From positions 3,668,152 through 3,732,151 of the forward strand of contig OY783218.1 of NCBI GenBank assembly GCA_963678705.1: a stretch of DNA of 64,000 bases, read 5' to 3'. The notes beneath the pieces were generated by a model. It did no database searches. It was not told where the DNA came from and worked only from the letters and a program-made list of their open reading frames with translations. Below, in pieces: positions 1-64,000 of this stretch (position 1 is the stretch's first letter; every line of letters begins with the position of its first letter). A program made the position numbers and the translations under genes. The stretch is from Panorpa germanica. Taxonomy: Eukaryota; Arthropoda; Insecta; Mecoptera; Panorpidae.

Positions 1-1449
1 CACGCTTTTTAATAATTTGTTTTTTAGGTTTACCAAAGTCAGGTTTAGTTTCTCTAATTTCAACTACTTCAGGCAATTCTTCAACAACTGTTGCTTTCTT
101 TGGCCTTTTTTCTTTAATTGGCTTGATAATCTCTTCCTTTTCATCAATTATTTCTTCCTGAACTGTGACAGTAACCTTGGGTTCTTTGCCCTCTTCTTCC
201 TCAGTTATGATTTCAGTAGTTTCTACTTTCGGACCATCTTTCTTTTTAATAACTCGCTTTTTAGTAATTTTTTTCTCTGGTTTGCCTTGTTTTGTTATAA
301 CTTCTGTTACTTTAACTTCTTCAGGCAATTCCTCAATTACTACTGCTTCTTTGGGTTTTTTCTCTGAAATGGGTTTTACATCTTCTTCAGGTTCATCAAC
401 AATTTCTTCTCGTACACTTACTGTTGTAGTTGGTTGCTTGCCTTCTTCTTCTTCAGTTATTATTTCAGTTGTTTCTTGTTTAGGACCATCTCTCTTTTTA
501 ATAATACGTTTCTTAATTACCTTCTTTTTAATTGTTCCTTGTTTTGTTACCTCTTCTGTTATTTTAACTTCTTCAGGAAGTTCTTCAATTGTAACTGCTT
601 TTTCGTCAGGTTTTTCTGGTAATTCCTCAAGTAATTCTTCTGGTCTTTCAACTTCTTCAACTGTTACGGTTGCTTTGGGTTCTTCACCTTCTTCTTCTAC
701 GACAAATATAGTAGTAACCTCATCTTTATTACCTACCCTCTTTTTAACAACGCGCTTTTTAATTATCTGTTTCTTAGGTTTACCAAAGTCAGGCTTAGTT
801 TCTCTAACTTCAACAATTTCAGGTAACTCTTCGATAAGCACAGCATTTTCACGCTTTAACTCGGGCATTTCTTGAATATCCTCTTCTGATACAGTAACAT
901 TTGTTGTTGGATGTTTTCCATCCTCCTCTTCAGTCACAATTTCTGTTGTTTCCTGTTTACCACCGACAATTTTTTTTATAATACGTTTTCTGGTTGTATG
1001 TTTTTTAATTTTACCATCTCTAGTTATAACTTCCGTTACCTTTACTTCTTCAGGTAATTCCTCAATAGGTTCAGCTCTGTCCTGCTGTACCGTTTCTAAA
1101 TCTTCAACATCATCACCTTCTGTTACATCCGTAATTGTTACACGGCGTTCAATAAAGTCATCCAATACATCTTTTGGTTTTTCTTCATCATCAATTTCTT
1201 CATCTATAACAATATCAGATTCTCCTGTTTTAGATTTACGAACTATAGTTCGCTTTTTGGTTTTCTTTGTAATTTGCTTTGTATCGGGGGATGTTTGGAA
1301 AGTGGTAATAATTTCCTTAATTTCTTCTGGTTGCTCCTCATCTGTATTATGTAAAATAATTGGTTTTGTTTGTTTAACAGTTTGTGTTGTTTGTGGTGTA
1401 TGTGATTCGGATGTTTGTTTCTGTTTTGGTGTATCATCTGACAGATTTT
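1..1449 (-). CDS. sls: sls exon 31 (partial): continuing 85-residue modules
   Basis: Residues 14328 to at least 14810, running off the window. Acceptor ATTTCAG|AAAATC, phase 1, after a 77-base intron (1450-1526). The first 50 residues are Q/T/H-rich (SDDTPKQKQTSESHTP). An acidic segment follows, then modules with ELPEEVKVTEV and GKPKKQIIKKR as in exon 30. The frame stays open to position 1. Confidence 0.88.
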
Positions 1450-4400
1450 CTGAAATATCAAAATATAGATTAAAATATATCTTAAATAACACATGTTTGT
1501 AATGTCATAATAATGTTTTAGTGTACCTTGTGTTTTGTGATATAGATGTGTGTGTGTATCTAGAGGTGTATGTGTATCGTGTGGTGTGTGTGTATCATAT
1601 GGTGGGTGTATATAAGTACTAATAAATATTTCTGGCTCTTTACCATCCTCATTAATAGTTATTTCTGTTATTTCCTCAGAAGGACCAACTTTCTTTTTTA
1701 GAACACGTTTTTTAACTACCTGATTTTTAACTGAACCTTCCTCTGTTATAATATTAAGCACTTTAGTATCTTCAGGAAATTCTTCCATTAGACAGCACTC
1801 TTCAGGTATTTCTTCTACATCATGTGTATTGTCTAAGACTTTGACAGTAACTGAAGATTCTGGTTCTTGACCAGGTTTTTCAGTCGTAATTATATTAATA
1901 ATTTCATCTTGCTTTCCCTTACGTTTTCTAATAGTACGTTTTTTTATTATTTTACTTTCCCTAGGTTTACCAAACTCAGTATCTACTTCCGCTACTATAA
2001 CTTCTTCAGGTAATTCCATAATTACAGTAGATTCCTCCTCAGGAGTTACAAGCTCGGTTGCTTCTAATTCAATTAGCGGAGTCTTTTTAGTAGTAACTGT
2101 AGTCTGTGGTTTTTCACCATCTTCTTCAACAGTAACAATATTAGTAATTTCTTCTGTATCACCAAATTGTCTTTTGATTACTCGTTTTCTAGTTACACGA
2201 TTTTTTGGTTTATCAACCGAAGAATTTACATTAGTAACTTCAATCTGTTCTGGTAATTCCATAACAACCGTGGCAGTCTGGGGTTCAAATACTAATAAAG
2301 GTTTTATTACCTCTTCTATTTCTGATAAAGGTTCATCATCAAAACATTTAACATTAACAACTGTCTTTCTCTCCCCACCCTCTTCTTCAACCGTTACAAT
2401 TTCTGTTATTTCTTGTTTCGGTCCAATATTTCGCTTAATTACTCGCTTTCTTGTAGTTTGCTTTCGAGGTTTTCCTTCCACTGTAGTCACTTGTTTAATT
2501 TGAACCTCTTCAGGCAATTCTTCGACGATCATTGCCTTATCAAAAAGAGTTTCACCAAATTCTGTATGCAAATCCTCAATAGGTTTATCAAATTCTTCAA
2601 TAGTTACAGAAGTTTCTGGTTCTTTGCCATCTTCCTCTACAGTAACAATATTTGTAACTTCCTCTTTATCGCCAACTTGTTTTTTGATTGTACGCCTTCT
2701 AACAACTCGTTTCTTGGGTTTGCCAAGGAAGGATTTTACCTCCGTTATTTCAACTTCTTCCGGTAGTTCTTTTACTATTGTTGCTAGTTCCGGCTTAACA
2801 TCTGGCAATGCTTTAATCGATTCTTCTGGTTCGGACAACTGTTCAGAATCAATATGTTTGACTGTAACTGTTGTATTCTTTTCACCAGTTTCATCTTCTA
2901 CAGTTACAATCTCAGTGATTTCTTCCTTTGGACCATGCTTTTTCTTGATAACTCTTTTTTTAATTATTTGTTTTCTCGGCTTGCCTTGCTTTGTGATTAC
3001 TTCAGTAACTTTAACTTCTTCAGGAAGTTCTTCTACAATTACTGCCTTATCTTCAAGAGGTTTAACTGCCGTTTCTTTTATTTCTTCGAACGGTTTATCA
3101 ACTTCAGTAACTGTTACTGTAGTTTCTGGTTCTTTGCCATCTTCCTCAACAGTTTCAATATTTGTAATTTCCTCCTTGTCACCAACTTGTTTCTTAATAA
3201 CACGTTTTCTCACAACGCGTTTCTTTGGTTTTCCCAGGAAAGATTTAACCTCAGTTATTTCCACCTCTTCAGGCAACTCTTTTACAACTGTAGCTTGTTG
3301 AGGTTCTACGATTGGCAATGGTTTAATTGTGTCTTCAGTTTCTGATAGAGGTTCATCATCAATTCTTTTAACCGTAACTGTTGTTTTGGTTTGTCCACCT
3401 TCCTCTTCTACTGTAACAATTTCAGTTATTTCCTGTTTTGGTCCATCCTTTTTCTTTATTACCCGTTTTTTCGTAGTATGCTTTCTTGGTTTACCTTCCT
3501 TTGTAATAACCTCTGTGACTTGAACTTCTTCAGGCATTTCCTGAATAAGAACTGCTTTATCTTCAGGATTTTCAGGAAGTTCCGTATCGTCACGAGGTTT
3601 ATCATATTCTTCAATAGTTACTGAAGTTTCCGGTTCCTTATCGTCTTCCTCAACAGTCACAATATTGGTAATCTCTTCTTTATCTCCAATTTGTTTTTTA
3701 ATAACACGTTTTTTGACTACTCGTTTCTTTGGTTTACCCAAGAAGGATTTAACCTCTGTAACCTCTACTTCTTCTGGTAATTCTTTAATTATTGTGGCTC
3801 TTTGAGGCTCAACGATTGGCAAAGGTTTAATTGAGTCTTTAGTTTCAGTTAAAGGTTCATCATCAATATGTTTAACATTAACAGTTGTTTTAGTTTCTCG
3901 ACCTTCTTCTTCAACTGTCACAATTTCAGTTATTTCCTGTTTCGGTCCATCTTTCTTTCTTATAACCCGCTTTTTAGTAGTTCGCTTTCGTGGTTTGCCT
4001 TCTTTTGAAGTCACTTCTGTTATTTGTACTTCTTCCGGCATTTCCTGAACATCTACTCCTTCATCAATCAGAGATTCGACGGGTTCTTCATATTTCTCCT
4101 CAACTGGTTTGATAATTTCTTCAACAGTTACTGATGTTTCAGGTTCTTTTCCATCTTCCTCTACAGTAACAATATTTGTAACTTCCTCTTTATCGCCAAC
4201 TTGTTTTTTGATTGTACGCCTTCTAACAACTCGTTTCTTGGGTTTGCCAAGGAAGGATTTTACCTCTGTTATTTCAACTTCTTCCGGTAGTTCTTTTACT
4301 ATTGTTGCTAGTTCCGGCTTAACATCTGGCAATGGTTTAATCGATTCTTCTGGTTCGGACAACTGTTCAGAATCAATATGTTTGACTGTAACTGTTGTAT

Positions 4401-7400
4401 TCTTTTCACCAGTTTCATCTTCTACAGTTACAATCTCAGTAATTTCTTCCTTTGGACCATGCTTTTTCTTGATAACTCTTTTTTTAATTATTTGTTTTCT
4501 CGGCTTGCCTTGCTTTGTGATTACTTCAGTAACTTTAACTTCTTCAGGAAGTTCTTCTACAATTACTGCCTTATCTTCAAGAGGTTTAACTGCCGTTTCT
4601 TTTATTTCTTCCAACGGTTTATCAACTTCAGTAACTGTTACTGTAGTTTCTGGTTCTTTGCCATCTTCCTCAACAGTTTCAATATTTGTAATTTCCTCCT
4701 TGTCACCAACTTGTTTCTTAATAACACGTTTTCTCACAACGCGTTTCTTTGGTTTTCCCAAGAAAGATTTAACCTCAGTTATTTGTACCTCTTCAGGCAA
4801 CTCTTTTACAACTGTAGCTTGTTGAGGTTCTACGATTGGCAGTGGTTTAATTGTGTCTTCAGTTTCTGATAGAGGTTCATCATCAATTCTTTTAACCGTA
4901 ACTGTTGTTTTGGTTTGTCCACCTTCCTCTTCTACTGTAACAATTTCAGTTATTTCCTGTTTTGGTCCATCCTTTTTCTTTATTACCCGTTTTTTCGTAG
5001 TATGCTTTCTTGGTTTACCTTCCTTTGTAATAACCTCTGTGACTTGAACTTCTTCAGGCATTTCCTGAATAAGAACTGCTTTATCTTCAGGAGTTTCAGG
5101 AAGTTCTGTATCGTCACGAGGTTTATCATATTCTTCAATAGTTACTGAAGTTTCCGGTTCCTTATCGTCTTCCTCAACAGTCACAATATTGGTAATCTCT
5201 TCTTTATCTCCAATTTGTTTTTTAATAACACGTTTTCTCACAACTCGTTTCTTTGGTTTACCCAAGAAAGATTTAACCTCTGTAACCTCGATTTCTTCAG
5301 GTAATTCTTTAATTATTGTGGCTCTTTGAGGCTCAACGATTGGCAAAGGTTTAATTGTGTCTTCAGTTTCAGATAAAGGTTCATCATCAATATGTTTAAC
5401 ATTAACAGTTGTTTTAGTTTCTCGACCTTCTTCTTCAACTGTCACAATTTCAGTTATTTCCTGTTTCGGTCCATCTTTCTTTCTTATAACCCGCTTTTTA
5501 GTAGTTCGTTTTCGTGGTTTGCCTTCTTTTGAAGTCACTTCTGTTATTTGTACTTCTTCCGGCATTTCCTGAACATCTACTCCTTTATCAATCAGAGATT
5601 CGACGGGTTCTTCATATTTCTCCTCAACTGGTTTGATAATTTCTTCAACAGTTACTGATGTTTCAGGTTCTTTTCCATCTTCCTCTACAGTAACAATATT
5701 TGTAACTTCCTCTTTATCGCCAACTTGTTTTTTGATTGTACGCCTTCTAACAACTCGTTTCTTGGGTTTGCCAAGGAAGGATTTTACCTCTGTTATTTCA
5801 ACTTCTTCCGGTAGTTCTTTTACTATTGTTGCTAGTTCTGGCTTAACATCTGGCAATGCTTTAATCGATTCTTCTAGGTCGGACAACTGTTCAGAATCAA
5901 TATGTTTGACTGTAACTGTTGTATTCTTTTCACCAGTTTCATCTTCTACAGTTACAATCTCAGTGATTTCTTCCTTTGGACCATGCTTTTTCTTTATAAC
6001 TCTTTTTTTAATTATTTGTTTTCTCGGCTTGCCTTGCTTTGTGATTATTTCAGTAACTTTAACTTCTTCAGGAAGTTCTTCTACAATTACTGCCTTATCT
6101 TCAAGAGGTTTAACTGCCGTTTCTTTTATTTCTTCGAACGGTTTATCAACTTCAGTAACTGTTACTGTAGTTTCTGGTTCTTTGCCATCTTCCTCAACAG
6201 TTTCAATATTTGTAATTTCCTCCTTGTCACCAACTTGTTTCTTAATAACACGTTTTCTCACAACGCGTTTCTTTGGTATTCCCAAGAAAGATTTAACCTC
6301 AGTTATTTGTACCTCTTCAGGCAACTCTTTTACAACTGTAGCTTGTTGAGGTTCTACGATTGGCAGTGGTTTAATTGTGTCTTCAGTTTCTGATAGAGGT
6401 TCATCATCAATTCTTTTAACCGTAACTGTTGTTTTGGTTTGTCCACCTTCCTCTTCTACTGTAACAATTTCAGTTATTTCCTGTTTTGGTCCATCCTTTT
6501 TCTTTATTACCCGTTTTTTCGTAGTATGCTTTCTTGGTTTACCCTCCTTTGTAATAACCTCTGTGACTTGAACTTCTTCAGGCATTTCCTCAATAAGAAC
6601 TGCTTTATCTTCAGGAGTTTCAGGAAGTTCTGTATCGTCACGAGGTTTATCATATTCTTCAATAGTTACTGAAGTTTCCGGTTCCTTATCGTCTTCCTCA
6701 ACAGTCACAATATTGGTAATCTCTTCTTTATCTCCAATTTGTTTTTTAATAACACGTTTTCTCACAACTCGTTTCTTTGGTTTACCCAAGAAAGATTTAA
6801 CCTCTGTAACCTCGATTTCTTCAGGTAATTCTTTAATTGTTGCGGCTCTTTGAGGCTCAACGATTGGCAAAGGTTTAATTGTGTCTTCAGTTTCAGATAA
6901 AGGTTCATCATCAATATGTTTAACATTAACAGTTGTTTTAGTTTCTCGACCTTCTTCTTCAACTGTCACAATTTCAGTTATTTCCTGTTTCGGTCCATCT
7001 TTCTTTCTTATAACCCGCTTTTTAGTAGTTCGTTTTCGTGGTTTGCCTTCTTTTGAAGTCACTTCTGTTATTTGTACTTCTTCCGGCATTTCCTGAACAT
7101 CTACTCCTTTATCAATCAGAGATTCTACGGGTTCTTCATATTTCTCCTCAACTGGTTTGATAATTTCTTCAACAGTTACTGATGTTTCAGGTTCTTTTCC
7201 ATCTTCCTCTACAGTAACAATATTTGTAATTTCCTCTTTATCGCCAACTTGTTTTTTGATTGTACGCCTTCTAACAACTCGTTTCTTGGGTTTGCCAAGG
7301 AAGGATTTTACCTCTGTTATTTCAACTTCTTCCGGTAGTTCTTTTACTATTGTTGCTAGTTCCGGCTTAACATCTGGCAATGGTTTAATCGATTCTTCTG

Positions 7401-10400
7401 GTTCGGACAACTGTTCAGAATCAATATGTTTGACTGTAACTGTTGTATTCTTTTTACCAGTTTCATCTTCTACAGTTACAATCTCAGTGATTTCTTCCTT
7501 TGGACCATGCTTTTTCTTGATAACTCTTTTTTTAATTATTTGTTTTCTCGGCTTGCCTTGCTTTGTGATTACTTCAGTAACTTTAACTTCTTCAGGAAGT
7601 TCTTCTACAATTACTGCCTTATCTTCAAGAGGTTTAACTGCCGTTTCTTTTATTTCTTCCAACGGTTTATCAACTTCAGTAACTGTTACTGTAGTTTCTG
7701 GTTCTTTGCCATCTTCCTCAACAGTTTCAATATTTGTAATTTCCTCCTTGTCACCAACTTGTTTCTTAATAACACGTTTTCTCACAACGCGTTTCTTTGG
7801 TTTTCCCAAGAAAGATTTAACCTCAGTTATTTCCACCTCTTCAGGCAACTCTTTTACAACTGTAGCTTGTTGAGGTTCTACGATTGGCAATGGTTTAATT
7901 GTGTCTTCAGTTTCTGATAGAGGTTCATCATCAATTCTTTTAACCGTAACTGTTGTTTTGGTTTGTCCACCTTCCTCTTCTACTGTAACAATTTCAGTTA
8001 TTTCCTGTTTCGGTCCATCCTTTTTCTTTATTACCCGTTTTTTCGTAGTATGCTTTCTTGGTTTACCTTCCTTTGTAATAACCTCTGTGACTTGAACTTC
8101 TTCAGGCATTTCCTGAATAAGAACTGCTTTATCTTCAGGAGTTTCAGGAAGTTCCTTATCGTCACGAGGTTTATCATATTCTTCAATAGTAACTGTAGAT
8201 GTTGGTTCTTTGCCATCTTCTTCGACAGTGACAATAGTAGTAACTTCTTCTCTATCACCTAATGTTTTTTTAATAAGACGCTTTCTAACTGTTTTTTGTA
8301 GAGGTTTACCTTGTTTAGGTTGAATTTGTATTACTTCAACTTCCTCAGGAAGTTCCAACACTGGTTCGGTTTTCTTAATTATTTCTGGTTCATATGCAAT
8401 TGTTGACTCCTTTGTCATTTCTAGAATATCAGGTTCTTCCGCTTGTACTTTTTTGTTTTGAATGTTTGGTTGTTTCTCAATAACGGTGTTATTAACATCA
8501 CGCTTATTTGGTTTACCTAGGAAAGTTTGAGTTTCTATGATTTTAATATCTGCAGAATCATCACTAATTAAAGAAGCTAATTCAAATTCAGTATGCTGCA
8601 ATTGACTAATATTATTATCTACATTAATTGGAAATTTAAGTGAAAATAATTCTGTGTTCCCATATATTTGATTATCTTTAAATGATTGAATGGGATTTAA
8701 ATCTTTTCTATCTTCCTTTTTTATAATTGTATTAATTACCTTATTTATTGCCTTACCTGTTTCTAAATCGACATCACTTATATTAGAATCATATGGTTGT
8801 AATATTTTAGGTGTATCTGAGATATTAGGAATTGTTTTGTCCTCAACATATTTAATGGAAACGGTTGTTTTTGCTTCTTCGCCCTCTGCTTTAACAGTAA
8901 TGATTTCTGTAATTTCCTCCTTAGGTCCGTCCTTTTTCTTTATAACTCTTTTCTTTGTTATTTGCCTCTTTGGTTTACCTTCTTTAGTTAAAACTTCGGT
9001 TACTTTAACTTCTTCAGGAAGCTCTTCAATTAGAACAGCTTTTTCTTCCACTGAATGTTTTATTAACGGTTCTGTAGATTCACCTTCAGTTATAGGAACA
9101 TTTTCAACTGTTACTGTTGTTTCAGGTTCTTTACCTTCCTCTTCAACAGTAACAATATTGGTAATTTCTTCATTATCGCCAATTTGCTTTTTAATTACCC
9201 GTTTTCTTACTGTACGTTTATGTGGTTTGTTTAAAAAGGACTTAACTTCTGTAATATCAATCTGCTCTGGCAATTCTTTAACAACAATAGCTCGTTGAGG
9301 TTCTACTTCTGCTAAAGGTTTAACTTTTTCATTTGGTTCTAATATTATTTCGTCAGATTTCTTAACAATCACCGTTGTATTCTTTTCACCACTCTCTTCT
9401 TCGGTAGTTAATATTTCCGTTGTTTCTATCTTAGGTCCAACCTTTTTCTTTATAATACGTTTAGTTGTTTTTTGCTTCTTGGGTTTACCCTCTTTACTAA
9501 GGATTTCAGTGATTTTAATTTCTTCAGGAAGTTCTTCAATAACTATGCTATTATCTTCAGATGTTTTAAATAATTCTTCTTCGGGCTTATCAAATTCTTC
9601 AACAGTTACTGATGTTTCAGGTTCTTTCCCTTCTTCCTCTACTGTAACAATATTTGTGACTTCCTCTTTATCGCCAACTTGTTTCTTGATTGTACGCTTT
9701 CTAACAACTCGTTTCTTGGGTTTGCCAAGGAAGGATTTTACCTCTGTTATTTCAACTTCTTCCGGTAGTTCTTTTACTATTGTTGCTAGTTCCGGCTTAA
9801 CATCTGGCAATGGTTTAATCGATTCTTCTGGTTCGGACAACTGTTCAGAATCAATATGTTTGACTGTAACTGTTGTATTCTTTTCACCAGTTTCATCTTC
9901 TACAGTTACAATTTCAGTAATTTCTTCCTTTGGACCATGCTTTTTCTTGATAACTCTCTTTTTAATTATTTGTTTTCTCGGCTTGCCTTGCTTTGTGATT
10001 ACTTCAGTAACTTTAACTTCTTCAGGAAGTTCTTCAACAATTACTGCCTTATCTTCAAGTGGTTTAACTGCCGTTTCTTTTATTTCTTCCAACGGTTTAT
10101 CAACTTCAGTAACTGTTACTGTAGTTTCTGGTTCTTTGCCATCTTCCTCAACAGTTTCAATATTTGTAATTTCCTCCTTGTCACCAACTTGTTTCTTAAT
10201 AACACGTTTTCTCACAACGCGTTTCTTTGGTTTTCCCAAGAAAGATTTAACCTCAGTTATTTGTACCTCTTCAGGCAACTCTTTTACAACTGTAGCTTGT
10301 TGAGGTTCTACGATTGGCAGTGGTTTAATTGTGTCTTCAGTTTCTGATAGAGGTTCATCATCAATTCTTTTAACCGTAACTGTTGTTTTGGTTTGTCCAC

Positions 10401-13400
10401 CTTCCTCTTCTACTGTAACAATTTCAGTTATTTCCTGTTTTGGTCCATCCTTTTTCTTTATTACCCGTTTTTTCGTAGTATGCTTTCTTGGTTTACCTTC
10501 CTTTGTAATAACCTCTGTGACTTGAACTTCTTCAGGCATTTCCTGAATAAGAACTGCTTTGTCTTCAGGAGTTTCAGGAAGTTCCGTATCGTCACGAGGT
10601 TTATTATATTCTTCAATAGTTACTGAAGTTTCCGGTTCCTTATCGTCTTCCTCAACAGTCACAATATTAGTAATCTCTTCTTTATCTCCAATTTGTTTTT
10701 TAATAACACGTTTTCTCACAACTCGTTTCTTTGGTTTACCCAAGAAAGATTTAACCTCTGTAACCTCGATTTCTTCAGGTAATTCTTTAATTATTGCGGC
10801 TCTTTGAGGCTCAACGATTGGCAAAGGTTTAATTGAGTCTTCAGTTTCAGATAAAGGTTCATCATCAATATGTTTAACATTAACAGTTGTTTTAGTTTCT
10901 CGACCTTCTTCTTCAACTGTCACAATTTCAGTTATTTCCTGTTTCGGTCCATCTTTCTTTCTTATAACCCGCTTTTTAGTAGTTCGTTTTCGTGGTTTGC
11001 CTTCTTTTGAAGTCACTTCTGTTATTTGTACTTCTTCCGGCATTTCCTGAACATCTACTCCTTCATCAATCAGAGTTTCTACGGGTTCCTCATATTTCTC
11101 CTCAACTGGTTTGATAATTTCTTCGACAGTTACTGATGTTTCAGGTTCTTTCCCTTCTTCCTCTACAGTAACAATATTTGTGACTTCCTCTTTATCGCCA
11201 ACTTGTTTTTTGATTGTACGCTTTCTAACAACTCGTTTCTTGGGTTTGCCAAGGAAGGATTTTACCTCTGTTATTTCAACTTCTTCCGGTAGTTCTTTTA
11301 CTATTGTTGCTAGTTCCTGCTTAACATCTGGAAATGGTTTAATCGATTCTTCTGGTTCGGACAACTGTTCAGAATCAATATGTTTGACTGTAACTGTTGT
11401 ATTCTTTTCACCAGTTTCATCTTCTACAGTTACAATTTCAGTGATTTCTTCCTTTGGACCATGCTTTTTCTTGATAACTCTCTTTTTAATTATTTGTTTT
11501 CTCGGCTTGCCTTGCTTTGTGATTACTTCAGTAACTTTAACTTCTTCAGGAAGTTCTTCAACAATTACTGCCTTATCTTCAAGTGGTTTAACTGCCGTTT
11601 CTTTTATTTCTTCCAACGGTTTATCAACTTCAGTAACTGTTACTGTAGTTTCTGGTTCTTTGCCATCTTCCTCAACAGTTTCAATATTTGTAATTTCCTC
11701 CTTGTCACCAACTTGTTTCTTAATAACACGTTTTCTCACAACGCGTTTCTTTGGTTTTCCCAAGAAAGATTTAACCTCAGTTATTTCCACCTCTTCAGGC
11801 AACTCTTTTACAATTGTAGCTTGTTGAGGTTCTACGATTGGCAGTGGTTTAATTGTGTCTTCAGTTTCTGATAGAGGTTCATCATCAATTCTTTTAACCG
11901 TAACTGTTGTTTTGGTTTGTCCACCTTCCTCTTCTACTGTAACAATTTCAGTTATTTCCTGTTTTGGTCCATCCTTTTTCTTTATTACCCGTTTTTTCGT
12001 AGTATGCTTTCTTGGTTTACCTTCCTTTGTAATAACCTCTGTGACTTGAACTTCTTCAGGCATTTCCTGAATAAGAACTGCTTTGTCTTCAGGAGTTTCA
12101 GGAAGTTCCGTATCGTCACGAGGTTTATTATATTCTTCAATAGTTACTGAAGTTTCCGGTTCCTTATCGTCTTCCTCAACAGTCACAATATTAGTAATCT
12201 CTTCTTTATCTCCAATTTGTTTTTTAATAACACGTTTTCTCACAACTCGTTTCTTTGGTTTACCCAAGAAAGATTTAACCTCTGTAACCTCGATTTCTTC
12301 AGGTAATTCTTTAATTATTGCGGCTCTTTGAGGCTCAACGATTGGCAAAGGTTTAATTGAGTCTTCAGTTTCAGATAAAGGTTCATCATCAATATGTTTA
12401 ACATTAACAGTTGTTTTAGTTTCTCGACCTTCTTCTTCAACTGTCACAATTTCAGTTATTTCCTGTTTCGGTCCATCTTTCTTTCTTATAACCCGCTTTT
12501 TAGTAGTTCGTTTTCGTGGTTTGCCTTCTTTTGAAGTCACTTCTGTTATTTGTACTTCTTCCGGCATTTCCTGAACATCTACTCCTTCATCAATCAGAGT
12601 TTCTACGGGTTCCTCATATTTCTCCTCAACTGGTTTGATAATTTCTTCGACAGTTACTGATGTTTCAGGTTCTTTCCCTTCTTCCTCTACAGTAACAATA
12701 TTTGTGACTTCCTCTTTATCGCCAACTTGTTTTTTGATTGTACGCCTTCTAACAACTCGTTTCTTGGGTTTGCCAAGGAAGGATTTTACCTCTGTTATTT
12801 CAACTTCTTCCGGTAGTTCTTTTACTATTGTTGCTAGTTCCGGCTTAACATCTGGCAATGATTTAATCGATTCTTCTGGTTCGGACAACTGTTCAGAATC
12901 AATATGTTTGACTGTAACTGTTGTATTCTTTTTACCAGTTTCATCTTCTACAGTTACAATCTCAGTGATTTCTTCCTTTGGACCATGCTTTTTCTTGATA
13001 ACTCTTTTTTTAATTATTTGTTTTCTCGGCTTGCCTTGCTTTGTGATTACTTCAGTAACTTTAACTTCTTCAGGAAGTTCTTCTACAATTACTGCCTTAT
13101 CTTCAAGAGGTTTAACTGCCGTTTCTTTTATTTCTTCCAACGGTTTATCAACTTCAGTAACTGTTACTGTAGTTTCTGGTTCTTTGCCATCCTCCTCAAC
13201 AGTTTCAATATTTGTAATTTCCTCCTTGTCACCAACTTGTTTCTTAATAACACGTTTTCTCACAACGCGTTTCTTTGGTTTTCCCAAGAAAGATTTAACC
13301 TCAGTTATTTGTACCTCTTCAGGCAACTCTTTTACAACTGTAGCTTGTTGAGGTTCTACGATTGGCAGTGGTTTAATTGTGTCTTCAGTTTCTGATAGAG

Positions 13401-16400
13401 GTTCATCATCAATTCTTTTAACCGTAACTGTTGTTTTGGTTTGTCCACCTTCCTCTTCTACTGTAACAATTTCAGTTATTTCCTGTTTTGGTCCATCCTT
13501 TTTCTTTATTACCCGTTTTTTCGTAGTATGCTTTCTTGGTTTACCTTCCTTTGTAATAACCTCTGTGACTTGAACTTCTTCAGGCATTTCCTGAATAAGA
13601 ACTGCTTTATCTTCAGGAGTTTCAGGAAGTTCCGTATCGTCACGAGGTTTATCATATTCTTCAATAGTTACTGAAGTTTCCGGTTCCTTATCGTCTTCCT
13701 CAACAGTCACAATATTGGTAATCTCTTCTTTATCTCCAATTTGTTTTTTAATAACACGTTTTTTGACTACTCGTTTCTTTGGTTTACCCAAGAAAGATTT
13801 AACCTCTGTAACCTCGATTTCTTCAGGTAATTCTTTAATTATTGCGGCTCTTTGAGGCTCAACGATTGGCAAAGGTTTAACTGTGTCTTCAGTTTCAGAT
13901 AAAGGTTCATCATCAATATGTTTAACATTAACAGTTGTTTTAGTTTCTCGACCTTCTTCTTCAACTGTCACAATTTCAGTTATTTCCTGTTTCGGTCCAT
14001 CTTTCTTTCTTATAACCCGCTTTTTAGTAGTCTGTTTTCGTGGTTTGCCTTCCTTTGAAGTAACTTGAGTAATGTGAACTTGTTCCGGCATTTCCTCAAC
14101 AACTACTCCTTTCTCAGTAAGAGGCTTTATAGGTTCTTCATACAGTTCTTCATCTGGTATGACTATTTCCTCCACAGTTACTGATGTTTCAGGTTCTTTT
14201 CCATCTTCTTCTACAGTCACAATGTTTGTGACTTCCTCCTTGTCACCAATTACTTTCTTAATAACACGTTTTCTGACAACACGTTTCTTTGGCTTACCCA
14301 AGTAAGTCTTAACTTCTGTTACTTGTACTTCTTCAGGCAACTCTCTCACTACAGTGGCCTTTTGTGATTTTACTACTGTTAATGGGGTTATTGCTTCTTC
14401 TGTTTCTGACAGAGGTTCATCATCAATACGTCTAACATTAACAGTTGTCTTAGTTTCTCCATCTTCTTCCTCAACAGTTACAATTTCCGTTATTTCTTGT
14501 TTTGGACCTTCTTTTTTCTTTATTACTCGCTTTTTGATAATTCGCTTTCTTGGCTTACCTTCTTCTGTAAGAACCTCTGTAATTTTGACTTCCTCTGGCA
14601 TTTCCTGCAGAACCACTGCATCTTCTTTATTAAATTCACTTACTTCTTCAGTCAGTGTATCAACTGGCTTGTTAATTTCTTCAATAGTTACAGAGGTTTC
14701 TGGTTCTTTGTCATCTTCTTCAATGGTGACAATATTGGTAACCTGTTCTTTATCACCAATTATTTTTTTAATAACACGTTTTTTCACTATACGCTTTTTA
14801 GATTTTCCAGATAATGATTTTACTTCCGTAACTTCAACTTGTTCTGGCAATTCAACAATTTTTGAAGGCTTTACCGTAATACGTTTCGGTTGGATTAACT
14901 CTTCTGCTTCAAGTAGTGGCTCACTTTCAATTTCTTTAACAGTAACGGTCGTTGTTATTTCCTTTCCTTCTTCTTCTATAGTTGTAATTTCTGTTATTTC
15001 TTGCTTTGGACCTAATTTTTTCTTAATAATTCTCTTTCTTGTTAATTGTTTTTTAGGTTGACCAGTTTTTGTCGTAATTTCAGTTACTTTTACTTGTTCA
15101 GGTAGTTCTTCCAATATAACTGTTTCATCATGCAAATCGTGAATTGCTTCTTCGCTCTCATCAATTTCTCGCTGTGAGACTTTTATTATTGTTTTAGGTT
15201 CTTTTCCAATCTCGTCAACAGTGATTATGTTTGTTATTTCCTCTGTATTGCCTAATTTTTTACTAATTATACGTTTTTTAATAGTTTTCTTATCTAATTT
15301 GTTTAAGTCATGTTTGTTTACTTTAACATACTCAAGTGTTTTCTCTGTAACGTGTAGCGTTGTATCTTGTTGTGGTGTTTTGGCAGTATCTGTATCTGTG
15401 TATGTGACTGTATCATGTAACTGAGGCATGTGCAATGTATCTTGTGTGATATGTGCGTGTCCGTATTTTTGTGGTTGTGTTTCCGACTTACCTTCTATTT
15501 CTTCCGTATGAACTTCAGAAATTAGTAGATTTTGGCTTTCTTCAAATACAATGCTTACGTTTTTCTTATGTGGCTTTATAAGTTCTGGCAATACAGATTC
15601 CATTTCACCTGTTGACTGAAGCTCTGTGATGATGATACTACTATGTTCCTTGTTGTCAGTTAGTTGTTTTGCTTTTCTTGTTTCTGGTTTAAATAGACCG
15701 TCAAATGATTTACTATTTTCATTAACTTCTATTTCTGTTACAGATACGGACTCTAACGGCTTCTGTTCTAGTTTGGCTTGCACCTCCTTGGTTGAATCAG
15801 ATGGAAGAGGACCTATGCAATATTCAGGTAGGATTTCAGATTTTTCGGCAACTTCTTTTCCTGTAATACCAATTTGTGCAACAACTTTATTAGATTTTAT
15901 TTCGGAGAAAGAGTCACAGGTGTTTGCTTCTGAGTAAACTTGCGTAATAGTAACTCCACGAGTTTCTTCAATTGTAATATCGGCGGATTTGGTGTCTGGC
16001 TTAAACTTTCCATCAAACTCTCTTTCAGTTTCAGATATCAGAGGCTCCGTGATTATAACACTGGATAACATACTTTGCTCCTTCTTAGCTGTAACTGATT
16101 TAAATGTATCTATAGGCAATTCAGCAATATTAGTTTCTGCTACTACCTCACTTTTTTGTGCTACTTCATTTGCTGCAATATCAGGTTGGGCGGCTCGGGG
16201 AATTACTTTTTCAAGTACATTTAATTCAGTTTCCTTATCTTCAACTATAGTATGTGTAACAGTTATACTTCGGTTTTCATCTAGTGACAAATGTGCTGTT
16301 TTCGTTTCAGGTTTTGCATCTGGTCTCAGAATATCTTCGTTTTCTCTAACTAATACTTCAGTTTGTAAAATGCTCTCCAAAGTTGTTTGTCCTTGCTTAG

Positions 16401-19400
16401 CAACAACTTTTTGCGTATCTCGATCAACCAATCTACCCAATCCTTGCTGTAATTGTACCTCTGTTTGTTCTGCAACTTCTTGTCCGGTGATATTGGGCTT
16501 TGCTTTATATTCATTAGGTTTCTTAAGATCAGATAAATCCGACTCTTTATCAACAGCTACGGTTTCCAACACTGTATGAACATGTTTACCATCTTCAATG
16601 GTTATATCAATTTGTTTAGTGTCAGCTTTAAATTTGCCTTCAAATTGAGTTTCTGTTTCATCTAAATCGTGATCGGTAACTATAACACTTTGTAGTGTGT
16701 CATGGCGAACACTAGCTTGTTCGGGTTTAATCTTATCATCAGTGAGTGTTCCTGTATCGACATGAGTTTGCATTTCTGTGTGCTCTGCTACTTCGTGAGT
16801 ATCTTCCAATTTAGCAAGTATATTTTTATGTCTAGGCTGTTCGAACGTCGTTAGCGTTCGTTCACTATCACCTAGTGTTATTTCCGTTATGACCACACCT
16901 TCTCCTTCTTCTAATCCTAACTCTGCATTTTTCATCGACGGTTTTGAGCTGTCAGTGAATTTGCCTTCACTTTCAATTACTATATCTTCAGATAACGTAA
17001 CGCTTTCGAATGTAGAAGTTTTTATAGTTGCTTGACTTTCTCTTCTTGTTGGTATTCTTAATTCACTAATACCATCATGCAATGTAGTTTCTGAAGTTTG
17101 TGCTATTTCATTTGTTGATATGGTGGAATCTGCTACTTGTGTTTTAGGTATTTCCGACAAAGTTAAATCGGATTCTTTATTATTTGTAATAACTGTAGTT
17201 ACTGTCAAACTTTTACCTTCTTCAAAATCTACTGACGCAACTTTCTTTGATGGTTTAATATCATCTAGTATAGTTTCTGATTCATTTACTAGTACTCCTG
17301 TAGTAATTATACCTTCAAGCGGAGTTTGACCAGACTTTGCCTTCTCTGTAATAAGTTCTTTCTTCTGAACAAGTCCTAGTGCAGTTTCTGTAACAGTTTC
17401 TGAAACTTCTGCCACTTCATGACTGTCGAAACCACTTGTTGCTTGTTTGGTTGTTGGAGCCAATGTTGATTCATAATTCTCAACCTTATCTTCGGCAATT
17501 GTTTGTGTAACTGTCAGTCCCCTAATTTCTTCTACAATAAATTCAGCTGTCTTACTCGATGGTTTCTTAAGCAATTCTATATCAGTTTCAGATTCTGCAA
17601 TAGATATTTCTGTTTGTATAAGGCTTTTTAATGTAGTTTGGTCTAACTTTGCTGTTACTTCTTCTAAAACCAAAGGCTTTAGAGTATCAAATGTATTTCC
17701 AGTGACAATTTCTGTTTGCTCAGGCACATTTTGTTCTATTATACTCTTCGTTGCCTTTTGACGAACAGGTTCATCAACAGCAGCCAAACGATCTTCTTTA
17801 TCTTCTGATGTTACAACCGTAACTTCTACTGACTCATCTGTTATGTATGATGGTTCTGCTTTCCTCGCATCCGGTCTCTTATCAGAACTATAAATAGATT
17901 CCTTTTCTTGAACCTGCACGTCTGTCGATATTACACTCTCATAAGGAATATGTGATGTCAAAGCAGCAGCTGTTATTGGCTGCTCAGATTTCACGTCTCC
18001 AACGCTACCTTCTGTGATAGTTTCTGATTTTGTTGCTACAGAGTGTGATGTAAACTCTTGTGTTGCGAAGGCATCTTTGGGTATTTCATTGGATACTAAT
18101 TGTTGTTCTTTATCATGTGTGACAACTTGAGTTACACTTATACTTGTGTCATGATCCAATGTTAACTCAGCACGCTTTTGTTCTGGTAAAATGATTTTGC
18201 TATAATCCCCTTCCTTTTCCGCTACTACTTGCTGATCTAAGATCGCAACTTCTAGAGTGCCTTGTTCAGAATGTGCTGTGACGGATACCGGTTTCTTTAT
18301 ATCTAAATCTCCAACTTGGACATGAACTAACGTCTCTTGAAGACTTAAACTCTCTTTCTCTAATAAATCAACGCTAGCGTGACCTTCTTTAGGTAATTCA
18401 AACTTATTAAATACACCTTCTTTATCGCTCAAAATTGTCTCTCTGATAGAAACAGATTCACCAGTAGTTATATTTACTTGGGCTGCTTTTAAAGAAGGTT
18501 TAACCTCAGTTAAATCATGTTCGACTTCGCTTACCGATGTCTCAGTAACAATTAATTCGTTTAAAACATCCTTAAGTGCTTTCGCTTGTCCAAGTATTGG
18601 TTGTGGTTGAGAGAGAGCTTCCGGCTGTTGCTCAGATGAAACTTCAGATTTTAATGCTACTTGTTGGGACGGTATTGATGTAGTAGCTGTATATTTCTTT
18701 GGAGCATCTTCAGGGCTGTAATCTCTTATTTGATCATTCGTTAATACTTCTGTAACATTTATTCCAGTAACATCATCAATTTGCAAGTTTGCAACTTGCG
18801 AATCTGGTTTAAAGCTACCATCATGTTTACCTTCCTTTTCTATTATTTGTGATATATTAACCAGTATACTTTGAAGTGTGCTTTGTTCTGATTTAGCTTT
18901 AGCTTCTACTGGTTTTTCAGTAACAAGATCTGATGTAGTCTGTTTAGGGTATGTTTCTGATTTAATAGCAACTGTCTGTGGAGAGATATCTTCCGAAGCA
19001 AAACATTCCGTTGGTTTAATTGTTTTATCGTAAATACCTTCTTTATCTTCACTGACTACTTCTGTGACAATTACACTTGTCTCATTTAGTACCTTTACAT
19101 CTGCTTTTTTACTATCTTTAGGAACAGGTTCCTTATATTTTTGAATAATTTCATCTACAACAGCTTCTTCAATAATTGTTTCCTGGAAGATACCATATCC
19201 CAATTTAGCAATTCCAGTGGAAGGCAACTCTTCTATTATGTCAGAGGCATGACTTGACAATTGTGTTTCTTCAACGATAGCGGATTGTAAGGAATATGAT
19301 GAACCTGGCAAAATTTGTTTTGATTCAGGAGTATCTTCTATCGTTAGTACACCTTCCTTTTCAACGACTTCAGATTGCAACACAGTTATACTTTCCTGCG

Positions 19401-22400
19401 GATTAAATATTTCATCTACACTACTAAACGTTGGTTGGACCACGTCGATCATTGCTTCTTCCTTTTCTTGAGTTTGTGTTATTTGAATAGATTTTGCTGT
19501 CATTGTCTCTACCCCAACCGTAGCTTCATCAGTAACGTATTTTATTTTGTCTGTAAACTCTGTTGGCAAATCTCCAGTTTGAGTTTCATATACAGTGATT
19601 GATTCCTCAGGACGGATTCCCCTTTCTGCTACAGCTGACAAAGGTTTACGATCACTTATGAATTCTCCTTCCTTTTCTTGAATGGTAGTGGTAGTGACAT
19701 CGGTTGTTTCCAAACATATGAAAGTTGTATCTGCAATCTTTTGAGAAGGTATCTGCCCCTTAATTAATTCAGTCTCATTTTCATTAACAGTTGTTTCCAC
19801 TGTTGTTACAGACTCTTTTTGGCTGAAAGCTACTTCCGCATACTTTGTTTCTAAAACATCCGAAGTAAATTCATTTTGCGGCATTTGTGCATCTACTAAA
19901 TTAACAGATATTCCTTCTAGAGTAGATATATTTTGAGAAGCTTGGGATAAGCTTGGAAGCTTCTGTGATTGGAATTCGCCTTCCTTTTCTTGCACACTAT
20001 GATCTGATGTTAATAATGATTCCTTAAAAGTGAGCGTAAGATCTGCCACTTGAGACGGAGGTAGTTTTCCTGGGATATATATCCCTTCTGTTTCCGGTGC
20101 TGTAACCACATGTGTACTTATTTGTTGTTGAGTTATCATAGATTCTTTAGCTAGTTCAGTAGCTACAACTAGCTCTGGATAATATTTTCCAGGTTTGTCT
20201 TCGATAAATACCTCACTTACGATTATAGATTCAGATGATGGTAGTTGGAATTTCGGTTTTAAACCAGCAGGTTTTGTGAAATTGTCAAATTTATCTTCAG
20301 CAGTTGCTTCGGTAACTTCATACACAGATAAACCTTCTTGTGGAATTATATTTTTGATGGCTGTAAAATTTTTAGGTTTCTCGCCGTCCTTAATATTTTC
20401 TTCTTTCTGAGATACTTCAGTTTCCGTTACAGACGTAGCTTCATGCTCTATTACAGACAGCACCGCTGTAGATTTTGAAGAAACAGAATCAGATAATTTT
20501 GAAACGTCTTGATCGGGCTGAACTTCACTAATTTGAAGTCCTTCGCTGGGAACTAGGGAACGTGTTGCGGCAAATGTCTGCGGCCGGAATTTGTCATCAA
20601 ATATTCCGGTTTGTGTTTGAACATCAGGTTCAGTTACTTGATAAGGCTCTACAATATCAATACTTGATTTAGCTTGGACATCTGTGAACTTTTGATCTAT
20701 AGTTGAACTTTCCTTTTCTTGTACACAAACTTCTTGCTCTGAAATGGCAGTGTGTGTTAACAATTGAACATTAATTGTCTGTGATTCCGGAGTACGAGTT
20801 TGAAGTTCGGTGGTTTTATTTTCTGCAACAAGTTCGCTAAGATTCGTAGATGTGTTGAAAGGAATATTTCTAATCGTTTTGTATTCTTTAGGAGCAAACT
20901 CACTGACTTCTTCCTCATCAATTTCTTCTTCAGTAATATCTGGTCTATTACCTCTAATTTTCTTCTTAATAATGCGTTTTCCTCCACCTACTATTTCTAC
21001 TTCTATCTCTACTTCCTCTTCGGATTCCTGCTTTACTATTTGCTTTACTTTTTTAGTTTTCTTTACAGTTGGTGTTTTCGTTACTTCTGTAATCTCCGCC
21101 TCTGTTGTTTCAACAACATCCGTTACTTCGTTATCTTCATCTGTAACTTGCTTTATTTTCTTAGATTTCTTTACTACTTTAGGAGTTACTTCTGTTACTG
21201 TTGTTTCAGTTGTTTCGACGATCTCTTCTTCTTCAACCGGTTTGTCCTCTTCCAATTTTTCTGGCTGTCTTGTTTTTGATTTCTTTACAACTTGAAGTTT
21301 ATCTTGACGCAGTTTTGATTCATCGAGGATTTCTGTGGAATATGTATTTGTTTTGGTGATATGTTTTGTACAGTGTTAGTGATTGTTAGTGTAAGCCAGA
21401 GTAGTGATATTGGTGTAAGCGAAGCATCAGGAAATATTTGATTCACGAATGTAACATATGTTATTGTTTTTATTACATTGAAGAGTAGGTGCCCATGTGT
21501 GTTATTGACTAGTCTACATATGACCTGGTCACGTGATGATAGAAAGCTATGAGTATTTGTGAATATAACATTGCAACTTGTATCTAATACTTAGTATGTA
21601 AAACAATCAACCTAGTAATAAAACATTGAACAAACACAAATGATTTATACAGTAATTTACTCACCAAAAAAGCGTTTTTCTATCAGCTACAAGCCAAACT
21701 GTATTGTATTAAATGCGCTAAAACTAAAAGCAAAGAGGAACATCTGAAATAGCCAGCAATAGCATTATTGTGAACAGCCCATATAGCGAAAGCATATTAC
21801 AATATTACGGAAAGTATTACACACAAGCACATAAATGTTATTCAAATATTTCGTTTATTTCAGCAATTTATTTTTCTTTTACTTTAGAATATTATTGTAA
21901 TTGTAATAAATGGCTGAGATATTTAACAGTAATAATGGCATCATCAAGATTTGTACAAATAATTTCACATGCAAATATTTTCGTATTACAAAAGTTATAA
22001 TGTAGGCATCATATTTTGACCATCCATACTAATGCAACATTTACATAATTGTTTGAACTAAATATTCTGCTAAACTATTTGTAATGTAAGATCACAAGAA
22101 CTTCATTACTGTGTCTCATTTTCTTTTAAATTGATACATATCCCTCACTATTATTAATTAAGCAGAAGTAAAAACCAAAGCGACAAATTCAAACAAACCT
22201 TCTTGTTCTGCCTCGCGTTGCTTTATTATTTTCTTTGACACTTGTTTTTGATCTGCAAAAATTATTAACGCATAAATATGGTAGGCTGAGGACATAAATA
22301 TAAGATTTAAACAAAAGAAATGTTCGAGTTAAGCAAAGACATAAACCGATAGGTGTTGAAATCTTGTTAAAACAATTTTTAAAACAAATTCAAATATTAC

Positions 22401-25400
22401 CTAAGTGTTATTTATATATATGGTAACTGTATTAACAAATTAAATACTCGAATCTAGATATTGTAGCACTCATAGCAAGTCATTTATGAATTATTACATT
22501 TCATTACTTTCTAGTTGCAAGGAGTTTCTCCATTTCATTTGAGTATTGTTCAATTAATGCACAATTTTTTCATTTACATTTTTTTTAAATAATTTATAAT
22601 TTAATTTACTATACTCTAACATATTAACAAATATAAATACTACATACGCAGATGCTGATATTTTCGTTAATTATTATAATAATATGGTTTATATATAAAT
22701 ATATTTATTTAGAAACTTTTAACCTTCTCTATACGAAGGCCTACTGTATATTATAATTAAAAACACACATTTTAATAACAATGTACAAAGACTATATTAT
22801 TTTTATTATACAAAAACAATTTAAATATTAACAGGAGTTAGTAAGCACTTATTTATTAGAGTTTATAATATATTAGATATTTGTAAAATGCAAACATTTT
22901 TTTTTAATTTACAAAAGCTCCTTCAGATAATATTCCAAGAGTTTGAATGAGCTTTCTCGAAAAGCTCCTTAACTTTAAAAACAATTGTATACTAATTCTT
23001 AATATTATCTGAAGATTAATTCTGTTTGTAGTATTATTATTCCTGATCAACAATTTTACAATTCCATTTGCCTTTTTGAGAAGTACAAATAATATTCGAA
23101 AAATATATTTTTTTAAATTAATTATTAACTTGTATTAGTATAAATATAAATGTAGCCAATCACAATAAGGTGAACATCGCGCATCTCATGGAATGCATTT
23201 TAAATATTAAAATTATTTACACTTCTAACACCTACTAATTTATTATGGACGGAGTTCTTTTATTTAATAGTTTATTTTTTGGCACAGAAAATATATAATA
23301 TAACTAGAAGCAACAAAAGTCAAATCAGCTGGAAGCACTAAAGTTATTATCGTGTATGTATCACATACTTTTGATTGTATTAAATTAATGGCTTTGATAT
23401 TAGTTTAAAAACGACAATCACAAAACGGGACAAAACACAGTTGAACACAGCACACGTGCACTCACCCACAACATGAGTCTCTACTTCTTCGACAATTGTT
23501 TTGTGCAAAGTCTCTGCAGTCACCACCTGTAATAATATGTAATCATATAATAAAATAACAGAGAGAAAATGATAAGCTTACAAAAGTTGAGTTTACCTCT
23601 TTAGCTTCTGTAGATTTCCACACTGAAGATTTGAAGTCTTCAGGTGCAAAGTGTGTTAAGACTTCTTCAACAGTAGCGTGTTTCAACGCCACCATGCGCA
23701 TGAAGGCTCTAAAACCTACAGTTTCTGCCACGAAATCTTCATTAGTTGTTGTTTCTTCAGTTAGTATTTCTGAAATAAGAGCGCCATGGCCTTGTCTTTC
23801 GATCACTTGTACTAAGGCTGCTTGATTTTCAGGTCGTCTCAAAGCAGGGAATTTGTCTGCTTCATAAAGGCTGGTCACTTCATTTATTGTGATACCTCTT
23901 CTAACCATGAAACCGATCTGAGCGAGTTCTCGAAGTGGGTTTTCTCCGGGTCCAAATTCTTTAGCGTTAATAAACTGCATCAGTTCATTGACTTCGACCG
24001 TCATTCTTGTCTCATCTTCCACAGTTAATTTCTTCACTCTCTTTGAATCTATTCTCTCACCAAATTCTTGCACAGTACTTTCAACAGTAACTTCAGACAC
24101 TGTAATACTTTCTTGTATTGGCACGATTGGTTTTGCTTTTTCTTCAATAGATTGTACTTCTTCTGTGAGAGTTGTGTCAATCTTTTTACAAGATGCTATT
24201 GCAGAAGTGATGACAGATTCTTCAATTGGTATTTTAGCAGTTGCTTTCTTTTCTTCAATAACTTCCTCGAAGTCTTTAGTTGTAGCTAACACACGAACTT
24301 CTTCGACCTTAGCTGTCTTTGATTCAACAATATCAACAACTGCCTTTTCTTTGGGTGCTTTTTCTTCTGTTTTCTTTATTGTTGTGACCTTCTCTGTTTT
24401 CAGCTTTTGTTCTTTCACTTTGTGTACCTTTTTCTTTTCTTCTTGAGGTAATGATGATAAAGACACCTTTGCTCTTGTTGTTGCTTGTCCAATATCACTT
24501 GTAGCTTTGCAAACATACGTTCCTAAATCTTCTACGGTGACGCTGTTAATAGTGCAGGAGGTCTTGTTCTCTTGGATGCGGACCTTTACGTTGGCTGTGT
24601 TGCGAACTAGCTTGCCATCTTTATACCAAACCACGTCTGTAATTAATTATTGTAAATATTGAAATAAAGCACTACGACAAATCGAATAATATAAAGTCAT
24701 GAAATTCAAATGATTACCTGGAGCAGGATTTCCGGAATACTGGCAGTCCAGTACCACGCATTCTTCTTCTTTAGTTCTCACATCAAATATCTCCTTAACA
24801 AATGTTGGAACAGACTGTGTTGCTGTAATTATAAATTGATTAACTACTCGTATACAGTACAACACAATTAACACGTGATACATTATAAATGAGAAATACC
24901 TTCATTTTATTTCAGGATACAGAACCGGTGACGAAGTAAGGTCTAAAATTTTAATCACACAACATGCCATTTAAACGAAAACAAAAAACAAAAAACAAAA
25001 AACAACACAATAAATTGCTATATTTTTATATAACTTCCCCAATAATTATTTGGAAATAAATTTTATCACCGACGACGTATTAACAATTTTGGAATTTTTA
25101 TATTAGTGTCTAATGCATATACAATTGAACCAACATCCAAATCCAGGAATCGAACCCGAAGTCACAGCGTTGTTGCACAATGTTGTTGATGTAAATTATT
25201 TCAGGGTTATATAAAAATATGGCATTCACAATTAGTACTGCTCTACTTACTGCACTGCTGCTGTCATTGTCTATATTGTCTATTTTTTATTTCTCTTCGC
25301 ATCTAAATATGCAGACGCCAATCCGTCAACACCGTCGCCTTCCGTGCATTCACTTTCTAATAACAAGAACTCCTGTAATTCGTCGGAGCTGTCAGCTGTG

Positions 25401-28400
25401 TGTAACTGGTGGAATGCAAAGGGATCTATTTCCCTGGGTTCCAATGGATACATGAGGGAAGAACTTCCTTCGAAACTGTCATATGACCAAGTACCAAACT
25501 TTGGCCTATTTGGGACAGGTATTTTAGATCTAGGAAATGTTTGATATTTTTCGGTTTCCATTTCTACTCTTTTCGAATCATGTCTTGGAAACGATTCACA
25601 AGATGATGAAACTAGAATTGGAATTTTTGATCTTGATAATTCTGGAGTTTTCTGCATTTCGCTTGATATAATATATTCGGATTTTGGTAAATGTTTGTCA
25701 ATTTCCGTAGAACATTGTTCGAAAGATTCTGTAATTGGCGACAGATGCGAGGATATTTCTGTGCTAAGCTGCAAACTTTCCAACTTTTCTTTTTGCTTAA
25801 CATTACTACATGAAGCTAAACTCGACAAATTTTCAGCAACTCCTACGATGTTTTTATTACCTCTACTTTCCCCCTTTTCAACAGAAGTTTTATAAGATTG
25901 TCCTGAAGCTCCTGGCGTTTCATTACTTTCTATATTACACAATGAAGGAGAAGTTAAAAAGAAAGACTTTTTAATTTCATAGTTTTCATATATATATCCT
26001 GGACATGATATGGACCTATCTTCAAATATCAATGATTCAATATCAGAAATAATACCAATGGATATTAAACTTGTGCACATTCTGTCTTTAGAACTATGTA
26101 TACGATTGCTGCCTTCCTTATTGTCTAAACTGTCTATAGACATGCAAGAATTTTGTTTAGAGCTAACAGCAGACATGCAACTTATTTGGCTATTAACATG
26201 CGTGTGACTTTTCTGAAGGCTGTTTGAATTACCTTTCAGGGCTGCTTGAAGTTCCTCCATATGGGTTACCCACTCTGGTTTGCGATAATCCTTTGTGCCC
26301 AAAATACCTAGGAAATAATATATTCATTAATTTCAGGAATTGTCTTAATAAAGTCATCCAGTTTGTGAAGTGTGAATTATTGAAGAATAATTCAAAGTAA
26401 ACAATATATCATATGTACTGTATGTACTATACGAGTTATATATGTTGATTGTGATGCCGAAAGGAATAGGGAATAGGTAAAGTTTTCAAATTCGTTGATT
26501 TTCTGAAATATTCTGAAAATATAAATAACTATGTAATTATAATTCAATTGATAACATAAAAGCTGAAATAAGAATAAAGGCATACATTGTAGATAATACC
26601 AATCGAGAAGTATTTTTGGGAAGTTACCTTCTACTGATAATTCAGTTACTGTAACGGCCACTCCGAGTGGATTATGAGCTTCGAATACAATCTCACCGGA
26701 GTCATCCGGATATGCTTGTGTGATAGTAAGAACTGATGTTCCATCCTCGAAGTTTTCGATTTGAAACTCGTCAGAGGAAATTATTTCTTCTCCATGTTTA
26801 AACCATTTTCCTTCTGGTTTAGGTTTACCAGTAGCTTTAACTTCAAGTCTGTAACGATTAATATGTTATTAAATATCTATAGCAATTTTTTTAATAAGAC
26901 TGATTTATGAGTAACTTTTTACCTCGTTATTTGACCATCCTGGGTTGGTACTACTTCAGGCAGCTTTTTAACTATTCTAGGTGCAGTTTCTTCGTCACTT
27001 TCAAATGCTTCATCAATAGATAATGTCTAAATGAAAAAAATAAATATATTTATTGTGCATTTACACGATTTTCAATACAATATGTTGTTTCATGCCATAC
27101 CTTCTCTTCTAATAAATCTTCTTCTGACCCACTTTGAATGGTTACATTTATTTCAGAGTCAGGTACATATTCGTACGCTAAAGAATAATTAACAAAAGTT
27201 AATAAAACAATCAGTATCTATGGCAGTTATTATAAAATATTTGTCTATTTGAATACCTTCAATAACAACAGATGCTTTACAAATAGCCAGTCCAATTTTA
27301 TTTTCAGCTCTGCATGTGTATTCTCCAGCATTTTCTGGAAACACTTCTGATATAGCCAACATGCACACTCCTTCTGTATCTTGTGACATAACAACGTCCT
27401 TTGCTTCCTGCACGGGTTTGTCGTTGTGGAACCATTGAACTTTAGGCGTGGGCTTTCCAGTAACTTTACAAGTAAGCATCAATTTCTCTCCATCCATAAC
27501 AACAGAGGGTTTTAATTTTTTGACAAAGTTTGGTGATATTAACTCCACTGCTTCTTCATAAATTTCTTCTTCAATAATATTAACATTTGCTGTGGATGTT
27601 ACAGAACCTCCAACATTCTCTGCTCTGCATGTGTAAAGGCCAGTTTTTTCTAACTTAACGTCATTTAGTACTACTACAGAATTGTTTTCATTTGTCACAA
27701 TTCTGGCATCAATTGAAGATTTAATGGGCTGTGAATTATAGAACCATGTAAATGAAGCTGTTGGATATGCTTCTACAGTTGCTTCAAGTAAAACAACTTC
27801 ACCCGTTTGAACAATTTGTGGTGTTAAAGCTTTAATGAATCTTGGCGCAATTACTTTTTCCATTTCTTCATCGGTTGATACGACTATAGACCCGGAAGTT
27901 TTTGCTTCTCCAGCTTCATTTGTTGCACGAACTTCATATTTACCGGCTTTTTGTTTATATGTTTTTGAAATCAGAAGCCTTGTTTTCTTCTCCTCAGTTA
28001 TTATTTCCGTATCCTTACTTGGTTCAAGAGGTTTTCCATTTTTCAACCATTCTATCTTGGGTGTTGGTGTTCCTTCAAATTCAGCTTCTAATATTACAGG
28101 CTCTTGAGGTTTAACTACTTGAGCTTTAACAGGTTTTGTAAATTTGGGAGCTCTTAGCGGAATCGGCTTGGTTACCACTACAGAACGCTGAATTACTATA
28201 TTTGCTCTACATTCTGCTCTGCCAAATTTATTCTCAGCTTTGACAGTAAATACTCCTTGATCTTCTTCAGTAGTTTCCAAAATTTCTACACTTGAATAAC
28301 CTGTCTTAGTATTATACGTTACTTTTACCTTATCTGTGGATTTGACTTCTCTGTTATCTCGGTACCATTTTACTTTTGGTGTTGGGGTTCCAGTAACTTT

Positions 28401-31400
28401 GCATTCTAAAATACTTGGAGATTTCTCCTCAACAACCTTTGGTTTAACGGGTTGCACAAATCGTGGAGCAACTCCAGTTTCTTCTTTTTCTAAAATCATA
28501 AAATGTAATTACTAGAATAATTAATTAGAAATTAACGTTTATAAAAACAAAAATCAATTATCATGCAATGAAGTTCTGTTAAAGTTCTAATGGAAAAGAT
28601 TATTATTTTGTCACCGAATTAGAATTAGTATAGAAGAAATCACACAGGGAGTTAGGTTTTGAACAATTCTGAAAATAAATCTTATTAACATAATATTATT
28701 TTTAGGATAACTATATTTAGTTTTAAAGAATATATATTAACTAATAAGTTATTATCAATAAAAACGTGCAAATATTAAATATGTTTTTCAAATATTTTAA
28801 AAACAACACAACATTCCGCAAATATAGTATACCTAAAACAATTAAATTGGCAGTAGAAGACGCCACACCAGCAACATTAGATGCTTTACAAGTGTATATA
28901 CCAACGTCTTGTGGTAATGGTTTGACAATTTCCAAAACAGCTGTTTCTTCTACAACTGTCATAACAACTCTTTCTGATGCACGAACTTCGACGTTGTCCC
29001 TATACCAGGTTATAGATGGTACAGGAGTACCTTCAAATTTGCAAATAAATTTAGCAGGTTCATCAGGTTCAGCTACAACAGCTTGAACTCTTTGAATGAA
29101 TTTAGGTGGTTTCACTATTTCCTTTTTAGTGATTGATTTCCGTATAGTGCGTCTACTTTCTTTAATACTTTGGTCCTCAATTATTGGCTCATCAGCGATA
29201 CGCTCGACTGTTTCTGTAACTCGCTTTTGTGATACTATTTCCAGTTCCGGTAAAGGTTGTGTTTCAGCTATTTGGACATGCTTTCGCGATGTTTTAGTAA
29301 TTTTCTTACTGATCGTACTAATATCTATTTCGGCACGATCCTCCACTTCTTCTTCACTTTCAACTTTTTCAGTTTTTAGAGGTTCCTTCTTTTGCAAAAC
29401 TAGTTGAGTTTCAGATTTATGCTGTTCAACTTTAGTTATTACCTCTTTATCTTCAACAACGAGTGGTTTAAGTGGTTCCCTTTTAACAGGTTTTAATGAC
29501 ACATCCTCCTTTACTTTCTCTATTTCCTTTGGTTTCTTCTTACCAGTGGGCCATTGCTTTTCTTCAGGTATCTCTTCCTTTGGTTTTTGTTTCTTCTCCC
29601 TACGCCATGGCGTTTTCTCAGGTTTCTCCTCAGGAATTGGTTCCTCTTTCTGCGCTGGCTTTAATGTAACTTCTTCAGGTACATCTTCTTCTTTAGGTTT
29701 CTCTTTTCTGATAGGTTTTAGTACAGTTTCTTCCTTTTCTTCAGGCTCTTTTGGTTTCCTCTTACCAGTTGGCCATTGCTTTTCTTCAGGAACCTCTTCT
29801 TTTGGCTTCTCCTTCTTTTCTCTACGCCATGGAGTTTTTTCAGGTTTTTCTTCAGGAATTGTTTCATCTTTATGTACCGGCTTAAGTACAACTTCTTCAG
29901 GCTTTTCTTCTTCTTTAGGTTTCTCTTTTCTGATAGGTTTTAATACAATTTCTTCTACTTCCTCAGGTTCCTTAGGTCTCCTCTTACCAGTAGGCCATTG
30001 TTTTTCTTCAGGAGCCTCTTCCTTTGGCTTCTCCTTCTTTTCTCTACGCCATGGAGTCTTTTCAGGCTTATCTTCAGGAATTGGTTCATCTTTATGTACT
30101 GGCATAAGTACAACTTCTTCAGGCTTTTCTTCTTCTTTAGGTTTTTCCTTTTTAATTGGTTTTAATACAACTTCCTCCTGTTCTTCAGGTTCCTTAGGTC
30201 TCCTCTTACCAGTTGGCCATTGTTTTTCTTCAAGAACCTCTTCCTTTGGCTTCTCCTTCTTTTCTCTACGCCATGGAGTCTTTTCAGGCTTATCTTCAGG
30301 AATTGGTTCATCTTTATGTACTGGCTTAAGCACAACTTCTTCAGGCTTTTCTTCATCTTTAGGTTTCTCTTTTCTAATAGGTTTTAATACAACTTCTTCC
30401 ACTTCCTCAGGCTCTTTTGGTCTTCTTTTACCAGTAGGCCATTGCTTTTCTTCAGGAACCTCCTCCTTTGGTTTTTCTGTCTTTTCTCTACGCCATGGAG
30501 TCTTTTCAGCCTTATCTTCAGGAATTGGTTCATCTTTATGTACTGGCTTAAGCACAACTTCTTCAGGCTTTTCTTCATCTTTAGGTTTCTCTTTTCTAAT
30601 AGGTTTTAATACAACTTCTTCCACTTCCTCAGGCTCTTTTGGTCTCCTCTTACCAGTAGGCCATTGTTTTTCTTCAGGAACCTCCTCCTTTGGTTTCTCT
30701 TTCTTTTCTCGACGCCATGGAGTCTTTTCAGGCTTATCTTCAGGAATTGGTTCATCATAGTGTACTGGCTTAAGTACAACTTCTTCAGGCTTTTCTTCTT
30801 CTTTAGGTTTTTCCTTTTTAATTGGTTTTAATACAACTTCCTCCTGTTCTTCAGGTTCCTTAGGTCTCCTCTTACCAGTTGGCCATTGTTTTTCTTCAAG
30901 AACCTCTTCCTTTGGCTTCTCCTTCTTTTCTCTACGCCATGGAGTCTTTTCAGGCTTATCTTCAGGAATTGGTTCATCTTTATGTACTGGCTTAAGTACA
31001 ACTTCTTCTGGCTTTTCTTCTTCTTTAGGTTTTTCTTTTTTAATTGGTTTTAATACAACTTCCTCCTGTTCTTCAGGTTCCTTAGGTCTCCTCTTACCAG
31101 TTGGCCATTGTTTTTCTTCAAGAACCTCTTCCTTTGGCTTCTCCTTCTTTTCTCTACGCCATGGAGTTTTTTCAGGTTTTTCTTCAGGGATTGGTTCATC
31201 TTTGTGTACTGGCTTAAGTACAACTTCTTCTGGCTTTTCTTCTTCTTTAGGTTTTTCCTTTTTAATTGGTTTTAATACAACTTCTTCCTGTTCTTCAGGT
31301 TCCTTAGGTCTCCTCTTACCAGTTGGCCATTGTTTTTCTTCAGGAACCTCTTCCTTTGGCTTCTCCTTCTTTTCTCTACGCCATGGAGTTTTTTCAGGTT

Positions 31401-34400
31401 TTTCGTCAGGGATTGGTTCGTCTTTGTGTACTGGCTTAAGTACAACTTCTTCTGGCTTTTCTTCTTCTTTAGGTTTTTCCTTTTTAATTGGTTTTAATAC
31501 AACTTCCTCCTGTTCTTCAGGTTCCTTAGGTCTCCTCTTACCAGTAGGCCATTGCTTTTCTTCCGGAGCCTCCTCCTTTGGTTTCTCTTTCTTGTCCTTA
31601 CGCCATGGAGTCTTTTCAGGCTTATCTTCAGGAATTGGTTCATCTTTATGTACTGGCTTAAGTACAACTTCTTCTGGCTTTTCTTCTTCTTTAGGTTTTT
31701 CCTTTTTAATTGGTTTTAATACAACTTCCTCCTGTTCTTCAGGTTCCTTAGGTCTCCTCTTACCAGTTGGCCATTGTTTTTCTTCAGGAACCTCTTCCTT
31801 TGGCTTCTCCTTCTTTTCTCTACGCCATGGAGTTTTTTCAGGTTTTTCTTCAGGGATTGGTTCATCTTTATGTACTGGCTTAAGCAAAACTTCTTCAGGC
31901 TTTTCTTCATCTTTAGGTTTCTCTTTTCTAATAGGTTTTAATACAAGTTCTTCCTTTTCCTCAGGCTCTTTTAGTCTTCTCTTACCAGTTGGCCATTGCT
32001 TTTCTTCAGGAACTTCTTCCTTTGGTTTTTCTTTCTTTTCCCTACGCCATGGAGTTTTCTCGGGTTGTTCCTCTGGAAGTGGTTCATCTTTATGAACTGG
32101 TTTTAGTACAACTTCTTCTGGTTTTAATTCTTCTTCGGGTCTTTCTTTTCTAATAGGTTTCAAGATAACCTCCTCTTTCTCTTCAGGCTCTTTAGGTCTT
32201 CTCTTACCAGTAGGCCATTGCTTTTCTTCAGGAACATCCTCCTTTGGTTTTTCTTTCTTTTCTCTACGCCAAGGAGTTTTCTCGGGTTGTTCCTCTAGAA
32301 GTGGTTCATCTTTATGAACCGGTTTAAGATTAACTTCTTCCACAATTTCGTCTTCTTTGTAAGGCTTATCTTTTCTTACATGCTTAAGAAAAACTTCTTC
32401 CGGTTTTTCTTCTAAAATTTGTGGTTTTTCTCGGCGGACTGGCTTAAGAATAACTTCTTCTTTAGCTTGTGGCTGACTTTCTTCAAACATGACCTGTTTA
32501 TCTTTCTTAGTTTTGCGCCATGGTGCTTTTTCAGGTTTTTCATCTAGACCAGTTTCGACATTGTCAATTATTTTTAGATTTTCTTCTTCCGGTATTATCC
32601 TTTTTTCAGATGTGTCTTGTATATATGGTTTTAATGTAATTTCTTCAATACGTTGTTCTTCTTTAGGTTTCCTTTTACCAGTTGGCCATTGCTTTTCTTC
32701 AGGAACTTCTTCCTTCGGTTTTTTTTTCTTTTCCCTACGCCATGGTGTTTTCTCGGGTTGTTCCTCTGGAAGTGGTTCATCTTTAAGAACTGGTTTTAGT
32801 ACAGCTTCTTCTGGTTTTAATTCTTCTACAGGCCTTTCTTTTCTAATAGGTTTCAAGATAACCTCCTCTTTCTCTTCAGGCTCTTTAGGTCTTCTCTTGC
32901 CAGTTGGCCATTGCCTTTCTTCAGGAACTTCTTCCTTTGGTTTTTCTTTCTTTTCCCTACGCCATGGAGTTTTCTCGGGTTGTTCCTCTGGAAGTGGTTC
33001 ATCTTTAAGAACTGGTTTTAATACAACTTCTTCTGGTTTTAATTCTTCTACAGGCTTTTCTTTTCTAATAGGTTTCAAGATAACCTCCTCTTTCTCTTCA
33101 GGCTCTTTAGGTCTTCTCTTACCAGTTGGCCATTGCTTTTCTTCAGGAACTTCTTCCTTTGGTTTTTCTTTCTTTTCCCTACGCCATGGAGTTTTCTCGG
33201 GTTGTTCTTCTGGAAGTGGTTCATCTTTATGAACTGGTTTTAGTACAACTTCTTCTGGTTTTAATTCTTCTTCAGGCCTTTCTTTTCTAATAGGTTTCAA
33301 GATAACCTCCTCTTTCTCTTCGGGCTCTTTAGGTCTTCTCTTACCAGTTGGCCATTGCTTTTCTTCAGGAACTTCTTCCTTTGGTTTTTCTATCTTTTCC
33401 CTACGCCATGGAGTTTTCTCGGGCTGTTCCTCTAAAGAAGAATCAGTTTTTATCAAATTTTCTTGCAGTTTGTCTTCAAGTTTTTCTTTTTTTCCGCGAC
33501 GCCATGGAACTCCTTCTATTGGAACCTCTTTTGTAATATCTTCATCCAGTTCTTTATCTAACTTTAATATAATTGTATCTTCAACCTCTGTAACTGTTTC
33601 TTCTACAACATAGGTATCACCTTCCTTTTTCGGAATAGGTTTTAGGTCGACATCCTCCAGCTGTTCAGATTCTATAGGCCTTTGAATACGTTTAGTTGGT
33701 TTAAGTGAAACATCTTCAATTGTTTCTTTTACTGGCGCATGTCTTTCAGGTTTCGTCGTTTTCTTTAATTGAATTTTCTCTTGATTCCAAGGCACCGTAG
33801 ACACTGGTTGTTGCTGAAGTTCTTCCGTCTTTCTGTTTACTTTTAACCTTGTTGAATCATCTTCAAATGTTTTAGTCTCCAAAGCATCATCTTGTCGCTT
33901 TTCTACATTAGATTCTTCTTTTAGTTGCTTTATAACTTTCAGTAAGGTGCTATCGTCTGTATCAACTATTTCTTCAATGTTTTCCTCTTCTTCCGTCTTA
34001 TCAGATTTAGTAACGGATTTCAAATCAACAGATTCTAATGTTTCACGATGGATTTCCTTCTGAACTTTTTTAGTTGGCTTCAATGTAACATCTTCAACTT
34101 TTTCCTTTTCTACAACCTTTTTATCTATTTTAGCTTTCTTTAAGGTAATTTGTTCTTGTGTCCACGGAAGTTGTTTTGGCTTACGCAATTCTTCTGTAGT
34201 TTCATCTACACGCAAGATATTTACATCTTCTGTTTCCTCATAACTAGTTTTCTTTTCGTTGGAAAATTCATCTAATTCTTGTTTAACTTTTAGTATGCTA
34301 CTATCATCAGTTTCTTCAGTTTGTTCTAAGTAAGTATCACTTGCTTTTAATTTTAATGTGGACTTTAAATCTACTCTTTGTAAATCAGTTTTTTCAATGG

Positions 34401-37400
34401 TTTTTTGTTCCTTTTTAGTTGGTTTTAATTGAACGTCCTCGATCTTTTCCTTTTCTATTTGCTTAGTAAGACGCTCGGTTTTCTTTAGCTTAATTTCTTG
34501 TTCAGTCCAAGGAACAGTTTTGGGACCTTCTTCTGATCTATCTCTAGATGGACGACGAATTTGTGCTATTTTCGTTGTTGTACGACGACGCCATGGAAGT
34601 GATTCATCACCTTTACGTACGATTAGTTCTTCCTCATCTGTTACTTCTGAACCTGATACCTTACCCGTTGGAAATGATTTTTGCTTATCCTTTTTTTGAA
34701 TTGTTTTTTGTTCGTCATGGGTTTCTGTTTCATCTGTTTCTTCGGTTTCATCACTTACAGTTGTTTTTGTTTTTCTTGTAATACGTCCTGTAATTTAAAT
34801 AATCCCTTCGTACCAGAAACTTTTTTACCTTTGTGACATGAAACACTTATCAACACAGTACACGGGGTAAGGAATTGGAACACACACTCATTACTTTTAA
34901 ATATTTGTTTTAAACCTCGTGTAAAATATATGTGACCTTCTTTCATTAATGTAAACTTTTCAGTTTGTAATGTACATAATTCGTTTCTTCAATTAGGTTA
35001 ATAAATAATTGTTACGACAAAAGATGGAGTAGTTTGTAGATTATTTAAACTGTTAATTTTAATCTATACTAATATTATAAAGCGACAGAGTTTGTTTGTT
35101 TGAACGCGCTAATCTCCGAAACTACTGGTTCGAATTGAATAATTCTTTTTGTGTTGGATAGTCCAGTTATCGAGGAAGGCTATAGGCTATATAACATCAC
35201 GCTACGACTAATAGGAGCAAAGATATAGTGGTAAATGTGTAAAAAACGGGAGAAATATTATAAAGCACAATCGAGTAGTCATTCGATACGTGATAGACGT
35301 GTTTTGTTTGTTTCCTTAAAATAATTTAATTGAACTAATATTATTAAATATACATATATATAAATTAATTAAAAAGTAAATTTAAATTTAAAGTAAAATT
35401 GCATTATCTAAAATATTATTATTTTAATATTCAAATTTTCTGAATTTAAAAAATGAATTTGAATTCTGAGGGGAAAGTGGGAGTTGACCCCAATATAAAT
35501 TTATACAATGAAGATAATTTAACTTTATCTTCTTATAAAATTATGATTCAGAAAGAAGATATTCTAAATGAAAAATATGGGATCAGTACATTAAAAACAG
35601 CAAAAATGCTATATAATTCAGAATATGGAAAAGATATTACAGAAATAAAGAAAATAGGGAAAAATAGAATAATGGCGGTATGTAAAAATCCTAAATCAGC
35701 TAATATGTTAGTGAAATTAAATAACAAGAAAACATCAGGAGTTGATATGTTTATACCAATGTTTTGGATTACAAGAATTGGAATTATCAAAAATGTAGAT
35801 ATTGAATTTTCGGAGGAAGAATTAAAAGAAAACATTTATAGTGACCCGTATAAAATCCACTCCATAAGGAGATTAAAAAGGAGAGTGAAAGTTGAAGATG
35901 AAATTAAATATGAGGACTCTAGAAATATTATCATTTTCTTTGAAGGCCAAAATTTACCTCAATATATTTATATTTGGAATGCTAAATTACCCTGTGAACC
36001 ATTTATTAAAAATACGAGACAATGTTATAAATGTTTAAGATTTAACCATACGGCCAATCAATGTAAAGGAAAGAGTAGATGTAGCAAATGTGGTTCAAAT
36101 GAACATACGCTAAATTTATGTAAAAATGAAATTATAAAATGTGTAAATTGTGATGAAGAACATGATGCGACTGATAAAAATTGCAAAGAAAGAAAAAGGC
36201 AACAAGAAATAAAAATTTTAATGGGAAACAGAAATCTTAGTTATCAAGAAGCCGCTATTGAAATACCTCAAATTTGGAAAGACAAAAATTCGTATGCTGT
36301 AACTACAAAAAATAGATTTGATATATTATCTAATTATGAAAAGGACTTTCCTCAAAATTTAACAAGTCGTGAAAATAGTATACCATCATATAAGCCAGCA
36401 CCCATTAGAAAAAGAACATATTTAGATAGAAACTGTAAAAAGGAAAATATTAAAAAACAAAATAATATAAATGATAATAAAATTGAAACTAAACAGAATG
36501 AGAAAGAACAAAGTTTCATTAATTATATTACAAATTCTACACCTAGAACTTATAATACAAGGAACAATTACAGAAAAAATGAACAAGATAATGACGAGGA
36601 ACAAACAGAAAATAATTCTCAGAGGTCCATAAAAGTACCAAAAATTCAATCCAACTCTAAATTATTAGTATCACAAAATTTTAGTGAAAATAAAAATGAA
36701 AGAAATAAATTCATGACGGATTCAAATAAATTTTCTATATTTGAAAATATAGAAAGAGGAAGAAAAAATAGCGAAATTATAAAAATAATATAATATAAGA
36801 GCATACATATTAGAGTAACATATAAAATTATAATTATTAAATAGCGTCTATTCGTAAATAAGGTTTCTAGAAATTGATATTATACAGTGGAACGGACGGA
36901 AATTAATTAGTGAAATATTAAAATATTTATAAATTTGTAAAATTAAATTATAAATTATAAAAGATGTATTTAAAAAAGATTGTTGGTGGCTATGACGAAA
37001 GAAAGTCAAGGCAAATAAGTGAATAAATATAAAAAAAAAATATTATAAAGCGACAGAGTTTGTTTGTTTGAACGCGCTAATCTCCGAAACTACTGGTTCG
37101 AATTGAATAATTCTTTTTGTGTTGGATAGTCCAGTTATCGAGGAAGGCTATAGGCTATATAACATCACGCTACGACCAATAGGAGCAAAGATATAGTGGT
37201 AAATGTGTAAAAAACGGGAGAAATTATTTCATCTTTGAAGCCTTCCGTTGCGTGCGCCGTGAAAACGGTTCAAGATACACAAAAAATATGTATTAAAGAA
37301 TAATAGCTCTTTTAATGATCTAAAAAACAGTCCGCGATAGTATATGTCTATCTTTTAAGATTAACTCACAAAAACCGTTTTTATGGTATTTCAACAAAAA

Positions 37401-40400
37401 ACTTTAAAGATTACAATGATAAATAACTCCCAAACAAAACCACCTCGCTCTCTGCGCTGGCCGGCGCGGCGGGAGAAAGGCGGTGCTTGCGGGCAAGCCG
37501 GGAGGGGGGTGTAGCTCAACGAGATACCATGCCGCGCGGGTCACTCGCGCGGTCGGCTCCCTACTGAACGGTTGAATGCAGCGCTAATTTGTTTATGCGA
37601 TATAATTATCATCGTAATATTACTTTTTAAACACAGTTTCATTTTGTAGTTGTTTTCTATATAGTAGGTACTTTATTTGTTTTAGGATAGTATTTAGTTA
37701 CACAATAATAACACTTTTTTGTTTTTATGTAGATTATCTTAATATATATAAATTACGTGTCACTGTGTTGTCCGCTATGGACTCCTAAACTACTTAACCG
37801 ATTTTAATGAAATTTGTACACCGTGTGCAGTTTGACCCAACTTGAAAGATAGGATAGCTTACATCTCAATTTATTTATCTTATTGCTAATTATTTGTCTA
37901 TTAATTATCTGTATATGACATATGACATCGGGCGACGATGATGGCGACATCTGTTGACTAGATTGAGTAAATATTCTGTTGAGTAAATCGAAATCTGTTG
38001 ACTAGATTGAGTAAATATTCAATAGATGGCGCTATGTAATGTAATATGACAAAAACGTTAGTCACAGCAACGCGTGGCCGGGACAGCTAGTCTGTTAATA
38101 ACCGGTTATCCCTTTTGCAGTACTTATAATAATAATAATTTCATCGCTGAAAATAACATACACCCTTATAATAAGGCACTTAGAAACTATATTTAGCAGT
38201 ACTTTACAAATGAATTATATTATATTCTATAACAATCTTAAGAAATAGAGAAGTAAAATTATCAACAATTTCTTTTTAATTTTGAAATAATTGGGTTGGG
38301 AGCATGTCTTAATTTCTGTAAAACTGTAGTCTAAATTAATAAAGTTGGCTACAAAAATAAAATTACTATTTTATAATGGTTCGCAATATTACAGAAGATA
38401 TTAATAATTAAAGCAATGTTTGCCTCTCCAATTTTTACAAGTTATGAAAAAGGAAGGTGAAGCTTTTATATCGTAGCCGTGCCTACGCTCAACCCCCAAA
38501 TATTACCCAACTCCCCCCAAATATTGCCCAAAAAAGCTCAACCCCCCCAAATATTACCCAAAAAAGAGAAATTGTAATGTTGGCAATTCTTATGGAGCGT
38601 TCACAGTTCCGCATTGCTCGTATTTCTTTTATTAAATAATACTTGGAAGAGAAGAGAAAAATGATGGAAAGCGTATGCAAAAATAGCTATGGTTCTTAGT
38701 GTTATCTGCAAGGTTTAGTCATACAAATGTTGCACCCTTGCAAGGTATAGCAATCTAAGTTTTTAGGACAGTAGACCTGTAGCAACCGCTACAGACGTAC
38801 GCCTGTGATACGTTAAGACGTATCACAGGCCACTGAGAAATATAGGTGTCAGCAGTCATAATATGGCGACTAAAAATTAAAGGGGCATGGCTAAATTTCA
38901 AATTTAAATATCAATATTTAAAAAAAATTTAAAACCATTCTGATAAATATAGATCAATAGAGCCAGATGCTGATCACAACCCAATTGCCCGAAATGAATA
39001 TTTTTAATAATTAAAGATTGAATCGAAGAGAAGATATTAAGACTACTAGCCAAGAGCGATGACGTCATACATCTTTCGAACTAGCGCTATATTGTCTGAT
39101 GAGAGATATAGTATATAAGGCATCGATTGCTAATATAAGAAAAGAAAAAATATAATTAAGTGTAAAAATGTGTTAGAGCATTTCGAAATTCATCTTTAAT
39201 ATCCATAAAGAAAGATTGAAATAATTTTAAAATAGAAAATAATGTTAGACCAACCCTAATAATAGAAATTGAAAATAGAATAACAATATGCATGGGTTGT
39301 CTAATACAATCATAGTTTATTTATAACCAATGATTAGTCTCGAATAAATATGGTTGTGTGAGTCACTAGGTCATTAACCTTGCCATTCAATTTAAATAAA
39401 ATTACGGTAATAATATAAAATAGGAAGCCTTATTAATAAGCATAAGCCATACTACTCGCACTGACGCAACCAACATTCTAACAATACGCTAACTTCAAAC
39501 GTCTAATATTAACTTGTGAATACTGCTTTACATGAGTCAGAGTATTTGACGAGAGAGTTGATGACGTCACACGTTGATGAAGACACTCCCCCTCCAACCT
39601 CCTCAGATCTTAGGAGCTGGAAAGTCAACACTCAACGTTTCAACAGCACTAATGGACCCATTATTGTACCTGACCGCGAACCGAATGGTTCTGTTCGCTC
39701 GTTGATAGTGAGGTGAAAAAGTGTAGTTTTCATTTTTAAATATTTGTGGTTTAATGAAGTGGATTAGAAAAGGTGTACTAACAAAGGTGTGGGTGGAAAC
39801 ATATAAACGAACACAGTGTTTTAGTGGAATAGTTTGATATTAGTGAAAAAAACAATGTACAAAATGACAGTTCATATATAAACAATTTTAAATGCATAAC
39901 GGCCGCGTTAAGTTTGATTGATTGGAAATTAGTTTCTCTAATTTATATTTTGTGTGGTTTTTTTACATTTTTTTTGTTATTTCATAAATTAATTTCCAAA
40001 ATCAAAGTTATCGCGGCCGTTATTAGACAGTATATAATGTAACAAGATTTCAAATATTTTTGTTTTTTGAAAGTTAGATTAGAATTTATCGTTTCTCCAT
40101 TTGATAACTGATTGGTAGAGTTCATTCAATTTTTTTGTTTTTATTCAATAATTTGTAAATATAATTTTGTAAAATAACGGTAAAAGTTATCTATTTATTA
40201 ATTTAAGTTACAGCTCGTTACATTCACGAGTGCATAGCGTTACAATATCTATTCACCTGAGCAGAACAGGTAAACTAGTTCAAGTTTAAAATTAACCGAA
40301 AGTAGAACACAAATGCACTGGCACTAGCAGCGGTGACCATTTTATAAGTTGACCGCGATTTCAACACGATTTCTCCACTTGCATAAAACTACTATATACC

Positions 40401-43400
40401 TGTATAACACTTGTATATAGTAGAACATATTTAATGGTTTATTTATATTATAGTTTTTATGTAACTCTGAAATGTTCAAACATTCTTTAGTCACCTTAAT
40501 GACTGCTCAGATAATTTTAAAAGATGACTAACAAGATGTTTTGAAAAACTTTTAAAATTTTATGACTAATATCTATGACGATTTCATTTGAAAAGTCATT
40601 AGGAGATACTAGGCTATGTGTATTTACTAACAGTACAGATTGTAAATAAAGAACACTGTTGTATATTGCAAGATCATTCCTATAAATATAACTCCATCAC
40701 TTTCTAGAAGACTAACACACCAGCCAATTAGTCTCTAGTCCCTACTACCACACACTCTTAAAAAACCTTGAAAACCTCTACCACGTATTCATATAGTCTA
40801 AGCGATGTTATAACTTGATTAAATAATAAAATAAAATAAAGAATTTACAAATTTGTTTTTTGTTTTATTTTTGAAATAGGTCCAGGTCATTTATTCATGT
40901 TGTGTGTCATCTCGTACACCTATCACCTATGTTTTATTACAGTAGCATATGCACAGGTATATAAGTATATTTAAAATCAACTCATAAAGTGAGTCACAAA
41001 GGTGAAGTAAATGTGTGAAAGATCCAAATTTAGATCGACGGTAGACGTTGTAATATTATACATGTTCTGTAGAGTTCAGAGTTGACTAAAATAGCTCAGA
41101 ATATTTTGTTTTTGCACACGGCACTCTGTAAGGCTTCTACTTGTAAGTGAACATAAGCACATGTGTGTAGTACGAGTATCTCTACTTTTAATATATTTTT
41201 TGTATGTAATAAAAACGGTAATTCGGTTCGTACGTGCACTTGTCTTTCGTTACTACGCCTATTTATACATTTATATTTGTTCAATATTCATAAAAAATTT
41301 ATTACAACATTTATTTGAATAGATTTAATTAATTGATAAGTTAATTATTGTAATTACAATGTAAAATACTTGGAAACTTTCCTAGGGCTCATAAAATGAT
41401 TAAAATAAACGATTTTGTATTATAAAATTGCATTTGGCTAATTCATATTGGCATTTCTTTCAAATTCTATAACAATTTTGTTGAATACAATAAAATTTAG
41501 CGTTATTGATTTAGTTAACGTTGGCTGTTTAGATTTTAAGTACTATCACCGACGACCTTCTACTATGTTGGCCTTTTAATGGTGTCATGGCCTCATATAT
41601 GTCAACTAATAACTACCTAATAAGTTTATGATCAATATATTTAGTAGTATGTGGCAACTGTGGCGCCTAAAATACAGGAATTTAGATAGGTATTTGCTAC
41701 TACCATCCACCAACATTTGAACTGATGGCGGCTCCAGATCTATTTCGTAAACAATTCCTAAGCTTGTTATACTGCTTTTCTAAATATTAATCTATGTTCT
41801 TAAGTCTACCCAGTAAACATTTTGGAGTAAATTCTATTTCATTTCTATTACTTTTCATGAGTTTTTTGTCATGAAAGCGTTTGTTTTCTATTCAGTCGTT
41901 CATAGGGAATATCTCTTTTATGAGCTACAGACGGCGCAACGACGGCTCACTGCTGAATAAAAGCGACTCCTGTAGCAGGTAGGGAATCAATTTCAACTAA
42001 AATTGATTTTCTGTGTGTTGCTCCAACTTGTAAAATATTAGAATTGAAATGTACGAGTGACTAGAACTTCACCTAGCCATTCTATTTCACCAAATGTTTA
42101 CTGGTTAGTATCTAAGTATAGCAAAGAATTATAAAATCTGAAGAAATCTTTGTTAAGTATTAGATGGTTATAAAGTATCCGGTTTTAGATTAAATATTAC
42201 TGATCCTGATTCATTTAAGTAATTGCACGATTGTAAGGTAATATTCATGTTTACAAATTTAACGGCATCTACTACCAATAATCACTAAGATTTAGATTTA
42301 GTTCTAGAAGATTTGATCTACCTTAGGCGTCAAAATGGTAAAAATAAAATTGTTACTAAATAAATGAGAGATTAATGATATTATCGTCAACGAGAACAAA
42401 GTAGTGGTATTGTTCAGGAGTGATGCTTGGAGATAACCTTATTACATAAAATGAAAAGGAAACTCAATTTAGAGGCTTTGGAGGTCCGTTGCCAAGAACT
42501 AATTAGATTGGTTATGCCGTATAATTAAATTCGCAATGATTACAGTGTAGTTATTACTGACTAAAAACTAATCTTTTGGGCGTACCACATCTCTAAGTTA
42601 TTAGATGTGTACCTGCGTTGCCATGCGCAATTTGGTGGTGAACCAAATCTTTGAAAGAGATAAATCTGTATAATTTATGAGCTCTAAGAATGTTCCTAAA
42701 ATATTATTCCACTGATTTAACGATATCATCTATATTTCGTAATTGTTCAATCTATTTTATTTCTAAGGTCTTTAAAATGAAGGTCAGGAAACTATTCCTG
42801 GACGTATAACGGCGTCACACGCGCCATTTTATAAATACGTTTTGATTTGCTTTTACGTAACATTACTTTGTAGTTTCTCTTGTGTATATTTATTTAAGTT
42901 TATCAGAATTAATTTATAATGTAGCATAAACATTTTAATGAAATTTTGTTTAATCCTTCGTTAATTAACGACCCGTTTTATTACCCGCGAAAAACAAGCT
43001 ACAGAGTAGCGTTAGCGTTGAAAGCTTTAATAGTTTTTTATCAAAATTATATTTATAAATGTCTTTTACTCGTATCATTACATTAATATTGAGATAAAAA
43101 AATGTGAAATATGGTAATATTCATTTATTCATAGCATTTTTTTTTGTTAATGCATAGCAACATATTGAGGTTGCAATACAAAAACCTCTACAAAAATATT
43201 TTTTTATATTTTCAATTTTTATCTTAACAATCAGTTATCACATGGAACAAAGATAGATAGGTCGCTTGCCACCACCTTGCCTCTACTTTTCAGCTGTAAT
43301 GTTTGTAAACTGAAGAACTATATTGACTATGTCAATGTTATTTCAACAGGTCTCAAAAGTAAATCTTACGAGTGTTAGATCGTATGCCAAACGGGATGAA

Positions 43401-46400
43401 ATTTGGCATACGTTCTAAGATGACTAAGAAAAGAGTTTTTCAGTTTACAAACACTAATTGCAAATAAATTATTAATTGATTCATTTAAGTATGTATGTAC
43501 CCTTGCTCCTATGATATAAAGCATTATTTAAAATATACATAAAAGCTACATAACTGAGATATATAATTTTATAAATATAATAAGTATTAAGCAAAACATA
43601 TATTAATAATAAATTAACTAATGTTAAAAAATATAAATACTAAATAAATAATACGACGCAAAAATTACAATAGCAAATAAAAAATAATAATTAAAAAAAA
43701 AAAACATACCATAAATATTTATGATTTAAAAAAATGAATCAATAAATATGAGTTGGTTCTAATTTAGTTCTTACTTTTGACGATAAGTTTCGCAGATGTC
43801 TCTACTTGTCCAGCAGATGTGGTTGCTCGACATGTAAAAGTACCAGAATCCTCTTCGTAGGTGGTTGCGATTAGGAGGACGGCATTGCTGCCTTCGTGAA
43901 TCATCTGTAACGATAAGAAACGACTCGTTAGTTCATATTCTAAATGAATATTTTAAAGCACGAATTTTAAGTTCCAAATAATATTATATACTTCTAAGGT
44001 TTGGTTGTGGTTAAGCCTAAATTCGATGCTTTAACTGTTAAAGATTAGAGACGTATTGCAATAATAAACGTGAGAGATGTAGATTACCTGAAAATCTGGT
44101 GATTCTGGAATTAGAGATCCTTCGCGGAACCACTGGATGGTTGGTTTAGATTTTCCAGACACTTGTGTTTTAAATTGAGCTGGAGATCCTTCTTGAACTA
44201 AAACGTCTCTTAGGGGTGTCAAAGATGGCAGGACATCCTGTGTTTCTGGTGCCAAGACACGAAGATTAGCGGAAGTAGTTTCTGTACCAGCTGGATTAGA
44301 AGCAACGCATTTGTAAACACCTTCATCTTCAGGGAATGCTTCCGAAATTCGCAACGTATAAATATCATGATCTTTCTGCATTTGGAAATACTTAGAAGGC
44401 TTAATTACTTTATCGCCTTTCTGCCATTTAATTATCGGCGCTGGTTTAGCAGATATTCTACATCTGAATGCTACAGATTGTCCTTCTTTGATCTTTTGAT
44501 CCTTCAATGGTTCAACAACTGTTGGTGCTTTTTCAGCTCCTGGTGTTGAAGGTTTGGTGCTCTTTGGTGTTTGTGGTACCTGCACAAAGCATTCAGCATC
44601 ACATCGTGCTTCACCAGCTGTGTTGATCACTACACATTCGTATTTTCCAGTATCTTCTGGGTATGCCTCAATAATTAGCAGGGTATATACGTTGTCTTCC
44701 TCCAGGGTTTTGTACCTAATATCAGGGGTAATCTTCTTTCCGTTTTTAAGCCAGTAAACATCAAGCGGTTTAGTTCCACTGATCTTTGCGTCAAATCTAA
44801 CCAACTGTCCTGCGGCAACGTTGGTATTTTGAACTGTCGTCAAGAAACTAGGAGGAATAACCCCTCCGCGTCCTTGTCTTCTACGTTCTTCAACAACCAG
44901 GTTAGCACTACATTTAGCAGATCCTCCTCTATTCTCAGCAACCGCAGCAAACACTGCAGAATCTTCCAAGAACACTTGACGGATAATCAAAATAGACTTC
45001 GTACTGAAAGTATGAATTTGGAAGTCCTTGGAGTTTTGAATTGGGAAATCTTCCCTGAACCATCTTACAGTTGGTAAAGGATCACCATCAAACTCAACTT
45101 CAAATCTTGCCTGTTCTTGTTCAAATACACGACAGGGTTGAATCTTCTTTGTGAATACTGGTGGCTTTGATGGTTTCACCGGTCCTTGAACTACACGCTC
45201 TTGAGTCTTTCCTTTGTGTTCAACTTCTGTTGTTTCAGTGGCTGTTATTTTACGTGTGATTTCAAGGTCACCTACGGTTTCTTTCTGTGTTTGCTTCTGC
45301 TTTGCTACATGCACTTCGCGGCCGTGCACTGTAGATTCGGAGGGATCTGGAGGAAGCCTTCCCTTTACGCGTTGGCTATCAATGTCAATTTCAGTGGTAT
45401 GTTGTTTTGGAGCTTTGGATTTTAATAAAGTAGCAGTGGTAACAGTTTCAGAATCTGTTTGGTCCCTGAAATTAAGAAGATTAATATATAAATATGCTGT
45501 TGGACGAAAATAACATTAAGTAAACATGATTCAATAATACTTACAAACTATCTTCGTATTTTTGAGCCATTCCTTTAGCCATAGAGCTGTTTACAATCTT
45601 TTCTCCGGGAATAGCGTACTGGTGATTCTGTTCGCGGAGCCTAGACTCCTTTACGACCTGCTCATTTTCCAGTTCCTGTAATTTGCTGTAATAATCTTCT
45701 CCTTTCTTTGTTTTCACAGATTTTTGCCATTCCGTATCTGGTTCTTTAAGATCTTTCTTTTTGTTAAGATGCTCGGTACCCAATTGAACACCTCCTTGTT
45801 GGGCTAGCATGGCTTGTCTTTCCTCGAAAGTTCGTTCTAGTTCGGTTTCGACACGCTCCTTCTGGTACTGAGTTAAATCGTAGTCGTACCAAGCTATAGG
45901 CGAAAAATATTAAACATATATTTAAATAATTTAAAGAAACAAACAATGGTTTAATTAAATAGAAAAAAGAATAAAAATCAACGAAAGAAATTTCATTGAC
46001 ACAATTTCATTCATAAATGTTTTTAAATGCAAAAAAAAGAAAAGACAATTGACGGTAACAAAACGCTGCAAGATGGTTAAACATTTATATTTTAGAATTG
46101 ACATGGTACGAGTAGGAAGGACACAGTAAAAATGACATTGAAGTTACAGCAAGGGTGAAAATATATCAGTTGACAATAAATAACTGTAAAGAATTCGTTA
46201 AAGTCTGAAGTCAGTTACTGCGTTAGTAAAATGATTTAAACAATTAAAAAAAAAAACTCAAAAAAAGTGACGATGGTAATTATAACATGAATATTATCAC
46301 AACAGAAATTATTAAAATGGCTGAAAGTGCAATCAAATATGTTATAGCTATAAATGTGTGCTAAAAATAGACCACGTGTGCTCGAGAAATAAAAAGAATT

Positions 46401-49400
46401 TGAAGTACGTCTGCTTATCTTATTCACAGAGTTCTTTTCATCGTTTAACGTTGGAATTAAAAACTACTGTAGATTATAGGGCTGTTCTCACACTAGAAGG
46501 TGTAGAAGCACTTTATCATAAGAAAAAGATTGTACTTTAATGTTTATCAATACATCGCTATGTTGAAAGAGATAAACATTAAAGAAAAAGTTTGAACAGT
46601 CGATAAACGAACGTAGTCTGTTTCAGTGTGAGAGAGCCTAAAACATCACGTGAAATCTTCGTGGCAATATTTATTTGTATAGAGAGAAGTGATAGTCAAG
46701 ATCCAGGACATTCCACCAAATATCAGCCATAGTAACATAATTCATGCTAATTTATAAACTTAAAAAATAATTAGTAATTAAAATCAATGGAAATATTTTA
46801 ACAAAGCTCACGTACAGTATTGTGGAAAACCAGAACTCAAAATTAGTATAAAAACAGTTAAATAAAAATAAAGTTGAGTCCTGGTTGAAACATCAATATT
46901 GATCATTTATTTCATACCTGAAAAAACGCACTTTTTGTAAAGCAAATGAAAAACGCACTGATTTTCAAAGTCGCAGTAGCTAAGTCTCTTTCCGGTAGGC
47001 TGACTCCACTATTGAAGCGAGGTTTTTTGGAAGGGTTTGTTTTAAAAAGGGATACGGATTATGGGATGTTTCTCGCTAAGTGGCATAGGCAGTTTGTGCA
47101 GTGCAGTGTCAGTGATTAATGCGTGTGCGAATGTGCGAATGTGTTAAGTGCGTATAGTTCTTTTTAAATAATTTATTTATGTATGGTACGAGTAATTTGT
47201 GAACTTAATGATCTGCATACAACTATGTAATGTTTTTCTCTGCGTTTTATGAATAATTTTTCAGCGTTTATTTATAGTATAATATTGTAAAAATGTCATT
47301 GTCATAAATAAACTAGTATGTAAAGTGTTTGAAGCAATTGTTGTGGTAGTTTTATACACTTACGTCTAGGTGAGTTTTTGAGAACACCGCGGTAGTCATC
47401 GTGTCTTGGAATGACTTTAAGTTCAGTGGATGCTAAAGCTTCTCCAACAGAGCTGCGAGCAATTACTTCAACGGTTCCTGTATCGTATTGACGAGTTTTT
47501 GGAATATCCATGTGGTACATGCCATCGTAAGTCAGCTTGTAACGAGATCCCTGATCAAAAATAATTTGTGAAATAAAACAATTAAGTTTGTCTAAGTTAA
47601 TTTGAGGGTTAGAAAAACTTACATTAACGACTGTATGTCCGTTTACAAGCCACATAACCCTAGGTCTTGGGTGGCCAGTAACACGACAACAGAATCGCGC
47701 CCATTCGCCTTCTTCGACAGTGCAAGGTTCAGGTTTGCTTACAAAGATGGGAGCAGTACGAGGTTTGGAGTCCTCATCAGGTTCTTCGGGAACACTGGTA
47801 AAGAAATGAAACAAGTTAGTACTTGCACACCAACAATATCGAACAATCGTTATGTTTCAGGAGGTGATACTTACACTTGCCAAGCTGCTTCCATCTCCCT
47901 AATCCTTTCAATACTCTTCATATGTTTTGGTAATTGGGAATCGTAAATAATTCCAGGCTTTCCAGCGGTTTTAATAATAGCACGAGTTTCATCCATGCCA
48001 TACAAGTTAGTAGCGCGGCAAAGATATTCTCCGCTATCTTCGGGATACACCCAACCGAAATTCATGGCGACGTAGCCAAAATCATAAATAGGTGTGAATC
48101 GATTCTCTGTAATAGGCACATTATTAAAATTTGAAAATACATCCTAATGATAAAACGGGAAAAGTAATAAACGTACTGTAGGGTAATGGTTTTCCGTTCA
48201 AGAACCATTCAACCTTCATGTTGGGGTCACCAACTGGAGCCAATTGACATTCAAACTTAGTGGACTGCATTTCAACCAATGTTGTTTGATCTTTAATTTG
48301 TGTCACAAATCGTGGAGGTTGTTTCCTATCGGGATCGTATAAATCATCTTCAGTTAAGAAGATTTCAGATGTGTATTTCTTAATTGTAGCTTCCATCTGC
48401 ATGAGAGTTTCAGATTTCTTCATGCCCTTTGGAACTTGGTTTTGTAGAATAATCGATGGAAGTTCTGAAATGAAAATATATTGAGTTAGTAACAGTGTAA
48501 TCAAAATATTGTTAATGTTATAACGTAGTAAATATATTTACTTTTGCAAGAAATAGAAGCCCTGGTTGTATCTTCACCAAGATCGTTAACAGCCCGGCAA
48601 ACGTATTCGCCGGAATCTTCAGAGTACACGTACAGAATATCCAAGGACACGTAACCCATGTCGTAGACAGTGCGGTACCTGTGTCCAGAAGGCAACAGTT
48701 TTCCATTTCTGTACCATTCAATACGAAGTTTAGGATCTTCCTTAGGTTCAACGCGACATTCAAACCTTACTGCCTCAGCTTCATCAACTGTAGCAGATTG
48801 AATCTGTGTAATGAATCTTGGTGGAGACATTGGAGCATCTTCTTTGTGAGCTTCTGTAATTGGACCTCTCTCCAATTCTTTCAATTTCTCACCAGACATT
48901 CCTTGTGGAAGCTGTGATTCCAAAACAATATCTTTCTTAGATTTGCATGTTATTTTGGCTGTTGTTGTAGCAGAGCCCCATTTATTAACAGCCCTGCAAA
49001 CGTACTCTCCAGAATCTCTTGCATAAATATAGTCCATATCTAATGCAATGAATCCGAAATCGTTCAGCATGTGCACACGGGATCCGGTAGCGAATGGCCG
49101 GGAATTATGGAACCAATCAATGCGTAGTGTTGGATCACCAACCGGTTCAACTTTGCAGTCAAAGTGAATGGGACCGCCCTCAGGTACGTCCAAAACGTCT
49201 TTGAGCTCAACAATAAATCTTGGTGGATTTGGCTTTTCTTCATCAGGTAGAATTTCATCTTTCTTGTACAGGGATTCTTCCAATTTTTGAATACTTTCAG
49301 TACCGGAACGGAAGTTAGATGGTAGCTGAGGTTCAAGGACAATTCCTTGACGACCACGTACTTGCAGTTTGCATGACACCGTAGCCTCGCCGTGCTTATT

Positions 49401-52400
49401 AATTGCTTTGCAGGTATATAAACCTGAATCACGTTGATAGCATCCAGCAACTTCAAGAATAACGAATCCGAAATCGTTGATGGTTTTGATACGGGATCCT
49501 TGTGTAAGAGGTTTTCCATTGTGATACCAACTTACACGCATGCTGGAATCGTTGACTGGAATAAGCCTGCATTCAAAGTGTGCTAAAGAGTTCTCACCCA
49601 GCAACAGATCTGAAGGAGTTGTAATAAACTCTGGTGGTTTTCCGCTGTCATCATCTGGGGTAAGCTGGCTTGGTACATTACCAAGTCCTTCAAGTTCTGC
49701 AATTTTATCAATTGTTCCTTCCATTCCCTTTGGTAATTGTGATTCAAGGATAATGCTACGCTTTCCTTGTACTTTCATGCTTGCTGTTGTTACTGCTTCA
49801 CCGTAATCGTTAAAGGCACGGCAAGAATATTCACCAGAATCCTCAGGATATACTGGAGAGATTTCGAGAATTACGAAACCAAAATCGCAGAAAGTTCGGA
49901 AGCGGGATCCTGTTTTCAATGGTTTGGAGTTCCAGAACCACTCAACCTAGAAATATCAATAAAATAAACTTAGTAACAAATAGTATAATTGCCGATATAA
50001 ATTATACTACGCTTAATATCGTACCTTGAGTTTCGGATCGTCTGTTGGAATGAGCCTAGCCTCAAAGTGAGCACTTTCTCCTTCGCGTAATGAATCGATA
50101 TTAGACAGTGGAACTGTAAATACTGGTGCTTTTCCTTTCTCCTCGGTGGTTCTTTCATCTCGTGTACGAATATGTGAGTCTTCCAAAGTTTGAATTTTTT
50201 CCAAACCTCCTTCCATGCCCTTAAATTTTAATAAAACAATTAATAAACCTAATAATATGTATATTTACCATAATATTTAGAAATATTGAACATCTTACCC
50301 GCGGGAGTTGCGAGTCCAGGATCAAATTAGCCTTCGACAAACATTTCAGAGTAGCTTTAGTAGAATCTTCACCATATTTATTAACAGCTCTACATTCATA
50401 AACTCCAGAATTTTCTTCGTAACAATACAAAATGTCTAAAATGACAATTCCAAAGTCGTGGAACGTGCGGTACCGATGTCCATGTGGCAATTTCTTTCCA
50501 TTGTAATACCACTGTACGGTTAGATCAGGGTCTGTAACTGGAGTTAAACGAGCTTCGAAGTGAGCACTTTGTCCTTCTACCAATTTAGTTACATCAGATA
50601 TTTGTGTAATAAATTTAGGTGGTTCGGTAACAGGAGTTGAAGGTGCTTGTTGTTGTTGTCCCTGTAGGCCTTCCAATTCACGGATTTTAGCCAAAGAATC
50701 GGGTTGAAGGCTGTCCAAATATACGCCACCCTTTCCGAAACATTGAATAGTTGCGCGAGTTGTATCTTCACCATATTTGTTGGTAGCTCTGCATACATAC
50801 TCTCCAGAATCATGATTTTGAGTATATGAGATGTCCATCAACACAAAACCGAAATCAGATACAGGCTTGATGCGAGTAGAATGCCGAATGGGTCTGCCAT
50901 TGTGGAACCATTCAACTTTCATAGTGGGGTCACCTACTGGTATTAAGGTGCATTCGAAGTGAGCAGATCCACCATCCTTCAATCCAACAATATTTTGAAT
51001 CTGTGTGGTGAACTTGGGCTTTTGCCCAGATGATTTGTCAACGCATTCCAATTCAACGCTGATTTCTGCTCTACCCCATTTGTTCGTAGCTCTGCATGAA
51101 TAGGTGCCGCTATCTTCAATCTTTGTTCCAAGTACTTCCAAAACCACCATGCCAAAGGCATAAACTGTTCTGAATCTATGACTAGCATCAAGTGTTTTAC
51201 CGTTGTAGAACCATTCTACCTTCATTGTTTGATCTCCGGTTGGCGTTAGAGATGCCTCAAAGTGAGCGATTTCACCCTCAGATACATTTCTAAGACTAGT
51301 AAATTCAGATGTGAATACTGGGGCATGCCCATCTTCCGCATCTGGAGCACCGGCTTCTTTGGGTCGTAGAGATTCTTCAAGATCTTGAATTTTCTCCAAT
51401 CCTTCGGTTCCTTTGGGATGTTGTGTGCGTTCAATCAAATTATCCTTTGATGTGCAGTAAATTGTGGTTGACGTAAATGCTTCACCAGACTTGTTGTAGG
51501 CTCTGCATGTATAAATTCCTTGATCACGTTCATAAACTTCAGTTAAATCAAGCGTTACGAATCCAAAGTCACTTGTTATTTTAAACCGAGACCCATGCTC
51601 TAGTACTTTGCCGTTTAACAACCATTCAATCTTAAGTTCTGGGTCAGTTTTAGGTTCTACTTGACCTTCCAAATGTAGTGGTTCGGCTTCAGAGAGTTTA
51701 AATTCGGGTTTAAATGGCACAACCCAGATTGGTTTAGAGAAGTCTGTTTCGGGTTTGGATGTTTGACGATTGTATCTGTTAGCTAGTTCCTGTTCAGTTT
51801 CTTGAACAGCTTCCAAACCAGCCTTACCTTGAGGATGCTGAGTATTGAGATAAATATTTATATCTCCAGTACATCTGAGAGATCCTGAAGTTGTAGCTGA
51901 TCCCTTGCTGTTTGTAGCTTTGCACGTGTAAATTCCAGAATCTTCTTCGTAAGAGTGATTAAGATCAAGAGCAACGTATCCAAAATCATAGGTAGACTTG
52001 TAACGAGCGCCACTTGGTAATGGTTTTCCATTTAGGAACCACTCGATCTTCATGGTGGGGTCCTTTGACGGTTCGACGTTACATTCAAAGTGAACATTGT
52101 CACCTTCCTTACACTCTACATTGTTCAAATGAGTAATGAATACTGGAGTATCGAATACTGCATCTGGGGCATCTGGTTTGCGTTCAGCGGGTTGCTCCAA
52201 AGCACTGATAATAGGTAAGGCATCTGGATGTAAAGTATCTCCCAACAGCCAATGACGATCTGCAATTTTCAATGTGCATGTCGACACTGCTTCACCAAGT
52301 AAGTTGGTAGCTTTGCAGGTATAAATTGCAGAGTCATCATCTCTCAAACCATTGACTGCAAGAGTGACTAAACCAAAGTCAAATGTACTACGGATGCGTG

Positions 52401-55400
52401 TACCTGTAGTTAGAGAAATTCCATTCTTAAACCATTCTATGCGAAGATTTGGATCAGCTCTGGGTTCAACTTGGGCTTCCAAGTGAACATGTTGACCTTC
52501 TACGAGCTTATCGTGACTTTGAAGATGAGTTGTAAATACTGGAGCTTGTTGTGGTGTTGTATCGACAAACATTTCTGGAACACGGTTCATTGCAGCTTCC
52601 TTCAGCTGAATCTTCTGCCATGCTTCGGGCATAAGTGGTTCTCCAGCAATAGAAGCGCGGGATTTTACCTTTGTTGTTGTAGATGATACAGCTTCCCCAG
52701 CGTTATTAATAGCTTTGCACATATAAATTCCAGAATCAGCGGATACCACTGAGTTGATGTCTAATGTCACAAAACCGAAGTCGTGTGTGGTGCGGAAACG
52801 TGAGCCTAAATCAAAAATTTAATTAAGCCATAGGTTCTGAATGTTAAACTTAATAAATTGTGTATACAAACTTACCCATTTTTAATTCAACTCCATTCAT
52901 GTACCATTCAAAACGTAGACTTGGATCTCCAACAGGAACAACTCGGGCCTCGTAATGGGCATGCTGTCCTTCCCAGAGTTCTGATGGACCTGTTAAGAGT
53001 TGAGTGAATATTGGTTTCTCAAAAGCACGCTCTGGTTCTTCTGGTCTAGCTGCTGTAGGTTGTTCCAACTGTTGAATCTTTCTCATTCCTTCTGGATGTT
53101 GAGTATCAAGCTGAATACTGGCCTTGGCTATATAAATATAAATATATTAGTATATTATAACAAGAAATTCATCATTACATTTAATACAGTGTTAAAACCT
53201 ACTTCTAATTCTCATAGAAGCTGTGGTAACAGCTTCGCCGAGTGGATTGGATGCTCTACACATGTAGACTCCTGCATCTTCGTCTCTGACATGAGTAATA
53301 TCCATAGATACAAAACCGAAGTCATGAGTTTTAGTGATTCTCGAGCTGTCCTCAAGAGGCTTTTCGTTCCTGAACCATTCTACTTTAAGGGTAGGATCTC
53401 CTACTGGGATCAACCTACATTCAAAGTGAGCGGTTTGACCTTCTGCAATAGAATCAATATTTTGAAGCGGTTGTGTAAATACTGGTCGTTGTCTTGTAAC
53501 TGGATCAGCAACTTCTGGTCTCTTGAATGGAGTTTGTTCCTCCAATTTTCTAATCTTATCTAATCCTTCAGGACGTTGAGATTCGAGAATAATGCTTCCC
53601 TTTGCTGTAACGCGCAAGTTAATGGAAGAAGTACATTGTCCTAAAGCGTTGATTGCTTTAACAGAATATTCTCCGGCATCCTCGGGTACAACATGTTGAA
53701 TATCTAATGCAACATAACCAAAATCGAATGTGATATGGAAACGAGATGCTGATGGTAATGGCTTTCCATTGTGGAAGAATTCAATTCTGAGGTTGGGATC
53801 ATGGATAGGTTCAACTTGACATTCAAAGTGTGCAGTTTGGCCTTCCATTAAGTCAGTAGTTCCACGAAGATCTGTTACAAGTCTGGGTGGAGTAATAACT
53901 GGCTCTTCAACTTCAAGACGAGCTGGTCTGCCTTGTGCTTCTAATTCACGGATCTTCTCTAAACCATCAGGATGTTGAGACTCAAAGATAATACTCCTGC
54001 GGTTGGTTGCCTTAATGGTGCATGTGTTAACAGCTTCTCCAAGCAAATTAGTTGCTTTGCACATGTAGGTACCAGTGTCTTCTCCATAGGTATACAATAT
54101 ATCCAGTGCAACATAACCGAAATCATGAGTTGTTCTGAATCTGTGACCGGCACGAATTGCCTTTCCATTGATGAACCATTCAATCTTAAGATTAGGATCG
54201 TTGATGGGTTCAACGCGGCATTCCAAATGAGCATGATCACCTTCCTTAAGATTTTCAAGACTTGTGAGAGCTGTAAGGAATACGGGACGTTGTCCTTGTG
54301 GTTCAATTTCAGCTTTCTGTGGGCGTTCGAAGTTCTCAAGGTCACGGATCTTTTTGAGTCTTTGTTCATCCAAAGTATCGAGATATAAACCAGCTTTAGC
54401 TAAAAATTACAATCATTTTTTTTAAAACAATTTTAACTTAAGTAAAAATATTCTTACATTATAAATAATAAAATTAAAAATACCTGCAACATTGACGGCA
54501 CAGGTAGTGACGGCTTCTCCAACTGCATTTCTTGCTTTACACATGTAGGTTCCAGAATCTTCGGCGTATGCGTACAGAATATCCAACGCAACAAATCCAA
54601 AGTCGTAAGTGGTTTTGAACCTATGCCCTTGAGGAATTGGACGACCATTGCAGAACCATTCAACACGCATTGTTGGATCGTTGACTGGAGTCAAAGTTGC
54701 TTCAAGATGAACGCTGACACCTTCAGCGATATCTGCATTACGTAGGGGTCTGCCAAACTGAGGCTTCTCAGCAACGTAATGTTCATCAGCGGGCATGCGC
54801 TTATAACGGGAATCGTCTTCAAGGTATTGAATCTTTTGCAGGGCTCCCTCATGTTGTGTGTCACGGATAATAGAAGCTCTCGCTATAAATATTAATTTAA
54901 AATTAATTAAAGATTTTCTGGACAGAGAACTTAGCTTTGACAAAATACTTACTTTGAACGTTCAATTTAATAGAAGATTGAGCAGTGCCAAGCAGATTGG
55001 TTGCTCTGCAGGTGTATTCTCCGGTATCTTCTCCATAGACAGTCAAAACATCAAGAGCAGCAAATCCGAAATCATAAGTAGTACGGAATCTATGACCATT
55101 TTGAAGTGGTTTACCGTTGAAGAACCATTCGACTTTAAGATTTGGATCAGGGTATGGTTCAATGCGACATTCGTAATGAGCACTTTGACCTTCGACGAGG
55201 TTGGTAGGTCCGTTTAATTGAGTAGTGAAGCGTGGTGCTTGTTTTACCACGATTTCCTCTTCCTCACGACGACGATAACGAGATGAATCTTCAAGTTGAT
55301 GAATCTTTTGCAGGGCACCCTCGTGTTGACTTTCCAATTGCAGTGATGCCTTAGCTATAAAAATTTATTTAGAATGTTAAAAATATTTTTCTATTTAAGT

Positions 55401-58400
55401 TTAAATTTTTACGTAATCCGCTGATATACATACATTGAACAATCATTTGTGCTGAGGTCACTGCTTGACCTAATTCATTAATAGCACGGCAAGTGTAAGT
55501 ACCAGAATCCTCTGGGTTAACATACTTCATGTTAAGAGCAACGTATCCAAAGTCGTGCATGGTAGTCAAACGATTTGCTAAAAGAAAGAATATTCTGTTA
55601 ATGATAATTAAAATAACTTTTAAATCATTGAGTATTTGTTTGTACACTTACAAGCTTCGATAGGAACTCCATTTCTTAACCATTCTACGCGCAACTTAGG
55701 ATCTCCTACTGGAATAAGGCGTGCTTCAAAGTGAGCGGCTTGGTTTTCAGCAACTCTCAAGTCTCTAACGGGCATTGTAAATACCGGAGCTTGCGTAACA
55801 GTTTCTTCTTGTACGGATTGTCTCTGGTACCTAGAAGAATCTTCCAAATGAGTTAGGCGAGTCAAAGCTCCTTCGTGTTGTGATTCGAGATAGATTGATT
55901 TCTTGGAGTGAATTATAGCAATTCCAGATGTAACAGCTTCTCCAATCGCATTAAGAGCTCTGCAGGTGTAAGTGCCACTATCTTCAGGCATGCATGCCAT
56001 TATGTCTAATGCGACAAAACCAAAGTTATTTGTTTCAGTAAAACGAGATCCAGATTTAACAGGTGTGTTGTTGTGATACCATTCAACTCTCATCGTGGGA
56101 TCGGATACTGGAATCAATCGACATTCGAAATGAGCTCTTTGTCCTTCCTTAATTTCGACGTTCTTAATAGATGTAGTAAAGGTTGGAGCTTGATTTGTTG
56201 TTTCTTCTGTAATTTCTGATCGTTGATATTTAGAACGATCTTCCAAATAATGGATTTGTTCTAATCCTGCTTCATTTTGAGTACCAGTTTGGATGGTAGC
56301 AGTTCCACGGCAACCTAAGTTGCAGGTTGTTTCATCGGCGCCGACCAAGTTAACAGCGCGGCATGTGTAAATTCCAGAATCTTCTGCGATAAGATCGACA
56401 ATATCTAAAGCTACGTAACCAAAGTCATGGATTGGTCTGAAGCGATGTCCAACAGTAACGGGACGACCATTCTTAAACCATTCTACTCTCAAGTTCGAAT
56501 CGGTAACTGGCTCTAACTTACATTCAAAGTGAGCATGTTGGCCTTCGCGCATGTTCTCCAAACTCTTTGGTTTTGTAACAAATCGGGGTTTTACATTAAT
56601 AGACTCTTCCATGTATTCAGTTTTCTTATATCTGGAAGCATCTTCGAGGTATTGAATCTTTTCAAGCCCAGATGGATGCTGTGATTCTAAGAGTAAATCT
56701 TTCTTAGCAATCACACGGACAGAGCAGGATGTTACAGCTTCTCCTAATTGGTTTCTTGCTTGGCAAGTGTATACTCCCGAGTCAACGGGGTAAACACTGA
56801 GCAAATCAAGCGCAACATAGTCAAAGTCATAAGCTGGTCTGAAACGATGACCAGTTTTAACTGGACGGCCATTAACAAACCAATCAATTTTCATAGTTGG
56901 GTCGCCAACTGGCTGAAGTCGGCATTCCATGTGAACATTTGTTCCTTCAATGGTTTCAATGTTATGCAGAGCTCTGGTAAACTGTGGTGCTTGCATGACA
57001 GTTATATCTTCGTTGATAGTACGACGCTGTCTGGAAGCATCTTCGAGCTGCTGGATTTGTTCCAAGGAGAGTTCATTTTGTGTTTCAGTGTCAATGTCGC
57101 TACGTCCAATAACGCGTACGCACGCTGAAGTATGAGCGGAACCTAAATGGTTTGTAGCGCGAACTGTGTATTCACCAGAGTCTAAAGATGTCGCGTGAAC
57201 AATATCTAAGGCTACAAACCCAAAGTCATAGTATGTCCTGAACCTGGAGCCTACAGTGATTGGACGTCCATTTTGGAACCATTCGACGCGCATTGTTGGG
57301 TCACCCATTGGCTCCAAGCGACATTCCAAATGAATATTTTTACCTTCTCCTACCGGCTTTGGGTCCGACAAAGGTTGTACAAAGATTGGCTTAGATTTAG
57401 AAATCTCTTCAATCTGATATTGAGGCTCAATGAATTTGGAATCTTCCATGCGTTGAGTCTTTTCGTATGTTCCACGATGCATACTGGATGTATCAATTGT
57501 AGCACGTGCTAGAATAAATTAATATATTTTAATGTTTATATCCGTATTTATTATACTTACTGTGCTTTTAAACTTTTACCAATGTTACTTACTTTCAACA
57601 ATCATTGTATTAGACAATTGTGCTTCGCCTAGCGAATTCCTGGCGATCACGGTGTAAGTGCCGGCATCTTCTGCTCGAACACTAACAATATCCAACGCAA
57701 CATATCCAAAGTCATGGTAAGTTTGAATCCTGTTGGCTGGCATTAATGGTCTTCCATTGTGCAACCATTCAATTTTCATGCTTAGATCACTTTGTGGTTC
57801 AACGCGTGCTTCAAAGTGAGCTCTTTGTAATTCCACAATTTTTGTGGTTCCTTTAAGTGGTCCAAGGAAACGAGGTTTCTGAGTAATAGATTGTTCTTCT
57901 TGTGAAGTCTTTGAATATCTGCTGGAGTCTTCCAGATATTGGATTTTTTCTAAACCACTTGGATGTTGAGAGTCAACAATAATGTCTTTCTTGCTTACAA
58001 CACTCATATTAGCCGCAGTAGTGACTTGTCCGGCAGCGTTGTAGGCCCGGCAAGTGTATACGCCAACGTCGTGAATAGTTACGTACTTAATTGTCAAGGC
58101 TACGTAACCGAAATTAAAGAATGTTGTTATGCGGGAGCTTGCCTCGACGGGTCGGCCATCCTTGAGCCATTCCACACGAAGGGTGGAATCACCGATCGGT
58201 TCGAGACGAGCTTCAAAATGTGCGAATCCTCCTTCGCGAATATTGTGCTGATCTTTGATGGGGGTCTTAAACACTGGAGGAGTAGTGCTTTCCTGAGCTT
58301 CTTGTACGTATTTAGATTGCTGGAATTGTTGATAGGCTTCCAGTTCTTCAACTTTCTCAATGTATCTTTGCTGCTCTGGAATTCCTAAATCGGAAGTAAC

Positions 58401-60993
58401 TGTGCTACGAGCTTGCACACGCAATGTTGATGTTGAAATTGCTTCGCCCAAACGGTTCACAGCTCTCACGGTGTACGAACCTGCATCTTCAGAACGTAGG
58501 TGCATGATATTAAGGGAGACGTATCCGAAATTGAAGATTGACGTGATTCGTGAAGAAGCTGTGATTGGTCGTGAGTCTTTGTACCACTCTACTCTCATGG
58601 TAGGGTCGCTGACTGGGGTAAGTTGGGCTTCAAAATGAGCGTTGCGGCCTTCTTGGAGCTCACCTGATCATCAATAACACAAACGTCATATATTAAAATA
58701 CTGAAATGTTCAAACGATAAGTGACAGTTTTATAAATAATAATTACCCAATTCTTGGAGTGGGCGAATAAATGTTGGCCGTTGAGCAGTTGTTTCCTCGA
58801 CGCTTTCAGTGCGTTGATATCTTGAGTAATCCTCGAGCTGCTGAATGTGTTGCAAGCTGCTGGGATGTTGGGAGGATTGTTCGATAGACGCTCGTCCGGT
58901 AACACTAAGGGTTGCACGAGATTCTGCAACACCTGTAGAGCTAATAACACGGCAGACGTACTCGCCACTGTCGTGTAGCAGAATGCTAATTAAGTCTAAT
59001 GCGATAAATCCAAAGCGGAAAGTTGAAGTCACTCGTGAGCCTGTTAACATGAAATCATGTTTCATTATTTCATATTATAATTAATTATATATTTAAGAAT
59101 AATTTAATACGAGATGTGATACTTACTTGCTTCTAAAGCTCTTCCATTGACGTACCATTCTACGCGCATTGTGGGATCACCCACAGGTTCAATTCGCGCT
59201 TCAAAATGTATACGACCCCCTTCAATTTGCACAAGATCGCGCAAGGGGATGATAAACTGGGGAGGTGGATATATTCTATCTTCCTCACCAGGGGGAGCAT
59301 GGGGCTTAGCGCGCTCTACATGACGTAGATAAATTACTTCTGGGCCAGGTGCTGGCTCAGGTTCGATAACTTTAGTCGGTCTGGGCAGATTTAATCTCCT
59401 TGGTTCAGGTGCTGATCCTTTAGGTGTTTCTACAAATAGTCTTGCTCTAGTAGCAGTAGAACCAGCAACGTTTTGCGCGGTGCATTGATACCAGGCTGCG
59501 TCCGACGTCTTAGCTCTCTGGATATCCAATGTCGAAGCCCCACCCTCCGTAGCTATATGTACATCAGGTCCAGGTGCAACTGGCACACCATCCTTTTGCC
59601 ATGTGATCCGAGGAATTGGTGTTCCTACCGCCCTTGCGTGCAGAATTACAGGTTCACCTTCTTTCACATTTACTGTTGTGAAACGTTCTACAAACTTAGG
59701 AGCAACTACTTGTTCCTTCTCTAAGACATTCAAGTTGCACTGGAACGAGGTTTCACCACTTTTGTTCCGTGCTACACAGGAAATTATTCCTGCATCAAAG
59801 CGGTGAACATTTGTAATCATTAAGGCGTGATTACCGGATTCATTGACTAGAATTTTGTGTGTGGCATCATCTTGAACTTGACGACCATTTATAAACCAGG
59901 ATACTTCAGGATAAGGACGTCCAGTAACACGACAATCGAACCTTGTCATTTTTCCTTCTTGAGTGTCTCTATCCTGACATACGCGTACGAAATTTGGTGC
60001 AAGAGTTTTTCCAGATTCTGTTGTATCCGCAGATTCTGCTGTCCTAAGAATCTGTTCTTGTTGTTGACCATCCTGGGCCTCGATTGCAAGGTATGCTGAT
60101 GAAACGATGCATCCTTGTGGATTCTCAGCTAAAAGAGTGTAGTGTCCTGAATCATCGGCAGTAGTGTTTTGTACACGGAGTGTGGCTTGGTTGTTAGAAT
60201 ACGAAGTCTCAACCTTTTGTGATTGAACAAGTCTTTGGCCATTTTTAAACCATGTTAATCTTGGTCTGGGATTAGCTCCAACTTTAGCCGTAAACACAGC
60301 TTCTGAACCTTCGATTATTTTTGAGTTTCTAGGTTTTTGTGCGATTTGGGGAGGAGCTACAGGTCCTAAGTTCCTATCAACTATTGTATTAATTTGAGTA
60401 TCAGTTTCTCCAACAAATCGTCGTGTAATGGATTCTCTGAAAGAAACCTCACGCAACAAACGGTACTCAAAGGTATCAACTTTAAAGTCTTCTTCGTGTG
60501 TTATGTAAGAATGACCATTTGAGAATCCAGACTTTTCTGTAGTTTGTTGGACGCGTTGGTAGGATGACTGTACTTGGGATCCGGAAGTTTTCTGTTGGGT
60601 TGACTCAAAACTAGATTGGAATCCTGTCTGGAGTTGGGGCTGGAGTAAACCTTCAGGTTGAATGAACACGGAACAAATAGCTTCCCCGTATTGATTGCGG
60701 GCTGTGCATGTGTATTCTCCCTCATCCCCAGGTCCAATTTGATTGATCAGCAAGGACACATTCCCTGTTTGTTCATTGTATGTCATTGTATATTTATGTG
60801 ACTGCACCATGGGAGCTCCCTTACGGGTCCATGATACTACAGGTTTAGGATTTCCACGCAACTTTCCTTCGAACAAGGCATTTCCACCTTGTGCGAATCG
60901 TGCGTTTTTAAAGATTTGTTCAAACACTGGTGGAGACATATCTACAGGTCGATTGTAAAATGCAGGCTGCGTTGGTGTTGTTTGCATTATCAT
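1..60993 (-). CDS. sls: Sallimus (insect titin/Kettin), gene-level, 3' end outside window
   Basis: Spliced coding sequence joined from the 30 exons listed below, about 14,810 codons in the window. Order: Ig1-Ig35 with kettin linkers, PEVK repeats, Ig36-Ig42, a non-Ig region, then a very long repeat-rich elastic region that continues past position 1. Every intron begins GT and ends AG and every junction keeps the frame. Exactly 35 Ig domains and about 4,775 residues before the PEVK part match what is known of Drosophila Kettin (35 Ig domains, about 540 kDa). Known role of the family: links Z-disc actin and alpha-actinin to thick filaments and provides passive stiffness in insect muscle. The downstream Ig/FnIII C-terminus expected for Sls is not in the window. 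Confidence 0.95.
1527..21332 (-). CDS. sls: sls exon 30: giant 19.8 kb exon of elastic repeats
   Basis: Residues 7726-14327, one open frame of 19,806 bases. Acceptor ATTCCACAG|AAATCC, phase 1. The first 150 residues are K/E/T-rich. Next, to about 15480, come roughly 26 diverged units of about 68 residues with (S/T)VTExxxxDKE and KPxxxxA motifs. From there to about 1630, roughly 50 units of about 85 residues each carry ELPEEVxITEVxS, GKPKKRVVRKRVIKK and (D/P)K(E/Q)EITxIVTVEEDG, alternating strong basic and acidic runs. The preferred donor is CAAG|GTACAC at 1526; a second in-phase donor is at 1619. No Ig domain lies in the exon. By position it is part of the extensible I-band region. Confidence 0.93.
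2610..8190 (-). repeat. Higher-order repeat array A, 1,524 bp period
   Basis: About 3.7 copies of the same 1,524 bp block as array B, with equivalent positions at 3329, 4853, 6377 and 7901. The step to array B is 2,430 bp, which is one block plus 906 bp of diverged sequence. Confidence 0.9.
9590..14060 (-). repeat. Higher-order repeat array B, 1,524 bp period
   Basis: Nearly three copies of a 1,524 bp (508-residue) block. Each block is six different 85-residue modules in fixed order, alternating a type with GPKQE or GPKEE and a type with GDKEE. Equivalent positions recur at 10331, 11855 and 13379. Copies differ at few bases. Confidence 0.9.
15480..20870 (-). repeat. Diverged ~68-residue repeats in exon 30
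   Basis: About 26 units that recur at roughly 68 residues, often paired into units of about 140. Shared features are a (S/T)(V/I)(T/S)E/Q segment, DKE or EKEG, and KPxxxxA. Identity is low, so the array is much older than the neighbouring 85-residue modules. Confidence 0.75.
21333..22198 (-). other. Intron 29
   Basis: 866 bases of AT-rich intron before the giant exon. I see no repeat, RNA gene or coding exon in it. Confidence 0.75.
22199..22252 (-). CDS. sls: sls exon 29: mini-exon
   Basis: Residues 7708-7725, 54 bases. Acceptor TTTTGCAG|ATCAAA, donor GAAG|GTTTGT, phase 1-1. Encodes DQKQVSKKIIKQREAEQE, a K/E/Q-rich segment of the type seen at the start of exon 30. It is symmetric, so it may be skipped. 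Confidence 0.72.
22253..23465 (-). other. Intron 28, AT-rich, one inverted repeat
   Basis: About 1.2 kb with no coding signal. The only structure is a perfect 14-base inverted pair, CTTCAGATAATATT (22921-22934) and AATATTATCTGAAG (23001-23014), with imperfect pairing continuing inward, probably a small MITE. Confidence 0.75.
23466..23526 (-). CDS. sls: sls exon 28: mini-exon
   Basis: Residues 7688-7707, 61 bases. Acceptor TATTACAG|GTGGTG, donor TGTGG|GTGAGT, phase 0 to 1. Encodes VVTAETLHKTIVEEVETHVV, in frame with both neighbours. Confidence 0.75.
23597..24636 (-). CDS. sls: sls exon 27: rest of Ig42, K/E-rich segment and non-Ig helical region
   Basis: Residues 7341-7687. Acceptor ATTACAG|ACGTGG, donor GAG|GTAAAC, phase 1 to 0. 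Completes Ig42 (DVVWYKDGKL to KVSLSS). A K/E/T-rich stretch of about 130 residues follows. Then comes a less charged region with LRELAQIGFMVRRGITINEV, LVQVIERQGHGALISEIL and FRAFMRMVALKHATVEEVL, which look like three related helix pairs. I do not recognise this part as a named domain. Confidence 0.88.
24718..24822 (-). CDS. sls: sls exon 26: start of Ig42
   Basis: Residues 7306-7340, 105 bases. Acceptor AATTACAG|CAACAC, donor CCAG|GTAATC, phase 1-1. Encodes ATQSVPTFVKEIFDV to SGNPAP, the A-C strands of Ig42. Confidence 0.85.
24823..25279 (-). other. Gap between exons 25 and 26: possible 3' UTR, simple repeat and SINE fragment
   Basis: Contains the 3' flank of the alternative last exon, a SINE-like GGGTTCGATTCCTGGAT fragment on the minus strand (25139-25155), a (CAAAAAA)n tract near 24975-25010 and a possible AATAAA at 24907-24912. 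Confidence 0.6.
25280..26307 (-). CDS. sls: sls exon 25: probable alternative last exon with stop
   Basis: 342 codons after acceptor TTCCTAG|GTATTT (phase 1), ending at a TAG stop at 25280-25282 after YLDAKRNKK. The product is S/T/E-rich and looks disordered, with no Ig fold and a repeated R/SKIPI/V motif. I find no good donor before the stop. Exon 26 has the same acceptor phase, so exon 24 can skip this exon in frame. An isoform ending here would be about 7,647 residues. A possible AATAAA lies near 24907-24912. It might instead be a retained or mis-predicted exon. Confidence 0.68.
26628..26848 (-). CDS. sls: sls exon 24: rest of Ig41
   Basis: Residues 7232-7305. Acceptor GTTACAG|ACTTG, donor GAAG|GTAACT, phase 2 to 1. 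LEVKATGKPKPEGKWFKHG through DDSGEIVFEAHN to ELSVE. The B- and F-strand cysteines are both missing (LEVKA, IVFEA). Its phase 1 donor can join either exon 25 (alternative end) or exon 26. Confidence 0.88.
26923..27026 (-). CDS. sls: sls exon 23: start of Ig41
   Basis: Residues 7198-7231, 104 bases. Acceptor CATTTAG|ACATTA, donor ACGAG|GTAAAA, phase 0 to 2. Encodes an acidic lead and APRIVKKLPEVVPTQDGQIT, the A-B strands of Ig41. Confidence 0.8.
27101..27177 (-). CDS. sls: sls exon 22: short acidic linker
   Basis: Residues 7172-7197, 77 bases, recognised from its splice sites (TCTTTAG|CGTACG and GAGAAG|GTATGG) and the kept frame. Encodes AYEYVPDSEINVTIQ then GSEEDLLEEK. Too short for ORF scans alone; support is the frame match on both sides. 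Confidence 0.78.
27257..28489 (-). CDS. sls: sls exon 21: Ig37-Ig40
   Basis: Residues 6761-7171. Acceptor TTTTAG|AAAAAG, donor GAAG|GTATTC, phase 1-1. Four I-set Ig domains: APRFVQPVKP, APKFTKPVKA, APRFIKALTP and SPNFVKKLKP. They are joined by short spacers rather than kettin linkers. Core tryptophans and YxCRAEN motifs are present in most. Confidence 0.93.
28833..34787 (-). CDS. sls: sls exon 20: PEVK-type repeat region and Ig36
   Basis: Residues 4776-6760, one 5,955-base exon. Acceptor ATTACAG|GACG, donor TTAG|GTATAC, phase 1-1. First come three diverged units of about 150 residues with a VPW(T/N)(E/Q)QE motif and LKPTKK. Then about 18 copies of a 74-residue K/E/P-rich unit (29500-33440) with PEKTPWRREKK, WPTGKRRPKEPEE and VVLKPVHKDEPIP. 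The end has an S/T-K/E segment and Ig36 (PPKFIQRVQA to ANLIVL). PEVK sequences are the extensible, disordered springs of titins. The open frame extends well upstream of the first possible start, as expected for an internal exon. Confidence 0.92.
29500..33440 (-). repeat. 74-residue (222 bp) PEVK tandem array, about 18 units
   Basis: Tandem coding repeat within exon 20. Most units are exactly 222 bp and differ at few positions. Units 4 and 5 (about 32340-32740) are diverged and of irregular length. The rest fall into an upstream group with EELKPEE and a downstream group with EEEKPEE, suggesting local expansion after the array was split. Confidence 0.9.
35072..35256 (+). repeat. Left copy of 185-base direct repeat (LINE target duplication)
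   Basis: Same sequence as 37040-37224 apart from one base (ACTAAT against ACCAAT). Upstream it continues into the 5' end of the Helitron-like element. Confidence 0.85.
35257..37039 (+). mobile_element. ORF1-only non-LTR retrotransposon (LINE) with A-tail
   Basis: An insertion of about 1.78 kb between two 185-base direct repeats (35072-35256 and 37040-37224, one mismatch). It has a 5' leader, one intact ORF, about 235 bases of 3' sequence and a terminal A run. No reverse transcriptase or endonuclease is present. The 5' junction repeats about 12 bases of the target start (ATATTATAAAGC at 35255-35266). Confidence 0.75.
35453..36793 (+). CDS. LINE ORF1 (Gag-like) protein with three CCHC zinc knuckles
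   Basis: 446 residues, intact, inside the LINE. Three zinc knuckles lie at about residues 191-244: CYKCLRFNHTANQC, CSKCGSNEHTLNLC and CVNCDEEHDATDKNC. This pattern is typical of ORF1 of Jockey- and I-like elements of insects, which binds the element's RNA. The N-terminal part (about 50-180) resembles the RNA-recognition-like region preceding the knuckles. The C-terminal half is K/N/E-rich. The opposite strand to sls and the A-rich codon use mark it as foreign to the host gene. Confidence 0.85.
   Translation: MNLNSEGKVGVDPNINLYNEDNLTLSSYKIMIQKEDILNEKYGISTLKTAKMLYNSEYGKDITEIKKIGKNRIMAVCKNPKSANMLVKLNNKKTSGVDMFIPMFWITRIGIIKNVDIEFSEEELKENIYSDPYKIHSIRRLKRRVKVEDEIKYEDSRNIIIFFEGQNLPQYIYIWNAKLPCEPFIKNTRQCYKCLRFNHTANQCKGKSRCSKCGSNEHTLNLCKNEIIKCVNCDEEHDATDKNCKERKRQQEIKILMGNRNLSYQEAAIEIPQIWKDKNSYAVTTKNRFDILSNYEKDFPQNLTSRENSIPSYKPAPIRKRTYLDRNCKKENIKKQNNINDNKIETKQNEKEQSFINYITNSTPRTYNTRNNYRKNEQDNDEEQTENNSQRSIKVPKIQSNSKLLVSQNFSENKNERNKFMTDSNKFSIFENIERGRKNSEIIKII
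37040..37224 (+). repeat. Right copy of 185-base direct repeat (LINE target duplication)
   Basis: Follows the LINE A-tail directly. Downstream it continues into the body of the Helitron-like element, so the two copies together mark one interrupted host element. Confidence 0.85.
38488..38572 (+). repeat. Short C-rich minisatellite
   Basis: Three imperfect copies of CCCCCAAATATTACCCAA with variable spacers. No coding meaning. Confidence 0.75.
38778..38830. repeat. Two adjacent perfect hairpins
   Basis: First, CTGTAGC-AACC-GCTACAG (7 bp stem). Second, GCCTGTGATACGT at 38801-38813 and its exact complement at 38818-38830 around a TAAG loop (13 bp stem). Perhaps the end of a transposon; nothing else identifies it. 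Confidence 0.7.
39060..39710 (+). promoter_or_regulatory. Possible nested plus-strand promoter and exon
   Basis: Two perfect TGACGTCA (CRE-type) sites at 39060 and 39562, and TATATAAG at 39112-39119. A 66-codon ORF (39516-39716) with no recognised similarity overlaps a donor-like GAG|GTGAAA at 39710. It could be the edge of an old retroelement. Weak. Confidence 0.25.
39896..40024. repeat. Inverted-repeat element (MITE-like), 129 bp
   Basis: Arms ATAACGGCCGCG at 39896 and CGCGGCCGTTAT at 40012-40023, each extended inward by about 25 bases of imperfect complementarity (TTTGATT, GGAAATTA). The loop is T-rich. Confidence 0.7.
41809..42106. repeat. MITE with terminal inverted repeats, about 298 bp
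   Basis: Ends CCCAGTAAACATTTTGG (41809-41825) and CCAAATGTTTACTGGTT (42090-42106), flanked by TA, as for Tc1/mariner-type MITEs. No ORF. Confidence 0.6.
43764..43775 (-). other. Candidate read-through stop for the Kettin isoform
   Basis: Reading through the exon 19 donor adds S-K-N and then TAA. A possible polyadenylation signal (AATAAA on the minus strand) is near 43126, about 640 bases downstream. Kettin is known to be a product of the sls gene with 35 Ig domains, so intronic termination here would produce it. Inference from sequence only. Confidence 0.55.
43775..43904 (-). CDS. sls: sls exon 19: second half of Ig35 (end of Kettin part)
   Basis: Residues 4733-4775. Acceptor GTTACAG|ATGATT, donor AAAA|GTAAGA, phase 0 to 1. 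Encodes MIHEGSNAVLL to SAKLIVK. Splicing to 34787 rebuilds an arginine codon. If the donor is not used, translation stops four codons on, at 43764-43766, giving a protein of Kettin's size. Confidence 0.9.
44088..45465 (-). CDS. sls: sls exon 18: Ig32-Ig34 and first half of Ig35
   Basis: Residues 4273-4732. Acceptor ATTTCAG|GGACC, donor CAG|GTAATC, phase 2 to 0. An N-terminal T/K-rich segment of about 100 residues precedes Ig32 (PPVFTKKIQP), Ig33 (PPSFLTTVQN), Ig34 (APTVVEPLKD) and the first half of Ig35 (LPSLTPLRDV to PDFQ). These are spaced closely, without kettin linkers. In Drosophila this end of Kettin lies on the I-band side. Confidence 0.92.
45545..45893 (-). CDS. sls: sls exon 17: charged non-Ig linker between Ig31 and Ig32
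   Basis: Residues 4157-4272. Acceptor CCTATAG|CTTGG, donor GTTT|GTAAGT, phase 1 to 2. It starts PWYDYDLTQYQKER and continues through ERTFEERQAML and a K/E/Q-rich stretch with few helix breakers. About 116 residues without an Ig fold, so probably helical. Function unknown to me; its place before the last four kettin Ig domains suggests a spacer or binding segment. Confidence 0.85.
46361..46378. promoter_or_regulatory. Candidate muscle enhancer: MEF2 site next to E-box
   Basis: CTAAAAATAG (46361-46370) fits the MEF2 consensus YTAWWWWTAR exactly, and CACGTG (46373-46378), an E-box, starts three bases further on. MEF2 and E-box factors jointly drive muscle genes, and the site lies in an intron of a muscle gene. 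Short motifs also occur by chance. Confidence 0.4.
46475..46645. repeat. Foldback MITE, about 170 bp
   Basis: Outer ends GGGCTGTTCTCACACT and AGTGTGAGAGAGCC are imperfect inverted copies flanked by TA. The centre has a perfect 14-base pair of arms, CTTTAATGTTTATC (46535-46548) and GATAAACATTAAAG (46571-46584). The two halves align along most of their length. Confidence 0.65.
47364..47550 (-). CDS. sls: sls exon 16: second half of Ig31
   Basis: Residues 4095-4156. Acceptor GATCAG|GGATCT, donor AGAC|GTAAGT, phase 0 to 1. Encodes GSRYKLTYDG to TELKVIP of Ig31. The F-strand cysteine is replaced by valine (GTVEVIARS). Confidence 0.87.
47623..47794 (-). CDS. sls: sls exon 15: first half of Ig31
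   Basis: Residues 4037-4094. Acceptor TACCAG|TGTTCC, donor AAT|GTAAGT, phase 2 to 0. Acidic spacer (PEEPDEDSK), then APIFVSKPEP to VMWLVNGHTVVN with an unusual FCCRVTG at the B strand. It is the first Ig in this stretch to depart from the kettin module consensus. Confidence 0.87.
47875..48106 (-). CDS. sls: sls exon 14: second half of Ig30 and linker
   Basis: Residues 3960-4036. Acceptor TTACAG|AGAATC gives KNRFTPIYDFG. Completes Ig30 (PEDSGEYLCRA) and the linker (YDSQLPKHMKSIERI, MEAAWQV). Donor AAGT|GTAAGT, phase 2. Confidence 0.88.
48177..48464 (-). CDS. sls: sls exon 13: linker and first half of Ig30
   Basis: Residues 3864-3959. Acceptor TTTCAG|AACTTC, donor TACA|GTACGT, phase 1-1. Linker ILQNQVPKGMKK, then Ig30 (PPRFVTQIKD) to NGKPLPY, cut at the common kettin position. 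Confidence 0.88.
48542..49946 (-). CDS. sls: sls exon 12: Ig26 (rest), Ig27-Ig29
   Basis: Residues 3396-3863. Acceptor TTCTAG|GTTGAG, which starts directly with V-E-W of Ig26. Ig27 (PPEFITTP), Ig28 (PPRFIVEL) and Ig29 (PPRFITQI) each follow a kettin linker containing LESQLP or LEPQLP. Donor AAAA|GTAAAT, phase 1. All three complete domains keep both core cysteines. Confidence 0.92.
50025..50219 (-). CDS. sls: sls exon 11: linker and first strands of Ig26
   Basis: Residues 3331-3395. Acceptor TTTAAG|GGCATG, donor AAG|GTACGA, phase 0-0. Linker GLEKIQTLEDS, then APVFTVPLSN to DDPKLK of Ig26. The intron falls just before the core tryptophan, unlike the other split Ig domains. Confidence 0.88.
50299..52805 (-). 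CDS. sls: sls exon 10: Ig19 (rest), Ig20-Ig25
   Basis: Residues 2495-3330. Acceptor GATTTAG|GCTCAC, donor CGCGG|GTAAGA, phase 0. Six complete Ig domains follow the end of Ig19 (starts APVFTTHL, TPVFITHL, KPIWVVPF, APVFTSEF, KPKFTTQI, PPKFITQI). Ig23 and Ig24 are joined by only about eight residues (ECVDKSSGQ) instead of the usual linker of about 35. Ig22 has glycine at the B-strand cysteine. Confidence 0.93.
52876..53127 (-). CDS. sls: sls exon 9: linker and first half of Ig19
   Basis: Residues 2411-2494. Acceptor TATATAG|CCAAGG, donor ATGG|GTAAGT, phase 1-1. Linker with MRKIQQLEQ, then Ig19 from KPIFTQLLTG to GVELKM, interrupted at the same point of the fold as Ig5 and Ig13. Confidence 0.9.
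53203..54399 (-). CDS. sls: sls exon 8: Ig16, Ig17, Ig18
   Basis: Residues 2012-2410. Acceptor TTTTAG|CTAAAG, donor AGAA|GTAGGT, phase 1-1. Three linker-Ig modules (RPVFLTAL, PPRLVTDL, RPVFTQPL). Ig17 has valine at the F-strand cysteine (YSVKAIN); the other two keep both cysteines. Confidence 0.93.
54484..54882 (-). CDS. sls: sls exon 7: linker and complete Ig15
   Basis: Residues 1879-2011. Acceptor TTATAG|CGAGAG, donor GCAG|GTATTT, phase 1-1. Like exon 6, it carries one linker (ALQKIQYLEDDSRY) plus one Ig domain (KPQFGRPLRN to AVNVA). The B-strand cysteine is alanine (LEATLTP). Confidence 0.92.
54953..55354 (-). CDS. sls: sls exon 6: linker and complete Ig14
   Basis: Residues 1745-1878. 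Acceptor TTATAG|CTAAGG, donor CAAA|GTAAGT, phase 1-1. Encodes a linker (ALQKIHQLEDSSRY) and Ig14 (APRFTTQLNG to IKLNVQ) with both core cysteines. It is a single self-contained linker-Ig module on one symmetric exon. Confidence 0.92.
55434..55577 (-). CDS. sls: sls exon 5: second half of Ig13
   Basis: Residues 1697-1744. A 144-base exon from acceptor TTTTAG|CAAATC to donor CAAT|GTATGT, phase 1-1. It encodes the C' to G strands of Ig13 (DFGYVALNM, EDSGTYTCRA) and ends in MIVQ. The junction with exon 4 gives GVPIEASNRLTT, which fits the other kettin domains. Confidence 0.88.
55652..57508 (-). CDS. sls: sls exon 4: Ig9-Ig12 and first half of Ig13
   Basis: Residues 1078-1696. Acceptor TTCTAG|CACG. 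Four complete kettin modules (starts KPIFVQPL, APQFTRAL, KPRFVTKP, APTFTTSI) alternate with linkers ending in (Q/K)I(Q/H)YLED-type sequences. Ig13 (APVFTMPV) stops after GVPIEA. Donor GCTT|GTAAGT, phase 1, at the same codon of the Ig fold as the exon 1/2 border. Confidence 0.93.
57593..58663 (-). CDS. sls: sls exon 3: Ig6 (rest), Ig7, Ig8
   Basis: Residues 721-1077. Acceptor GATCAG|GTGAG joins to give GELQEGRNAHFEAQ, the B strand of Ig6. Ig7 (PPVFKTPIKDQ) and Ig8 (KPRFLGPLKGT) follow, each after a linker with a (V/I)-E-L/Y-LED-like signature. Ig6 and Ig8 have valine in place of the F-strand cysteine (YTVRAVN, YTVIARN), and Ig6-Ig8 have alanine at the B-strand cysteine. Donor GAAA|GTAAGT, phase 1. 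Confidence 0.92.
58747..59040 (-). CDS. sls: sls exon 2: second half of Ig5, linker, start of Ig6
   Basis: Residues 623-720. Acceptor TTAACAG|GCTC restores a serine codon with exon 1. It completes Ig5 (FGFIALDL, HDSGEYVC), carries a kettin linker with the LQHIQQLED signature, and starts Ig6 (RPTFIRPLQEL). Donor TTGG|GTAATT, phase 1. The exon is symmetric (phase 1-1), so skipping would keep the frame. Confidence 0.9.
59127..60993 (-). CDS. sls: sls exon 1 (first coding): Ig1-Ig4 and first half of Ig5
   Basis: Residues 1-622. The acceptor AG lies at 61006-61005, so the exon itself begins at 61004 and its 5' UTR is mostly on an upstream exon. Two nearby in-frame starts give M-I-M; 60993 is the first, 60985-60987 the alternative. 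The N-terminus MQTTPTQPAFYNRPVDMSPP leads into Ig1, then a Q/S-rich spacer of about 95 residues, then Ig2, Ig3 and Ig4 with core WxxxG and DxGxYxC patterns. Ig5 is cut by the intron after GRALEA. Donor GCAA|GTAAGT, phase 1. A longer N-terminus from upstream coding exons cannot be excluded. Confidence 0.92.
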
Positions 60994-62566
60994 ACCGCCT
61001 TGTACTGCAATACAAAATGAAACCACATTACTATGCTTATCCTGTAAACTTTACTTAAGATAGAGTTCGATTTTGAATTTTTATTTTAACACGATTAAAC
61101 AAATATTACAGAGTGTAGAAACAGATTGGGATTAGGGGCTCTCGTATCAGCTGCATTGTTATATTTAATATTTAAAAAAAAACATCACCAGTTGCGTACG
61201 GGACAAAACCCGCAATTGTTTGAAGTGTAAATCGCTCGATACACAGAGAGCACTACCAAATCCGTCTCCCCTACTATACTATACCGTACTTACTCTATCA
61301 CAATCATCTATCCAATCAAATTTAGGTGATTACGTTATCATTTATAATTTACGTAATGATATAATTATAATTCCTAGTACCTATACTTATATATAAATGC
61401 GAGAAATCTTTTTGTAATTCTTTTCGACCAAAAGAAAAAAAATTCACATCAATATTGTTGGGTAATGTAATAGTTATACGAAAAAATAGAATTTATCATA
61501 ACCATTAATTTTATTATTTATTTTAAATCCATAAAATAATTAATGCACATTAATGCACTGTATTTCGTATTGCTTTTCCTGCTAGTCAGTTAAATTTGGT
61601 TAAATGTGGAAATCTGCTAAATTTTACAGATTCCCGATAAAGACAGTTATACGAATATGTATTTGTTGTTTATTTTACATAAAACCCATCCCAGCACTTC
61701 AGATCCCATCAAGAAATGTAACGTTCGAATTACCTTGTAGCACACTATTAAAAAACCTTGCACACTCTGTTACAATTTCTATGTTAGTTGTAAAAAATGA
61801 TCCTTTGAATTAGCTTGTAACAAGCTTGAAACTCGCACTGCAAGACAATTTTCTACCTGAGATATAACGTAACGTTTTTTAACATAAAAAATATTTAAAA
61901 AGCAAGATTATGTAATGCTACTTCCCAGGTAAAAACTCAATGTAACACTTTAATTAGCTTGTATTAAACTAACAAGTGTAATACTTAGACTACCTTTATA
62001 GAAGAAGTAAAAATTAACCTTGCAATAGCTTGTGGCAAGGTAACAAAGTGAAGCTTTCATTGCAAGACAATTCGCTAACGAGATAATAAACTAATATATC
62101 AGTAGAAGATATTACCTGTATTTTACAATTACTTTTAAAATAATACAAGGTGTCGTATACGTAAAACGTTATCAATATCTTGTGTTTAGCGGTATGAACC
62201 GGTATTGAACCATATCCTGTAAAGAGATCTTAATTGTAATAGAGAGAAGTTAGCAATTTATTTAGATTCCTTATTGCACTTTTACAAATACAAATGTCGT
62301 TCTTCATTTACCTCGTTTAGATATTTTTATTAAGTATTCATATAAGTCAATATTTTTGTGTACAATAGTAGTTTGGTATGAAATTTCAAATCCGCAAGAA
62401 GGGGGGACTGCGGTATGTGAGGGGGTCGCAACATGAATGTAGGTTTCTCTCAGGTTCTACTGGTAGTTGGCACGAGATGCGTTCCTCTAGAACAGTGGAG
62501 ATGTTAAAAGTAACGACGCGACGAGAAGCGACGCCGAGGCTACAGTTGTACACATATACTCCTCTA

Positions 62567-62574
62567 CTATATAG
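62567..62574 (-). promoter_or_regulatory. Candidate TATA box for sls
   Basis: CTATATAG in a patch richer in GC than its surroundings. Transcription would start near 62543 on the minus strand. A donor-like CGAG|GTAAAT near 62312 could end a non-coding exon of about 230 bases that joins the acceptor before 61004. The patch includes an upstream ATG, which argues for caution. Confidence 0.3.
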
Positions 62575-63108
62575 TTGCCTCACACACCGAATCCATAAGC
62601 TATTTTCGTTCGCTCTGGCTCACATTACAAGCACCCATTTTGGGAGCCACTATGCATGTGTGCTTAACCAATAGGAAATGCTTAAAGTCAGCTAAACTAT
62701 GCGAGTCACTTTTCTAAAATAAAATCATAAAAACTTCACTATGTTATAGAATTATTTTTTACATTATTTTGTAAATACTCAGGCAGCCTATGCTACTACT
62801 AATAAGTTCTGTCGAAACACATAAATATAATAATATTATTTACAAATATATGCAATTGCAATCAGCTGTTTCTACTGCTTCAAGAGAACGCCTTAGATAC
62901 CCTTATACAATTAATCAATAATATTAGTCGTTAATAATTACAATACAAAAAAATCTAAATTATTTAATCCTATACTTATAACCGCTATAATTTAATCCTA
63001 ACGTTCTTAGAGATAGCAAGATATATAATCGATACAGATCACTAGTCTCCCAATATTAATTGTTTCAGAACTATTTTCACATAGTCTATTGTTATAGTAG
63101 TATTCATT

Positions 63109-63126
63109 TGACCTTGACCTTGACCT
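63109..63126. promoter_or_regulatory. Triple nuclear-receptor half-site
   Basis: TGACCTTGACCTTGACCT: three direct TGACCT half-sites without spacing. On the minus strand this contains TCAAGGTCA twice, the extended half-site bound by monomeric receptors such as ERR and FTZ-F1. It lies about 540 bases upstream of the candidate TATA box. Confidence 0.4.
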
Positions 63127-63399
63127 ACGTAAAGGGCATCAGCAAGAAATTCTCAGTGACAGTGAAATCAACTGCTTTTTTAAATATTTATTGCAAGGGT
63201 TCACAAAATACTGTCTGCGGAGACTGCTTATGCTTAGTATTTTGTGTCATTGGAAAGAAATTAAAAATAATTACTACCGTTCCAACTACTAGGTTGAAAT
63301 GTTGCACTACTCTTTGTGCATAACTGAAAATATATTGTCAAGTTGTTCCCTTTTTAATAATTGATACTTTGTTTAATATTTGGTGCCAGCCGTAGAATA

Positions 63400-63495
63400 A
63401 ATGTATGTCTATATCCAGGAATCGAACCCGAACCCAAAAATAGCTGAGTGAGAGAGAGAGTCATGACCTAGCTACCTCGATCAACCAGAGGACGT
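63400..63495 (-). mobile_element. tRNA-derived SINE copy (partial)
   Basis: On the minus strand it has a B-box-like GGGTTCGATTCCTGGAT about 50 bases after an A-box-like TGATCGAGGTAGCTAGG. The same B-box segment recurs near 25140, so this is a dispersed family and not a functional tRNA. Confidence 0.5.
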
Positions 63496-63562
63496 ATCCA
63501 TATATACTATCAAGAGACAAATTTTTAATCCACCATCAATAAAATAGGAAATTATATTTGTT

Positions 63563-63797
63563 AAATATAGGGGCCTATTTTGTATCTGCTTGCCTGACGT
63601 CTGTTAACTTCTGATGATTATTCAAAGGCCTATATTTTCCAAACTAAGCTATGTAAGTTTACACAGAACTATCAGAAGACCTTAAATAAAAAGCAAAATG
63701 GTTTAAGTTGGAATAAGTAGTTTAATTTGTAAGTTATAGGCCTTTGAAATTGTCAGAAGTTAACAGGTAAGCAGTTATGAAATAGGCCCCTTAGTTT
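63563..63797. repeat. MITE with long terminal inverted repeats, about 230 bp
   Basis: Left arm from AGGGGCCTATTTTG to CAAAGGCCTATA (63569-63634); right arm TATAGGCCTTTG to AATAGGCCCCTT (63734-63792). The arms pair over about 60 bases with several mismatches. No ORF. Confidence 0.7.
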
Positions 63798-64000
63798 ATT
63801 ACACTGATAAACGCTCATTTTACCATCTTAAACGAGCACTACGTTTGGATCTGAGGTGGTTAAACCACATACTATAAATTTGTTTATATAGCAAATAAAT
63901 AATTTATATTATTTAAGCTTAAAAAATTCATAAAAGTCGCCCTCTATTTTTACCCAGGGATCGAAATCCGTTATTATTTGTTGTGTTATTTGATAATGTT

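What the first reader, a model, noticed from the sequence alone, without database searches (positions are those of the whole stretch)
35063..38090. ORF1-only LINE with a 185-base target duplication
The LINE has an intact Gag-like ORF1, a 3' end and an A-tail but no reverse transcriptase, like mammalian HAL1 elements. It is flanked by a 185-base direct repeat with one mismatch, and the interrupted Helitron reads through when one copy is removed. LINE target duplications are usually below about 20 bases, so this is very long. The near-identity says the insertion is young and ORF1 may still be selected or recently active.
Basis: partly seen in the sequence, partly recalled or inferred. Interest (0 to 1): 0.75.

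Follow-up and report, generated by a model that had tools for sequence, protein, structure and literature searches.

The report
Gag-only LINE carried by a Helitron

Summary
The repeat, ORF and LINE tail are there, and the LINE belongs to a young family without reverse transcriptase: of 20 copies picked by ORF1 protein alone, none is directly followed by ORF2 (17 end in the same short 3' region, 3 run into Helitron DNA). The "185-base target duplication" is wrong. The LINE has an ordinary 12-13 nt duplication (AATATTATAAAGC) nested in a 183-nt tandem repeat of the Helitron's 5' end. That tandem repeat also occurs without the LINE, in other Helitron copies: 46 junction matches at 40 scored places; 7 of 7 fetched from the matching register fit the predicted empty site at 150 of 151 bases. 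32 of 41 best-scoring copies share the 5' flank because Helitron ends (A|TC...CTAG|T) carried LINE plus repeat to new sites; 26 copies are solo, 18 with clear 11-16 nt duplications. RT-bearing relatives exist: X (ORF1 41-43% identical; RT, RNase H) and Z (ORF1 38% identical; 74 ORF1 matches; endonuclease ORF downstream in 3 of 3 read), possible enzyme sources. It resembles HAL1/HeT-A-like gag-only LINEs, spread partly as Helitron cargo.

The parts
35063..38090 (+). Helitron unit with LINE cargo: A|TC at 5' end, CTAG|T at 3' end
   Evidence: 28 unit copies with this start listed (window included), all preceded by A; the CTAG end was found in 26 of 28, all followed by T
35063..35256 (+). Helitron 5' end (194 nt), first unit of a tandem duplication of period 183
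   Evidence: single unit in 10 of 10 LINE-less Helitrons among 20 fetched; tandem without LINE at 40 scored places; period
35254..35266 (+). left 12-13 nt LINE target-site duplication AATATTATAAAGC (start of the second tandem unit)
   Evidence: the best 40 scored copies keep these 13 nt before the LINE
35267..37039 (+). ORF1-only LINE, ACAATCGAG...GTGAATAAATA(A)n
   Evidence: about the same ends in solo copies at other sites
35453..36793 (+). ORF1 (446 aa here, 440 aa in most copies), gag-like
   Evidence: related to ORF1 of LINEs X and Z
36023..36184 (+). three CCHC-type zinc knuckles (CX2CX4HX4C twice, CX2CX3HX6C)
   Evidence: read by eye from the translation; cysteines and histidines aligned in X ORF1. 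Pfam gave no hit above cut-off
36794..37030 (+). LINE 3' region; may hold a remnant of the ORF2 start (IDIIQWN)
   Evidence: suggestive only
37039..37051 (+). right LINE target-site duplication (its first A is shared with the A-tail)
37225..38090 (+). Helitron body and 3' end
   Evidence: 40 scored copies at 99-100% identity

Best explanation
An ORF1-only (gag-only), non-autonomous LINE retrotransposed, using the reverse transcriptase of a related full-length LINE, into a non-autonomous Helitron whose 5' end already carried a 183-nt tandem duplication. The insertion went near the start of the second repeat unit and made an ordinary 12-13 nt target-site duplication. Rolling-circle transposition of that Helitron then copied LINE plus both repeat units to many sites, while the LINE also inserted by itself elsewhere. 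Shown: copies without ORF2, the nested short duplication, the LINE-free tandem duplication, the Helitron ends and the many sites. Inferred: the order of events, that a Z- or X-type LINE supplied the enzyme, and that the Helitron was moved by an autonomous Helitron's Rep/helicase.
For: (a) 32 of 41 LINE copies have the same 5' flank, and 30 of these 32 run straight into the second repeat unit on the 3' side; 28 unit copies sit between A and T at different sites (the 3' side was seen in 26). (b) 26 solo copies examined; 18 have clear duplications of 11-16 nt. (c) LINE-free tandem duplications: L085; 46 junction matches over 150-151 of 151 query bases at 40 scored places; 7 of 7 fetched matching-register places agree with the joined window flanks at 150 of 151 bases, and 6 of 6 others carry the duplication with one extra base at the joint. 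(d) 0 of 20 copies picked by ORF1 alone directly followed by ORF2. By coordinates, 1 of 96 window-type ORF1 matches has an X-type RNase H match within 7.5 kb downstream (the composite on C14, explained), against 13 of the 14 best X ORF1 matches (using 52 of the 154 RNase H matches). (e) RT-bearing relatives with homologous ORF1: X and Z.
Against: 10 of 10 LINE-less Helitrons fetched first had a single 5' unit; three further bodies (C2:12244189, C1:15313611, C1:4662038) adjoin LINE-free duplications, but single-unit forms are common. 'Duplication first' rests on paralogous empty sites; exact loss of the LINE between its 12-nt duplications could mimic them but would have to recur. The window register and the +1 register show that the duplication arose, or changed, more than once. 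RT donor not proven: Z RT was not read, and by eye the LINE and X share only a short A-rich 3' end. 8 of 26 solo copies gave no clear duplication. Searches score only the best 40-150 candidates, so counts are lower bounds and favour young copies.
Confidence: 0.92

Rival explanations
1. One reading: one target-primed insertion with a 185-base target-site duplication.
For: 186-nt repeats flank the LINE; 10 of 10 LINE-less Helitrons fetched first have one unit; no copy joining Helitron nt 1-21 directly to the LINE among 40 scored.
Against: A 12-13 nt duplication sits between left repeat and LINE; 18 solo copies have 11-16 nt duplications; the same tandem duplication exists without the LINE at 40 scored places, 7 of 7 fetched matching-register places fit the empty site at 150/151.
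Confidence: 0.02
2. The LINE inserted first with a short duplication, and the 183-nt duplication arose afterwards by template switching (AAT microhomology) or unequal exchange; LINE-free tandem forms arose separately.
For: AAT stands on both sides of the joint; two registers of the joint exist, so such duplications arise more than once.
Against: The matching-register joint without LINE is the same to the base in 7 of 7 fetched; no simple [Helitron 1-21][LINE] copy among 40 scored.
Confidence: 0.05
3. Not a non-autonomous family but deletions of an ORF1+ORF2 LINE with the same ORF1 that still exists in the genome.
For: The C14 locus first looked like ORF1, Helitron, then ORF2; 36 of the 96 ORF1 matches were not read (counts); a possible ORF2 remnant in the 3' region fits descent from a full-length LINE.
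Against: The C14 locus is a composite Helitron inserted whole into LINE X; 0 of 20 copies picked by ORF1 alone have ORF2 directly after ORF1; by coordinates no other of the 96 has an X-type RNase H match downstream.
Confidence: 0.04

Closest known systems
HAL1 (half-L1) elements of mammals
   Same: LINE derivative that encodes only ORF1p and arose several times (passage seen in PMC5753468; the primary paper is not held)
   Different: ORF1 here is a CCHC gag-like protein related to X/Z, not to L1; other host group; here also amplified inside a Helitron
HeT-A of Drosophila telomeres
   Same: gag-only LINE beside RT-bearing relatives (PMC6114517 passages: TART and TAHRE encode RTs likely critical for HeT-A; that HeT-A itself lacks RT is recalled)
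   Different: dispersed with short target-site duplications in the copies seen, not telomeric arrays
Lepidopteran non-autonomous Helitrons (silkworm families, Lep1)
   Same: TC/CTRR ends, A|T sites, bursts, captured DNA (PMC3789558 passages; PMC4038834 passages)
   Different: cargo is a whole, ORF-bearing LINE; 5' end sometimes in tandem
Tandem/composite rolling-circle elements
   Same: tandem arrays, composite transposition, and a LINE retrotransposing into a Helitron as one possible capture route are discussed (PMC4067079 passages)
   Different: here composite forms and LINE-free forms are both read in one genome

Membership tests
gag-only / half-LINE (HAL1-like, HeT-A-like) | intact ORF1 in many copies | tested here: met
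   33 of 41 copies open to at least 440 aa; 85 of 96 scored ORF1 matches without an internal stop (best-scored copies only)
gag-only / half-LINE (HAL1-like, HeT-A-like) | no ORF2 in the family | tested here: met
   0 of 20 picked by ORF1 alone and 0 of 41 picked with the whole element; 36 of 96 ORF1 matches not read
gag-only / half-LINE (HAL1-like, HeT-A-like) | RT-bearing LINE with related ORF1 in the same genome | tested here: met
   [not shown]
L1-derived HAL1 proper | ORF1 of L1 type | tested here: not met
   no L1 ORF1 model hit at E 1 or below; homologous to X/Z ORF1 with CCHC knuckles
LINE (target-primed insertion) | variable-site insertions, A-tail, short TSD | tested here: met
   26 solo sites; 18 clear TSDs of 11-16 nt, 1 ambiguous, 2 weak, 5 not found
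Helitron | TC...CTRR ends, insertion between A and T, no TSD | tested here: met
   28 of 28 preceded by A; 26 of 26 with a found 3' end followed by T
Helitron | Rep/helicase, or an autonomous partner | not tested
   no other ORF of 100 aa or more in the unit; no search for a partner was made
LINE with 185-base TSD | repeat single in LINE-free copies | tested here: not met
   single in 10 of 10 fetched first, but in tandem without LINE at 40 scored places

The most novel reading that the evidence does not exclude
A half-LINE that lives by two copy routes at once: target-primed insertion in trans and rolling-circle spread as Helitron cargo, with Helitron-borne copies serving as new transcription sources and ORF1 suppliers, so that one sequence feeds both solo and embedded copies (among 41 copies no column with a minority letter in three or more copies separates the two sets). 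Its ORF1 lineage (38-43% identical to the ORF1s of X and Z) may have been kept by selection without ORF2 for a long time.
Probability: 0.2. Interest if true: 0.6.

Novelty: new member of a known kind. Interest (0 to 1): 0.42.

Why it matters
It removes a would-be record target-site duplication and shows how one is mimicked: an older tandem repeat, a nested ordinary duplication, and copying of the whole by a second transposon. It also gives a natural system (solo copies, Helitron-borne copies, LINE-free Helitrons, RT-bearing relatives in one genome) for asking why some LINE lineages keep ORF1 after losing ORF2.
Full report
What was checked. The window is C15:3668152-3732151 of an unnamed 464-Mb genome in 249 contigs. 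The direct repeat (35071-35256 and 37039-37224, 186 nt, one mismatch), the ORF (35453-36793) and an A-tail are present. The region lies between minus-strand open frames with Ig domains and long repeats, probably an intron of a sallimus/titin-like gene (inference).

A family without ORF2. Searching the own genome with 35257-37039 gave 41 matches at 99-100% identity, one of them partial. Their flanks were read. This query favours ORF2-less copies, so a second test used the ORF1 protein alone: 96 scored matches at 98-100% identity, 11 with an internal stop; 40 of these lie in the 41 copies already read. For 20 others the 800 nt downstream were fetched: 17 continue into the same 3' region and A-tail, 3 (L067, L078, L085) run into Helitron sequence, 0 directly into ORF2; 36 of the 96 were not read. 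By coordinates 1 of 96 has an X-type RNase H match within 7.5 kb downstream (C14, see below), against 13 of the 14 best X ORF1 matches (52 of the 154 RNase H matches were used). Of the 41 copies, 33 keep an open frame of 440 aa or more and 8 are shortened. An older 3' fragment (95.8% over 523 nt, spanning the ORF1/3'-region joint) lies in L012.

Two classes of flank. 32 of 41 have the Helitron on the 5' side, and 30 of these run straight into the second repeat unit on the 3' side (exceptions L009 and the partial copy in L019); 9 are solo. 28 unit copies are listed with the start TCTATACTAATATTATAAAGC (up to 2 substitutions), all after an A at different sites; the CTAG end was found in 26, all before a T (L031 was flagged 'noLINE' there although one search shows its LINE, because its LINE start did not match the motif exactly). 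With the 17 there are 26 solo sites. TSDs: 18 clear (11-16 nt; upper values may include shared A or T), 1 ambiguous in a TA run (L077), 2 weak (6-7 nt) and 5 not found; in the weak and missing ones the 63 nt fetched did not show the LINE start.

What the 185-base repeat is. In the Helitron-borne copies ATTATAAAGC stands between the left repeat and the LINE; with the bases before it, AATATTATAAAGC equals Helitron nt 9-21 and recurs right after the A-tail. That is the LINE's own 12-13 nt TSD. The best 40 scored copies keep these 13 nt before the LINE and none of them continues to Helitron nt 1. Leaving out LINE and one TSD gives a head-to-tail duplication of period 183. Prediction: Helitrons with this duplication but no LINE. 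L085 then showed the duplication without a LINE at the joint, two substitutions from the predicted 28-nt joint. A search with L085 across the joint gave 46 matches over 150-151 of 151 bases (95-100% identity) at 40 scored places; six places carry two such joints in a row. Three further bodies adjoin such places. Thirteen joints were fetched: 7 of 7 of the same register match the joined window flanks at 150 of 151 bases, the one difference being the T/C that also separates the window's two repeats; 6 of 6 others have one extra base at the joint. An allele of this very site was not available and, since the unit moved as a whole, would be expected to lack the whole unit.

Age and selection. Copies differ from the commonest letters by a mean of 0.21% (32 Helitron-borne) and 0.13% (9 solo). 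Only four columns have a minority letter or gap in three or more copies, and none separates the two classes. In Helitron-borne copies coding changes are 66 nonsynonymous, 23 synonymous, 6 stop, close to the 0.716/0.239/0.045 expected without selection (transitions weighted 3; shared changes counted once per copy). Solo counts (6, 4, 1) are too few. So the burst is young and copies drift after landing.

RT-bearing relatives. One unit copy (L027) sits in the 3' region of a LINE with RT (PF00078, E 4.5e-13) and RNase H (PF00075, E 2.4e-9). Its relatives, family X, include 4 copies with an open frame of 1242 aa over the RNase H part. The X copy on C1 has an ORF1 43% identical over 311 aa to the window's (tblastn, E 6e-81; 41% over 394 aligned codons), followed by the start of ORF2; in another X copy an endonuclease domain was matched (L119; PF03372, E 7.8e-7). 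Searching with X ORF1 gave 97 matches: 23 of X type (22 places, 70-100% identical) and 74 at 48-50% identity with nearly equal scores, 72 of them with an open frame of 486 aa: family Z. One Z copy was read: ORF1 38% identical to the window's, 48% to X; in 3 of 3 Z copies read the same ORF2 start follows, in L123 with an endonuclease domain (PF14529, E 1.3e-20). Z's RT and 3' end were not read. Z, numerous and uniform, is my first choice for the enzyme source; this is inference. The C14 locus, which looked like window-type ORF1 joined to ORF2, is a composite Helitron (Helitron 5' end, LINE nt 1-1533, second Helitron with the tandem duplication) inserted whole into an X copy. L019 on C47 and L121/L078 on C17 show the same kind of composite.

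Mechanism. Shown by sequence: short-TSD insertion of an ORF1-only LINE into a Helitron with a tandem 5' end; spread of the composite between A and T. Inferred: the order of events from paralogous LINE-free copies; trans use of a related LINE's RT; movement of the Helitron by an unseen autonomous partner. Known parallels, all from passages: HAL1 encodes only ORF1p and arose several times in mammals (PMC5753468); [quoted passage not shown] silkworm Helitrons expand in bursts and capture fragments (PMC3789558); tandem and composite rolling-circle transposition and a LINE retrotransposing into a Helitron are discussed in PMC4067079.

Verdict. A real and tidy case, but of known kinds put together; the record-long target duplication is not real. 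The clade name of X/Z (Jockey/I-like by CCHC ORF1 and RNase H) and the host order (probably a moth or butterfly) are recalled or inferred and were not tested.

Noticed in passing
1243-21255 (- strand): A single open frame of 6670 aa, near open frames with Ig domains at 48501-58598: probably the PEVK-like part of a sallimus/titin-like gene with a 20-kb repetitive exon (inference).
   Followed up: partly
L085 and the 40 places (G000): Helitron 5' ends in tandem, period 183-184, two or three units, in two registers differing by one base at the joint.
   Followed up: partly
L019 (C47), L120/L085/L119 (C14), L121/L078 (C17): Composite Helitrons: 5' end of one Helitron, LINE nt 1-1533, then a second Helitron inserted in the LINE; on C14 the composite lies whole inside a LINE X copy.
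   Followed up: yes
[not shown]
   Followed up: partly
L045 and L068 flanks: Two solo LINEs sit at the same position of another repeat whose two copies differ by eye more than the LINEs do, so the site may have been hit twice (letters).
   Followed up: no
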